From Thiomicrorhabdus sp. (GTDB lineage: Bacteria > Pseudomonadota > Gammaproteobacteria > Thiomicrospirales > Thiomicrospiraceae), in the NCBI GenBank assembly GCA_015487015.1, contig WFQP01000007.1, positions 1 through 45,751 on the forward strand: a stretch of 45,751 nt of DNA, given 5' to 3'. Positions within the stretch are counted from its first letter, which is position 1; the number at the start of each line of letters is the position of its first letter. A program made the translations under genes and the position numbers. Below, piece after piece: positions 1 through 45,751 of this stretch. The notes beneath the pieces were generated by a model. It made no database searches. It saw nothing but the letters and a program-made list of their open reading frames with translations, and was not told the origin of the DNA.

Positions 1-453
1 ATTGGTGATGTCACCGGTCAACCTCAATTAACGCCTGTAGCCATTCGAGCAGGTCGCTATTTGGCGGAGCGTCTTTATAACAATCAACCCAATTTAAAAC
101 TGGATTTAAGCCATATACCAACGGTTGTTTTTTCTCACCCTCCTATTGGCACCATTGGGCTGGCTGAGCATGATGCGCGCAGTCAATATGGTCACGATAA
201 CGTTAAGGTGTATACTTCTATTTTTACCCCGATGCGTTATGCATTTACGGAGCATCAAACCAAAACAGCACTTAAGCTTGTGGTCGCAGGAGAGGATGAA
301 AAAGTGGTGGGTATTCACATTGTGGGTGACGGGGCAGATGAGATGTTGCAAGGGTTTGCCGTGGCGGTACAAATGGGGGCAACTAAAGCCGATTTAGACG
401 CCACGATTGCCATTCATCCCTCCAGCTCAGAAGAGCTGGTGACGATGCGTTAA
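1..453 (+). CDS. gor: glutathione reductase, C-terminal part
   Basis: The frame is open from base 1, so the N-terminal FAD and NADPH domains lie outside the window. What remains is the end of the FAD domain ([13 protein letters not shown]) and the dimerisation domain, with [32 protein letters not shown] and the C-terminal [12 protein letters not shown]. The His-Pro...Glu-Glu element supplies the catalytic His/Glu pair in this flavoenzyme family. The family reduces glutathione disulfide with NADPH in the cytoplasm. The segment follows E. coli Gor closely in content and order, so I prefer glutathione reductase over lipoamide dehydrogenase or mercuric reductase, although the redox CxxxxC is not visible here. 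No clear terminator separates it from the convergent PilZ gene. Confidence 0.93.
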
Positions 454-496
454 GCATTAGAGCTACTCTACTATTGGAGGAGGGTATTCAGAGTGT

Positions 497-847
497 TTAG
501 TAAACGTGCGGGATGGCCGCATAGAATTTTTCAAATTCATCCGTTTTACTGGTGATGATCCCTCCAATATAGTACTCCAAATCAACTTCTCGGCAGGACT
601 GTACGTGCACTCTTAATTTAATTGGATCAGCACTTTGGTTGTGAAAGGAGAGATTGATATTGACAATCTCGCCTTCCTTAAAAGGTCTGGCGGATAAAAA
701 CCCCACTCCTTTTTCAGATAAATTGATCACAGTGGTGTAAATATCAAATTCTTCTTGTTCTAAAACAGATTCGAGATGGGTTGTAAACCGTGCTTCTTGT
801 CTACGTTCATCTACTGGTTGTAATGACTCTTTTTGATTATTATTCAC
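497..847 (-). CDS. PilZ-domain protein, candidate c-di-GMP receptor
   Basis: This 116-residue single-domain protein has both halves of the c-di-GMP-binding signature of PilZ domains: RRQEAR near residue 16 (RxxxR) and NLSEKGVG near residue 43 ([D/N]xSxxG). Beta-strand-like segments follow to the C terminus. It has no membrane segment and no partner domain, so it is probably a small cytoplasmic adaptor that changes conformation or partners when the nucleotide binds. The start is GTG, with AAGGG about 8 bases upstream. It is transcribed divergently from the carbonic-anhydrase-like gene. A GGDEF/EAL protein elsewhere in the window could make or degrade its ligand. The target process (motility, surface attachment, polysaccharide) cannot be told from the sequence. 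Confidence 0.85.
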   Translation of the reverse strand: MNNNQKESLQPVDERRQEARFTTHLESVLEQEEFDIYTTVINLSEKGVGFLSARPFKEGEIVNINLSFHNQSADPIKLRVHVQSCREVDLEYYIGGIITSKTDEFEKFYAAIPHVY

Positions 848-1111
848 TTAAGCGCCCTTTGTGTTCTGTTTTTGTTTTCACTAAGCTATTCTACTGATTT
901 TATGATGGATAATACAGTTTGTATTCGAACACGATAGAGTCTATGTTACTTAGCAAGTCAATTCAATCTGAATTTTGAATAAAATTAGCGCCAACTTATT
1001 TAAAAACAAGAGTTATTCTAGTGGCATTAAAGTAAAGAACGCATAGCGTGCGTATTGCCATTTATTCTCTTGTTGTATATTTCGTATGAAAAGTAAAAAG
1101 GAAGGTTTGTC

Positions 1112-1693
1112 ATGAATATTCGTCCATATCAAGGTATTTATCCGGTAATTTCTGAGGGCGCTTGGGTGGATCAAAGTGCAGTGGTGATTGGAAAATGTGT
1201 ATTAGAAGAGGGCGTGAGTATTTGGCCTAACGTAACCTTACGTGGGGATGTGAATAATATTATTGTGGGCGCACGTTCGAATATTCAGGATGGTGCGGTG
1301 TTGCATACTACACACGACAGTGAGTTGACGAAAGGGTCGCAATGCATTGTGGGGCAAGATGTGACGGTTGGGCATAATGTGGTGTTACACGGATGTACGA
1401 TTGAAAATGAATGTTTGATTGGCATGGGTGCGGTGATACTCGATCATGCAGTGGTGCAAAGCCAAGTTTTAGTTGGTGCAAACAGCTTGGTGCCTTCAGG
1501 TAAGGTACTGGAAAGCGGCTATTTGTATTTAGGCTCTCCTGTTAAGCTGGTGAGACCTTTAACAGAAAAAGAGCGTGCTTTTTTTAAGTACTCTGCGACA
1601 CATTATGTGAAATTAAAAAATGAGTATCAAGCCGCAGATAGGGCTGAGTCTTCGCTGGATGTATTAGGCGAAGACCATGCTGATTATATTTGA
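1112..1693 (+). CDS. gamma-carbonic anhydrase family protein (left-handed beta-helix)
   Basis: The protein (193 aa) shows the hexapeptide repeats of a left-handed beta-helix from about residue 10 to 145, followed by a C-terminal helix. The histidines expected to bind the metal in gamma-carbonic anhydrases are present: LHTTHD near residue 65 and VGHNVVLHG near residue 90. This is the YrdA/CaiE/PaaY type, and members are trimers with metal sites at subunit interfaces. Some have carbonic anhydrase activity and others thioesterase or unknown activity, so the reaction is not certain. In an autotroph bicarbonate supply would be a sensible role, but that is inference. AAGGAAGG lies upstream of the ATG. 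It converges with aroE, with only 3 bases between the stop codons. Confidence 0.88.
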   Translation: MNIRPYQGIYPVISEGAWVDQSAVVIGKCVLEEGVSIWPNVTLRGDVNNIIVGARSNIQDGAVLHTTHDSELTKGSQCIVGQDVTVGHNVVLHGCTIENECLIGMGAVILDHAVVQSQVLVGANSLVPSGKVLESGYLYLGSPVKLVRPLTEKERAFFKYSATHYVKLKNEYQAADRAESSLDVLGEDHADYI

Positions 1694-1696
1694 TTG

Positions 1697-2536
1697 TTAA
1701 CGCTCTGTAAGTTGCGCACGAACTTCGGCAATAACGGGAGCGGTTTCAACACGAACGCCTCGCCAAATATAAAAGGCTTCTGCCGCTTGTCCAACCAGCA
1801 TGCCCAGTCCATCCATCGTTTGGCATGAGGGTTGAATTTTCTTGGCCCAATCCATAAAAACAGTGGGTTTGTCTCCGTACATCATGTCGTAGATAAGTGT
1901 GTTTTTACCGACCAGAGTGCTTGAAATGGGAAGTTGCTTTCCTTCTAAGCTGGCGGAGGTACCATTGATGATAATATCAAACGCTTGATTTGGAATGTCC
2001 TCCCAGCCACTGCCTGAGATGGGAATATCACCGATAAAACGCTTACCAAGTACTTGTGCTCGTTGAGCACTGCGGTTAGCAATGTGTACACTGGCAGGTT
2101 GTTTAGCGAGTAGAGGGTCTAAAATGCCTTGCACGGCGCCTCCTGCCCCTAAAATCAATATTTTTTGATCTTTAAAGGGACGTTTTCCATTTTGCTCAAT
2201 GTCATTGACAAGCCCGATACCATCTGTGTTGTCGGCATGAGTTGTGCGATCTGTTTGAAAAGAGAAGGTATTGACTGCATGAGCCGTTTGTGCGGGTGAT
2301 GACAGTTGATCGGCATACTCAAAGGCGTTGAGTTTAAAGGGAACTGTAATGTTGATACCTTTATACCCTCGGTTTTTTAGGTCTTCCATCACGTATTCAA
2401 ATGTGGTGCTGTCGGTATCAATTCGAATCGCTTCATAGAGTAAATCTTGTTGTGTTTGTTCGGCAAATAGACGATGAATCAGTGGGGATTTAGAGTGGGC
2501 GATGGGATCGCCGACTACAGCGTATAAGTCGGTCAT
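1697..2536 (-). CDS. aroE: shikimate dehydrogenase
   Basis: AroE reduces 3-dehydroshikimate to shikimate with NADPH in the cytoplasm, the fourth step of aromatic amino acid synthesis. The protein has 279 residues, the usual length. The substrate domain opens with VVGDPIAHSKSPLIH and contains NITVPFK with the catalytic Lys and NTDGIG. The Rossmann domain has GAGGAVQGIL for the dinucleotide, then the NRS segment that reads the NADP phosphate, and the C-terminal GLGMLVGQAAEAF. The gene lies 1 bp downstream of hemB on the same strand, so the two are almost certainly co-transcribed. Confidence 0.96.
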   Translation of the reverse strand: MTDLYAVVGDPIAHSKSPLIHRLFAEQTQQDLLYEAIRIDTDSTTFEYVMEDLKNRGYKGINITVPFKLNAFEYADQLSSPAQTAHAVNTFSFQTDRTTHADNTDGIGLVNDIEQNGKRPFKDQKILILGAGGAVQGILDPLLAKQPASVHIANRSAQRAQVLGKRFIGDIPISGSGWEDIPNQAFDIIINGTSASLEGKQLPISSTLVGKNTLIYDMMYGDKPTVFMDWAKKIQPSCQTMDGLGMLVGQAAEAFYIWRGVRVETAPVIAEVRAQLTER

Positions 2537-2537
2537 A

Positions 2538-3545
<1,008 letters not shown>

Positions 3546-3784
3546 TTAGAGCCTTTAATTAATAGGGTTTGACGATACTTCAAATGATACGCGCCTGAAC
3601 ATTAAAAATAAAGAACTCTGCGTATGATTTTAATTTTCTGAGTGACGAAGAAAAAATAGGGTTTTTATTTTAGTTTCTACTACATGGTGTGTCTGATGAT
3701 TATGTTTTAGAGGGGGGATAAAAATAACAGGTATTGTTATAAAAAAATTATATAAGCAGGTTCTAATTTTTAGTGCATTTTAGG

Positions 3785-3814
3785 TTGAAGTTGTTTGGTG
3801 TTAACGTTTATGAT
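3785..3814 (+). promoter_or_regulatory. candidate sigma70 promoter of soxCD
   Basis: TTGAAG (3785-3790) and TATGAT (3809-3814) are separated by 18 bp, about 110 bp upstream of the soxC ATG. One copy of the GTTAACGTT motif overlaps the spacer and -10 element. This is a sequence match only. The rest of the 381-bp hemB-soxC gap is AT-rich and shows no further gene. Confidence 0.4.
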
Positions 3815-3870
3815 TGGAGGAAATAATTTAAAGAGCTTTTCAGAACTTCTTTAATAGCGTTAACGTTAAC
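3800..3870. promoter_or_regulatory. paired GTTAACGTT palindromes, candidate operator of soxCD
   Basis: GTTAACGTTTA lies at 3800-3810 and the perfect 12-bp palindrome GTTAACGTTAAC at 3859-3870, with 59 bp between the starts of the two copies. The first overlaps the predicted -10 region and the second lies about 50 bp before the soxC start. Two copies of one palindrome around a promoter suggest binding of a dimeric regulator, possibly a repressor with looping. The regulator is not identifiable from the window. Confidence 0.45.
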
Positions 3871-3923
3871 ATCTTGAATTGGGGCTGTTTAAGTGGTGCA
3901 GCAAGATTCTCAAGGAGCAATAA

Positions 3924-5279
3924 ATGACAGATAAAGTGGAAGAGAAGGTTGCGTTACAGACGGAAGAAAGTCGTAACCAAGGCCGACGTGCTTTTTTAAA
4001 AGGCAGTGCGGCAGTTGCCAGTGGGGTGCTGTTTACACAAGCCGCGCATTCATCAGGTGGGTTTGATGCTAAAAAAGCCGTCGCACCTTATGCCGGACAG
4101 GCCGAATTAACGGATGTATTACAAGATGGAGCGGCTCGAAAGTCGCTAGGTTTTGGGGTAAGAAAATACCCTTATGGTATGCCTTCACCATTCGAAAAAG
4201 AGGTACAGCGCCGTACTTTGGAATGGCTAACACCGGATTCCATGGCCTCAATCACGATGTCTCCAATTCATCAATTGCACGGTATTATTACACCTAATGG
4301 CCTACATTTTGAGCGTTTTCATGGTGGGGTTCCTACCATTAATCCTGACGACCACCGTTTAGTCATTCATGGATTGGTTGAGCGTCCTCTCATTTTTACT
4401 ATGGATGACCTAAAACGTTTTCCTTCCATCTCTCGAATTCATTTTGTTGAGTGTCCTGCAAATGGAGCATTGGAGTGGAAAGGGATTCAGCTTAACTCGG
4501 TACAGTGGACGCACGGGATGATGTCTTGTGTGGAGTACACGGGTGTGCGCTTATCAGATTTATTGAAAGAGGCCGGCATTAAGCCAGAAGGAAAGTGGAT
4601 TATTCCTGAAGGAGCCGATGCATCGGGTATGTCTCGTTCATTGCCTGTTGAGCTTGCGATGGATGATTGTTTTATTGCCTATGCGCAAAATGGTGAAGCT
4701 TTGCGTCGTGAGCAAGGGTACCCTATTCGATTAGTCGTTCCAGGTTGTGAAGCAAATATGTGGATTAAATATCTGCGCCGAATTATGGTACATGATGTGC
4801 CTTTGCAACATCGAGAAGAGACCTCAAAATATACAGAATTAATGCCAGATGGAACAGCACAGCGTTTCTCTTGGTACATGGAGGCTAACTCGGTTATTAC
4901 CTATCCATCGCCTGATTTTAAAATGCAGGGCCCTGGAAAATATTATGTAAGAGGCTTGGCTTGGTCAGGACGAGGAAAGGTTGCGCATGTGGATATTTCG
5001 ACTGATGGAGGTAAAAACTGGAAAGAAGCACACTTTACCTCGGTAGTCTTGGATAAAGCATGGACACGCTTTGAGCTTGAGTGGGACTGGGATGGTTCTG
5101 AAGCCTTTTTAATGAGTCGTGTAACGGATGAAACGGGTTATGTTCAGCCCCCTATGCCACAAATGCGAAAATTAGAAGGTACGAATAATGTGTATCATCG
5201 TACTGCGATGGTGACGTGGCGTGTTCATTCTTGGGAAGATGGAAAAAGCGGAGGCTTGGTCGAAAATGTACAATACTAA
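3924..5279 (+). CDS. soxC: sulfane dehydrogenase molybdenum subunit SoxC
   Basis: SoxC is the molybdopterin subunit of periplasmic SoxCD, which oxidises the sulfane sulfur left on the SoxY carrier and releases six electrons. The protein has 451 residues and begins with a twin-arginine signal, GRRAFLKGSAAVASG at residues 20-34, as expected for a folded molybdoprotein. The sulfite-oxidase-type domain carries the Mo-ligand cysteine (about Cys177) in HFVECPANGALEW, a form typical of SoxC, and VVPGCEANMWIKYLRR further on. The Mo-co dimerisation domain fills roughly residues 320-440. AAGGAG precedes the ATG. The gene overlaps soxD by 14 bases. It could only be confused with a general sulfite dehydrogenase, and the soxD partner argues against that. 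Confidence 0.95.
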   Translation: MTDKVEEKVALQTEESRNQGRRAFLKGSAAVASGVLFTQAAHSSGGFDAKKAVAPYAGQAELTDVLQDGAARKSLGFGVRKYPYGMPSPFEKEVQRRTLEWLTPDSMASITMSPIHQLHGIITPNGLHFERFHGGVPTINPDDHRLVIHGLVERPLIFTMDDLKRFPSISRIHFVECPANGALEWKGIQLNSVQWTHGMMSCVEYTGVRLSDLLKEAGIKPEGKWIIPEGADASGMSRSLPVELAMDDCFIAYAQNGEALRREQGYPIRLVVPGCEANMWIKYLRRIMVHDVPLQHREETSKYTELMPDGTAQRFSWYMEANSVITYPSPDFKMQGPGKYYVRGLAWSGRGKVAHVDISTDGGKNWKEAHFTSVVLDKAWTRFELEWDWDGSEAFLMSRVTDETGYVQPPMPQMRKLEGTNNVYHRTAMVTWRVHSWEDGKSGGLVENVQY

Positions 5280-6339
5280 ACAAACGATTGTTGCAATTTC
5301 GGTTGCAGCGCTATTGTCAGGGTCGGCATTTGCGATGTCGGAAAATTCAGATGGTAATGCCAGTGTGGCCGCCAAAATTGATGGAAAATACGCCGCAAAC
5401 TATGCTGAAATTATTAAAAATGCCGATGGTAAGTATTTAGATAAATCGGTTATTGAAGCTATTTTGGGTGCGGACGCAACGCACGGACGTAACGGCATGG
5501 TGGGTAAACTTGATCCAGAAAATCCATACTCTTTTGAAGTGGATGACAGTATTGATGGTGGGAATCACGGGAATTCACAGTGTAAAATTCCAGAGGCATT
5601 TGTTGACGTACATGAAAGTGCTGCTGAAAATTACTTTAATGATGACACATTTGTCGCACGTGGTTTTGGTACGCCCATTGCCGAGTCTTCGTTAGAAAAA
5701 TGGAATATTTCGGTGGATGGTGACGGTAAAGGTTTGCCTGATCCTTCGGTAGGAATGACGATTGAAGAGGGGGCGAAAGTTTACGTTCAATTTTGTGCAA
5801 TGTGTCATGGGGAGTTTGGTGAAGGTGCCAAAGGCTACTTGGCGCTTGCCGTTGAAGAAGACTTAGTTACATCAGAGTTTACCGATCCTGCTCCTATGAA
5901 ATCGGTGGGTAACTATTGGCCGTATGCCGTCACGTTATTTGATTACATCCGTCGTACGATGCCTTTCTGGACGCCTAATGCACCTTATATTGGGGATGCG
6001 GGCTACTTGGGAATGACGGGCTATATTTTACAGTCTAACTATCTTGTAATGGACGATGAAGGTACGGAGCTGGATGATGATACGTTCTTTAACTCTGAAG
6101 TGTTAATGAAGGTTAATAAGTACATGCCAAACCAAGGAAATTGGTTTTGTGATCATCGCCCTATCATTCATAACGAGCGTTGCATGACGAACTGTCCAGA
6201 TGCACAAGTAGGTTGGGATGGTACAGGGGATGAGACTAAGTTCCGTCAAGCACGTAAATTACCGGATGGTACGCCTCAATACAATGTACCGCAACGGTTG
6301 CATGAGGATAAACCTGGGGTCGGCCATGCAGGAATGTAA
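5266..6339 (+). CDS. soxD: sulfane dehydrogenase cytochrome subunit SoxD
   Basis: This c-type cytochrome takes electrons from SoxC in the periplasm. I start it at the ATG at 5266, inside the end of soxC, because GGAGG lies 11 bases upstream and the product then opens with a clean Sec signal (MYNTKQTIVAISVAALLSG, cleaved near AFA). The protein has 357 residues. One haem motif is present, CAMCH at about 177-181, with a probable Met ligand in RRTMPF. The C-terminal region has a further cysteine pattern (CDHRP...RCMTNC) without a CxxCH. I therefore predict a mono-haem SoxD, whereas the Paracoccus protein is described as dihaem. A terminator follows the stop. Confidence 0.92.
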   Translation: MYNTKQTIVAISVAALLSGSAFAMSENSDGNASVAAKIDGKYAANYAEIIKNADGKYLDKSVIEAILGADATHGRNGMVGKLDPENPYSFEVDDSIDGGNHGNSQCKIPEAFVDVHESAAENYFNDDTFVARGFGTPIAESSLEKWNISVDGDGKGLPDPSVGMTIEEGAKVYVQFCAMCHGEFGEGAKGYLALAVEEDLVTSEFTDPAPMKSVGNYWPYAVTLFDYIRRTMPFWTPNAPYIGDAGYLGMTGYILQSNYLVMDDEGTELDDDTFFNSEVLMKVNKYMPNQGNWFCDHRPIIHNERCMTNCPDAQVGWDGTGDETKFRQARKLPDGTPQYNVPQRLHEDKPGVGHAGM

Positions 6340-6369
6340 TCATTCTGCTATGTAATGTTTAAGTTCAAT

Positions 6370-6394
6370 AACCCGCATTTAATGCGGGTTTTTT
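6370..6394 (+). terminator. Rho-independent terminator after soxD
   Basis: A perfect 9-bp stem (AACCCGCAT at 6370-6378 with ATGCGGGTT at 6382-6390), a 3-base loop and a TTTT tail lie 30 bases after the soxD stop. It should end the soxCD transcript before the moa genes. Confidence 0.88.
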
Positions 6395-6419
6395 GTTGAC
6401 GCCAAAATGATCCAAATAA

Positions 6420-6449
6420 TTGAATTCTAATGTGTTTTTAGGGTAAAAT
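6420..6449 (+). promoter_or_regulatory. candidate sigma70 promoter of moaA
   Basis: TTGAAT (6420-6425) and TAAAAT (6444-6449) are separated by 18 bp. The predicted leader to the moaA ATG is about 50 nt, too short for the molybdenum-cofactor riboswitch found upstream of some moa operons. Confidence 0.45.
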
Positions 6450-6508
6450 TCTTCCTTCTTTGTTGATTTTTTCAGGAAAGAATCTAATTTTCGGTAAGGC
6501 TAAGTAAC

Positions 6509-7510
6509 ATGCAAAAATCATTAATAGATCCATTTGGACGTAAAATTGAATATGTGCGTGTATCGGTGACGGATAAGTGTAATTATCGTTGCGATTACTG
6601 TATGCCTGAGCAAGGGGTTCACCCTGAAGGCCGCCATACAGAGTATCTTTCGTATGATGAGCTGGCGCGAATCATTAAAGCGTTTGTCAATTTGGGTGTG
6701 GCTAAAATTAGATTAACGGGCGGAGAGCCTTTAGTTCGTAAAAATTTAGATTCTTTTGTCGAAAAAATTCAACCATTTGAGGGCTTGGAAGATATCTCTT
6801 TATCGACCAATGCACATCACTTAGCGCGTGAAGCACTGGCTTTAAAAAAAGCCGGCGTGAGTCGAGTCAATGTCTCGATTGATTCGCTGAAACCCAAACG
6901 ATTTAACTTGATTACCCGTGGGGGTGATTTAACTAAAGTTCTAGCGGGTGTAGATAAAGCGTTAGAAGTGGGCCTTACTCCAGTTAAATTTAATATGGTG
7001 GTGATGAAAGGTACCAATGACGATGAAATTGAGGCTATGGTTGATTACGGTTTAGCGAAAGGAGTGGAGGTACGTTTTATTGAAACCATGCCTATTGGTG
7101 CCGCTGGAGTGAGCATGATGGATCAACATTACTCTGCCGCAAAGATTCTAAAACGCATTAAGCAACACGTAGGAACCGATTTAATTCCTTCAACGGGTAA
7201 GACGCATGATGGCCCGTCTAAAAATTTTACGATTGCGGGTACCAACACTCGTATTGGCGTTATCTCGGCGGTATCGCAACATTTTTGTGAGAGTTGTAAC
7301 CGTGTACGTTTGACGGCTAAAGGGGTGTTGGCGCTGTGTTTGGGTCAAGAAGATTCTGTGGACTTGCGAACCCCTTTACGTGCGGGTATTAGTGATGAAG
7401 CATTGGAAACGTTGATTAAAAAAGCGATTCTTAAAAAGCCAGAGCGTCACTTTTTTACTGAAAATGTGCATAATATTGAATTTAGACAGATGGTTGAATT
7501 GGGTGGATAA
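6509..7510 (+). CDS. moaA: GTP 3',8-cyclase
   Basis: MoaA is the radical-SAM enzyme that rearranges GTP in the first step of molybdopterin synthesis. The protein has 333 residues. The SAM cluster motif is CNYRCDYC at residues 24-31, followed by RLTGGEPLVRK. The C-terminal second cluster is represented by FCESCNRVRLTAKG and a third Cys in ALCLG. The conserved C-terminal Gly-Gly needed for activity is the last pair of residues. It begins an operon-like run with moaD (5-base gap) and moaE (4-base overlap). Its place directly after soxCD fits the cofactor need of SoxC. Confidence 0.96.
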   Translation: MQKSLIDPFGRKIEYVRVSVTDKCNYRCDYCMPEQGVHPEGRHTEYLSYDELARIIKAFVNLGVAKIRLTGGEPLVRKNLDSFVEKIQPFEGLEDISLSTNAHHLAREALALKKAGVSRVNVSIDSLKPKRFNLITRGGDLTKVLAGVDKALEVGLTPVKFNMVVMKGTNDDEIEAMVDYGLAKGVEVRFIETMPIGAAGVSMMDQHYSAAKILKRIKQHVGTDLIPSTGKTHDGPSKNFTIAGTNTRIGVISAVSQHFCESCNRVRLTAKGVLALCLGQEDSVDLRTPLRAGISDEALETLIKKAILKKPERHFFTENVHNIEFRQMVELGG

Positions 7511-7515
7511 GTTAA

Positions 7516-7773
7516 GTGGATAATGTGATTCACATTTTATATTTTGCAAGTTTCAGAGAGCAGCTCGGGCAAGCCGAAGAGAGGCTGCCCGCAAGTTATG
7601 CAACGGTATCTGAACTTCTGGCTGAGTTGGCTGAGCGTGGTGAATACTGGAAAACGGTATTGTTAGAGAATCAAAATTTACAAATTGCTGTTAATCATAA
7701 TGTTGCTTCACGTGAAACATCTCTTAAGGCTGGGGATGAAGTTGCCTTTTTCCCCCCCGTAACGGGAGGGTGA
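7516..7773 (+). CDS. moaD: molybdopterin synthase sulfur carrier subunit
   Basis: This 85-residue ubiquitin-like protein ends in PPVTGG. The C-terminal Gly-Gly is adenylated and then thiocarboxylated to carry the sulfur put into molybdopterin. I chose GTG at 7516; another in-frame GTG lies three codons on. The stop overlaps the moaE start (GTGA), which suggests translational coupling of the two synthase subunits. A run of seven C (7752-7758) encodes the Pro-Pro just before the functional tail, so slippage there would remove the Gly-Gly end. No moeB/thiF-type activating enzyme is in the window. Confidence 0.92.
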   Translation: MDNVIHILYFASFREQLGQAEERLPASYATVSELLAELAERGEYWKTVLLENQNLQIAVNHNVASRETSLKAGDEVAFFPPVTGG

Positions 7774-8249
7774 TTTTGGATTCAACATTAACCCCTTTTA
7801 TTAAAATTCAACAACACGACTTTGACTTAACAACGGAAGTGTTGGCTTTACGCCAAGGACATAAAAACATCGGTGCGGTTGTCTCGTTTGTAGGCACGGT
7901 TCGAGATATCAATGAAGGCGATGAGGTGACTGTTCTTGAATTAGAGCATTACCCGGGGATGACTGAAAAAGCACTTGAGAAAGTTCGTTTAGAGGCGCAT
8001 AAACGTTGGTCATTGGAGGCCAGCTTAATTATTCACCGTATTGGCTCGTTGCACCCAGAGGATCAGATTGTCCTAGTGGTGGCTGCCAGCCAGCATCGAG
8101 AAAATGCTTTTTTTGCAGCACAATTTATTATGGACAGTCTTAAAACCAATGCTCCTTTTTGGAAAAAGGAGACTCTGCCCAGTGGCGAAGTGCGTTGGGT
8201 AGACTCTCGCATCAGTGATTCTGAAGCCCAAAAACGTTGGAAAGTCTAA
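7770..8249 (+). CDS. moaE: molybdopterin synthase catalytic subunit
   Basis: MoaE accepts sulfur from thiocarboxylated MoaD and converts cyclic pyranopterin monophosphate to molybdopterin. The 159-residue protein shows the family landmarks: GAVVSFVGTVRD near residue 35, LELEHYPGMTEKAL, IIHRIGSLHPED, and the C-terminal APFWKKE with the active-site lysines. The start is GTG, overlapping the moaD stop by 4 bases; a TTG two codons on is possible. A strong hairpin with a T-tract follows, so transcription probably stops or is reduced before moeA. Confidence 0.95.
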   Translation: MILDSTLTPFIKIQQHDFDLTTEVLALRQGHKNIGAVVSFVGTVRDINEGDEVTVLELEHYPGMTEKALEKVRLEAHKRWSLEASLIIHRIGSLHPEDQIVLVVAASQHRENAFFAAQFIMDSLKTNAPFWKKETLPSGEVRWVDSRISDSEAQKRWKV

Positions 8250-8272
8250 TCTCTTAATCTCATTCTTTTTTT

Positions 8273-8303
8273 GTAATGACTCTGCGAGTCGTTACCCTTT
8301 TTT
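8273..8303 (+). terminator. Rho-independent terminator between moaE and moeA
   Basis: GTAATGACTC (8273-8282) pairs with GAGTCGTTAC (8286-8295) through 10 bp with one G-U pair and a 3-base loop. TTTTTT follows at 8298-8303. It lies in the 84-bp moaE-moeA gap, so it could end the moaADE transcript or attenuate expression of moeA-moaC. Confidence 0.8.
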
Positions 8304-8333
8304 CTTAATTTTAATTTGAGTACCCTATTTAAC

Positions 8334-9542
8334 ATGAAAACATTTGATGAAGCGTTAGATGCTTTATTGTCTAAAGCCGTTTTAACCACTCAAACAGAAG
8401 CGTTGCCTATTGAAAGTGCGCTAGGGCGTATTTTGGCACAGAATATTACATCGGTACTGAATGTTCCTCCTCATCATAATAGTATGATGGATGGCTATGC
8501 GGTGTGTGCCAGTGATGCAGAGGCGATAAAAGCCGGCGATGTCTTTAAAATAAGTCAGCGTATTGCGGCAGGTTCTATTGGACAGAGTTTAGAATCTGGC
8601 ACGGTGGCTCGAATCTTTACGGGTGCCGCGATGCCTGAAGGGGCTGACTCTGTCATTATGCAAGAGGAAGCGATTGAAATAGAGGGGGGGGTAAAATTTT
8701 CGAACCCCTCTTTTCAGCCAGCACAAAATGTACGCCATATAGGTGAAGATATTGCTGAAGGCGCGGTGGTGTTATCAAAAGGACATAAACTACGCGCACA
8801 GGATTTAGGCTTAATTGCTTCCATTGGCATTGCGCAAGTATTGGTTTTTCAACCACTGACCATTGCAACTTTTACCACAGGTGATGAACTATTAGAGCCT
8901 GGTGAGACGGCTGAAGTGGGTAAAATTTATAACGCCAATCGTTATATTTTAGCGGGCTTAATTCCTCGTTTAGGGTTTCAACTTATTGACTTAGGGCGTG
9001 TTGCGGATACGTTAGAGGCGACGGTTGAGGCACTGAAACAAGCGGCTTCGGTGGCGGATGTAGTCATTACCACGGGGGGAGTCTCTGTTGGCGATGAGGA
9101 TCATATTAAGTCTGCAATTGGGCAAGTGGGTCATTTGGATTTGTGGAAGGTAAAAATGAAACCTGGTAAGCCTCTTGCGTATGGTGAAGTGGCAGGTAAA
9201 CCTTTTATTGGTCTTCCAGGGAATCCCGTCTCAGCCTTTTCAACCTTTAATTTATTTGCTCGTCCTTTTTTATTGAAAATGCAGGGGCAACAATCCGTGC
9301 AATTACAGCCTCTTTGGCTAAAAGCTAATTTTAATTGGTCTAAAAAAGGCTTTAGACGGGATTTTGTACGGGCACAGCTTGAAAATAGAGGGCAAGAGAC
9401 TGTTGTGACTCTTTTTCCTAACCAAGGTTCTGGTGTGTTAACTTCCACTGTATGGGCTGATGGATTAGCGGTGATTCCAGAGGATAGTACGGTGTCACAG
9501 GGTGATTATGTGGCTTACTATCCCTTTAATGATATGAATTAA
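8334..9542 (+). CDS. moeA: molybdopterin molybdenumtransferase
   Basis: MoeA inserts molybdate into adenylated molybdopterin. The protein has 402 residues from the ATG at 8334; a TTG six codons upstream lacks a better ribosome site. Landmarks in order are [13 protein letters not shown] near residue 45, the MoaB/Mog-like domain with [12 protein letters not shown] near 245, [11 protein letters not shown], and [10 protein letters not shown] near 295. A beta-barrel domain IV completes it. An in-frame run of eight G (8684-8691) encodes Gly-Gly and is followed by TAAAATTTT, one of the recurring G-tract sites in this window. moaC follows 4 bases later. No mog/moaB gene is in the window. Confidence 0.95.
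8684..8691 (+). repeat. G8 tract in moeA
   Basis: Eight G encode Gly-Gly and are followed directly by TAAAATTTT, an example of the recurring G-tract plus A/T-tract sites. Confidence 0.9.
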
Positions 9543-9546
9543 TGGA

Positions 9547-10047
9547 ATGAATAGAATGAATAACGACTCTGTAAAGAACCCTTTAACGCACTTAGACGAT
9601 CAAGGTAAAGTAGTGATGGTGGATGTCAGTAATAAGGCTCACACACAGCGTGAAGCGCGTGCAATGGCTGTGATTTTGATGCAACCCGAGACTTTGCAGT
9701 TGATTGTGGAAGGCAAGCATAAAAAAGGCGATGTACTGGCAACGGCACGTATTGCTGGAATTATGGCCGCTAAACGCACCCCTGATATTATTCCCATGTG
9801 TCACCCCTTAATGCTCACTTCGGTTAAGGTCGAATTAACTCCTAATCACGAACAGAACAGTATTGAAATTATAGCCACCTGCAAGTTGGTTGGGCAAACG
9901 GGTGTTGAGATGGAGGCGCTAATGGCAGCTTCTGCAGCAGGCTTAACCTTATACGACATGTGTAAAGCGGTTGATAAAGGGATGGTAATTCAGCAAGTAC
10001 AATTGCTGGAGAAAAAGGGTGGAAAGTCAGGGCATTGGACACGGTAG
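9547..10047 (+). CDS. moaC: cyclic pyranopterin monophosphate synthase
   Basis: MoaC converts the MoaA product (3',8-cyclo-GTP) to cyclic pyranopterin monophosphate. The 166-residue protein carries the active-site segments [10 protein letters not shown] near residue 80, [20 protein letters not shown] near 117 and the catalytic-lysine segment [14 protein letters not shown] at 9547 is the first start; a second ATG three codons later is equally possible. It lies after moeA rather than beside moaA, so the pathway is complete from MoaA to MoeA apart from the adenylating and sulfur-activating enzymes. Confidence 0.95.
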
Positions 10048-10051
10048 CCGA

Positions 10052-10312
10052 GTGAACGGTAAGTGGACAGTGTATGTATTAAGGTGTGCCGACCATACTC
10101 TGTATTGCGGTATTACCACCAATTTAAACAAACGATTAAGACAGCATAATGGAGATTTAGTAGGGGGGGCAAAATATACCAAGCCTCGCCAGCCTTGCCA
10201 TGTGGTGTATTCAGAGTATGCTGAAGATCGAAGTTGTGCGTTAAAACGAGAAGCTGAAATTAAAAAAATGCCTAAGACCGGTAAAGAAAATTTAGTAAAG
10301 AGTTTTTTATGA
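10052..10312 (+). CDS. GIY-YIG nuclease-like protein (YhbQ type)
   Basis: This small protein (86 aa from GTG at 10052) is a single GIY-YIG domain. It has the degenerate first element (VYVLRCADHTLYCGIT) followed by LNKRLRQHN, and the catalytic-type C-terminal region REAEIKKM. Standalone members such as YhbQ and UPF0213 proteins are linked to DNA processing or repair, with poorly defined roles. A start at 10019 would overlap moaC by 29 bases and add residues absent from the domain, so I prefer 10052, five bases after the moaC stop. The stop overlaps the following methyltransferase by 4 bases. Confidence 0.85.
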   Translation: MNGKWTVYVLRCADHTLYCGITTNLNKRLRQHNGDLVGGAKYTKPRQPCHVVYSEYAEDRSCALKREAEIKKMPKTGKENLVKSFL

Positions 10313-10908
10313 TGAGTCATTCAGTGGCCCAAAAATGGGATGCTAAGTATCAAACTGCAACGTTACAAGATACCGTCAATCCGTGTTATGTTTTAAAACA
10401 GCACAGTCATTTACTGCCTTTTTATGGGCAGGCGCTTGAGTTGGCGTGTGGGTTAGGGGGCAATGCACGTTTTATGGCGCAGTGTGGTTTAAAAACAGAT
10501 GCATGGGATATTTCGGATACGGCATTGACCTTATTAAATAATTGGGCCAACTTAAATCAGTTGCCGATAGAGCCCTTAATTACCGATTTAGAGCAGATGA
10601 TTTTGCCTTATCAGAAGTATGATGTGATTGTGGTTAGCCGGTATTTAGACCGTGATCTGTTTGTAGGAATTGAGCAGGCCTTAAAGCCCAATGGTTTACT
10701 GTTTTACCAAACTTTTTTATCCCCCCCCCATGAGAATGCGCCTCAAAATCCAGACTTTTATGTACATTCAGGTGAATTTAACCGAGCTTGGTCAGGGCTT
10801 ACCACCGAAGTATATGGTGAGGGTTGGTTAATGCCTGAAAACTCAAATTTAGAGAATGCTTCAGTTAAGCAGCGCTATGCATGGTATGTGGGGCGTAAAA
10901 AGGAGTGA
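10309..10908 (+). CDS. class I SAM-dependent methyltransferase, TehB-like
   Basis: The protein has 199 residues with a Rossmann-type SAM-binding motif I, LELACGLGGNARFMAQ, near residue 43, then AWDISDTAL (motif II) and DVIVVSRYLDRDLF (motif IV). The short form with N-terminal WDAKYQ resembles TehB and thiopurine methyltransferase relatives, but the substrate cannot be read from sequence. It overlaps the GIY-YIG gene by ATGA and the transporter gene by GTGA. A run of nine C at 10721-10729 encodes Pro-Pro inside motif V; gain or loss of one C would truncate the protein. Confidence 0.82.
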   Translation: MMSHSVAQKWDAKYQTATLQDTVNPCYVLKQHSHLLPFYGQALELACGLGGNARFMAQCGLKTDAWDISDTALTLLNNWANLNQLPIEPLITDLEQMILPYQKYDVIVVSRYLDRDLFVGIEQALKPNGLLFYQTFLSPPHENAPQNPDFYVHSGEFNRAWSGLTTEVYGEGWLMPENSNLENASVKQRYAWYVGRKKE

Positions 10909-11810
10909 AGGGACTGAATATAAGTCCTGTTATGATTGGGTTCATTCTCGCCATTATTGGTACGGCACTTTTTTCACTTAAGTCTATCTTTATTAAATTA
11001 GCGTATGTTGAAGGGTTAAATGCCGACAGTGTTTTAATGTTGCGTATGGCACTGGCGTTGCCTATTTATCTTGTGGTGTTAATTTGGCTAATGCGCGCTC
11101 AAACGCCCTCTAAAATACTTTCTAGTCGTTTACTTAAAATTATTTTTTTAGGCTTTATTGGCTACTACCTCTCTTCTTGGTTGGATTTAAAAGGGCTTGA
11201 AATGATCTCTGCGCAGTTGGAGCGTTTGACCCTATTTACTTACCCATTTATGGTGGCACTATTGGGCGCTATGTTCTTTAAAACACCCTTAACCCGTAAA
11301 ATTATTTTGGCGTTGTTGATTGCATACAGTGGGTTATGGATCGTTTTTTCTCAAGAGTTAACGCTCTCAGGTGACCAAGTACCTTTAGGTACGTTACTGG
11401 TGTTTTTGGCTGCGCTGAGTTTTTCGTTGTATGTTTTATTTGGTAAAAAAGTAATTCATGAAGTAGGGAGCTTATGGTTTACCAGCATTGCAATGGCGGT
11501 GTCGAGCTTTTTTGTTTTGATTCACTTTGCTGCCGTAGGCGACTTTAGTACTTTAAGCATTACCCCTTTAGCGTGGGTATGGCTGGTACTCTTGGCTATT
11601 TTTAGCACGGTCATTCCCAGTTTTATGATCAGTGAAGCGATTGCACGAATTGGCCCAGCTCAAACAGGGATTGTAGGTATTTTAGGTCCGATTGTGACGA
11701 TGGGCTTAGCCATTTATGTGTTAAATGAACCTTTTACGCTTTGGCATGGGCTGGGTATGGTACTGGTAATCAGTGGTGTCGCGTTATTGATGGTTAAGAA
11801 AATTAAATAA
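10905..11810 (+). CDS. EamA/DMT-family inner-membrane transporter
   Basis: The 301-residue protein has about ten hydrophobic helices arranged as two EamA repeats (roughly residues 8-140 and 155-298), the layout of drug/metabolite exporters of the RhaT/YdcZ kind. The substrate is unknown. The GTG start overlaps the methyltransferase stop by 4 bases but sits directly on AAGGAG, so the true start could be the ATG at 10932. The two upstream overlapping genes suggest a three-gene unit hitched to moaC. A run of eight C then eight T follows the stop, without a hairpin. Confidence 0.88.
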   Translation: MKGLNISPVMIGFILAIIGTALFSLKSIFIKLAYVEGLNADSVLMLRMALALPIYLVVLIWLMRAQTPSKILSSRLLKIIFLGFIGYYLSSWLDLKGLEMISAQLERLTLFTYPFMVALLGAMFFKTPLTRKIILALLIAYSGLWIVFSQELTLSGDQVPLGTLLVFLAALSFSLYVLFGKKVIHEVGSLWFTSIAMAVSSFFVLIHFAAVGDFSTLSITPLAWVWLVLLAIFSTVIPSFMISEAIARIGPAQTGIVGILGPIVTMGLAIYVLNEPFTLWHGLGMVLVISGVALLMVKKIK

Positions 11811-11813
11811 TTT

Positions 11814-11829
11814 CCCCCCCCTTTTTTTT
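11814..11829. repeat. C8-T8 tract after the EamA gene
   Basis: Eight C are followed by eight T, 4 bases after the EamA stop. Read on the other strand it is A8 then G8 then AAATTATT. There is no stem upstream to make it a terminator. Confidence 0.9.
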
Positions 11830-11850
11830 CTATCCTTTCATAGGAAGTTT

Positions 11851-11878
11851 CTTAATTGTGTCTTAATGCTTACTTAAT
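11851..11878 (+). promoter_or_regulatory. three CTTAAT repeats at 11-bp spacing, candidate response-regulator boxes
   Basis: CTTAAT occurs at 11851, 11862 and 11873, exactly 11 bp apart and 9 bp before a promoter-like -35 element. Direct hexamer-type repeats at one-turn spacing upstream of -35 are the usual layout for activators of the OmpR/PhoB family. Which regulator it would be is unknown. Confidence 0.5.
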
Positions 11879-11887
11879 CTTTCATGA

Positions 11888-11916
11888 TTGACCTAATTTA
11901 GTGGGCGCAGTAAACT
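11888..11916 (+). promoter_or_regulatory. sigma70-type promoter of candidate small RNA
   Basis: TTGACC (11888-11893), a 17-bp spacer and TAAACT (11911-11916) give a good match in an intergenic gap, with a start predicted near 11923. No open frame of useful length follows before the terminator. Confidence 0.5.
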
Positions 11917-11922
11917 TAAGTT

Positions 11923-12055
11923 GACTTAAATGAATTCCCCTAAATTTATTGAATGTTAGGTTTTTATCCCCAAAATCCTTGTTTTAAAAAGTTGTTTTAA
12001 AAGTATTTATATCCCCTAAGTTGTAAGCACCGAATTAATTGCGGTGCTTTTTTTT
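11923..12055 (+). ncRNA. candidate small RNA of about 130 nt
   Basis: The transcript is predicted between the promoter at 11888-11916 and the terminator at 12025-12055. It lies alone between the end of the EamA transporter gene (11810) and the end of the convergent acyltransferase gene (12081). The only reading frame is nine codons from an ATG 7 bases after the predicted start, without a ribosome site. The interior holds the direct repeat TTGTTTTAAAA twice and is A/U-rich with short C4 runs, which would be accessible for pairing. I recognise no known RNA family. The call rests on promoter, upstream repeats and terminator lining up in one gap. Confidence 0.45.
12025..12055 (+). terminator. Rho-independent terminator of candidate small RNA
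   Basis: AAGCACCG (12025-12032) pairs perfectly with CGGTGCTT (12042-12049) over a 9-base loop, and the T-run extends to 12055. It could also end read-through from the EamA gene. Confidence 0.8.
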
Positions 12056-12080
12056 GCCTAAATTTTGTCTTTTCTACGGC

Positions 12081-13016
12081 TTATGCCCGTTTCATTTTTT
12101 TGTAAATATCTTCCATAACTTTGGGTGGTTTACGGTAGCGTTTATAGCTCCAAAGGTATTGTTCGGGGGCTAACTGAATGCAGTTTTCTACCCCTCTGTT
12201 GAGAGCGGTTGTAGCTTTCAGCTCATTGGAAGAGGCGATGTTTGGATCTGCAGGTAGATAGTGCAGGCAGAACCCTTGTGTATTTGGCAGGCGTTTGAGC
12301 ACCATAAATAGAACGGTACTGTCGGTTTTTTGAATCAGCTTGCTAACCAGTGTCATGGTGCGTGCTGGACGACCATAAAAGGGAGCGTACACTCCACCAG
12401 ATTCTCCTGGGTCTTGATCGGGTAAAATAACGGTCGCTTCTTGGTTATTGAGTGCTTTAATCAGTGTACGTACACCTCGTAAATTGGTTGGGGCTAAGCT
12501 TGCACCAAATCGTCCTCTGGCGTTGACCATAAAGGATTCAACCGAAGGGATATTGGGTGGGCGGTATAAAAAAGTGGCGGCATGCTGTGCCGAAACAATG
12601 GGGCCAATCAGCTCCCAATTGCCCATATGGGGGGCTAAAAAAATAATGCCTTTTTGCTGAGCGATGGCTTCATCCAGTAAGGCTTGTCCTTTGACCTCTT
12701 TAAGCAAGGGCTGTAAACGATCATAGCGCCAATACCATGCCGCCCCCAGTTCTGCGGTGACTTTACCCAAGGCGATAAGGGTTTGCTTAACAAGCTGGTG
12801 TTGCTCAGGGGTGCTTAAGTTGGGGTACGCGATCTTTAGGTTTTTTTGTGCAATGGTTTTATGACTATTGGGCAGCCAGATAAGAAGGTAACCAATAGCG
12901 GTGCCCACCTTTTGAATAAGCCAATAGGGCATCCAGCTAAAGAGTCGAATAAGGCCTTTTAGAATTCGGCCTGGCCAAAGGGAGTCTTTAGAGGTTTTTG
13001 TTTGAGTATTAGGCAT
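12081..13016 (-). CDS. LpxL/LpxM-type lipid A acyltransferase (HtrB family)
   Basis: Enzymes of this family add a secondary acyl chain from acyl-ACP to the lipid A precursor at the inner membrane. The product (311 aa from ATG at 13016) has an N-terminal hydrophobic anchor, then the catalytic HX4E motif in LAPHMGNWE near residue 130 and [18 protein letters not shown] further on. I start it at the ATG that overlaps the ttcA stop by 8 bases; a TTG nine codons upstream is possible. Whether it adds laurate, myristate or another chain cannot be told. It is the last gene of a minus-strand run. Confidence 0.9.
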
Positions 13017-13911
13017 TGTTTTTAATAAAAGGGTTTGGGTCAAAGGTAATTTCTACCGCTTGGCTTAAGTTGGTTGAGGAGACTTCGGCCTCTTCAAATT
13101 CGTAAGGTTTGGCGTCGCCCGTTCGGTCAATGGTTAAGTCGGAAAAGTTAAATAAATTAGAATCACAGAGTTGGCTGGGAGCAATCTCTTTGAGTGAGTT
13201 AAAGACGTTTTCCACCCGTCCTGGGGAGTGTGTATCCCATTCATTGAGCATAGTTTTAATATTTTGTCTTTGCAGGTTTTCTTGAGAGCCACATAAATTA
13301 CATGGAATGATGGGGTACTCTTTTAATGTAGCGTAGTGCTGTAAATCTTTTTCACGGCAGTAGGCAAGAGGTCGTATTACAATGTTTCGTTGGTCATCGC
13401 TGAGTAGTTTGGGGGGCATTCCTTTGAGCTTGCCATTAAAAAACATGCTTAAAAAAAGTGTTTCGACAATGTCGTCCATGTGATGCCCTAATGCAATTTT
13501 AGTGGCACCAATTTTTTCGGCAAAGGCATAAAGTGTTCCGCGTCGCAACCGTGAACAGAGTCCACAGGTGGTTTTGCCTTCTGGAATTTTAGCTTTTACC
13601 ACGCTGAAGGTATCTTTATCAATAATGTAATACGGCACGCCGAGGTTTTCAAAATAGTTGGGTAAAATATGTTCTGGGAAGTCGGGCTGTTTTTGGTCTA
13701 AATTCACCACCACCACTTTAAAATTAATGGGTGCGGTTTTTTGAAGGTGCAGCAGCACATCAATCATGACATGAGAGTCTTTCCCGCCACTGGCACACGC
13801 CATAATTACATCGCCCTCCTCAATCATTTTATAATCAGCTACGGCTTTTCCTACGCAGCCACGTATTTTTTTTTGGAGTTTATTAAAGGGAATGGTATCT
13901 GTTTTTATCAT
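13009..13911 (-). CDS. ttcA: tRNA 2-thiocytidine synthase
   Basis: TtcA thiolates cytidine 32 in some tRNAs using ATP and an iron-sulfur cluster. The 300-residue protein has the PP-loop SGGKDS near residue 42 for ATP, and the cluster cysteines in CGLCSRL near 116 and CNLCGSQ near 206. The spacing and the [15 protein letters not shown] segment are typical of TtcA. The C-terminal tail beyond residue 265 is less conserved. The 8-base overlap with the acyltransferase gene suggests co-transcription without functional link. Confidence 0.95.
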
Positions 13912-13925
13912 ATTTGAGTGTCTAT

Positions 13926-14591
13926 TTAAGAGGTTTTAAGTGGCATTGCGAGCAGCGATTGAATGCTACTTTTCCAAGCATTGGAGAGTGCAGGGTGTTT
14001 AACGGCTGTTTGTAGTTGTTGTTGATCTTGCACGGTTTGATAATGTTGTTTGGCAAGAAAAAGGGATTGAATGGTCAACGTTTTATCTGAGTCTTGATAG
14101 GGAAGCCAAGTAAGAGACTGACCCGCTTGAACCGTTCCAGAGGTGAGTACTCGACAATAAAATCCAATATACCCCTCTTTAGAGTAAGCCTGTAAAAAGG
14201 AGGAGAGTGTCCAATTGTCTTGAATACTGGCGTGTTGCCCCAGTTTCCAGCAGGGGCTTCTTGGTTGAGTTACCTCTAGCAGAAGGTCACCGATCTGAAA
14301 ACGGTCACCTAAACAAACTTGGGTTTCATCGAGACCTTCAATGGTTAAGTTTTCGCCTAAAAATCCAAAAGGTTGTTGAATCTTAAATCGTTGGTAGTGG
14401 CCAGTAGGCAGGATAAAAATAGCTTTATCTGTACCGCCATGATTGTTTAGATCGGCTTGTTCGTCACCCTCTAATCCAAGTTTATTGATGGAAATGGGGT
14501 CTTGGACGGGAAACTTATGCAGGGCACTTTGTGTCCCATTACGCCAAGGATAGGTTTGAATTTTTCCAATATTGACTGAAATTATTTGCAT
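13926..14591 (-). CDS. MOSC-domain protein (YiiM-like)
   Basis: MOSC domains are beta-strand-rich modules found in molybdenum-cofactor sulfurase and in molybdoenzymes such as YiiM, which reduces N-hydroxylated compounds. The protein has [10 protein letters not shown] near residue 50, [11 protein letters not shown], and [11 protein letters not shown] with the conserved Cys expected to bind molybdenum. A 3-alpha domain fits the C-terminal 60 residues. I start at ATG 14591 because GGAG lies 7 bases upstream; an ATG at 14603 would use that GGAG as its second codon. It fits the molybdenum theme of the window. Confidence 0.87.
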
Positions 14592-14621
14592 CATCAACTC
14601 CATTAAGGCAATACTCTACAA

Positions 14622-15389
14622 CTAGATTAGTGTTGATATATATTTATATAACATAATAAAGCCCATGCATACCAATAGGGTAGCAAACCCTTTTTTTAAA
14701 TGGGCCTGTTTTATTTTTTTTCCGAGTTTATGCCCAAGCCAGCTGCCTAGAACGCCAAGGGAAGAGAAGAGCGCAATAATATGCCAATCAATAGTAATGC
14801 CTAGGCTATCTAATACGGGAAGGTAGCCTATAAATCCTGCAAAAGATTGAATGGTCACAATCACTAAGCTGGTACCAATCGCCAGTCGTATTGACAATCC
14901 CCCTAGTAAAATAAGTGCAGGAATGATTAAAAAACCTCCACCAACACCGACAATACCCGTGACTAAGCCAACCACAAATCCATCAACCACAATCTGGTGC
15001 ATGCCTCGTTCGGAGTGCTCTTTTTCTTCCCCTTTCAGTGTGATAGGCTCAAACATTAAGTAGGCCGCAATGAGTAATAAAATCGAAAAAACAAGCATTT
15101 GAACGGCATCACTAATAAAGTTGGCTGTCCAAGCTCCTGTTACAGCGCCTAGCATTCCTGGGAGTCCAAATAGCAGAACGGTTCGCCATTTTACTTGTTT
15201 GTGGTAAGCGTAAGAGAGCGCTGAGAATAAGCTGATTAGGCATACAATGATGAGTGAGCTGGCAATGGCCAGTTTGGTTTCTTGACCCACTAGGTAGGTT
15301 AGAATGGGAACAGTTAATATAGAGCCACCGGAACCAAGAAGTCCTAGGGTAACCCCTATTAAAATGGCACCAATCCAAGCTAAAATCAT
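14622..15389 (-). CDS. TSUP-family (TauE/SafE-like) membrane permease
   Basis: The protein has 255 residues with seven to eight hydrophobic helices and the two glycine-rich repeats of the family, [15 protein letters not shown] near residue 18 and [15 protein letters not shown] near 146. Characterised or proposed substrates include sulfite, sulfoacetate and sulfonates. In a sulfur oxidiser sulfite or thiosulfate movement would be attractive, but nothing in the sequence fixes the substrate. The start overlaps the trmA stop by 4 bases, so the two are co-transcribed. Confidence 0.88.
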
Positions 15390-16474
15390 GTGTTTTTCCG
15401 AACTAAAAAGACACCGCTTTCAATGTGTTGTGTGTAAGGAAACTGGTCAAACAGTGCTGATTCCACAATGTCGTGAGTTTTTTCAATTTCAACTAAATCG
15501 TGGGCTAATGTTTCAGGGTTGCAAGAGATATAAATAATACGTTCAAACTCACAGACCATTTTACGAGTGAGATTATCCAGCCCAGAACGTGGAGGGTCGA
15601 CAAAAATAGTATTGAACTGGTAGGTGGTTAAATCAATGTCTTTAAGACGGTTAAATTTTTGGCCTTGTAGAGCTTGTGAAATTTCTTCTGCGGCCATTTT
15701 TACTACGGTGATGTTATTTATTTGATTGGCTTCAATATTAAATTTAGCAGATTTAACTGAGGTTTTTGAAATTTCAGTGGCCAATACTTGGGTGTAAAAT
15801 TCTGCTAAAGCAATCGAGAAATGGCCGTTGCCACAATACAGTTCAATTAAATCGCCTTGTGCATCGTTTGATATTTTACGCGCCCAGTGCAGCATTTTTT
15901 GAGCGACTTCTGCATTGGGTTGCGTAAAGGAATTTTCAATTTGTTGGTAGGTAAATACCTGTTTATCCACCTGCAATTTTTCAATGACGTAATCTTGATC
16001 TAAACAAATTTTTTGTTTTTTTGCACGGCCAATAATATGGGTAATAGGTAGAGTGGTTTTTAATTGATTTGCGGCATCTAACCACGCTTGATCTCCTTTG
16101 ATGGCTCGACGGTAAATGAGTGTTACAAGCATTTCACCACTGAGGGTGGAGAGAAAATCAATTTGAAAGAGACGTTGACGTAGCACGGGTGTGTGAGTGA
16201 TTTTAGCCATGAGTTTAGGCATTAAATCATCAATAGCTGCTGAGGCCATCGGGCATTGTTTAATCTTAACTTTTTCTTTGGTCTCTTGATTAAACATAAT
16301 GTAGTCAGAGGCCTCGCCTTCATGCCAAATTCTAAACTCAGCTCGAGCACGGTAGTGTTTAGGACTAGAGGGAAAAACCGTTAAGTTCGTGAGCGAAGGA
16401 ATCAAGTTTTGTAAACGTTGTGTTTTTTCGTCTAACTGGATTTGGTAGCGTTCTGGAAAAACTTGACAGAGCAT
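15386..16474 (-). CDS. trmA: tRNA (uracil-5-)-methyltransferase
   Basis: TrmA makes ribothymidine at tRNA position 54 with SAM. The 362-residue protein lacks the TRAM domain and iron-sulfur cysteines of RlmC/RlmD, which marks it as TrmA. Motif I is [15 protein letters not shown] near residue 217, DPPRSGLD near 296, and the catalytic cysteine lies in YISCNPETL near 320. The start is ATG at 16474. Upstream is a 12-bp hairpin next to a run of nine G. Confidence 0.95.
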
Positions 16475-16615
16475 GAAAGGTCTCGATTAAAAGAGGAATT
16501 TAAAATGAGTATTATAGCAAATTTGTTGGCACTAAGAATAAGTGAAAAAAGAGCGTTGCCGTTTGTTTGATCTTGTTGTAATAAATGAGATAGGACAGAG
16601 CGAACAGAATAAATA

Positions 16616-16653
16616 GGGGGGGGGTAAATGAGTGCCATGAAGGCACTCATTTA
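16616..16653 (-). terminator. 12-bp hairpin abutting a nine-G tract, after deaD
   Basis: TAAATGAGTGCC (16625-16636) and GGCACTCATTTA (16642-16653) form a perfect 12-bp stem with a 5-base loop, 28 bp after the deaD stop. On the transcribed strand the stem is followed by nine C instead of U, so it may act as a 3'-end stabiliser or processing site rather than a classical intrinsic terminator. Confidence 0.55.
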
Positions 16654-16681
16654 TATTGTCATTGAAAACTTAGGTAAAAGT

Positions 16682-18451
16682 TTAGCTACGACGAGGCTTG
16701 TCTTTAGCTGTCGTATTGCGTGTTAGGCGTTTACGTGGTGCGCCGCCGTTACCGCCTCCTTTTACTTCAGTAATTTTAAGTTGTTGACCACAGACCCATG
16801 CTTTGCGCAAATCTTCACGGGCTTTTTTAGGCATATCAGCCGGTAAATCTACGGTACTGAAAGTGTCTTCGATATTGAGCTGGCGAATGAATTCGCTGTC
16901 TAATCCCGCTTCGTTTGCGATACAACCAACGATATTACCCGGTCTTACGCCGTGCTGATTACCGACTTCAAGACGGAATCGTGTCATGCCTTCATCCGGT
17001 GTTGAGGAACGATTACGACGTGGTTTACGATCTTTACTGCCACCGCGTTCATTACGTCCACCACGCTCTCTTCCACCACGCTCACGTCCTTCACTGCCAC
17101 TGTTACGCTCTGAACGCGCTTCACGAACGGGTTTGTCAGGCATAAAGAAAGGAATGTCACCTTGAAGTAGACGAGCCAGTGCGGCTGCAATTTCAACAGC
17201 TGGAATATTTTGCTCGGTTTCCAGTTGTTCAATAAGTCCTTGATAAAATGCTGTGTCATCTTGTTGAATGGCTTCAACAATACGCGCTTTAAAACGATCG
17301 ACTCGGCTGTCGTTAATGTCTTGCGTGGATGGCAAGTGCATTTCTGGAATTTTACTTTTAGTAGTTCGTTCGATTGAACTTAGTAAACGACGTTCACGAG
17401 GGGTAACAAACAGGATGGCATTTCCTTCACGTCCTGCGCGACCAGTACGACCAATACGGTGTACATACGATTCGTTATCTTGTGGAATGTCGTAGTTAAA
17501 TACATGACTAATACGGGGTACATCAAGACCTCGTGCCACCACGTCTGTGGCAACCAAAATATCAATTTTCCCTTTTTTCAACTGATCGACAATGCGTTCA
17601 CGCTGGTTTTGGGCAATGTCTCCGTTAAGAGCGGCGGCTGAGTGCCCTCGTGCTTCTAAACGTTCAGCCAAATCTACAGTAGCAGTTTTGGTGCGTACAA
17701 AGATAATAGAACCATCAATTTTTTCTTCGGCTTCTAAAATTCGAGTTAAAGCATCCAACTTATGTCCACCGCTCACCATTAAATATTTTTGTTTAATGGT
17801 GGTGGCTGTGGCCGTTTTTTGCTTAATAATGACTTCAACAGGGTTATTAAGGTAGCGTGTTGCAATACGGTGAACTTCTTTTGGCATAGTGGCCGAAAAA
17901 AGAGCGATTTGGCGTGTTTTAGGGGTTTGCTCTAAAATCCATTCCACATCATCAATAAAGCCCATGCGTAGCATTTCATCGGCTTCATCTAAGACCATTA
18001 ATTTTAGCTCACCTAGTTTTAATGTGCCTTTGCGAATATGATCCATCACACGACCAGGCGTACCGACAACAACGTGAACGCCGCGTTTTAAAGCGCGAAT
18101 TTGTGTTCCATAATCTGCACCACCGTAAACAGGTAGTACGTGAAAGCCTTTCATATGATGTGCAAAGCCTTGAAATGCTTCGGCTACTTGAATAGCAAGC
18201 TCACGTGTTGGTGCAAGTACTAGTACTTGTGGGTCTTTTTGTTTGAAATCGGCATTACTAAGAGCTGGCAGAGCAAACGCAGCAGTTTTACCCGTACCTG
18301 TTTGTGCCATACCTAAAATATCATGGCCTTCTAGCAGAGCTGGAATGGCTTGTGCTTGAATTGGAGACGGGGTTTCATAGCCGATATCGGTAATGGCTTT
18401 TAGTACATCTTCGGAAAGTTTGAGGTCTTTAAAAGTAACTTCAACAGTCAT
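16682..18451 (-). CDS. deaD: DEAD-box RNA helicase DeaD/CsdA
   Basis: DeaD unwinds RNA in ribosome assembly and mRNA decay, especially in the cold. The protein has 589 residues from ATG 18451, which has AAAGGA six bases upstream. Motifs in order are AQTGTGKT, PTRELA, DEAD, SAT, VARGLDVP and HRIGRTGRAGR. After the helicase core comes an RGG-type stretch (repeats of RERGG and RNERGG near residues 465-495) and a DbpA-type RNA-binding domain beginning MTRFRLEVG. The order is that of CsdA/DeaD rather than RhlB, RhlE or SrmB. A long leader and a strong promoter lie upstream. Confidence 0.95.
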   Translation of the reverse strand: MTVEVTFKDLKLSEDVLKAITDIGYETPSPIQAQAIPALLEGHDILGMAQTGTGKTAAFALPALSNADFKQKDPQVLVLAPTRELAIQVAEAFQGFAHHMKGFHVLPVYGGADYGTQIRALKRGVHVVVGTPGRVMDHIRKGTLKLGELKLMVLDEADEMLRMGFIDDVEWILEQTPKTRQIALFSATMPKEVHRIATRYLNNPVEVIIKQKTATATTIKQKYLMVSGGHKLDALTRILEAEEKIDGSIIFVRTKTATVDLAERLEARGHSAAALNGDIAQNQRERIVDQLKKGKIDILVATDVVARGLDVPRISHVFNYDIPQDNESYVHRIGRTGRAGREGNAILFVTPRERRLLSSIERTTKSKIPEMHLPSTQDINDSRVDRFKARIVEAIQQDDTAFYQGLIEQLETEQNIPAVEIAAALARLLQGDIPFFMPDKPVREARSERNSGSEGRERGGRERGGRNERGGSKDRKPRRNRSSTPDEGMTRFRLEVGNQHGVRPGNIVGCIANEAGLDSEFIRQLNIEDTFSTVDLPADMPKKAREDLRKAWVCGQQLKITEVKGGGNGGAPRKRLTRNTTAKDKPRRS

Positions 18452-18778
18452 TTGGGGTCCTTTCTCATATGAGAATCGTGTGCCCATGAATAACAATAGA
18501 TAAACGGTATGTTTACAACACTGGTAAAACGTATAGGTTTAAAAATAGTTTGCGAAAAAAAAGTTTTAATCGCGTCTACACAAATAGGTAGTTGATTCGT
18601 TATTCTGGGGCAATATTGTGTTCTGGGTTAGAGCACCTTTGCATCAGAATAATTCAGAATGCGTTACCTAGTTACAATAATGGTAGATAAGCGGTTCTTT
18701 GATGTGTTAGCAAATGGCTCTGCGAAGCAGAATGGACCAAATAGTATTCGTTTTTATTAATACTTGGTTTTCTGCAAG
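18452..18778 (-). promoter_or_regulatory. predicted long 5' leader of deaD
   Basis: From the promoter at 18785-18813 to the ATG the untranslated leader would be about 327 nt. It contains a small hairpin with a TTC loop (stem TCTGC/GCAGA, around 18723-18735) and no open frame of note. Long leaders are a known feature of cold-induced genes including csdA of E. coli. I see no exact cold-box match. Confidence 0.5.
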
Positions 18779-18784
18779 AGGCGG

Positions 18785-18813
18785 ATTATATTTGAAAGAC
18801 TTTGTTTTTGCAA
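18785..18813 (-). promoter_or_regulatory. strong sigma70-type promoter for deaD
   Basis: On the minus strand TTGCAA (18813-18808), a 17-bp spacer and a perfect TATAAT (18790-18785) lie just after the stop of the GGDEF/EAL gene. It is one of the best promoter matches found in the window. Confidence 0.65.
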
Positions 18814-18819
18814 GTTTTT

Positions 18820-21012
18820 TTAATTGATTGTATTGGAAGGGGGGAATAATGTTTGATTAGATTGGATGGTTGAAGCAGTAGAGATGGAGTAATTGTTAGG
18901 AGAGATTAGAAACTGTTGTTCAAACATTTTAGCAGGTACAGGGCGGCTAAAAAAGTAACCTTGTAGGAGTAGGTCACCGGATTGTTGGCGTAGGAATTTT
19001 ACTTGTTCTTCGGTTTCTACACCCTCTGCAACCACTGTAAGTTGTTTATTCTGTGCGAGTTTTAAAATAGTGTCAACGATGGCGATGTCATCTTGGTTAT
19101 CAGGAATGTGTTGAATAAAGCTTTTATCGATTTTAAGTTCATGGATAGGTAGTTTTTGAAGATAGCTTAATGAGGAGTACCCTGTACCAAAGTCATCAAT
19201 GGAAATATGAAACCCTAGGCTAACAAGATGTTGAATTTTTTGTAGGGCTAAGGTGGTATTTTGGATCAGTACGCCTTCTGTTAGCTCAAGCGTAATGTAG
19301 TTGGGGTTGACGTGTGTAAATTTTATGAGGCCAATAATAAGCTCGATAAAGCTTTGTTCATGGAACTGAATGGGACTGATGTTGATCGCAATGCGTAGAT
19401 TTTTATATTTTTTATGCCATTCATTGGCTTGTATAAAGGCTTTATGCATGACCCATAGACCAATTTTAATTATTTGTCGTCCCTCTTCCGCAACCGGAAT
19501 AAAGTCGCAGGGAGGTACAAGGCCTAAGTTTGGGTGAAACCAGCGTAGTAAGGCTTCTGCCGAAACAACTTGGCCTTGTGCATCTATTTGGGCTTGAAAA
19601 TAGAGTTGAAATTCTTCATCTAATTCAGAGTGGTTGAGAGCTTGAAGCATCTCTAATCGTTGTTTTGCAAGGTCGCATAATCGGTCTTCAAAAAGATAAA
19701 CCTGATTGCCTCCTAGGGTTTTAGCTTCATGCATTGCCATGTTTGCATAACGAATGAGTTCATCAGAGCAGCCCTCTTGAGGGGGGGCATTAAATAAATA
19801 AACGCCCATGCTGGCTGAGCAGTGTAGTGAGTGGCTTTCAAGTGCATAACGATCGTCTAATGCATCTTGTATCTTATAGGCTAATCCAAGTGCTTGGGTT
19901 AATGCAATACTGGTATCCTCATTGATCTCCTTAAAGAGCACGGCAAATTCATCGCCTTCCATTCGAATGACTAAACAGGTTTGAGGGACAAGTTTTTGGA
20001 GTTTTTGGGTGACTAAAATAAGTAGCTCATCGCCAACGGAGTAGCCAAGCGTATCGTTAATCATTTTGAAGTTATCAAGGTCTAATAAAATTAGAGCAGA
20101 GTAACAGGGAGATGTTTGAGTTTTATTGAGTAGCTTTTCAAGCTGATTATGCAACAATGTTCGGTTAGCCAGTCCTGTTAAGGGATCGTAGTAAGCAAGC
20201 TTTTCAATTCGGCGATGAGCTTTTTGGATTTCAGAAAGATCTTGAATGACGCCTGTAAAGTGCCCAATATTACGGTTTTCATCGGTGAGCATTGAAAGGG
20301 TTAGAATGGCGGGCATATTCTTTTTAAGGCTTAATCCTTGATCAGCCGAGTTGAGTTGTATCTTACCAATCCAGTACCCTGTTTTAAGTAAAGAATCCAT
20401 GACGAAATCAAAGGGAACTTTAAAAATAACCTGTGCTTTTAGCCAGTCGATATAGGTCATTTTTTGTAACGTTTTTCTATTTAAACCGGTATAGCAAATA
20501 AAGGTTGAGTTGGGTTCGGTAATGAGGCCCGCAGAGTTGGTAATAAATTGCCCTGTTCCACTATTTTTAATGAGGCAAACTTTAGCTTCGGCTTCAATTT
20601 TTGAAGATTGATCTTGAATAAGAAGCAAATAATTTTCGGATTGTTGATTTGCCCCTTCAATTTTGGAGAGTTGGAAAACAACAGGGATAAGCATTTTTTG
20701 GTGGTTTGTCTTGACCCAAAGTATAGTCGTTTTTATGTGGCTTTGTTCAGCGGTAAAAGATTGTGAGCAGATCCACTCTTTTAAGTTGAATTGAATATTT
20801 TTTCGTTTTTGAGTATAAATATCTAAGTGTTTAAAAATATCATTGGGCTGTTCTGGAATATTTAGATATTGGCGTGCAGATTGATTGATAAGTAGGGGGG
20901 TGAGTTGTGCAGACAGTACCACCAAGCCATCTTTGCTATGATCAGCAATGTGTTGGTGCGAACGATCAAACTCTGTCATGGGCAGGGTGTGTTTGAAGTG
21001 AATCGGTTTCAC
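18820..21012 (-). CDS. PAS-GGDEF-EAL protein, probable c-di-GMP phosphodiesterase
   Basis: The 730-residue protein has PAS-like sensor segments (roughly residues 15-275), a GGDEF domain (about 280-445) and an EAL domain (about 455-700). The GGDEF signature reads EGDEF, with the first Gly replaced, so diguanylate cyclase activity is doubtful. The EAL domain keeps its catalytic set: AEALLRW, ELTEG, IDDFGTGYSSL, LKIDKSFI and VVAEGVETEEQ, so hydrolysis of c-di-GMP is expected. No membrane segment is evident, so the PAS region would sense an internal signal. The start is GTG at 21012 with no clear ribosome site; the ATG at 20979 is an alternative. Confidence 0.92.
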   Translation of the reverse strand: MKPIHFKHTLPMTEFDRSHQHIADHSKDGLVVLSAQLTPLLINQSARQYLNIPEQPNDIFKHLDIYTQKRKNIQFNLKEWICSQSFTAEQSHIKTTILWVKTNHQKMLIPVVFQLSKIEGANQQSENYLLLIQDQSSKIEAEAKVCLIKNSGTGQFITNSAGLITEPNSTFICYTGLNRKTLQKMTYIDWLKAQVIFKVPFDFVMDSLLKTGYWIGKIQLNSADQGLSLKKNMPAILTLSMLTDENRNIGHFTGVIQDLSEIQKAHRRIEKLAYYDPLTGLANRTLLHNQLEKLLNKTQTSPCYSALILLDLDNFKMINDTLGYSVGDELLILVTQKLQKLVPQTCLVIRMEGDEFAVLFKEINEDTSIALTQALGLAYKIQDALDDRYALESHSLHCSASMGVYLFNAPPQEGCSDELIRYANMAMHEAKTLGGNQVYLFEDRLCDLAKQRLEMLQALNHSELDEEFQLYFQAQIDAQGQVVSAEALLRWFHPNLGLVPPCDFIPVAEEGRQIIKIGLWVMHKAFIQANEWHKKYKNLRIAINISPIQFHEQSFIELIIGLIKFTHVNPNYITLELTEGVLIQNTTLALQKIQHLVSLGFHISIDDFGTGYSSLSYLQKLPIHELKIDKSFIQHIPDNQDDIAIVDTILKLAQNKQLTVVAEGVETEEQVKFLRQQSGDLLLQGYFFSRPVPAKMFEQQFLISPNNYSISTASTIQSNQTLFPPSNTIN

Positions 21013-21159
21013 GAGATTTTATGTAACCTGTTGTCTAATATCAATCGATGAAATTGATAGTACAGCAAATTATAAATGCATCCAAGACGGTGAAAGCCGT
21101 ATCTATATGGCGCTGACTGCTCTATAGGGTGTTATTTTTACGCATATTTTAGTGTTGTT

Positions 21160-22527
21160 TTATGAATAAACCAAGCTTGGTAACCAAGTTACCAGTTCTG
21201 GCCAAATGGCAATTAAGACCAGTACACTGAGTTGAATCAAAATAAAAGGCATCACTCCTTTGTATAAATCGCTGGTTTTTAAGTTGCTTGCGACGCCTTT
21301 TAGGTAAAAAAGTGCAAAGCCAAAGGGGGGGGTTAAAAAAGCGGTTTGCAGGTTAATGGCAATCATAATCCCTAGCCAGATGGGGTCAACCCCCATCATG
21401 AGCAATACGGGTGCAACCACGGGCACCACCACGTAAGTGATTTCAATAAAATCTAAGAAGAACCCCAGAATAAATAGCAGTGCCATCACAATCAACATGG
21501 CGGTAAAGATCCCGCCAGGTAAATCAGTCAGCAGTTCGGTGATGAGATCATCCCCTCCGAGTCCTTTAAAGACTAGGGCAAAAAAAGCGGCGCCAATAAA
21601 AATTAAAAAGATCATGCTGGTTACTTGCAATGTATTGCGCATCACATGATTTAGAGTCTCTAAAGAGAGTTTTTTATTGACCATTGCGAGCAATAGGGCA
21701 CCAAGTGCTCCGAGTGAAGCCGCTTCGGTGGGTGTGGCAAACCCTCCTAATATAGAGCCTAATACTAATAGTATGAGTGCTAAAGGGGGCACAAGACTTT
21801 TAAGGACTCGTTTTCCAAGCCCGGGTGCAACAGGCTCTCCGATATTATTGGGGATTAAATCGGGTCGGGTCATGGCTTTGTAAAAGATATACAGCATATA
21901 CAACACCACCAAGATCATACCCGGTAGCAGTGCACCAATAAACAGATCACCTACGGATAGGGCTTCGGGTGAAAAAATACCTTGGTTGAGTTGTGCTTGT
22001 TGGTAGGAGGAGGATAAAACATCGCCCAGCAGAATCAAGACAATGGAGGGGGGGATAATTTGCCCGAGTGTACCCGATGCACAAATCGTACCGCTGGCAA
22101 TACGAGGGCAATAACCTTGTTTGAGCATGGTGGGTAGGGCCAATAGCCCCATGGTAACTACGGTGGCACCAACAATACCCGTGCTGGCGGCTAATAACAT
22201 GCCTACAATAATGACGGCAATGCCCAGCCCGCCTTTAATGCCTCGCATGACTTCATCCATTGTGTGCAGTAGGTTTTCGGCAATTTTAGACTTTTCCAGC
22301 ATCACGCCCATAAAGATAAACAGCGGCACGGCAATGAGTATTTCATTGCTCATAATGCTAAAAATACGGCTGGGAATGCTGTGTAAAAAGGCCATGTCGA
22401 ATGCACCAAAGGCATTGGCAATGAGGGCAAACAGCAGAGAGGTGCCAGCTAAGGTCAGTGCGACAGGAAACCCAATGAGTAAGGCGATAAAAATAACTGC
22501 GAATAAAACCAGTGCTAACCACTCCAT
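21160..22527 (-). CDS. dctM: TRAP transporter large permease DctM
   Basis: DctM is the ion-coupled transport subunit of tripartite ATP-independent periplasmic transporters, which import organic acids and related solutes. The 455-residue protein is a string of about twelve hydrophobic segments with the family features FIFMGVMLEKS, GQIIPPSIVLILLGD and LQTAFLTPPFGFALFYLKG. It starts in a TAATG overlap with dctQ. Two G/C runs fall inside the gene (21325-21332 and 22048-22054), both encoding Pro-Pro. No periplasmic binding protein gene is beside it. Confidence 0.93.
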   Translation of the reverse strand: MEWLALVLFAVIFIALLIGFPVALTLAGTSLLFALIANAFGAFDMAFLHSIPSRIFSIMSNEILIAVPLFIFMGVMLEKSKIAENLLHTMDEVMRGIKGGLGIAVIIVGMLLAASTGIVGATVVTMGLLALPTMLKQGYCPRIASGTICASGTLGQIIPPSIVLILLGDVLSSSYQQAQLNQGIFSPEALSVGDLFIGALLPGMILVVLYMLYIFYKAMTRPDLIPNNIGEPVAPGLGKRVLKSLVPPLALILLVLGSILGGFATPTEAASLGALGALLLAMVNKKLSLETLNHVMRNTLQVTSMIFLIFIGAAFFALVFKGLGGDDLITELLTDLPGGIFTAMLIVMALLFILGFFLDFIEITYVVVPVVAPVLLMMGVDPIWLGIMIAINLQTAFLTPPFGFALFYLKGVASNLKTSDLYKGVMPFILIQLSVLVLIAIWPELVTWLPSLVYS

Positions 22528-23114
22528 TAGAGTTTTCCCTCCAAGTGGTCATTATCTTTTTCGGGTAGCGACGCTGGCTGGGCGCAGAGGGTAAGGGAGG
22601 CTTGTGCTGCCACGGAGAGTGCTTGAGAGATCAGCAGGGCTGCCATGATTAAAATTAGGGTTTTTAATAGGTATAGATAGGCGAGTCCACTGGATTCAAC
22701 GGAAGTTTCTCCTATTTTCCAGCTGAGTGCTACGTAATCCCAGCCAACCCAAATAATAAATGCCATGGTTGGCAGGGTCATTAAAAGTGTACCTAATAAA
22801 TTGACCCATGCTCGTTGTTTGCTGGAGTAATGTGCGTAAAATACATCCACTCGAACATGTTTATCTTGTTGATAGGTATACGCCATGCCCAGCATAAATA
22901 AAATAGCATGGGTGTACATAATACTCTCTTGTAGTGCAATGGAGCCAGTGTCAAAACCATAGCGTAAAATAACCACCAGTGCGGTAATGCCCACTAATAT
23001 TAAACTTGCCCAAGCCACTATATGACCTATTTGGGTCTGTAGGTGGTTTTGATAGCGAATAAACTGAGCTAAAATGTGGGTAGAATAGGGGGGGGAAGAA
23101 TCAGGTAAGGGCAT
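22527..23114 (-). CDS. dctQ: TRAP transporter small permease DctQ
   Basis: The 195-residue protein has four hydrophobic helices, the DctQ layout, and pairs with the large permease that overlaps its stop codon. An unusual N-terminal run of Pro and Ser residues (PLPDSSPPYS) includes a run of eight C (23088-23095 on the opposite strand) at codons 7-9. A change of one base there would shift the frame within the first dozen codons and switch the gene off. It is divergent from priA over a 260-bp gap. The substrate is unknown because the binding protein is missing from the locus. Confidence 0.88.
   Translation of the reverse strand: MPLPDSSPPYSTHILAQFIRYQNHLQTQIGHIVAWASLILVGITALVVILRYGFDTGSIALQESIMYTHAILFMLGMAYTYQQDKHVRVDVFYAHYSSKQRAWVNLLGTLLMTLPTMAFIIWVGWDYVALSWKIGETSVESSGLAYLYLLKTLILIMAALLISQALSVAAQASLTLCAQPASLPEKDNDHLEGKL
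23088..23095. repeat. G8/C8 tract at codons 7-9 of dctQ
   Basis: The run encodes Ser-Pro-Pro at the N terminus of DctQ and is followed by AAGAAT on the G strand. It is the tract in the window whose length change would have the most complete effect on a gene. Confidence 0.9.
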
Positions 23115-23374
23115 GTTTTGGTTCTGAATTTAAGGTTTCTGGGTGTGTAATGTATTTATTTAAGCTTTGAATAAGCTATTTTACCGTATTTTCTATCAGG
23201 GGATTTGGGTTTAGAGAGACCTTTGCATGAGAGGGGCGCGAGATAAAAAAGGCTAAAATATGACGAATTTTCGTTGAAAACCTTGTGAATAGCTGGCTAT
23301 TCCTTGCATTCTCCACCTTCATCAGTCAAGTTTCTCCCCCCCCTCTTCCCCTGTATTTAAAAGAGAGTTATTTT

Positions 23375-25651
23375 TTGTCCCAATCATCTATTGTACAAGT
23401 GGCCGTTTCTGGTCCTTTTTTATCCCCATTGGACTATGTATACGTAGAATCAGAAGGCGTGCCAGTTGTCGGTGGTCGTGTTTGGGTGCCTTTTCGTAAT
23501 AAAAAAGTTGTGGGCTTGGTGATGTCGTTGGAAAACTCAACCAAGTTTGAGGTTGTGAAGCTAAAAAAAATAGATCAAGTGATTGATGCTGTTCCTCTGT
23601 TTACTGCCCAACAACTTAACTTATTTCAGTGGGCAAGCCAGTATTACCATGAACCGATTGGAGAGGTGGTGTCTGCAGTGCTGCCTAAGCGGTTACGAAT
23701 GGGAGAACCCGCCGAAGCAAAGGGCATGACACATTGGTCCTTGACTCTGTTAGGGGAGCAAGCATCGCAGGACGAGCTGCCTAAAAATGCATCACGGCAG
23801 CGAGCAGTATTTGAATTTTTTAAGCAAGCGAAGGTTTTAAATCAGCACTCTTTTTCAGCCACCAACCTATCTCAAGCACTTAAAAATTGGCAGCCTTCTG
23901 TTAAAAAGTTGCTTCAGATGGGCTGGCTCCAAGAGAGTGAAGCGCCTTGTTTAGCCCATTCGGTATATAAATCATCACCCAAGCATACTTTAAATGAGGC
24001 ACAACAAGTGGCTGTGGATACGGTGATTAATGAGTTACAGAGTACTTCTTCTGGTTTTTGTGCCTATTTACTTGAAGGCATTACCGGCAGTGGTAAAACT
24101 GAAGTCTATCTTGGGATGATTGAAGCCGCGATTGCTCAGGGTAAGCAGGTGTTGGTGTTGGTACCTGAAATTGGCTTAACGCCTCAAATGGTGAGCCGTT
24201 TTGAAGCGCAATTGTGCATCCCTGTGGCAAGTTTGCACTCAGGGTTAAACGATACCGAGCGGCACTGTGCATGGCATGTTATGCGAACGGGGCAGGCAAA
24301 GGTGTTATTGGGAACACGTTCAGCCGTATTTACACCGTTTAAAAATTTAGGGCTTTGCATTATTGATGAAGAGCATGACCTCTCCTATAAACAGCAAGAG
24401 GGGTTTCGTTACTCAGCAAGAGATATGATTGTAAAGCGGGCTTTTCAAGAGAAAGTTCCCGTTGTGTTGGGATCGGCTACGCCATCGTTAGAAAGTTTGC
24501 ATAATGTAAATGAGGGGCGCTATCAGCACTTAGAGTTAAAGCACCGTGCGGGTAATGCCTCTTTGCCCAGCTTAAAGCTACTGGATATTAGGGGGGAAAA
24601 AATTCAAGAAGGGGTGTCTCGCCCATTAAAAATTGCGATGCAGAGCTGTTTGGAAGAGGGGGGGCAAGTTTTACTGTTTTTAAATCGACGAGGGTTTGCT
24701 CCAATATTGATGTGTCATGAGTGTGGTTGGCAAGCCAGCTGCCCCAGTTGTGATGCCAATATGACGTTACACTCTGGTAAGGGGCATCATTACTTGCAGT
24801 GTCACCACTGCACTGAACAGATGCCCGAGCCAGAGTGTTGCCCTAGCTGTGGGCAGAGCGATGAGTTTATTAAAGTAGGACAAGGGACTGAGCGATTACA
24901 TGAAGCGATACAAGACTGGTTTCCGGATGCATCTGTTTTAAGAATAGATCGAGATACTACGCGTTTAAAAGGTCAAATGGCTGAATTAACAGGTAAGGCG
25001 CAGCGAGGTGAAGCGGATATTTTAATTGGCACTCAAATGTTGGCGAAAGGGCATCACTTTCCTAATGTAACCTTGGTGGGCATGCTTGATATTGACCAAG
25101 GTCTGTTCAGTGCGGACTATCGTGCACCTGAGCGAATGGCGCAACTCATTATGCAGGTTGCAGGACGGGCGGGTCGAGCTGAAAAAAAAGGTCAAGTATT
25201 GATTCAAACCCATCAGCCTGATCATCCTCTGTTTGCAACATTAATAACTCAAGGTTATGGTATTTTTGCACAAAGAGCACTTAAAGAGCGCATTGAAGCA
25301 CTGCTTCCTCCTTACTGTTATCAAATATTAATTCGTGCTGAAGCAAGCCACCCACAAGATGCAATGGTATTTTTACACTCTTTAAAATCAGGGTTGACAT
25401 TAAATTTACAAAAAATAAACTACGAAGTGGGTAAAATACAGAATGATAAAGATCAAATTGAGTTTTGGGGGCCAGTATCGGCACCTATGCACCGTCGTCA
25501 AGGGCGTTATCGTTTTCAGTTATTGATTCAGGCAACTCAGAGAAAGCGGTTGCATCAATTAATGTCTGAAATGGTTCCTTATATTTACAAAAGCCCTTTA
25601 TCGCGTAAAGTGCGCTGGAGCTTGGATGTGGATCCTCAGGAAATGATGTAA
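23375..25651 (+). CDS. priA: primosomal replication restart helicase PriA
   Basis: PriA recognises stalled or broken replication forks and reloads the replisome. I start it at TTG 23375 (758 aa, near the usual 730) because AGAGAG lies about 8 bases upstream and the conserved N-terminal DNA-binding domain begins just after, at VQVAVSGPF. The open frame runs back to a GTG at 23285, but that extension is unlike the family and contains a C8 tract. The helicase domain has GITGSGKTEVYL, DEEHDLSYKQQ and GTQMLAKGHHFPNV. The zinc-binding insertion holds CHECGW, CPSC, CHHC and CPSCGQ. Confidence 0.92.
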   Translation: MSQSSIVQVAVSGPFLSPLDYVYVESEGVPVVGGRVWVPFRNKKVVGLVMSLENSTKFEVVKLKKIDQVIDAVPLFTAQQLNLFQWASQYYHEPIGEVVSAVLPKRLRMGEPAEAKGMTHWSLTLLGEQASQDELPKNASRQRAVFEFFKQAKVLNQHSFSATNLSQALKNWQPSVKKLLQMGWLQESEAPCLAHSVYKSSPKHTLNEAQQVAVDTVINELQSTSSGFCAYLLEGITGSGKTEVYLGMIEAAIAQGKQVLVLVPEIGLTPQMVSRFEAQLCIPVASLHSGLNDTERHCAWHVMRTGQAKVLLGTRSAVFTPFKNLGLCIIDEEHDLSYKQQEGFRYSARDMIVKRAFQEKVPVVLGSATPSLESLHNVNEGRYQHLELKHRAGNASLPSLKLLDIRGEKIQEGVSRPLKIAMQSCLEEGGQVLLFLNRRGFAPILMCHECGWQASCPSCDANMTLHSGKGHHYLQCHHCTEQMPEPECCPSCGQSDEFIKVGQGTERLHEAIQDWFPDASVLRIDRDTTRLKGQMAELTGKAQRGEADILIGTQMLAKGHHFPNVTLVGMLDIDQGLFSADYRAPERMAQLIMQVAGRAGRAEKKGQVLIQTHQPDHPLFATLITQGYGIFAQRALKERIEALLPPYCYQILIRAEASHPQDAMVFLHSLKSGLTLNLQKINYEVGKIQNDKDQIEFWGPVSAPMHRRQGRYRFQLLIQATQRKRLHQLMSEMVPYIYKSPLSRKVRWSLDVDPQEMM

Positions 25652-25717
25652 ATTGTGTCTGGTATCCTTCTTTAAAATAAGATAAAGTACTTATTGATGA
25701 AGGGGGATGTTTTTTAA

Positions 25718-26095
25718 ATGAAAAAAAGAGTAAAAATGATGAATATAAAGTGGATGAGTTTGGTGGCAGCAATAACCGTTTTTTCAGCTGGGTGTAGTGA
25801 TTCAGAACAAGAGTCAACGAATAAACAAGCGTCTGGTGCAGTTGTACCTATGGAAGTTGAAGTTGTGGAAGTAAAAGAAGTGATTGAGATAACACAAACG
25901 CCAGAACAAAAAGCGGCTCTTAAAAAAGTATTAAGTTCGGTTGAAGGAATTCCTCCTGAAAAGTTGGACTCTGAAGTAAAAGGGTTAATTGCAAAAATAT
26001 CTGAAAATTCAGAAATGACTGAAGAAGAAGCAGCAAAGCTAGAACAAGATTTAAAAAGAGTTTTTCAAAAAATTGAAGCTGAGCGTGTTCAATAA
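25718..26095 (+). CDS. small putative lipoprotein, Glu/Lys-rich
   Basis: I do not recognise this 125-residue protein. It has a basic N terminus, a hydrophobic stretch and then VFSAGCSDSE, a plausible though imperfect lipobox with Cys near residue 27. The mature part is dominated by Val/Glu and then by Glu/Lys-rich helix (about residues 60-125), so a soluble periplasmic helical domain on a lipid anchor is likely. Three possible ATG starts lie at 25718, 25736 and 25739; GGGGG lies about 11 bases before the first. It converges with the tetrahaem cytochrome gene across a long shared hairpin. Confidence 0.6.
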   Translation: MKKRVKMMNIKWMSLVAAITVFSAGCSDSEQESTNKQASGAVVPMEVEVVEVKEVIEITQTPEQKAALKKVLSSVEGIPPEKLDSEVKGLIAKISENSEMTEEEAAKLEQDLKRVFQKIEAERVQ

Positions 26096-26132
26096 TATTT
26101 TTAGTTAGTAGCTATTTATTTTAAAATGGTTA

Positions 26133-26176
26133 CCACAACAAATTAAGCCCCTTTTCAGGGGTTTAATTTGTTGTGG
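26133..26176. terminator. 19-bp-stem hairpin between convergent genes
   Basis: Bases 26133-26151 and 26158-26176 are complementary over 19 positions with a single G-U pair and a 6-base loop (TTTTCA). It lies between the stops of the lipoprotein gene and the tetrahaem cytochrome gene, so it probably serves both transcripts. The A/T-rich outer stem can supply a U-rich tail in either direction. Confidence 0.75.
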
Positions 26177-26190
26177 AGAATCGTTAGGGG

Positions 26191-26778
26191 TTATCGTCTT
26201 CCACCCATTCCTCCACTACGACCACCGCGACCACTGCTAGTGGGTTCATTAGGCCAATCGCTCAGGCCGTCACCATCTGTATCAATACCTTGACCAGCAC
26301 CATGGCAAGCCTGGCAATTTCGTTGTAAAAATAGAGGGTTACGCTCCATGTGTACATTGTTACCTCTCATAGGTCTTCCTGTCACACGCCAAGCAGGGTG
26401 ACATTGTAAGCAATCTCTAAAGGGTTCAACGATCTTGAACTCTCCCTGTAAAGGTATTCCTGTTTCTGGAAGCATTAAGTGGCATGAAAAACAATTGTAG
26501 GCTTGTCCTTCATTTGTCGCTCCTCTTGCATCGGGTGCTTTTGATCTAGAGATGGGAGGGATAGTGGTACCTATTAAGAGGTGATGGCGATCAGGGTTCC
26601 TTAGTTTAAGGTTGAGCCCTAATGTAGGAAATCGGTTAAGGTTGTAGTGGCAGTTTCTACATTGTGGTGCAGTGGGTGCCCCTACAAAAATTTTCATACC
26701 TCGGGCATTGGCTGTCGTGCTGAGACTGAAGAGAGAGAGTATAAATGTGATGAGTAGGCTGATCTGAATGTATTTCAT
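26191..26778 (-). CDS. secreted tetrahaem cytochrome c with Gly/Arg-rich tail
   Basis: The 195-residue protein has a Sec signal cleaved near TTANA and four CxxCH haem sites at about residues 40, 96, 123 and 155. NPDRHH at 61-66 offers distal His ligands. A calcium-loop-like DTDGDGLSD follows near 167 and the protein ends in a Gly/Arg tail (GRGGRSGGMGGRR). The order and neighbouring residues of the four haem sites match the first half of the octahaem protein at 29043-30824, so they are paralogous modules. I know no characterised match. A periplasmic or surface electron carrier is inferred. The basic, flexible tail is odd for a cytochrome and may bind an acidic partner or polymer. Confidence 0.8.
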   Translation of the reverse strand: MKYIQISLLITFILSLFSLSTTANARGMKIFVGAPTAPQCRNCHYNLNRFPTLGLNLKLRNPDRHHLLIGTTIPPISRSKAPDARGATNEGQAYNCFSCHLMLPETGIPLQGEFKIVEPFRDCLQCHPAWRVTGRPMRGNNVHMERNPLFLQRNCQACHGAGQGIDTDGDGLSDWPNEPTSSGRGGRSGGMGGRR

Positions 26779-27145
26779 ATAAAAAATTCCTTAAAATTCT
26801 TTTAAGTTAGCTCAATTCATTAGATGACAATATTAAGTAGACTGGCTTGTTATTTAGTGGGCTTATTATTTTTCGAGAAAATTTAATGTCACTAATGATT
26901 GAGGAAGTATTAAGGAACGTATCATAACGTATTTTCTTTAGATATACCATAACCTATGTATGAAGCAAGTGTTTAATGTGCTTTAATAAGCTTATCTTCT
27001 TATTAATTGATTGATGATATTTTTTGTAGAGGAGAAGGAGTAAAGTACCGTGTCATAAGCGGAGGATTGCTTTTTTAGGAATAAAAAAAGGCAAAATAAA
27101 TAATTATTTTGCCTTCTTTAGTATATTTAAATTTTTTTTAAATAA
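26779..27145. other. 367-bp intergenic stretch with one terminator
   Basis: This AT-rich stretch separates the tetrahaem cytochrome and the PEP-CTERM gene. It holds the terminator at 27083-27113 and a short perfect inverted repeat (CTTAAAA/TTTTAAG, 26790-26806) just upstream of the tetrahaem start. I see no open frame or convincing promoter, although the gap before the tetrahaem gene is long enough for its own promoter. Confidence 0.5.
27083..27113 (-). terminator. Rho-independent terminator of the PEP-CTERM gene
   Basis: GGCAAAATAA (27090-27099) pairs with TTATTTTGCC (27104-27113) over a 4-base loop. On the minus strand the stem is followed by a run of seven T (27089-27083). It lies 33 bp beyond the PEP-CTERM stop. 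Confidence 0.85.
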
Positions 27146-27808
27146 TTAAGCGTTTGTTGTTTTTTGACGACGATAAGCCATAAAACCAACCAACCCTAAG
27201 CCACCTAGCATTAGAGCGTAAGTTGATGGCTCTGGAACAGCAGAGACTGTGTCGGTATATGTATATGTTAGGTCATCTAACTCAATGATATCTGCGGGCT
27301 GTCCAGTGAGAGCTTGTAAGGGGCCAGGACCCACTTGGGTTAGTGTGGCATAAGAGATTCCTTCGGCATAAGTAAAACCAAAAGAGTTATCACCTATTCT
27401 ATCTTGTTCAATTGCCACAGTGCTAGCAATAGCATTACCGCTAGTATCAAAGGCATCGAGTGTCCAAGCATTTACGGAGCTTCCTAAAGTGAATGAGAAT
27501 TCACTAACGCTAATAGCATTGTCAAAAGAAAAAGTGAGGCTGGTAAAACCAACTGAACCATTTGCTAGGTAGAGATCAGACGGAATGTTGCCCAGATTAG
27601 TAAAATAGAAATTCGCTGGGTTACCACTAGGATCGCTTCCATTAAATGTAACGTCTTCAATGGTTAATGAATTAAATGCATTAGGATCTGTTGCAGATCC
27701 ACTTCCTAGGGGTTGATCGTTAAATGTAATTGTTGTTTCAAGTGCGTGTGCTGAAAAGGTTGCGGCACTTAATAGTGTGGCGATAAGAATAGTTTTATAG
27801 TGTTTCAT
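27146..27808 (-). CDS. PEP-CTERM-sorted secreted protein
   Basis: The 220-residue protein has a Sec signal (cleaved near SAHA) and ends with a textbook PEP-CTERM sorting signal: VPEPST, a hydrophobic helix and the basic end YRRQKTTNA. Such proteins are recognised by exosortase and usually end up in or on an exopolysaccharide matrix. The middle is Thr/Ser/Asn-rich, beta-strand-like and free of cysteine, as in many PEP-CTERM adhesin-like proteins. No exosortase or polysaccharide cluster is visible here. It sits between two multihaem cytochrome genes and a prolyl isomerase gene. A G7/C7 tract lies in its upstream region (27851-27857). Confidence 0.88.
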   Translation of the reverse strand: MKHYKTILIATLLSAATFSAHALETTITFNDQPLGSGSATDPNAFNSLTIEDVTFNGSDPSGNPANFYFTNLGNIPSDLYLANGSVGFTSLTFSFDNAISVSEFSFTLGSSVNAWTLDAFDTSGNAIASTVAIEQDRIGDNSFGFTYAEGISYATLTQVGPGPLQALTGQPADIIELDDLTYTYTDTVSAVPEPSTYALMLGGLGLVGFMAYRRQKTTNA

Positions 27809-27880
27809 TATGTTTAGTACTCCGAATATTTTTTTTGCCAGCTAAGGTCTCCCCCCCTTACTTTTAGGCTGACATGTTTT

Positions 27881-27904
27881 TAAGCTCAGCGTAATGTGAG
27901 CTTA
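27881..27904. repeat. 8-bp inverted repeat upstream of the PEP-CTERM gene
   Basis: TAAGCTCA (27881-27888) and TGAGCTTA (27897-27904) are perfect inverted repeats with an 8-base gap, midway between the prolyl isomerase and PEP-CTERM genes. No T-tract follows on either strand, so an operator is as likely as a terminator. Confidence 0.4.
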
Positions 27905-27946
27905 TAGCGTCATTATACTTATTTTAGTGCGGTCGATGATAGTTTT

Positions 27947-28915
27947 TTATTGCGATGTTGTATTTTTAGGAAGAAATATTTCAATATCAGCCTCTTCTCT
28001 TAATTGTTTAAGGTGAGCGGCAATGTTGTTTACTTTTGTTTTTTCCTTCATTCCTCGGGCTAAAAAGTTTTTTATTCTTTTATAAGAAATGGGTTTGCCC
28101 TTTTCTTGAATTTCAACAATTTTTAAAATGTGGTAGCCTTCCTCCGTTTTTATGATGTCGCTGACAGAGCCCTCGCTTAGGCTAAATGCCACTTCATCAA
28201 AGGCTTTGGGCATGTAGCCTTTCTCAATAAAGCTTAAGTTTGCATCTTGCTTGGTGTTTTCATCTTCTGAGTACTTTTGGGATACTTCTTTGAAGCTTTT
28301 TCCGCTGTTTAGCTCTTTTTGGGCGGCGAGAATATCCTCTTTTTTAGTGGTAAATACATGTAGAACGTGTCTCTCACCTTTCTGAGAAAGAAAATTTTGC
28401 TTTCCTTTTTCATAACGGGCTTTTACGGCTTCTTCTGAAGGCATGGGGTCTGCTAGGTCATGTGCTTTAAGGTACTCACGAAATAGAATTTGGCTTTTGA
28501 TGCTTTTATCGCTGGGCACTGTTTGATTATTTTTTATGGCTTTCTCTTTAAACAGAGTAATTTTTTCATCCAAATTATCAACCGCGTGTTTTTGGCTTGC
28601 TAGAACAAGAAGAGTTGTGTCTATGTATTCTTGTAAAAGACCTTGTCTAAGGTTGTTAATAAGGCTTTCTGTCGGTTGCTGGCCTTTTGAATTGAATTGT
28701 TTGTATTTTTTTAGTTTATGTTCTACTTGTGGCTTTAATTGATAGTCGTAGATCGGTTGCCCATTAACGCGTGCTAACACTACTCTGGATTCTTCTTGTG
28801 TGTTTACCTTAGGAGTATCCTTGGGGGAGGTCTCACTTGTTGCAAAGGAGTGTAACGGGAGGGTTGTGCTGGCAATGACCAGTGTTGTGGTTAAAATCCA
28901 TTTATATGGTTTCAT
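27947..28915 (-). CDS. PpiC-type (parvulin) peptidyl-prolyl isomerase, exported
   Basis: The 322-residue protein has a Sec signal (cleaved near SFATS), a SurA/PrsA-like N-terminal helical chaperone segment beginning LARVNGQPIYDYQL, and a parvulin domain at about residues 180-275 with RHVLHVFTTKKEDI, FKEVSQKYSED and FSLSEGSVSDIIKTEEGYHILKI. Parvulins of this kind help fold exported proteins. The lack of a membrane anchor suggests a soluble periplasmic or outer-facing protein. Its place between an octahaem cytochrome and a PEP-CTERM protein makes one of those a likely client. The resemblance to EpsD-type isomerases of exopolysaccharide loci is noted but not decisive. Confidence 0.87.
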   Translation of the reverse strand: MKPYKWILTTTLVIASTTLPLHSFATSETSPKDTPKVNTQEESRVVLARVNGQPIYDYQLKPQVEHKLKKYKQFNSKGQQPTESLINNLRQGLLQEYIDTTLLVLASQKHAVDNLDEKITLFKEKAIKNNQTVPSDKSIKSQILFREYLKAHDLADPMPSEEAVKARYEKGKQNFLSQKGERHVLHVFTTKKEDILAAQKELNSGKSFKEVSQKYSEDENTKQDANLSFIEKGYMPKAFDEVAFSLSEGSVSDIIKTEEGYHILKIVEIQEKGKPISYKRIKNFLARGMKEKTKVNNIAAHLKQLREEADIEIFLPKNTTSQ

Positions 28916-28962
28916 AAAATTTCATCTTCCTTTTAGGTTAAATATCATTATTTGAGCTATTA

Positions 28963-28998
28963 AAAAAGCGGAAGCCACGAGAGTGAGTTCCGCTTTTT
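28963..28998 (-). terminator. Rho-independent terminator of the octahaem cytochrome gene
   Basis: AAAAAGCGGAA (28963-28973) pairs with TTCCGCTTTTT (28988-28998) over a 14-base loop. On the minus strand the stem ends in a T-run, 45 bp after the octahaem stop. The downstream genes therefore need read-through or their own promoters. Confidence 0.8.
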
Positions 28999-29042
28999 AT
29001 TTAGCTACTTATAAGCACAATGGTACTTATAAGGTTTTTACA

Positions 29043-30824
29043 TTAATACTTCGTTAAAGGTATTACTTTAGTTCCGTAAAGGTTCGTCATAGTGACACTT
29101 TCAGGGATACTGTCAAAGTGAACAAGAACTAAACCGTCTTTCCATAAATAGGATGATACAGGTGCGTTACCATCTTGATCAACAAGCTTATAGGTTAAAC
29201 CGTTTACAGTCTCCATAAAGTTTTTACCAAGTATAACGACTAGTCCACCATAAGGAGTAAAGACAAATGCTTGTTGAACAGCAATTGATTTCTTAACCAT
29301 TAATCCTAGTGGGTTAGAGACCTGATCATGTTTTTTCAATGATACTTGATAGAAGTTTGAAGTCAGTGTTGCAGGAACAGTGAACTCAAGTTTAGCTCTA
29401 TCTTGGTAACTAGGCTCAATAACAATAACATTATTGTCTTTGTCAGTAATGACTACTTCTGAAGACCAAGTTGTTGTAACGAGATCAATCATGGCATTGC
29501 CTTGATCATCAAATACATTTGTTCCATCAGGGTTCAGTACAGGCTTATATTCTAAGCCAGAGTTAACCATATTCATTCCCGTAATGGTAATGAGTACTTC
29601 TTCGCCTTCTGAAATTGAGTCGACACTTAATGTATTGATTGTTGGAACAAGTGCTTTACTTACATCCATTCGTGCTAGATCTTCATCTCCAATAACAACA
29701 CCTTGGTTATCAACACCTAGGTAATCTCTAGGATTAACCCACTCACCATTGTCGTTAAGAACTGTTTTATTGTTACCGTGACAACCCCAGCAGTTTTTCT
29801 GATTACCGATGTGACCATAGTATGGTTCTTCAGCACCAGCTGTGACTCCATCACCAACGTTATCAAATTCGATGTTATGAAGCGTAGTTCTATCATGACA
29901 ACGTTGACAGATACGGATTGCGTTCCCGTCTTTTTGAATACCTTGATCAGTAAACTCTAGTTTATGACACCATGCACAACGATCATCATCAAAGAAACCA
30001 GTATTATGATGGTTTTGCGCATTTGTTAGAACTGGTGCGTTGAACGTACTGCCATCAGGTAGGTTAACAATTTGCATTGTTCCGCCTTCATCGCCAGTCG
30101 TTGCAGAAGAACCCTCTGCTGTATTGTGACAGAAATTACAGTTACCTGGTTCAGTACCAGCATGGTTTTCTTGAGAGTCATCACCATTTGGTTTTTTACT
30201 ACGCCAAGGTGTGATCATGCTGTGAGGGTAGTCTGGGATTACTACAGGAACAGTCTCTCCTGCGTTATCAGGATCAGGCTTTTTACCTCTTAATTCATCT
30301 ACGTCAATACCACGAACTAATCCACCGTGACAACGGAAACAAAAACCTGTTTGTGCTAGGTCAGTGGCATGGTGAACGGTAAGCGGGCCTGCATCTCTTG
30401 AGTGGCAGTTTAAGCAGTTACGGTAGTTAAAGTAAATAACATCCGATAGGATAGCGGTTTCGATATCTACGCCTTGCGTGACCACTTTATGGCAGTTTAA
30501 GCAACCAAAGTGCGTATCGGTTACACCATCTTTATTCGCATCACGATAAGGAGGAAATTCTGGTTTACCATCAATTTCGGTATAAAGTGACAAATGGTGT
30601 CTATCAGGGTTGTAACCTGGCTTAACAGGTGCGCCACTTAGTGGTTCATCACCCCTAACAGAGGCGTGGTGACATGCCTTACAAAGAGAGGCATCAAAGT
30701 TTGAAAAAGAGGTATCAGGAATACCTAAGTTTTGATTGACCGGCGGCGGCGGTATGGCCGCCGATGCCATGGAGCTCATGCCTAATATAAAGGCAAAAGC
30801 GATTAAATGTTTTAATATTTTCAT
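29043..30824 (-). CDS. secreted octahaem cytochrome c with C-terminal Ig-like (IPT/TIG-type) repeats
   Basis: The 593-residue protein has a Sec signal (cleaved near SMASA) and eight CxxCH sites at about residues 48, 108, 137, 162, 229, 283, 306 and 345. Candidate distal ligands include NPDRHH (72-77), VHHATD, YPHSM, ENHAG, QNHHNTG, TLHNIE and YGHIGN, enough for bis-His coordination throughout. From about 370 to the end there is no Cys. This part looks like two beta-sandwich repeats of the IPT/TIG kind, beginning VPTINTLSVDSISEGEEVLITITG and again around FVFTPYGGLVVILGKNF. The first four haem sites match the tetrahaem neighbour. AAGGGA precedes the ATG. An extracellular or cell-surface electron carrier is inferred; I recognise no characterised homologue. 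Confidence 0.82.
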   Translation of the reverse strand: MKILKHLIAFAFILGMSSMASAAIPPPPVNQNLGIPDTSFSNFDASLCKACHHASVRGDEPLSGAPVKPGYNPDRHHLSLYTEIDGKPEFPPYRDANKDGVTDTHFGCLNCHKVVTQGVDIETAILSDVIYFNYRNCLNCHSRDAGPLTVHHATDLAQTGFCFRCHGGLVRGIDVDELRGKKPDPDNAGETVPVVIPDYPHSMITPWRSKKPNGDDSQENHAGTEPGNCNFCHNTAEGSSATTGDEGGTMQIVNLPDGSTFNAPVLTNAQNHHNTGFFDDDRCAWCHKLEFTDQGIQKDGNAIRICQRCHDRTTLHNIEFDNVGDGVTAGAEEPYYGHIGNQKNCWGCHGNNKTVLNDNGEWVNPRDYLGVDNQGVVIGDEDLARMDVSKALVPTINTLSVDSISEGEEVLITITGMNMVNSGLEYKPVLNPDGTNVFDDQGNAMIDLVTTTWSSEVVITDKDNNVIVIEPSYQDRAKLEFTVPATLTSNFYQVSLKKHDQVSNPLGLMVKKSIAVQQAFVFTPYGGLVVILGKNFMETVNGLTYKLVDQDGNAPVSSYLWKDGLVLVHFDSIPESVTMTNLYGTKVIPLTKY

Positions 30825-31140
30825 TTTATAATCCCTTTTAAAATAAAGTTGTTTTAAAAATATTGCTAAGTAAGTTCTAAATGTTTTTAGAACGGGTGTT
30901 AATGGATATTCGTTTTTTGGTTAAAGCCCCCTTCCCCGGTGGGTTGTATTTAAAGTCGAACACCTATTTTTACGCAGGTTCTTTATTCACGAGGTTACGC
31001 AATTAGGCGTAAAAAAATAACAAAGTACCATGCGCACTTAATTGTACTTAATTTATAATTAAATGACCACTATTTGTTTAAGTATTTTTGCTAAACATAG
31101 TTTTTTATTTTTTAGGGAAAAACTTCATTTAAATAAGTTA
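30825..31140 (-). promoter_or_regulatory. leader region of the octahaem gene with inverted repeats
   Basis: Upstream of the octahaem start lie a perfect 8-bp hairpin with a 4-base loop (GTTCTAAA/TTTAGAAC, 30874-30893), a locally G-rich block on the coding strand (about 30926-30943), and a 9-bp inverted repeat, TTTTTACGC at 30967-30975 with GCGTAAAAA at 31007-31015. A weak promoter match (TTAAAC and TATAAA, 18-bp spacer) lies further upstream near 31047-31080. I could not match it to a known riboswitch, including c-di-GMP types. Confidence 0.35.
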
Positions 31141-31183
31141 TAAGCATATAAAAAAAGCTGTACTTGTGGTCGTCTATTTTTCT

Positions 31184-31211
31184 ATAACCACATGGTATCT
31201 CATGTGGTTAT
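31184..31211. repeat. 11-bp perfect inverted repeat
   Basis: ATAACCACATG (31184-31194) and CATGTGGTTAT (31201-31211) flank a 6-base loop. Neither side has a clear T-tract. It lies 10 bp before the short orphan frame and could be an operator, a transcript end or a trace of a lost mobile element. Confidence 0.45.
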
Positions 31212-31220
31212 CCTAGGGCA

Positions 31221-31349
31221 GTGCCTAAAAGTATTGTATTAAAGGAGTTGGATCAACCACCTAAATATTTACAACGTTTAACTCGGTTACAAAAACAACA
31301 ATATCAAGACCCAAGTGCTTTATTGAAAATACAAAGCTTAGACTTGTAG
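31221..31349 (+). other. short orphan reading frame, possible gene remnant
   Basis: A 42-codon frame runs from GTG (31221) to TAG (31349). The product is Leu/Gln/Lys-rich (for example LQRLTRLQKQQYQ) with codon use like a real gene, yet it lacks a ribosome site and I recognise no family. It may be the end of a lost gene. The rest of 31141-31527 holds AT-rich DNA and an inverted AATACCTAT/ATAGGTATT pair (31474-31519) beyond the bioC stop. Confidence 0.25.
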
Positions 31350-31527
31350 CTAAAGGTAAAATTATATGAAGTTACTGTTGAGTAGGAGATAAAGAGTTAA
31401 TAAAGGGGCTTTTTGTTGATATTAAAACTCAGAATAAAAGGCTATAGGACCTCTGCTGCGACCATAATATTTTAATACCTATTTTTTTAGTTTGTAATGG
31501 ATATCTAGTGATAGGTATTTAGTTGGT

Positions 31528-32472
31528 TTATTTTTTTAATTTAGTTTGTTTAGAAAAGGCCTCTAACGAAATTTCAACATACCCAGTCTTATTACGATTT
31601 GGCCCTTTCATGTGTTCGGGGGCCGCCCATGCGTGACCGTGTATCACTTCGTAAGTGGCAGGAATTTTAGTGTTTTGGCGAAAGGTTTCGTAGGCGGTTA
31701 GCATCGCTTGAAAACGTGTTTTTCCCATGAGTCCTTGCTTGCGTTGTTGGTTGGCGTTGGTTGCACCAATAGCTTTTAGGTCTTTGAGTACGCCCATGGG
31801 TTGGTCGTAGGTGAGGGTAAAGAGTTCAACATCCATTACGGGTTGCCCAAATCCATTACGAATTAGGGCATCGCCAATATCATGCATGTCTATAAATTGA
31901 TTTACGTGTTCTTGTTCTGGGTCAGCTTGCTTCCATGCTTGGCGCAGTTCTTTTAAGGTGTCGGGGCCAAAGGTGGTGAACATCAGTAACCCCTCTGGTC
32001 GCAGTACGCGTCTAAACTCTTGAAAAACTGCATCGAGGTCGTCACACCACTGCAACATTAGGTTGCTGGTAATGAGGTCGATGCTTTGATTAGCAAAAGG
32101 CAGTTGATAGGCATCGGCGTTAATTGCGGTGGCGGCCGTTTTGCAAAGGACTTTTGTGCCAAGCCAAGGAAAACGAGCAGTTTGCAGGCGAGGTTGCGCT
32201 TGTTGCAACATAGAGATTGATAGATCGATGGCAAAAGTTTTGGCATGAGGATAGCGTGCAATGAGTTTTTCGGTTAAAAACCCTGTACCAGCTCCTACAT
32301 CTAAAATAGTTTGCGTATTAAGCGTGGTCAGTTCAAGGCGTTCATCAATTCGCTCGGCTACAATTTTTTGTAATACAGCGGCCTCTTCATAGCTGGGTGC
32401 GGCATGGCTAAAGTGCTGTTTAATGTGTTGACGGTTGATTTGTGCCTGTTGAGGCGCGTGAGTTTCAGTCAT
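31528..32472 (-). CDS. bioC: malonyl-ACP O-methyltransferase
   Basis: BioC methylates malonyl-ACP so that it can prime fatty-acid synthesis towards pimelate, the first dedicated step of biotin synthesis. The 314-residue protein begins with INRQHIKQHFSHAAPSYEEAAVLQ, a BioC N-terminal signature, followed by SAM motif I (ILDVGAGTGFLTEKLI) near residue 60 and the DLITSNLMLQWCDDLD segment. It is the last gene of bioB-F-H-C and overlaps bioH by 8 bases. The C-terminal 50 residues are somewhat longer than in E. coli BioC. Confidence 0.93.
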   Translation of the reverse strand: MTETHAPQQAQINRQHIKQHFSHAAPSYEEAAVLQKIVAERIDERLELTTLNTQTILDVGAGTGFLTEKLIARYPHAKTFAIDLSISMLQQAQPRLQTARFPWLGTKVLCKTAATAINADAYQLPFANQSIDLITSNLMLQWCDDLDAVFQEFRRVLRPEGLLMFTTFGPDTLKELRQAWKQADPEQEHVNQFIDMHDIGDALIRNGFGQPVMDVELFTLTYDQPMGVLKDLKAIGATNANQQRKQGLMGKTRFQAMLTAYETFRQNTKIPATYEVIHGHAWAAPEHMKGPNRNKTGYVEISLEAFSKQTKLKK

Positions 32473-33277
32473 GTTTTAGCGTTTTTTCTTGTAAAAAATC
32501 AATAATGGATGTGGCCGTTTGTATTGGGTGTGATCGAAAAGGCATGTGCCCCGCTTTTGGCAAAATGACCACGTGGGTATTGGCGGCTATTGTACTGTTT
32601 TTTAAGACGGTTTCTTGAATAAAGTGGGCGGGAATCAGCGGATCGTTTTCACCCAGTAGCCAAAGAGAGGGGTGAGAGAGATGAGGAAGTTCATTGCGTA
32701 AATCCATCTCTTTGAGTAGGGTCAGTCCTTGTTTTAGCCCTGTAAGGCTGGGCAGTTTGCAGGATTTAAGTAGCGTAAAAAACTGTTTAATGTGGTGTCG
32801 TGCATTTTCGGAGCCTTGCAGTTGCAGTTTCCAGAAGGTATTGAGTGTTTTGAGTGTCTCTTGAGTAATGGCGTTGATAAAGTCGGCCATTAACTGTGGA
32901 GAGATGCCATGTTGCCACTGATCGTTTTGGGTAAATCTTGGTGTGCTGGCAAGGCAGATCAGTTTATCGATTTGCTGTGGATGGCTAAGTGCGACTCTTT
33001 GGGCTAATAGCCCGCCCAGTGACCACCCGAGTAAGTGTGTTTTTTGAGGCAAAACTGCTTGAATTGCCACGACCCATGCGGCTTCCAGCTGTTGGGGAGT
33101 GGGGGAGTCTAATTCTAAAGGCGCACTGTCACCAAACCCAGGAAGTTCAATGAGGGTTACGGTAAAGTGTGGCGCCAGCGTCTCTTCTGCCCACATACGC
33201 CAGTGGGCGTTTTGTGCTGCCCAGCCGTGCAATAGGCAGAGGTTAGGGCCGTGACCAAAGGTTTCAGTATTGAGCAT
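32465..33277 (-). CDS. bioH: pimeloyl-ACP methyl ester carboxylesterase
   Basis: BioH is the alpha/beta hydrolase that removes the methyl group from pimeloyl-ACP methyl ester and so ends chain extension. The 270-residue protein has LLHGWAAQNAHWR near residue 15, the nucleophile elbow GWSLGG near 83, an Asp in WLLGENDPLIP and the catalytic His in AGHMPFRSHP near the C terminus. Its place between bioF and bioC supports the role over a generic esterase. It starts 43 bases after bioF. Confidence 0.93.
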   Translation of the reverse strand: MLNTETFGHGPNLCLLHGWAAQNAHWRMWAEETLAPHFTVTLIELPGFGDSAPLELDSPTPQQLEAAWVVAIQAVLPQKTHLLGWSLGGLLAQRVALSHPQQIDKLICLASTPRFTQNDQWQHGISPQLMADFINAITQETLKTLNTFWKLQLQGSENARHHIKQFFTLLKSCKLPSLTGLKQGLTLLKEMDLRNELPHLSHPSLWLLGENDPLIPAHFIQETVLKNSTIAANTHVVILPKAGHMPFRSHPIQTATSIIDFLQEKTLKHD

Positions 33278-33319
33278 AGCTTGTCTTCTTTTGACTCGTT
33301 TTGATTGGATTTGGCTTAA

Positions 33320-34510
33320 TTATAAGTCTATTTGACAGTTTTTGAGGGCGTTGAGCAGTTGAGTGATATCTTTTGTGTTGTGCTGTGCCGAGAGGGTAAT
33401 GCGTAAACGTGCTTGGTTTTTGGGTACGGTGGGGGGACGAATGGCGGTGGCCCAAAATCCTTGTTGTTTGAGATGTTCACTCCATGCAATGGCGGTGTGA
33501 CTTTGCTTTAATATAATGGCTTGAATAGGGGTGGGCGAGTCGATTAGGGTGAGACCTATCTGTAGTGCCCCTGTTCTAAATTGTTGAATGTGTTGTGTCA
33601 GCGTTTCACGTGAAGCATGGGCATTTTGTACGAGTTTTAAGGCTTCTAGAATGGCGATGGCATTGAGGGGGGGCATGGCAGTGGTGTAGATGTACGGTCG
33701 GGCAAGCTGAATGAGGGCTTCAATTAAAGTGGTTGAGCCAGCGACAAAGGCGCCCGAGCAGCCAAAGGCTTTACCGAGTGTGCCGACTAAAATGGTGTTT
33801 TCATCGGGCGTGAGTCCGAGGTGTTCAAAGCAGCCTCGTCCTTGTTGCCCTAGTACGCCAAATCCATGAGCATCATCGACCAGTAGCCAGGCTTGGTATT
33901 GGTGTACTAGGGCTTGAATTTCCTTTAAGGGTGCAATATCACCGTCCATGCTGAACACGCCATCGGTCACAATTAATATTTCCCCCCCCCTCTCTTTTTG
34001 AGTCTCTTTGCTCTGCTTTAAACGACGTTCAAGGGCTTTTATATCATTGTGAGGGTAGCGCTTAAGTGTGGCGGCTGATTGTTGGGCGCCATCAATAAGG
34101 GAGGCGTGACACAACTTGTCGGCGAGAATTATATCGTTGGCTTGCATGAGGGCTTGTTGCACCGCCAAATTAGCCATATAACCGGTAGAAAATAGCAGGG
34201 CGCGTTCAGCTTCGAGCCAATCGGCCAGCCCATCTTCTGCAAGGTGGTGGGGAAGATGGTGGCCTGTGATGAGGTGAGCCGCGCCTGAACCGTAGCTTGT
34301 GTCTTTGGTTTGCAAGGCTTGGATTAAGGCGTGTTTGATTTGGGGATGGTTGGCCAATCCCAAGTAGTCATTGGATGAAAAGTTAATGACGTTGAGCCCA
34401 TTAATTTGCATATGGGTACTTTGTGCTGAAGTAACCAGTGGACGACTGCGATACAGGTCTTCTTGTTTGCGTTGCATTAAAAGAGGTTGAAACCGCTGTT
34501 GTATCGACAT
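33320..34510 (-). CDS. bioF: 8-amino-7-oxononanoate synthase
   Basis: BioF joins pimeloyl-ACP with alanine through pyridoxal phosphate. The 396-residue protein has NFSSNDYLGLANHP near residue 43, GSGAAHLITGHH, VDDAHGFGVLG with the cofactor Asp and His, and the Schiff-base lysine in LVGTLGKAFGCSGAF near 240. A run of nine G on the coding strand (33982-33990 as C on the given strand) encodes Gly-Gly and is followed by AAATATT. A second run of seven (33667-33673) lies further on. It starts 12 bases after bioB. Confidence 0.95.
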   Translation of the reverse strand: MSIQQRFQPLLMQRKQEDLYRSRPLVTSAQSTHMQINGLNVINFSSNDYLGLANHPQIKHALIQALQTKDTSYGSGAAHLITGHHLPHHLAEDGLADWLEAERALLFSTGYMANLAVQQALMQANDIILADKLCHASLIDGAQQSAATLKRYPHNDIKALERRLKQSKETQKERGGEILIVTDGVFSMDGDIAPLKEIQALVHQYQAWLLVDDAHGFGVLGQQGRGCFEHLGLTPDENTILVGTLGKAFGCSGAFVAGSTTLIEALIQLARPYIYTTAMPPLNAIAILEALKLVQNAHASRETLTQHIQQFRTGALQIGLTLIDSPTPIQAIILKQSHTAIAWSEHLKQQGFWATAIRPPTVPKNQARLRITLSAQHNTKDITQLLNALKNCQIDL

Positions 34511-34522
34511 GGCAAGGCGCGT

Positions 34523-35542
34523 TTAGGCGGTGAGCTCTGTGACTTGTTCAGCCATTTTACGGGTAGCCATTTCGGCTTTGCGATTTTGCTGCATTTGGAT
34601 GCCCAGCTTTGTGAACAGTTGTAAGTCGTGATCCGATTCTGGATTATCCGTGGTGAGCAATCGATCGCCATAAAAAATAGAGTTGGCACCCGCCATAAAG
34701 CATAGGGCTTGGGCTTCGTCCGTTAGGGTGGTTCGCCCAGCAGACAGCCGTACGTAAGTTTGTGGCATAACAATTCGGGCGGTGGCGATGACTCGAATAA
34801 ATTCAAAGGAGTCGGTTTTTCCTTTCATATGGGCTAACGGTGTGCCTTCAATTGGGACAAGCAGGTTAATGGGCACCGAGTTAGGGTGCATACGCATGGT
34901 GGCGAAGGTGCGTAACAGCTCAGCACGGTCTTTGTGTTGTTCGCCCATACCGATAATGCCTCCTGAACAGACATTAATGCCCGCTTGTTGCACTTTATCA
35001 ATGGTGTCTAGGCGGTCTTGGTAGTTGCGAGTGGTGATGATTTTGGGGTAGAACGCTTCAGAGGTGTCTAGATTGTGGTTGTAGTAATCCAGCCCAGCTT
35101 CTTTGAGCTGTTGCACTTGCTCGTTATTGAGCATTCCAAGGGTTAAACAGGTTTCCAGCCCCAAGGCTTTCACCACCTTGACCATCTCTAGTACACGAGG
35201 AAAGTCTTTTTTGTTGGGGTTGCGCCATGCGGCTCCCATGCACAAACGGGTGGCACCGCGCTCTTTCGCAACGAGAGCTTGTTCGATGACCTCTTGCACT
35301 TCCATCATCTGCTCTTTTTCGATCTCTGTTTGATTGCGTGCACTTTGTGAGCAGTAGGAGCAGTCTTCAGCACAGCCACCTGATTTGATATTGACTAAGG
35401 TGCTGGTTTGCACTTCATTGGGATTAAAGTGCTGACGATGAACGCTTTGAGCTTGAAACATAAGATCATTGAATGGTTGATCCATAATGGTTCGGATTTC
35501 TTCAAGTGTCCAGTCGTGTCTAATTTGCCCAGAAGTGTTCAT
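34523..35542 (-). CDS. bioB: biotin synthase
   Basis: BioB is the radical-SAM enzyme that inserts sulfur into dethiobiotin. The 339-residue protein has the cluster motif [11 protein letters not shown] near residue 53, and CMGAAWR, CLTLGML and [12 protein letters not shown] further on, including the conserved Cys and Arg residues around the auxiliary cluster. It leads the bio operon. A TATAAT lies in the 77-bp gap upstream on its strand (near 35580-35585) but without a clear -35 element. I see no palindrome resembling a BirA operator. bioA and bioD are not in the window. Confidence 0.96.
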
Positions 35543-35604
35543 GCGGTTCTCTCTAGTGTTCTGTTCTTTAAAGCGTATTATTATAACGTGAGTATTGCAG
35601 AATA

Positions 35605-35614
35605 GGGGGGGGAG
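35605..35614 (+). promoter_or_regulatory. G-tract serving as ribosome-binding site of the ComF-like gene
   Basis: Eight G (35605-35612) run into AG, so the Shine-Dalgarno core GGAG (35611-35614) sits five bases before the TTG start. A length change in the tract would alter the ribosome site rather than the frame. Confidence 0.5.
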
Positions 35615-35619
35615 AAAAA

Positions 35620-36309
35620 TTGAATTTATTTGAAAAATGGTTGTTGCCGCCTACCTGTGTATTGACGGGAGAGCCTGCGGAGCATTTTGACCTGTCGCCT
35701 TTACTGGTTAAAGGATTAACACGACCGAATGACGTTTGCCCTGTCTGTTGTGAGTTGAGTTTGAAGGTAGGGGGGAAGAAAAATTTATGCGGGGCTTGCT
35801 TGACTCAGTCCCCTGCTTTTTGCCGAACACAGGTGGGGTTTTATTTTGAGGGGGCGTTAACTGAGTTGGTTTATGGGCTTAAATACCATCAAAAGCCAGA
35901 ATACGCTCGGCTGTTGGCAGAAATGACGGTGGCGTATTTCGATTTTTCTGGCATTGAGGCATTGGTTCCAGTACCGCTTCATGCTTTGAGGCGACGAGAT
36001 CGTGGTTACAATCAAGCGGAATTAATTGCCAAAGAGCTTGGAAAATTATTGGCGATTCCCGTTATCAGCAAGGGGGTACAACGAATCAAAAATACCCCTT
36101 CACAAACACACTTAACTGCTAAGCAACGCCATAAAAATTTAGGGAGTGCGTTTGAAGTGAAGGGGGATGATTTTGAGTCGTTATCGCATATTGCATTGGT
36201 GGATGATGTGATTACCACGGGGGCAACCATGCAACGATTGGCAAGGGTGCTTCAGCGTAAGACAAATATTAAGCAGATTGAAGCGTGGGCGATTGCTAAA
36301 ACAAAGTAA
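35620..36309 (+). CDS. ComF/GntX-family phosphoribosyltransferase-like protein
   Basis: The 229-residue protein has an N-terminal zinc-ribbon-like region (CPVCC and CGACL near residues 45-67) and a type I phosphoribosyltransferase domain with the PRPP loop [12 protein letters not shown] near 191. ComF is needed for DNA uptake in competent bacteria, and GntX is its relative in E. coli; the biochemical reaction is unknown. The start is TTG with the G-tract ribosome site just before it. It is divergent from bioB, the usual gammaproteobacterial place for this gene. Confidence 0.9.
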
Positions 36310-36332
36310 ATGGTTGCTTATTTTTTTACCGT

Positions 36333-37019
36333 TTACCGTTTGATGGCTTTTAGCCATTTCCATAAATTAAATAGGCTGGCTAACGAACTGGCGACATAGG
36401 TTAGAGCGCAGGCAAATAGAATGGTTTTTGCTGTTTTTTGATCTTGTGCATTTAGGTATTTCCCCTCGTTAAGTAAAGGAAGAGCGCGTTTGAAGCTGGC
36501 ATCAAATTCAACGGGCAGGGTGCTTAGGTGAATGATAACGGGCACGCCCATGGCAATAAACCCTGCCGCAAAGGCCATGATTCCGATAATGGGTGAATGG
36601 GTTAAGGGAATTAAAATGGGGGTGGCAAGCAGTGCCATGCCGGCAAATTTTTGCATGATGGCGGCACGTTCAATTAAGGCGGTACGCTGTTTGAGTGGGG
36701 GGTAGTTATGTTGGTCTTGCAGAGCATGGCCAATTTCATGCGCCACCACGGTGATGGCGGTTAGCGAGTTTGAGTGGGCGTAGGCGCTAGAAATTCGCAC
36801 GACTTTCTCAATCGGGTCGTAGTGGTCTCCCTGATCGGTCTCTTCGATACGAACGTTTGTTAAGTTGAGCTTTTTGACCAAGTGTTCGGCAAACTGCAAG
36901 CCTGTTCCAGGAATATCAGGGTGCGGTTGATTGTGTTTTTTTAAGATGTGCTTGGTCCATAAGCTGGGCAGCATGGTTAAGATAAACAGCAGGATAACAC
37001 CAACGATTAACACGCCCAT
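36333..37019 (-). CDS. membrane zinc metallopeptidase (YugP-like)
   Basis: The 228-residue protein has an N-terminal membrane helix, the zinc-binding HEIGHAL near residue 92 within TVVAHEIGHALQDQ, and two or three further hydrophobic helices (residues 125-165 and about 200-218). This fits the putative neutral zinc metallopeptidase family of YugP (Zn_peptidase_2). Substrates are not known. It follows the DUF255 gene by 13 bases and converges with the ComF-like gene. Confidence 0.87.
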   Translation of the reverse strand: MGVLIVGVILLFILTMLPSLWTKHILKKHNQPHPDIPGTGLQFAEHLVKKLNLTNVRIEETDQGDHYDPIEKVVRISSAYAHSNSLTAITVVAHEIGHALQDQHNYPPLKQRTALIERAAIMQKFAGMALLATPILIPLTHSPIIGIMAFAAGFIAMGVPVIIHLSTLPVEFDASFKRALPLLNEGKYLNAQDQKTAKTILFACALTYVASSLASLFNLWKWLKAIKR

Positions 37020-37032
37020 AAAAAATGACTCT

Positions 37033-38883
37033 CTATTTTTGGTTTGATAAAAGGGGGGCGGTTGGCTGGCCGCACTGTGTGAGTGGTTGCGTGTAGCTGG
37101 CGTAAGCGATGGGGTCTTTTAATAGGCTGGCACTGGCAAAAGACAGTGTTTCTGGTTTTAAGCAGCTGACGATTCCCGCAGGGCTTGGAATGCCACTGTC
37201 TTTCATCTGCCAAGTACTCTGTTGTCCGGGGAGCAGGGGAATGGCTTGGTATTGCCAGCCAGTGGCGTTTAAAAATTGGCGTAGAATGGTTTTTTCGAGT
37301 GCCGTAATCTGAAGTGCATAGGAGGTATTTGACGCGGTTTGCCATGCTTTTAGTCCTTGATAGATAAAGGCATAATCTTCCAGAGTGGCTTGCCCCATTG
37401 GCTTACCCTGTTGCGATAGGGCACGAGGGGGATTTTCTTGTTGAATCAGTTGGTTCAGCCGTTTGGCCAGCGCCTCCCCTTTTTGTCGAATATTTGGTTC
37501 ATTCAGGGTTTGGTAGGCTTGTGCATAGGCGGATAAAATCAAACCATTCCAGCCTAAAATGCTTTTGCTATCAACGGGAATGTGTTTGGCAGGGGTTTGC
37601 AGTGCATTACGAATACGTTGCCACTGGGCAGGGGAGCTCTTTGAAGGGGGCTTGGGAAGCCAGCCAAACTCATAGGGGGCGGGTTGTTCTAAGTGCCAGT
37701 CGGTTTTAATCAATGCAAAATCGGCGGGAGAGAGGGTTTGTTGTAGCGCTTCTTTTGTCCATAAATAATCGCCTCCCTCTCGGTTTTTTGCATCAATGGC
37801 GGACTGACTGCTTTGGTAGAGCTGAGTGATCGGATTGTATAGGTGTTCGGTTAAGTAGGTTAGGGTTTGTTGGGCGGTTTTTATATAGTCAGGACGTTGA
37901 AAGCGTGTGCCAGCTTGAAAATACAGTTTGGCAAGCAGGGCGTTGGTGTAGGCCATTTTTTCAAAATGCGGCGTTTGCCACTCGGGATCAACGGTGTAGC
38001 GATAAAAGCCACCATGAATGTGGTCAAACAGGTGTTGTGATTGCATCTGATCCAGTGTGAGTATTAACCACTCTTTGGTTGCCTCTGGCAAGGTGGGGCT
38101 GTTTAACAGGCTTTGTAATAAGGGGGCATGGGGAAATTTAGAGCTGCCTTGTCGGCTGGTGAGTCCACCACTGAAATCATCCTCTCTTTGTGCAAGTTGT
38201 TGTAATAGTTGGGTTTGAAACGGCTGTGCATTGAGTGGTTGTGATATGGCTGGAGCAGGGGGGGGGAGAAAATTTTTGGCGAGTTTCTGAATTTGGTTGG
38301 GGTGTTCGTTCCATAGGGTAATAATGTTGGATAGGGTGGTGTTAAAGTCTTTGTTGCTTAAGTAGATAAAGGCCGCAAATGGATAGCCATAGGGGGTTAA
38401 TACGACGTGTTGTGGCCAACCCGCTTGTCCTGTGGCGCGTTGTGAAAATTCAATTAAGACTTTATCGAGTTCGGGATTGAGTTCTCGATCAATTTTGACA
38501 GCAATGAAGTGTTGATTGAGTACGTTGGCTGTGGATGGGTCAAGGTAGCTTTCACGGTGCATGACATGGCACCAGTGGCATGAAAAGTAACCGCTGGAGA
38601 TAAAGATGAGTTTATTTTCTGTTTTGGCTTTGTTTAATACGGCGGCACGCCATGTTTGCCAGTGAACAGGGTCTGCGCCGTGCATGGCTAAATAGGGACT
38701 GTCATGTTGATGGAGGGTATTTTTAAGATTGGCAAGGCTGTCCAAAGAGAGCATTGCCAGCAAGCAAAATAGGGTGGTAGATAGAAACCACGTGTGTGCA
38801 GAGGCGTTCAATCGAATCTGTTGAACGCTCTTTTTATTGGGGATTTTTATCTGTTTTTGATTCCGAGGTGTTGGATGAATCAT
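37033..38883 (-). CDS. exported DUF255 thioredoxin-like / six-hairpin domain protein
   Basis: The protein has an N-terminal hydrophobic signal (cleaved near DSLA), then a thioredoxin-like DUF255 domain with the typical GYFSCHWCHVMHRES (a CxxC-type pair) and DRELNPELD. A long alpha-helical C-terminal region resembles the six-hairpin glycosidase fold of YyaL/spermatogenesis-associated protein 20. The function is unknown; a redox role in the periplasm is inferred. I start at ATG 38883, 50 bases inside tatC; a TTG at 38811 would give a shorter signal. A run of nine (38258-38266) encodes Pro-Pro-Pro near residue 207. Confidence 0.82.
   Translation of the reverse strand: MIHPTPRNQKQIKIPNKKSVQQIRLNASAHTWFLSTTLFCLLAMLSLDSLANLKNTLHQHDSPYLAMHGADPVHWQTWRAAVLNKAKTENKLIFISSGYFSCHWCHVMHRESYLDPSTANVLNQHFIAVKIDRELNPELDKVLIEFSQRATGQAGWPQHVVLTPYGYPFAAFIYLSNKDFNTTLSNIITLWNEHPNQIQKLAKNFLPPPAPAISQPLNAQPFQTQLLQQLAQREDDFSGGLTSRQGSSKFPHAPLLQSLLNSPTLPEATKEWLILTLDQMQSQHLFDHIHGGFYRYTVDPEWQTPHFEKMAYTNALLAKLYFQAGTRFQRPDYIKTAQQTLTYLTEHLYNPITQLYQSSQSAIDAKNREGGDYLWTKEALQQTLSPADFALIKTDWHLEQPAPYEFGWLPKPPSKSSPAQWQRIRNALQTPAKHIPVDSKSILGWNGLILSAYAQAYQTLNEPNIRQKGEALAKRLNQLIQQENPPRALSQQGKPMGQATLEDYAFIYQGLKAWQTASNTSYALQITALEKTILRQFLNATGWQYQAIPLLPGQQSTWQMKDSGIPSPAGIVSCLKPETLSFASASLLKDPIAYASYTQPLTQCGQPTAPLLSNQK
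38258..38266. repeat. G9/C9 tract in the DUF255 gene
   Basis: Nine G followed by AGAAAATTTTT encode Leu-Pro-Pro-Pro on the minus strand. The flank is almost the same as that of the tracts in tatC and before the ComF-like gene. Confidence 0.9.
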
Positions 38884-39850
38884 TGGATTTGTCCGTTGTT
38901 GGTTCGGTTGCTTGGTTTTTTTTGTACTGTTTGTTGATGCTGTGCATATCCGAATCGGCTTTATCAAACTCCCCGTCCCAATCAAAATCATCTTCTACTT
39001 GGTCTTGGTAGCGATCATCAAAATCATACTGTTTGGTCTGTTGATTGTTGTTGGACGTTGGTTCAGGTTCGTTGTTAGAGGGGGGGGGAGAATTTTTTTC
39101 CTCATTCGCCGCGCGTCGTTTCATGACGTAAGCACCGACCAGTAAACCGACCTCAAAGAGTAGCCACATGGGAACGGCCAACAGGGTTTGAGAGATGAGG
39201 TCTGGTGGCGTAAGTAGCATTCCAATGATGAATGCGCCCACGATAATATAGGGTCGAGAGTGGCTGAGTTTTTCAGCGGTGGTCATGCCAGTAATAATTA
39301 AGAGCACGGTGACAATGGGCACTTCAAAAGCAATACCAAAGGCAAAAAACATTTTAATGACAAAGTCTAAATAGAGTGAGATGTCGGTGGCAATGGTCAC
39401 GCCTTCGGGGGCGGCTTGTGATAAAAAACCAAACACCAATGGAAAGACGACATAGTAAGCAAACAGGCCACCAGCATAAAACAGGAAGGAGCTGAAAAAT
39501 AAAATGGGGGCAATGAGTTGCTTTTCATGTGAGTACAAAGCGGGGGCAATAAAACGCCACACTTGATAGAGCACATAGGGCATGGCAAGGTAGATGGCGA
39601 GTATAAAACTTAATTTAAATGGGGTTAAAAAAGGCGATGCGACCCCCGTTGCAATCATGCTGGTACCTTCGGGCAGGTAGCGGGTGAGTGGCTCTGATAT
39701 GTAAAGGTAGATGTCGTTGGCAAATGGAAACAGCACAAAGAACAGGACAATAATAACCAAAATACCACGCGTTAAACTACGCTTTAGGTCAAGCAGGTGT
39801 TGAACGAGCGTCATCTCTTGGTCATTGGGTGGGAGCGCAGAATTGCTCAT
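38834..39850 (-). CDS. tatC: Tat translocase subunit TatC with a long hydrophilic tail
   Basis: TatC is the multi-span receptor for twin-arginine signals such as that of SoxC. The core (about residues 1-245) has six membrane helices and the family segments LVQHLLDLKRSL, the FAFGIAFEVPIV segment and LTPPDLISQTLLAVPMWLLFE. The protein has 338 residues against the usual 250 or so, because a Asn/Asp/Glu/Ser-rich tail of about 90 residues follows. A run of nine C on the coding strand (39080-39088) encodes Pro-Pro-Pro exactly where the tail begins; one extra C would give a stop two codons later. Confidence 0.94.
   Translation of the reverse strand: MSNSALPPNDQEMTLVQHLLDLKRSLTRGILVIIVLFFVLFPFANDIYLYISEPLTRYLPEGTSMIATGVASPFLTPFKLSFILAIYLAMPYVLYQVWRFIAPALYSHEKQLIAPILFFSSFLFYAGGLFAYYVVFPLVFGFLSQAAPEGVTIATDISLYLDFVIKMFFAFGIAFEVPIVTVLLIITGMTTAEKLSHSRPYIIVGAFIIGMLLTPPDLISQTLLAVPMWLLFEVGLLVGAYVMKRRAANEEKNSPPPSNNEPEPTSNNNQQTKQYDFDDRYQDQVEDDFDWDGEFDKADSDMHSINKQYKKNQATEPTTDKSNDSSNTSESKTDKNPQ
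39080..39088. repeat. G9/C9 tract at the core-tail boundary of tatC
   Basis: Nine G followed by AGAATTTTTTT encode Ser-Pro-Pro-Pro on the minus strand at the point where the TatC membrane core ends and the hydrophilic tail begins. Confidence 0.9.
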
Positions 39851-39858
39851 AAGGCTAA

Positions 39859-40320
39859 TTAACTTTTATTGGTGTCAGAAGGAGTTTTAAGCGGTAAGTC
39901 TGGTTTACTCGTTGGTGTTGACTCGGCCGTTTTAGTGGCTTGGTTGCTCTCTTTTAGATCAGGCACGCTGGGTGCTTGATTAAATTGACTGCGGTTTGTG
40001 GCTTCTGCTTGTGTGTCGTGCCCAAAGTCGGGACGCTGTAGTTCATCTAATTTAAGGTCTTGATTAAAGTCGAGTCCTGATTGCAGTTGATTGTTAATCT
40101 GATTGATTTGCTGTTGTTGCTCTTCAAAATTAACGGACTCTTTAAAGTCTTTTAGCGTCTCTTGTACTTGCCCATCTTGCTTAACCGAGTTTACAAAGCG
40201 ACGTACTTTTCCGGTAAATCGCCCAATTTTACGCGCAACTTCAGGCATGCGTTCAGGGCCTATGACCAATAACGCAATAATGAGGATGAGCAGGATTTCC
40301 AGAAAACCAATATCAAACAT
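39859..40320 (-). CDS. tatB: Tat translocase subunit TatB
   Basis: The 153-residue protein has a single N-terminal helix with the TatB hallmark GFLEILLILIIALLVIGPERMPEVARKIG (shown here in part: LVIGPERMPEVARK), an amphipathic helix and a long Gln/Asn/Asp-rich tail without structure. TatB binds TatC and receives the signal peptide. It starts 43 bases after tatA and ends 8 bases before tatC. Confidence 0.94.
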   Translation of the reverse strand: MFDIGFLEILLILIIALLVIGPERMPEVARKIGRFTGKVRRFVNSVKQDGQVQETLKDFKESVNFEEQQQQINQINNQLQSGLDFNQDLKLDELQRPDFGHDTQAEATNRSQFNQAPSVPDLKESNQATKTAESTPTSKPDLPLKTPSDTNKS

Positions 40321-40363
40321 TTACATAAGCCTTGTGAGCAAAATAGCGGGTATATACCACCGT

Positions 40364-40606
40364 TTATGCTTTGTCTTTTTTGCTGTCGGTTTTATTTTCT
40401 GCCGCCACATCAAAAACATTTTCACCGTCTTTCTTTTCTAGCGTTTGTGTGTTGTCTTCTTTTTTATCGTCTTCCTCTTTCACGGCTTTTTTAAAGCCTT
40501 TGATGGCACTGCCTAAGTCACCACCAACATTTTTAAGGCGTTTTGCGCCAAAAAGAACAAGAACGATTGCAAGAATAATAAGTAACTGCCAAATACTAAT
40601 GCCCAT
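40364..40606 (-). CDS. tatA: Tat translocase subunit TatA
   Basis: TatA forms the pore-like assembly of the Tat system. From ATG 40606 the product is 80 residues and opens with [19 protein letters not shown], the family start, followed by [21 protein letters not shown] and a charged tail. The ATG four codons upstream (40618) contains the GGAG that serves as ribosome site for 40606, so I prefer the latter. It leads tatABC; a 150-bp gap separates it from the HIT gene. Confidence 0.94.
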
Positions 40607-40769
40607 TAGGGTCTCCATTTTTAAAGTTTATTAGTAACAATGTTGAGTCGATTTTTTTAGGAATCCACTGAGTTGCTACCTTGTCGTTTTATCATGTATT
40701 TTTAAATCATACCAGAATATATATAAGTGATTGATTAACTGTTTTTATGCTTTCATAATGAAAGATGCA

Positions 40770-41102
40770 TTATTTAGCGGGTTTGTTTCCTAATAAGTGG
40801 ATATGAAGGTGAAAAATTTCTTGCCCCCCTGACTCGCCCGTATTGATTTGAGTTTTAAAGCCATCCAACCCTTGTGCTTGCGCGAGTTGAGGGAGCAGTA
40901 ACATCATGTGTCCCATGCAATCTTTATCTTCAGGCGTGAGATCAAATAGGGTTGGAATGGGTTTTTTAGGGATAATCAGTAAATGCACAGGTGCTTTAGG
41001 GTGAATGTCATTAATCACGATGCACTTATCATCTTCGTAAACAAATTCAGTGGGTATTTCTTTATCAATGATTTTGCTAAACAGTGTTTTTTCTTCTGTC
41101 AT
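40770..41102 (-). CDS. HIT-family nucleotide hydrolase (HinT-like)
   Basis: The 110-residue protein is a single HIT domain ending with the catalytic HLHIHLLG near residue 98, and it contains VINDIHPKAPVHLLIIPK. HinT proteins cleave adenosine phosphoramidates and acyl-adenylates. Placement after hisE is common in proteobacteria. The ATG has AAGGG about 9 bases upstream. Confidence 0.93.
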   Translation of the reverse strand: MTEEKTLFSKIIDKEIPTEFVYEDDKCIVINDIHPKAPVHLLIIPKKPIPTLFDLTPEDKDCMGHMMLLLPQLAQAQGLDGFKTQINTGESGGQEIFHLHIHLLGNKPAK

Positions 41103-41136
41103 GGCTAAGGCCCTTTTTCACGTAATACGAGATAAC

Positions 41137-41481
41137 TTAGGATGGTCGGCTGGCTTTTTCATCATGTCCAGAGAGTCCAAAGCGACGTTGCAATTCGTTG
41201 GTAACGTCTTCGCTCGAAAGATTTTGTGATGCCAATAATACCATGGTATGAAACCATAAGTCGGCAATTTCGTAGACGAGATGTTCTTTGTTTTCTGAGG
41301 TGTTATGGTGCTCTAAGTCTTTAGCGGCCATAATGGTTTCAGCGCTCTCTTCACTCACTTTTTTGAGTATTTTCTCAAGCCCTTTATGGTATAGGCTGGC
41401 CACATAAGAGCTATCGGGTTGTTCGGATTTTCTCGATTCTAAAATGAGATCGAGTTGTTTTAGTATGTCTTTATCGCTCAT
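41137..41481 (-). CDS. hisE: phosphoribosyl-ATP pyrophosphatase
   Basis: HisE hydrolyses phosphoribosyl-ATP in the second step of histidine synthesis. The 114-residue all-helical protein has [22 protein letters not shown] and [16 protein letters not shown], with the Glu and Asp residues that bind Mg. It is a separate protein here, not fused to HisI, and hisI is not in the window. It overlaps hisF by 4 bases. Confidence 0.95.
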
Positions 41482-42251
41482 AATCGAACCTCAATGCCTT
41501 TTGCTTGCATGGCTTGTTTTGCTTCTTGTACGGTGTGCTGTCCAAAGTGGAAAATGCTGGCGGCGAGTACGGCTTCGGCATGACCCTCTAAGATGCCTTC
41601 GCAGAGGTGGTCCAGCTCACCTACGCCGCCCGATGCGATTACGGGGATTTGAGTGCTGTCGGAGATGGCTCTTGTCAGCTCTAGGTCAAAGCCACTTTTT
41701 GTCCCATCTCGATCCATGCTGGTGAGTAAGATTTCGCCTGCGCCTAAAGATTCCATTTTTTTAGCCCACTCAATGGCATCAATGCCCGTTTCTTTGCGAC
41801 CGCCATGGGTGAAAATTTCCCATTGATTGGCTTCTCCTTCGGGACTGACTTTTTTTGCATCAATGGCAACGACAATGCATTGAGAGCCAAAGGCATCACA
41901 GGCTTCTTGAACAAAGCCAGGGTTAAAGATGGCCGCGGAGTTGATGGCCACTTTGTCTGCACCCGCATTTAACATGGTTCGAATGTCTTCAACGGTACGG
42001 ATTCCACCACCTACGGTGAGTGGAATAAATACTTGGCTGGCGACTTCTTCAACCATGTGTACGGTGGTGTTTCGGTCGTGTGCTGTTGCGGTGATATCTA
42101 AAAAGGTGATTTCGTCAGCGCCTTGTTCGTCATAGCGTTTTGCAACTTCTACAGGATTGCCGGCATCCCGAATATTGACGAACTGTACGCCTTTGACAAC
42201 TCGGCCGTTGTCAACGTCTAAACAAGGGATGATGCGTTTTGCTAAGCTCAT
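41478..42251 (-). CDS. hisF: imidazole glycerol phosphate synthase subunit HisF
   Basis: HisF is the beta/alpha-barrel cyclase that uses ammonia made by HisH to form imidazole glycerol phosphate and AICAR. The 257-residue protein has [20 protein letters not shown] with the catalytic Asp, [14 protein letters not shown], and [16 protein letters not shown] with the second catalytic Asp, then the phosphate-binding IASGGVG. It overlaps both hisA and hisE by 4 bases, which indicates tight co-translation. Confidence 0.97.
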
Positions 42252-43006
42252 GCGTTTTCCTGGTGTTTAAAGGGAGAAAGTGTATCTGAAAGTGCTTGTC
42301 CCTCTTTGAAGTTTAATGTTCCTTCGTAAATGGCACGCCCAGTAATGGCACCAGTCACCCCATCGGCCTCAATTTTAGACAGTGCGGTAATGTCTTCTAA
42401 GTTGGTGATGCCACCTGAGGCTATAATGGGGATGGATAATGCTTTTGCAAGGGCTTGAGTCGCTTCAATGTTGACCCCTTTCATCATGCCATCACGACCG
42501 ATATCGGTATAAATAATCGCTTCAACGCCATCATTTTCAAATTGTTTACCAAGCTCGGTGACTTCATGATTGGTGACCTCTGCCCAACCATTAATCGCCA
42601 CCATGCCTTCTTTGGCATCCAGCCCAACCATGATGTGGCCAGGAAATGCTTTACAGGCTTCGGCGACAAACTCAGGGGTATGGACGGCTTGAGTGCCGAT
42701 GATGCAGTAGCTTACCCCTGCCTTTAGATAGGCTTCTATGGTTTTTAGGTCGCGAATACCACCGCCAATTTGAATAGGAAGCTCTGGGTAGGCTTCTCGT
42801 ACTTGGTAAACCGCGCTGCTGTTTACCGGCTTGCCTTCAAATGCACCGTTTAAATCGACCATGTGTAAGCGACGTGCGCCTTGAGTAACCCATTTTTCAG
42901 CCATGGCAACAATATCGCCAGAGAAGACGGTTGCCCCTTCCATAATGCCTTGTCTTAAGCGAACGCATTCACCATCTTTTAAATCAATTGCGGGAATTAA
43001 TAACAT
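42248..43006 (-). CDS. hisA: ProFAR isomerase HisA
   Basis: HisA isomerises the aminoaldose ProFAR to the aminoketose PRFAR. From ATG 43006 the protein is 252 residues and opens [24 protein letters not shown] lies about 9 bases upstream. The open frame continues upstream over the hisH end but that part is unlike the family. Key segments are [30 protein letters not shown] with the catalytic Asp, and IPIIASGGI. Confidence 0.96.
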
Positions 43007-43049
43007 TGTTAGTTGCCTTTTAAAATTTCGGTCTTGTTTTGAACGGTTA

Positions 43050-43688
43050 TTATCCGTTCCATTGTAAAAAATTTTGGAATAGTTGTAGGCCGTGTTCAGC
43101 ACTTTTTTCTGGATGTGCTTGAATGGCAAAAAGATTTTTATGGCTTAAGGCGGAAGGAAAAGAGGTTCCATGCGTGGTGGTGGCGGCAATAAAGGTCTCT
43201 TTTTTGGGTTGAACATAGTAGCTGTGAACAAAGTAAAATCGACTGTCTTGAGGGATGTTATGCCATAGCGCATGTTCTTGAGTTTGGTGAATCTGATTCC
43301 ACCCCATGTGCGGCACTTTTAGCTCAGGAAATGCTTTTTCGAGTTCAAAGTGTTTGACGTTACCTGAAATGATGTCTAAACAAGGCGTGCCACTGTTTTC
43401 ATCGCTGTGGGACATGAGTACTTGCAGTCCCATGCAGATGCCTAAAAAAGGTTTTTCTTGTACGGCATGTTGAATGGGGTGAATCATGCCTGTTTCCTGT
43501 AGTGCATTCATGCACGCTTTGGCGGCACCTTGTCCAGGGAATATAATGGCATCTGCCGATTCAATGACTTTAGGGTCATGGGTGACGATAATGCGGGTGT
43601 TATTAGGGGCAACATGTTCTGCTGCTTTGGCAACCGAACGAAGGTTGCCCATGCCGTAGTCAATAACGGCAACCAATTTTTGATCCAT
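43050..43688 (-). CDS. hisH: imidazole glycerol phosphate synthase subunit HisH
   Basis: HisH is the glutaminase that feeds ammonia to HisF. The 212-residue class I amidotransferase has the nucleophile Cys in [11 protein letters not shown] near residue 87, the oxyanion region [10 protein letters not shown], and the catalytic His/Glu in [14 protein letters not shown] near 193. It starts 2 bases after the hisB stop. Confidence 0.96.
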
Positions 43689-43690
43689 TT

Positions 43691-44278
43691 TTAAAGACTT
43701 CCTTTGGTTGAAGGCATTTTTCCCGCCATTCGCTCGTCTTGGCTGAGCGCCATGCGAAGTGCGCGGCCAAAGGCTTTAAAGATGGTTTCGGCTTGATGGT
43801 GTGCGTTATGGCCTCTTAAGCAGTCAATGTGTACGGTGGCGTTGGCGTGATTGACAAAGCCTTGAAAAAATTCAAAGACTAATTCTGTTTCGAAGTGACC
43901 AATTTTTTCTCGGGTAAAGTCGGCGTTAAACACGAGTCCGGGGCGACCGGATAGGTCAATGACCACTCGAGACAGTGCTTCATCAAGGGGAACGTAAGCA
44001 TGTCCATAGCGTGTAATGCCTTTTTTGTCGCCTACGGCTTGAGTGATGGCTTGGCCTAATGTAATGCCAACGTCTTCTACCGTATGGTGATCATCAATAT
44101 GAGTGTCACCATTGGCCTCTATTGTTAAGTCAATCATGCCATGACGTGCAATTTGATCGAGCATGTGCTCAAAAAAAGGAACGCCAGTGTTGAGTGTTGC
44201 GTTGCCTTCTCCGTCAAGGTTAACAGCGATGTTTATTTGGGTTTCAAGCGTGTTTCGCTCGATGGTTGCAGTGCGCAT
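43691..44278 (-). CDS. hisB: imidazoleglycerol-phosphate dehydratase
   Basis: HisB (the single-function dehydratase) removes water from imidazole glycerol phosphate. From ATG 44278 the protein is 195 residues, opening [19 protein letters not shown] lies about 9 bases upstream. Metal-binding histidines are in [15 protein letters not shown] and [19 protein letters not shown]. There is no histidinol-phosphatase domain, unlike E. coli HisB. It heads the his-HIT-tat run. Confidence 0.96.
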
Positions 44279-44599
44279 GAGAGGTTTCCTGTGTTCAATC
44301 GTGCCAATATAATAACTGAAAAGTTTTTTTTTTGACAGAATCTTGGTTGTTTTCATGATTTGGTTTTTGCTTTAAAGTTAGGCTAAGTTGATAAAACTAA
44401 ACGATAAAGCGCTCAATGGTTGAGGGTGTAAATTCAGGGAATAGTGGGGGTATAAGTAAAATATGAAAGGATCATAAGTTTTTTTTGGTGGGCAGGAGGC
44501 CTGTAGTTCTGGGATAATTCGTAAGATTATTTTATAGGAGTCCTTGTTTATTGGCTCTTAAGAGAGCGTTAAGGAAGTTTCAATACTTGATGTTTATTC

Positions 44600-44613
44600 T
44601 TGATATTGATTAA
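44600..44613 (+). promoter_or_regulatory. FNR/ANR-type box upstream of ccoN
   Basis: TTGATATTGATTAA matches the FNR consensus TTGAT-N4-ATCAA at nine of ten fixed positions. Its centre lies 61-62 bp before the start predicted from TATAAT at 44657-44662, the spacing of a class I FNR-activated promoter. Low-oxygen induction of the cbb3 operon by FNR-type proteins is well established in other proteobacteria. Confidence 0.65.
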
Positions 44614-44656
44614 GTTTCCTTAGGGTTGTCGCTAGAAAAACGATGAGTCCGCAATG

Positions 44657-44662
44657 TATAAT
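44657..44662 (+). promoter_or_regulatory. -10 element (TATAAT) of ccoN
   Basis: A perfect TATAAT preceded directly by TG lies about 83 bp before the ccoN ATG. No good -35 element is present, which suits an activator-dependent promoter. The remainder of the 44279-44744 gap shows no gene. Confidence 0.55.
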
Positions 44663-44744
44663 TCTGCATTGAGGAGTCTTCGTCTGGTTAGTTAAGAGTT
44701 ATAGACAAAGACAATATGTTAAGACTAAAAGGGGAATCCAACTG

Positions 44745-45751
44745 ATGGATACGACAGCAAAGCCACAATATGATGATGGCGTAGTTAAGTATTTAACAGT
44801 GGGTGCGGTAGTTTTTTTGGTGTTAGGTACTTTTTTTGGTACTTTTGCAGCATCTCAACTAGCATGGCCTGCGTTAAATTTTGATATTGCGGAAATTACT
44901 TTTGCTCGATTACGGGTTATTCATACGAATACCGTTATCTTTGCATTTGGTGGTATGACGCTCATGGCAACAGCTTTTTATACGGTACAGCGTACAAATG
45001 GCGTAAGGTTGTGGAGTAATGGTTTGGCTTGGTGGACGGCAATTTTGTTCACAATAGGGCTGCTGGCGACAGTAACAACCATTGGTTTAGGTATGACAAC
45101 AGGTAAAGAGTATCATGAGCAAGAGTGGCCTATTGCCATTGCCATTGCATTGGTATGGACGTTATATACGTTTAACTTTATCTTAACCATTGCTTCTCGT
45201 AATAAAGAAACGCATTCGCATGTTTATGTGTCGAATTGGTTCTTTTTGGGGATGATGATTGCGATTACTTATTTGTATGTTATTAATGGCCTAGCTATTC
45301 CAGTTTCGCTGTTTCAATCTTACACGTTGTTTGGTGGTGTTCAAGGTGCCATGATTCAGTGGTGGTGGGGTCATAATGCGGTAGGCTTCTTCTTGACGGC
45401 TGGTTTCCTTGCGATTATGTATTATTTTGTTCCTAAGCAAGCGCAACGTCCTATTTACTCTTATCGTTTGTCGGTTATCCACTTTTGGGCATTAATGTTT
45501 GGTTATGTTTGGTTGGGTGCACATCACCTTCAATATACCGCTTTGCCTGATTGGACGGGTTCTCTTGGTGCTGTAATCTCTCTTGCGATGATCATTCCTT
45601 CTTGGGGTGGTGCCTTAAACGGGATGCTAACGCTTTCTGGTGCTTGGGATCGATTACGTACGGATTATATTTTACGTTTCTTAATTATGTCTTTGGCTTT
45701 TTACGCGATGTCCACTTTCGAAGGGCCTGTTATGGCAGCGAAAAGTGTAAA
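44745..45751 (+). CDS. ccoN: cbb3-type cytochrome c oxidase subunit I, N-terminal part
   Basis: CcoN is the catalytic membrane subunit of the high-affinity cbb3 oxidase, reducing oxygen at a haem b/CuB centre. The frame runs off the window after 335 codons. Membrane helices begin near residue 16. The haem-ligand His is in RVIHTNTVIFAFGG near residue 63, a CuB His in WWWGHNAVGFF near 208 and the CuB pair in WLGAHHLQYT near 258. GGGGA precedes the ATG by about 10 bases. It has the Thr/Gln-rich soluble start seen in CcoN rather than a fused CcoNO form, but the end is not visible. Confidence 0.95.
   Translation, partial: MDTTAKPQYDDGVVKYLTVGAVVFLVLGTFFGTFAASQLAWPALNFDIAEITFARLRVIHTNTVIFAFGGMTLMATAFYTVQRTNGVRLWSNGLAWWTAILFTIGLLATVTTIGLGMTTGKEYHEQEWPIAIAIALVWTLYTFNFILTIASRNKETHSHVYVSNWFFLGMMIAITYLYVINGLAIPVSLFQSYTLFGGVQGAMIQWWWGHNAVGFFLTAGFLAIMYYFVPKQAQRPIYSYRLSVIHFWALMFGYVWLGAHHLQYTALPDWTGSLGAVISLAMIIPSWGGALNGMLTLSGAWDRLRTDYILRFLIMSLAFYAMSTFEGPVMAAKSV

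Follow-up and report, generated by a model that had tools for sequence, protein, structure and literature searches.

An OmcZ-like cytochrome cassette without an OzpA gene in Thiomicrorhabdus

Outside its cells, Geobacter builds electrically conducting threads from the haem protein OmcZ. The tandem Ig domains of the OmcZ precursor are reported not to be present in the filament, the C-terminal part being removed by OzpA (PMC9473688), and Geobacter is reported to require OzpA for assembling OmcZ. An assembly cluster made up of OmcZ, OzpA and a prolyl isomerase has been described for Geobacter, Methanoperedens and Borgs (PMC11208441), and the literature ties OmcZ of Geobacter and Methanoperedens to the use of electrodes as electron acceptors.

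Thiomicrorhabdus that grow by electrosynthesis and possess a multihaem electron-uptake cluster have also been published, their enrichment having been carried out on cathodes (PMC9751133; PMC13293256). The published cluster comprises Ccm genes, multihaem cytochromes and six-blade propellers, and also an 11-haem cytochrome, a beta-barrel protein and Ccs genes; Ca. Thiomicrorhabdus electrophagus ISEC-1 is described in this literature as a microaerobe with a cbb3 oxidase as sole terminal enzyme. OmcZ is unmentioned in the main texts of both papers. Here we describe a multihaem locus in a 45,751-nucleotide stretch (the window) of a Thiomicrorhabdus genome that is 85% complete (G000). A surface electron-transfer system, as proposed in the first-pass annotation, is the best reading of this locus; with moderate confidence, it is interpreted as an OzpA-less OmcZ-type extracellular conductor cassette in a Thiomicrorhabdus of the deep-sea-vent electron-uptake type, serving electron uptake within a matrix.

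The octahaem protein and its neighbours

The cassette lies between priA and bioC, and its four ORFs were confirmed as first annotated, all on the minus strand. The largest (29043..30824, minus strand) encodes an octahaem cytochrome precursor of 593 aa with eight CXXCH motifs, comprising a signal peptide (residues ~1–23, by eye), an octahaem domain (~24–350), a linker and tandem Ig-like domains (~389–593). A phmmer search matched it to the OmcZ structures 8d9m (3e-15) and 7lq5 (2e-11) through the N-terminus, the haem domain and, weakly, the first Ig domain; the earlier view that no named system is represented here is not supported by this search, of a kind which the first-pass annotation had itself suggested. 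By sequence, the protein is a homologue of OmcZ. It shares with OmcZ of Geobacter sulfurreducens (GSU2076) the precursor layout of signal, octahaem domain and tandem Ig domains, the N-terminal PPPPVNQ-LGI-DT motif, and eight haem sites with eight aligned distal His, haem 5 itself being ambiguous in the phmmer alignment, where one OmcZ motif is used twice. It differs in size (593 aa versus 473 aa in the 8d9m chain), in a plain CXXCH where Geobacter OmcZ has a CX14CH haem motif, in a 44-residue linker (from the last haem His to the first Ig proline), in the lack of an OzpA gene, in the PEP-CTERM and half-OmcZ genes alongside, and in its sulfur-oxidising host.

The eight CXXCH motifs and eight further His (H76, H77, H151, H152, H272, H273, H316, and H338) are invariant among 27 aligned homologues, an alignment without the overlong or truncated ORFs of L048, L054 and L061 or the truncated copy L050:3-1181; eight c-type haems, all bis-His, are predicted. 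Because of this invariance, and because the gene set recurs at six of six congeneric loci, neither the octahaem protein nor the set is attributed to chance. Pfam matches are to generic multihaem families (MtrC/MtrF-like, 32.8 bits, cut-off 30; Cytochrome_C7, 27.3 bits, cut-off 24.8), and a TIG match is weak (0.0035) and below cut-off. Structure prediction of the protein alone succeeded for the Ig-like end, modelled as two beta-sandwich domains (~389–593; pLDDT block means 76–95), and failed for the haem part, where pLDDT mostly below 50 is too poor for comparison with 7lq5; in a fold search, the 50 matches listed run through the Ig-like part and include no OmcZ entry. The first-pass annotation had taken the Ig-like end as an anchor or a joint between subunits. 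Given the OmcZ precursor layout, a permanent anchor is not favoured: by analogy, this end is more likely a propeptide, the counterpart of the OmcZ part that is cut off by OzpA.

Downstream lies the gene for an exported prolyl isomerase (parvulin) of the PpiC/SurA type (27947..28915, minus strand; 322 aa; Pfam Rotamase, 1.2e-15, and SurA_N_3, 2.3e-6), likely a folding helper; the earlier suggestion that it aids folding or assembly fits the published OmcZ–OzpA–prolyl isomerase cluster (PMC11208441). The cassette resembles that cluster in pairing an OmcZ homologue with an exported parvulin, and departs from it in lacking OzpA and in carrying PEP-CTERM, tetrahaem and lipoprotein-like genes. The PEP-CTERM gene (27146..27808, minus strand) encodes a secreted protein of exosortase-substrate type (220 aa; Pfam PF07589, 5.7e-9).

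The tetrahaem cytochrome (26191..26778, minus strand; 195 aa, four CXXCH) ends in a Gly/Arg(/Met) tail and matches Cytochrome_C554 in Pfam (21.5 bits, cut-off 20.8). An OmcZ profile (A5) finds its gene at 1.2e-20, and octahaem and tetrahaem profiles each recognise the other's members. With haem motifs masked, the window's tetrahaem protein still matches OmcZ (8.2e-8), while three of ten tetrahaem rows (L055, L056, and L057) lose the match and L039 is weak (0.0017). On these comparisons the protein is related to haems 1–4, or one half, of OmcZ; a Met replaces one distal His in the alignment, and one haem is probably His/Met-ligated. Its structure model (pLDDT 44) was left unused.

Convergent with this gene is one for a small lipoprotein-like protein (25718..26095, plus strand) with a lipobox-like FSAGC (by eye). 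In five of six Thiomicrorhabdus loci (not in L016) it closes the set on the downstream side, and it is probably a fifth cassette member; weak homologues lie convergent past the isomerase in L056 (1.1e-6), L046 (5.2e-4) and L049 (7.9e-4). Between the two convergent genes is a terminator-like hairpin (26148..26161, both strands), a pattern match only, of a kind found eight times across the region versus 4.4 expected. Three things had been overlooked on first reading: that the octahaem protein is homologous to OmcZ, that the tetrahaem protein is akin to half of it, and that the lipoprotein-like gene is there.

Conservation of the cassette and the absence of OzpA

Loci were sampled (28 in all) by a contig scan for two peptides only, GNCNFCH and NCWGCHG. 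OmcZ was found in 5 of 32 Thiomicrorhabdus genomes, and the four cassette genes lie close together at all six of their OmcZ loci, one genome (G001) holding a second copy of the set and some loci an altered gene order; the neighbours, whose conservation the first-pass annotation had left in question, are thus kept together. PpiC adjoins OmcZ in 6/6 of these loci. Outside the genus, PpiC is near OmcZ in 12 of 23 loci (in one split over two ORFs), genes for an OzpA-like subtilase and PpiC come after OmcZ in 11, and a small half-OmcZ tetrahaem gene is nearby in four, a count that excludes two 4-haem proteins of L053 (862 and 622 aa) that match the tetrahaem profile weakly (1e-4). The subtilases of these loci were sought with a profile built from one protein, and the finds were checked by BLAST. 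Thiomicrorhabdus OmcZ proteins form one clade (support 100/100) beside Gammaproteobacterial ones, OzpA loci included. MAGs named Polarisedimenticolaceae (L042, L046, and L061) carry OmcZ near the Gammaproteobacterial ones (L042 and L046 in the tree) and are perhaps misbinned or mislabelled. A plasmid search gave no match.

The cassette PEP-CTERM protein has the C-terminal PEP-TM-Arg sorting signal of PEP-CTERM/exosortase matrix proteins, over the Pfam cut-off; unlike them, it falls into no NCBIfam subfamily above cut-off (best FxDxF, 44.9 bits, cut-off 50), and no exosortase was found in the 85%-complete G000. The exosortase search (PF09721; 27 congeners) was likewise negative in OmcZ-carrying G001 and G017 (79 and 94% complete) and positive in OmcZ-carrying G012 and G028 and OmcZ-lacking G027. 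PEP-CTERM proteins, for which 25 of the 32 congeners were tested, number 9–14 in each of the five OmcZ-carrying genomes and occur in 1 of 20 OmcZ-lacking ones. It is possible, if on the whole unlikely, that the PEP-CTERM gene is a fortuitous passenger with no part in electron transfer, as the scatter of these genes over the contigs of each OmcZ-carrying genome would allow, and as would the weak PEP-CTERM-type matches found in outside loci, which do not lie between OmcZ and its partner genes. Against this, PEP-CTERM genes are present at all six Thiomicrorhabdus loci (seven copies), including the second copy in G001 and the reordered loci, and proteins with a VPLPA-type tail, a related sorting signal, are encoded ~3.5 to 5.3 kb from OmcZ in 4/23 outside loci (L039, L041, L046, and L056); of two such proteins scanned with NCBIfam, one scored just above cut-off and one just below.

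No OzpA gene is present in any of the six Thiomicrorhabdus OmcZ loci (versus the 11/23 others with an OzpA-like subtilase; in L047 and L048 little sequence follows the OmcZ gene, so that absence there is uninformative), and a search of G000, G001 and G012 gave no OzpA at ortholog level. An OzpA acting in trans was considered and rejected. The subtilases of G000 are remote (1.4e-4 with an OzpA-like profile), and the best match in G017 (1.2e-44, in a 916-aa frame) is not linked to OmcZ, because the OmcZ-lacking G003 (1.1e-46) and G020 (1.4e-39) have comparable ones. This absence, together with linkers of 29–47 residues in Thiomicrorhabdus versus 16–29 in 21 other homologues, would suit an OmcZ homologue that no longer polymerises, keeps its Ig domains and works as a monomer beside the uptake cluster, either in redox reactions at the surface or in the matrix or as an electron store. 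We consider this unlikely: the protein retains its eight CXXCH and eight distal-type His, the loci retain the prolyl isomerase and the half-OmcZ, and mean pairwise identity among six proteins is lower in the Ig domains (45%) than in the haem part (63%), a divergence that suits a removable part and proves nothing.

An electron-uptake-type cluster in the same genome

Compared by description, contig C117 of G000 carries a cluster that fits in most parts the MHCR/electron-uptake cluster of Ca. T. electrophagus ISEC-1 and SREC-4, of the same genus; the cassette lies outside it, on a different contig. The C117 cluster encodes one 5-haem, one 4-haem and three 3-haem cytochromes, three NHL propeller proteins, a second PpiC, and CcmA, CcmB, CcmE, CcmI and a DsbE/CcmG-type protein over NCBIfam cut-offs, along with CcmC and CcmF. 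A 600-aa beta-barrel candidate has no Pfam or NCBIfam match. The 11-haem cytochrome was not seen on C117, where the contig ends, and the published 11-haem qPCR primers had no match within four mismatches in six electron-uptake loci; the gene may lie past the contig end. An MtrCAB-type conduit was rejected, as the MtrB/PioB porin (PF11854) is absent from 10/10 genomes, including all five with OmcZ; PF14537 was likewise absent from ten of ten in spite of their multihaem proteins and is uninformative as a marker. A CXXCH DNA pattern occurred at 288 places in G000 (the first 100 listed) versus 123 in a control, and no result rests on it.

Cytochrome assembly was tested in all 32 congeners. The Ccm genes of the uptake-type cluster are present in 5/5 OmcZ-carrying genomes and its cytochromes are visible in 4/5, the G012 contig stopping after the Ccm genes; by the tests made, the cluster is found in none of the 27 OmcZ-lacking genomes, in one of which, G006, an assembly factor is partly matched at the end of a contig. 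Nine of 14 control genomes likewise have the Ccm marker PF01578, so that CcmF identity and neighbours count, not presence. Identity to the CcmF of G000 is 88–94% in the other four OmcZ-carrying genomes versus 47–50% in ten OmcZ-lacking CcmF carriers, in whose fetched stretches nothing matches the cytochromes, propellers or PpiC of the cluster and only one 4-haem and/or one 2-haem protein is encoded. The link of OmcZ with the uptake cluster and with PEP-CTERM proteins may reflect the shared ancestry of one clade. Such genes had first seemed surprising in a sulfur oxidiser, an impression reduced now that electrosynthetic Thiomicrorhabdus are published and the window's genome has a cluster matching theirs in most parts.

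The same conductor could be used outward, to discharge electrons onto iron(III), other minerals or partner cells at low oxygen, which would agree with the electrode-acceptor role ascribed to OmcZ of Geobacter and Methanoperedens. This is rather improbable given the co-occurring uptake-type cluster, the enrichment of published relatives on cathodes and the cbb3 oxidase of the microaerobe ISEC-1. The idea that the protein is just another periplasmic multihaem reductase, of a type acting on nitrite, tetrathionate or hydroxylamine, is suggested by the octahaem count and sulfur-oxidising host only and is rejected as scarcely credible: OmcZ is the sole match by sequence among solved structures (E up to 1), candidate distal His equal the haems in number, with no obvious open catalytic haem, and no NCBIfam model, reductase or other, passes cut-off.

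Proposed mechanism and significance

Homology to OmcZ is established at the sequence level; polymerisation, conduction and direction are what we infer from it and from gene context. In an OzpA-less conductor cassette serving uptake, the octahaem protein, once exported, would receive its haems from the Ccm system and fold with the help of the parvulin; extracellular assembly would then give a haem-stacked filament like that of OmcZ in Geobacter. Because OzpA is missing, the Ig-like C-terminus of the protein would either be removed through cleavage of the long linker by a different protease, or be retained. The half-OmcZ, with its probable His/Met haem, might conceivably act as an adaptor or end cap between filament and cell. 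Within a PEP-CTERM-rich matrix, the filament would pass electrons from sulfide rock or other solids to the uptake-type cluster, with which it co-occurs. More tentatively, electroautotrophic vent Thiomicrorhabdus may rely for electron uptake on OmcZ-type filaments that are OzpA-independent and embedded in a PEP-CTERM matrix, with Ig domains that are cut otherwise or kept as matrix tethers and a dedicated His/Met half-OmcZ that joins or caps the filament at the conduit.

It has been proposed that electrosynthetic Thiomicrorhabdus sustain primary production with the electricity discharged by vent rock. The electron pathway published for them is a cluster of envelope cytochromes, and the OmcZ-type cassette offers a specific candidate for the carrier from rock to cell. 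The absence of OzpA is a natural variant with which to ask how OmcZ polymerisation is released. If the proposed reading is true, it would place an OmcZ-type conductor in an oxygen-respiring, electron-consuming lithotroph.

An OmcZ-like cytochrome and its half-size neighbour

The four genes for exported proteins that the first-pass annotation placed together at 26191–30824 were all found at those coordinates on the minus strand. Their ORFs encode an octahaem cytochrome (30824–29043), a PpiC parvulin (28915–27947) and a PEP-CTERM protein (27808–27146), both of the latter confirmed by Pfam, and a tetrahaem cytochrome with a Gly/Arg tail (26778–26191), with gaps of 127, 138, and 367 bases between successive genes. 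The cassette is followed by a convergent, lipoprotein-like ORF of 125 aa (25718–26095) and is flanked by bioC upstream and priA downstream (gene names read from translations). Elsewhere in the window, a sulfite-oxidase-type molybdoenzyme with molybdenum-cofactor genes (3924–9542) and a TauE-type sulfite exporter (14622–15389) fit a sulfur oxidiser.

Generic multihaem Pfam domains score just above cut-off in both cytochromes (in the octahaem protein, an MtrC/MtrF-like domain at 32.8 bits against a cut-off of 30 and Cytochrome_C7 at 27.3 against 24.8), and an NCBIfam scan of the cassette returned no cytochrome model above its cut-off. The octahaem protein has only two matches at E up to 1 among the sequences of solved structures, 8d9m (473 aa; 3e-15) and 7lq5 (258 aa; 2e-11), the titles of which read only "Cytochrome c". 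We take 8d9m to be an OmcZ entry; its sequence is that of 7lq5 across the aligned stretches. 7lq5 has been described as OmcZ (PMC11208441), the octahaem nanowire cytochrome of Geobacter. With OmcZ alone among its solved-structure matches, the octahaem protein is OmcZ-like, and the first-pass view that no named system could be recognised in the locus is not supported. The similarity to OmcZ extends over the N-terminus (PPPPVNQ-LGI-DT) and the haem domain and, weakly, into the first Ig domain.

Eight CXXCH motifs are invariant in the alignment of 27 homologues, as are eight further histidines (H76, 77, 151, 152, 272, 273, 316, and 338), the count that eight bis-His haems would require. These histidines align with histidines of OmcZ; haem 5 is ambiguous, since a single OmcZ motif appears twice in that alignment. 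The window protein shares the layout of the OmcZ precursor, predicted to consist of a signal peptide, an octahaem domain and tandem Ig domains; the OmcZ filament is reported to lack the Ig part, and the subtilisin-like protease OzpA to cut off the C-terminal part (PMC9473688). Geobacter OmcZ carries one CX14CH motif (PMC11208441), whereas that site is a plain CXXCH in the window protein. AlphaFold2 predicted two beta-sandwich domains at about 389–593 with high confidence and a haem domain with pLDDT mostly below 50, too low for comparison with 7lq5; fold-search matches to this model run through the Ig-like part, with no OmcZ entry among the 50 matches listed. From haem 8 to the first Ig domain, the linker spans 29–47 residues in Thiomicrorhabdus (six proteins) and 16–29 in the other 21 homologues. 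Pairwise comparison of the six gave mean identities of 63% for the haem part, 37% for the linker and 45% for the Ig part. OmcZ-like octahaem domains also occur in two very long frames of 2289 and 1494 aa (L061:1826–8695 and L048:2623–7107), which are possibly fusions with large N-terminal parts.

Judged by its sequence, the tetrahaem protein corresponds to one half of OmcZ, haems 1–4. The OmcZ profile finds its gene in the window's own genome (1.2e-20, model positions 47–164), the tetrahaem and octahaem profiles each recognise members of the other, and the tetrahaem motif order (CXXCH, HH, CXXCH, CXXCH, H[HM], CXXCH) is that of OmcZ haems 1–4. When all CXXCH motifs were masked, six of ten tetrahaem proteins still matched the masked OmcZ profile (1.2e-7 to 4.1e-11, model positions 60–159), that of locus L039 scored 0.0017 and three had no match; 0 of 200 shuffled sequences reached an E of 1. 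Four of the 23 non-Thiomicrorhabdus loci (L039, L055, L056, and L057) likewise have a similar small tetrahaem protein close to OmcZ. The second histidine of the second pair is methionine in half of the ten tetrahaem proteins, the window's among them. By general haem chemistry, the substitution would give the protein one His/Met haem with an increased potential.

Conservation of the cassette and absence of a protease gene

An OmcZ-like gene was found in 5 of 58 genomes searched, all from the window's genus (5 of 32 Thiomicrorhabdus genomes, the window's own included). OmcZ-profile matches in a broader sample of the class were confined to 7 of 369 genomes, namely the window's own, four with many matches and two with weak ones; the four (G237, G110, G246, and G347) have five to seven matches each (G237:C14:74501–81569 and copies), some in tandem and others having their two halves separated within longer frames. 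Two conserved peptides, used to scan species genomes, gave a sample of 28 loci: 23 outside the genus and five, from named Thiomicrorhabdus MAGs, that are loci already found in the genus search.

The grouping of the four genes as one set, for which non-conservation in relatives had been named as a refutation, is borne out: they lie within about 6.5 kb in all six Thiomicrorhabdus loci, which come from five genomes (G001 contributes two). L015 and L016 keep the window's gene order, L016 with a second PEP-CTERM gene; L017, L018, and L019 depart from it, and in L018 the tetrahaem gene is separated from the octahaem gene by two bio genes. The two copies in G001 (L019, on C115, and L015, on C231) differ in gene order, and the OmcZ of the second copy is 57% identical to the window's. 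The cassette is a real, conserved and recognisable system, a variant of the OmcZ kind. OmcZ genes are also carried by a MAG labelled Polarisedimenticolaceae (Acidobacteriota; L042, L046, and L061); those of L042 and L046 group closely with Gammaproteobacterial sequences in the tree, and the MAG is perhaps misbinned or misnamed.

What lies between priA and bioC (25651–31528) varies across the genus: the two genes adjoin (within about 140 bases) in four OmcZ-lacking congeners (L065, L066, L067, and L070), and different genes lie between them in others. GC3 is 0.28–0.36 in the cassette genes versus 0.40–0.52 in six flanking genes. The empty sites and low GC3 are consistent with insertion of the cassette; the alternative is its loss in the others.

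OmcZ, OzpA and a prolyl isomerase have been named as nanowire assembly genes (PMC11208441). Outside the genus, a subtilase gene directly follows OmcZ, itself followed by a PpiC gene, in 11 of 23 loci; these subtilases are 48–85% identical to that of L039 and are called OzpA-like by position and class, a label set without comparison to the OzpA sequence. The other 12 loci lack a subtilase match, two of them ending near the OmcZ gene and several being additional copies in genomes where the other locus carries the subtilase. In contrast to the OmcZ-OzpA-prolyl isomerase cluster, none of the six Thiomicrorhabdus loci has a subtilase, while PpiC is present. A profile built from ten OzpA-like proteins gave no ortholog-level match in the window's genome (1.4e-4), G001 (1.9e-7) or G012 (none); matches were stronger in G017 and G028 but are not specific, because two genomes without OmcZ reach comparable or better scores. 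The Thiomicrorhabdus OmcZ sequences form one clade (100/100), which under midpoint rooting is sister to 12 sequences, 8 with OzpA-like genes adjacent, in a tree that the program flagged for the meeting of long branches. Loss of OzpA in Thiomicrorhabdus is the simpler reading.

PEP-CTERM proteins and an electron-uptake-type cluster

All five OmcZ-carrying genomes encode PEP-CTERM proteins (9 to 14 per genome), as does one of the 20 OmcZ-lacking genomes tested (G027, with five), an association (Fisher 1.1e-4) uncorrected for ancestry. Only two of the five, and 1 of 22 others, yielded an exosortase match (Fisher 0.08), so the link of OmcZ is with PEP-CTERM proteins; the window's own genome either lacks an exosortase or has one that is diverged or unassembled. 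In 4 of the 23 outside loci (L039, L041, L046, and L056), secreted-type proteins bearing a VPLPA-type sorting tail are encoded some 3.5 to 5.3 kb away from OmcZ; an NCBIfam scan of two of them put one just above and the other just below the cut-off.

Candidatus Thiomicrorhabdus electrophagus, obtained by cathodic enrichment at a vent, is reported to have a 30-gene cluster with eight cytochromes c (seven with 3–11 haems), Ccm and Ccs genes, and beta-barrel and six-blade propeller proteins (PMC9751133); electrosynthetic growth is described for a relative, and the cluster is said to be confined to one vent clade (PMC13293256). The assembly-factor family PF01578 was searched in 32 congeners, and the surroundings of 15 CcmF-type matches were examined. 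Contig C117 of the window's genome encodes CcmA, B, E, and I and a DsbE/CcmG-type protein above NCBIfam cut-offs, CcmC and CcmF, five cytochromes (one 5-haem, one 4-haem, and three 3-haem), three NHL propeller proteins, a second PpiC protein, and a 600-aa protein matching no Pfam or NCBIfam model that could be the beta-barrel. The C117 PpiC is 29.5% identical to the window's over 122 aa. Sites L127 (on C117) and L132 match the published cluster in most parts; the identity of the C117 cluster with it rests on composition and genus.

All gene types of the C117 cluster are present in G028, and in G001 and G017 as far as the fetched stretches or contig ends reach; in G012 the contig ends after the Ccm genes, its CcmF being 94% identical to that of the window's genome. 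In ten OmcZ-lacking congeners, CcmF is only 47–50% identical to that of the window's genome. The fetched stretches around it match none of the C117 cytochromes, propellers, PpiC or barrel candidate, and their multihaem proteins are limited to a 4-haem and a 2-haem one (in L142 the 2-haem alone). The other 17 OmcZ-lacking congeners, several of them incomplete drafts, gave no full CcmF-type match; a partial assembly-factor match lies at a contig end in G006. The cassette and the uptake-type cluster thus co-occur by the CcmF marker, in 5 of 5 OmcZ-carrying versus 0 of 27 OmcZ-lacking genomes, uncorrected for shared ancestry; requiring visible cytochromes lowers the first count to 4 of 5. No MtrB/PioB porin was found in the ten genomes tested.

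A possible route for electrons from solids

OmcZ homologues have been reported from Geobacter, ANME archaea, Methanoperedens and Borgs (PMC9012536, PMC10874420, PMC11208441), and OmcZ-type operons are described as widespread in Bacteria and Archaea (PMC9473688). In open-licence full texts, Thiomicrorhabdus and OmcZ are mentioned together in a review only, unconnected, and within the portions covered of such literature no link to Thiomicrorhabdus emerged for OmcZ combined with Gammaproteobacteria, sulfur oxidisers or genus names; an earlier report elsewhere is possible. In itself, OmcZ in a sulfur oxidiser has precedent, because it is one of the listed markers of sulfide oxidation coupled to iron(III) reduction, in a figure legend that also mentions Gammaproteobacteria (PMC12545173). 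The main texts of the two uptake-cluster papers (PMC9751133, PMC13293256) mention neither OmcZ nor nanowires.

The most likely account is an OmcZ-type extracellular conductor, set in a PEP-CTERM matrix, that feeds the uptake conduit. The octahaem protein would form conducting filaments, with the Ig part either removed or retained, the tetrahaem protein may serve as an adaptor, and electrons would pass inward, from solids to the conduit. Where the locus had been read as an unrecognised multihaem system for surface electron transfer, it now has the name OmcZ, a relation to the OzpA cluster, a half-OmcZ and a tie to electron uptake.
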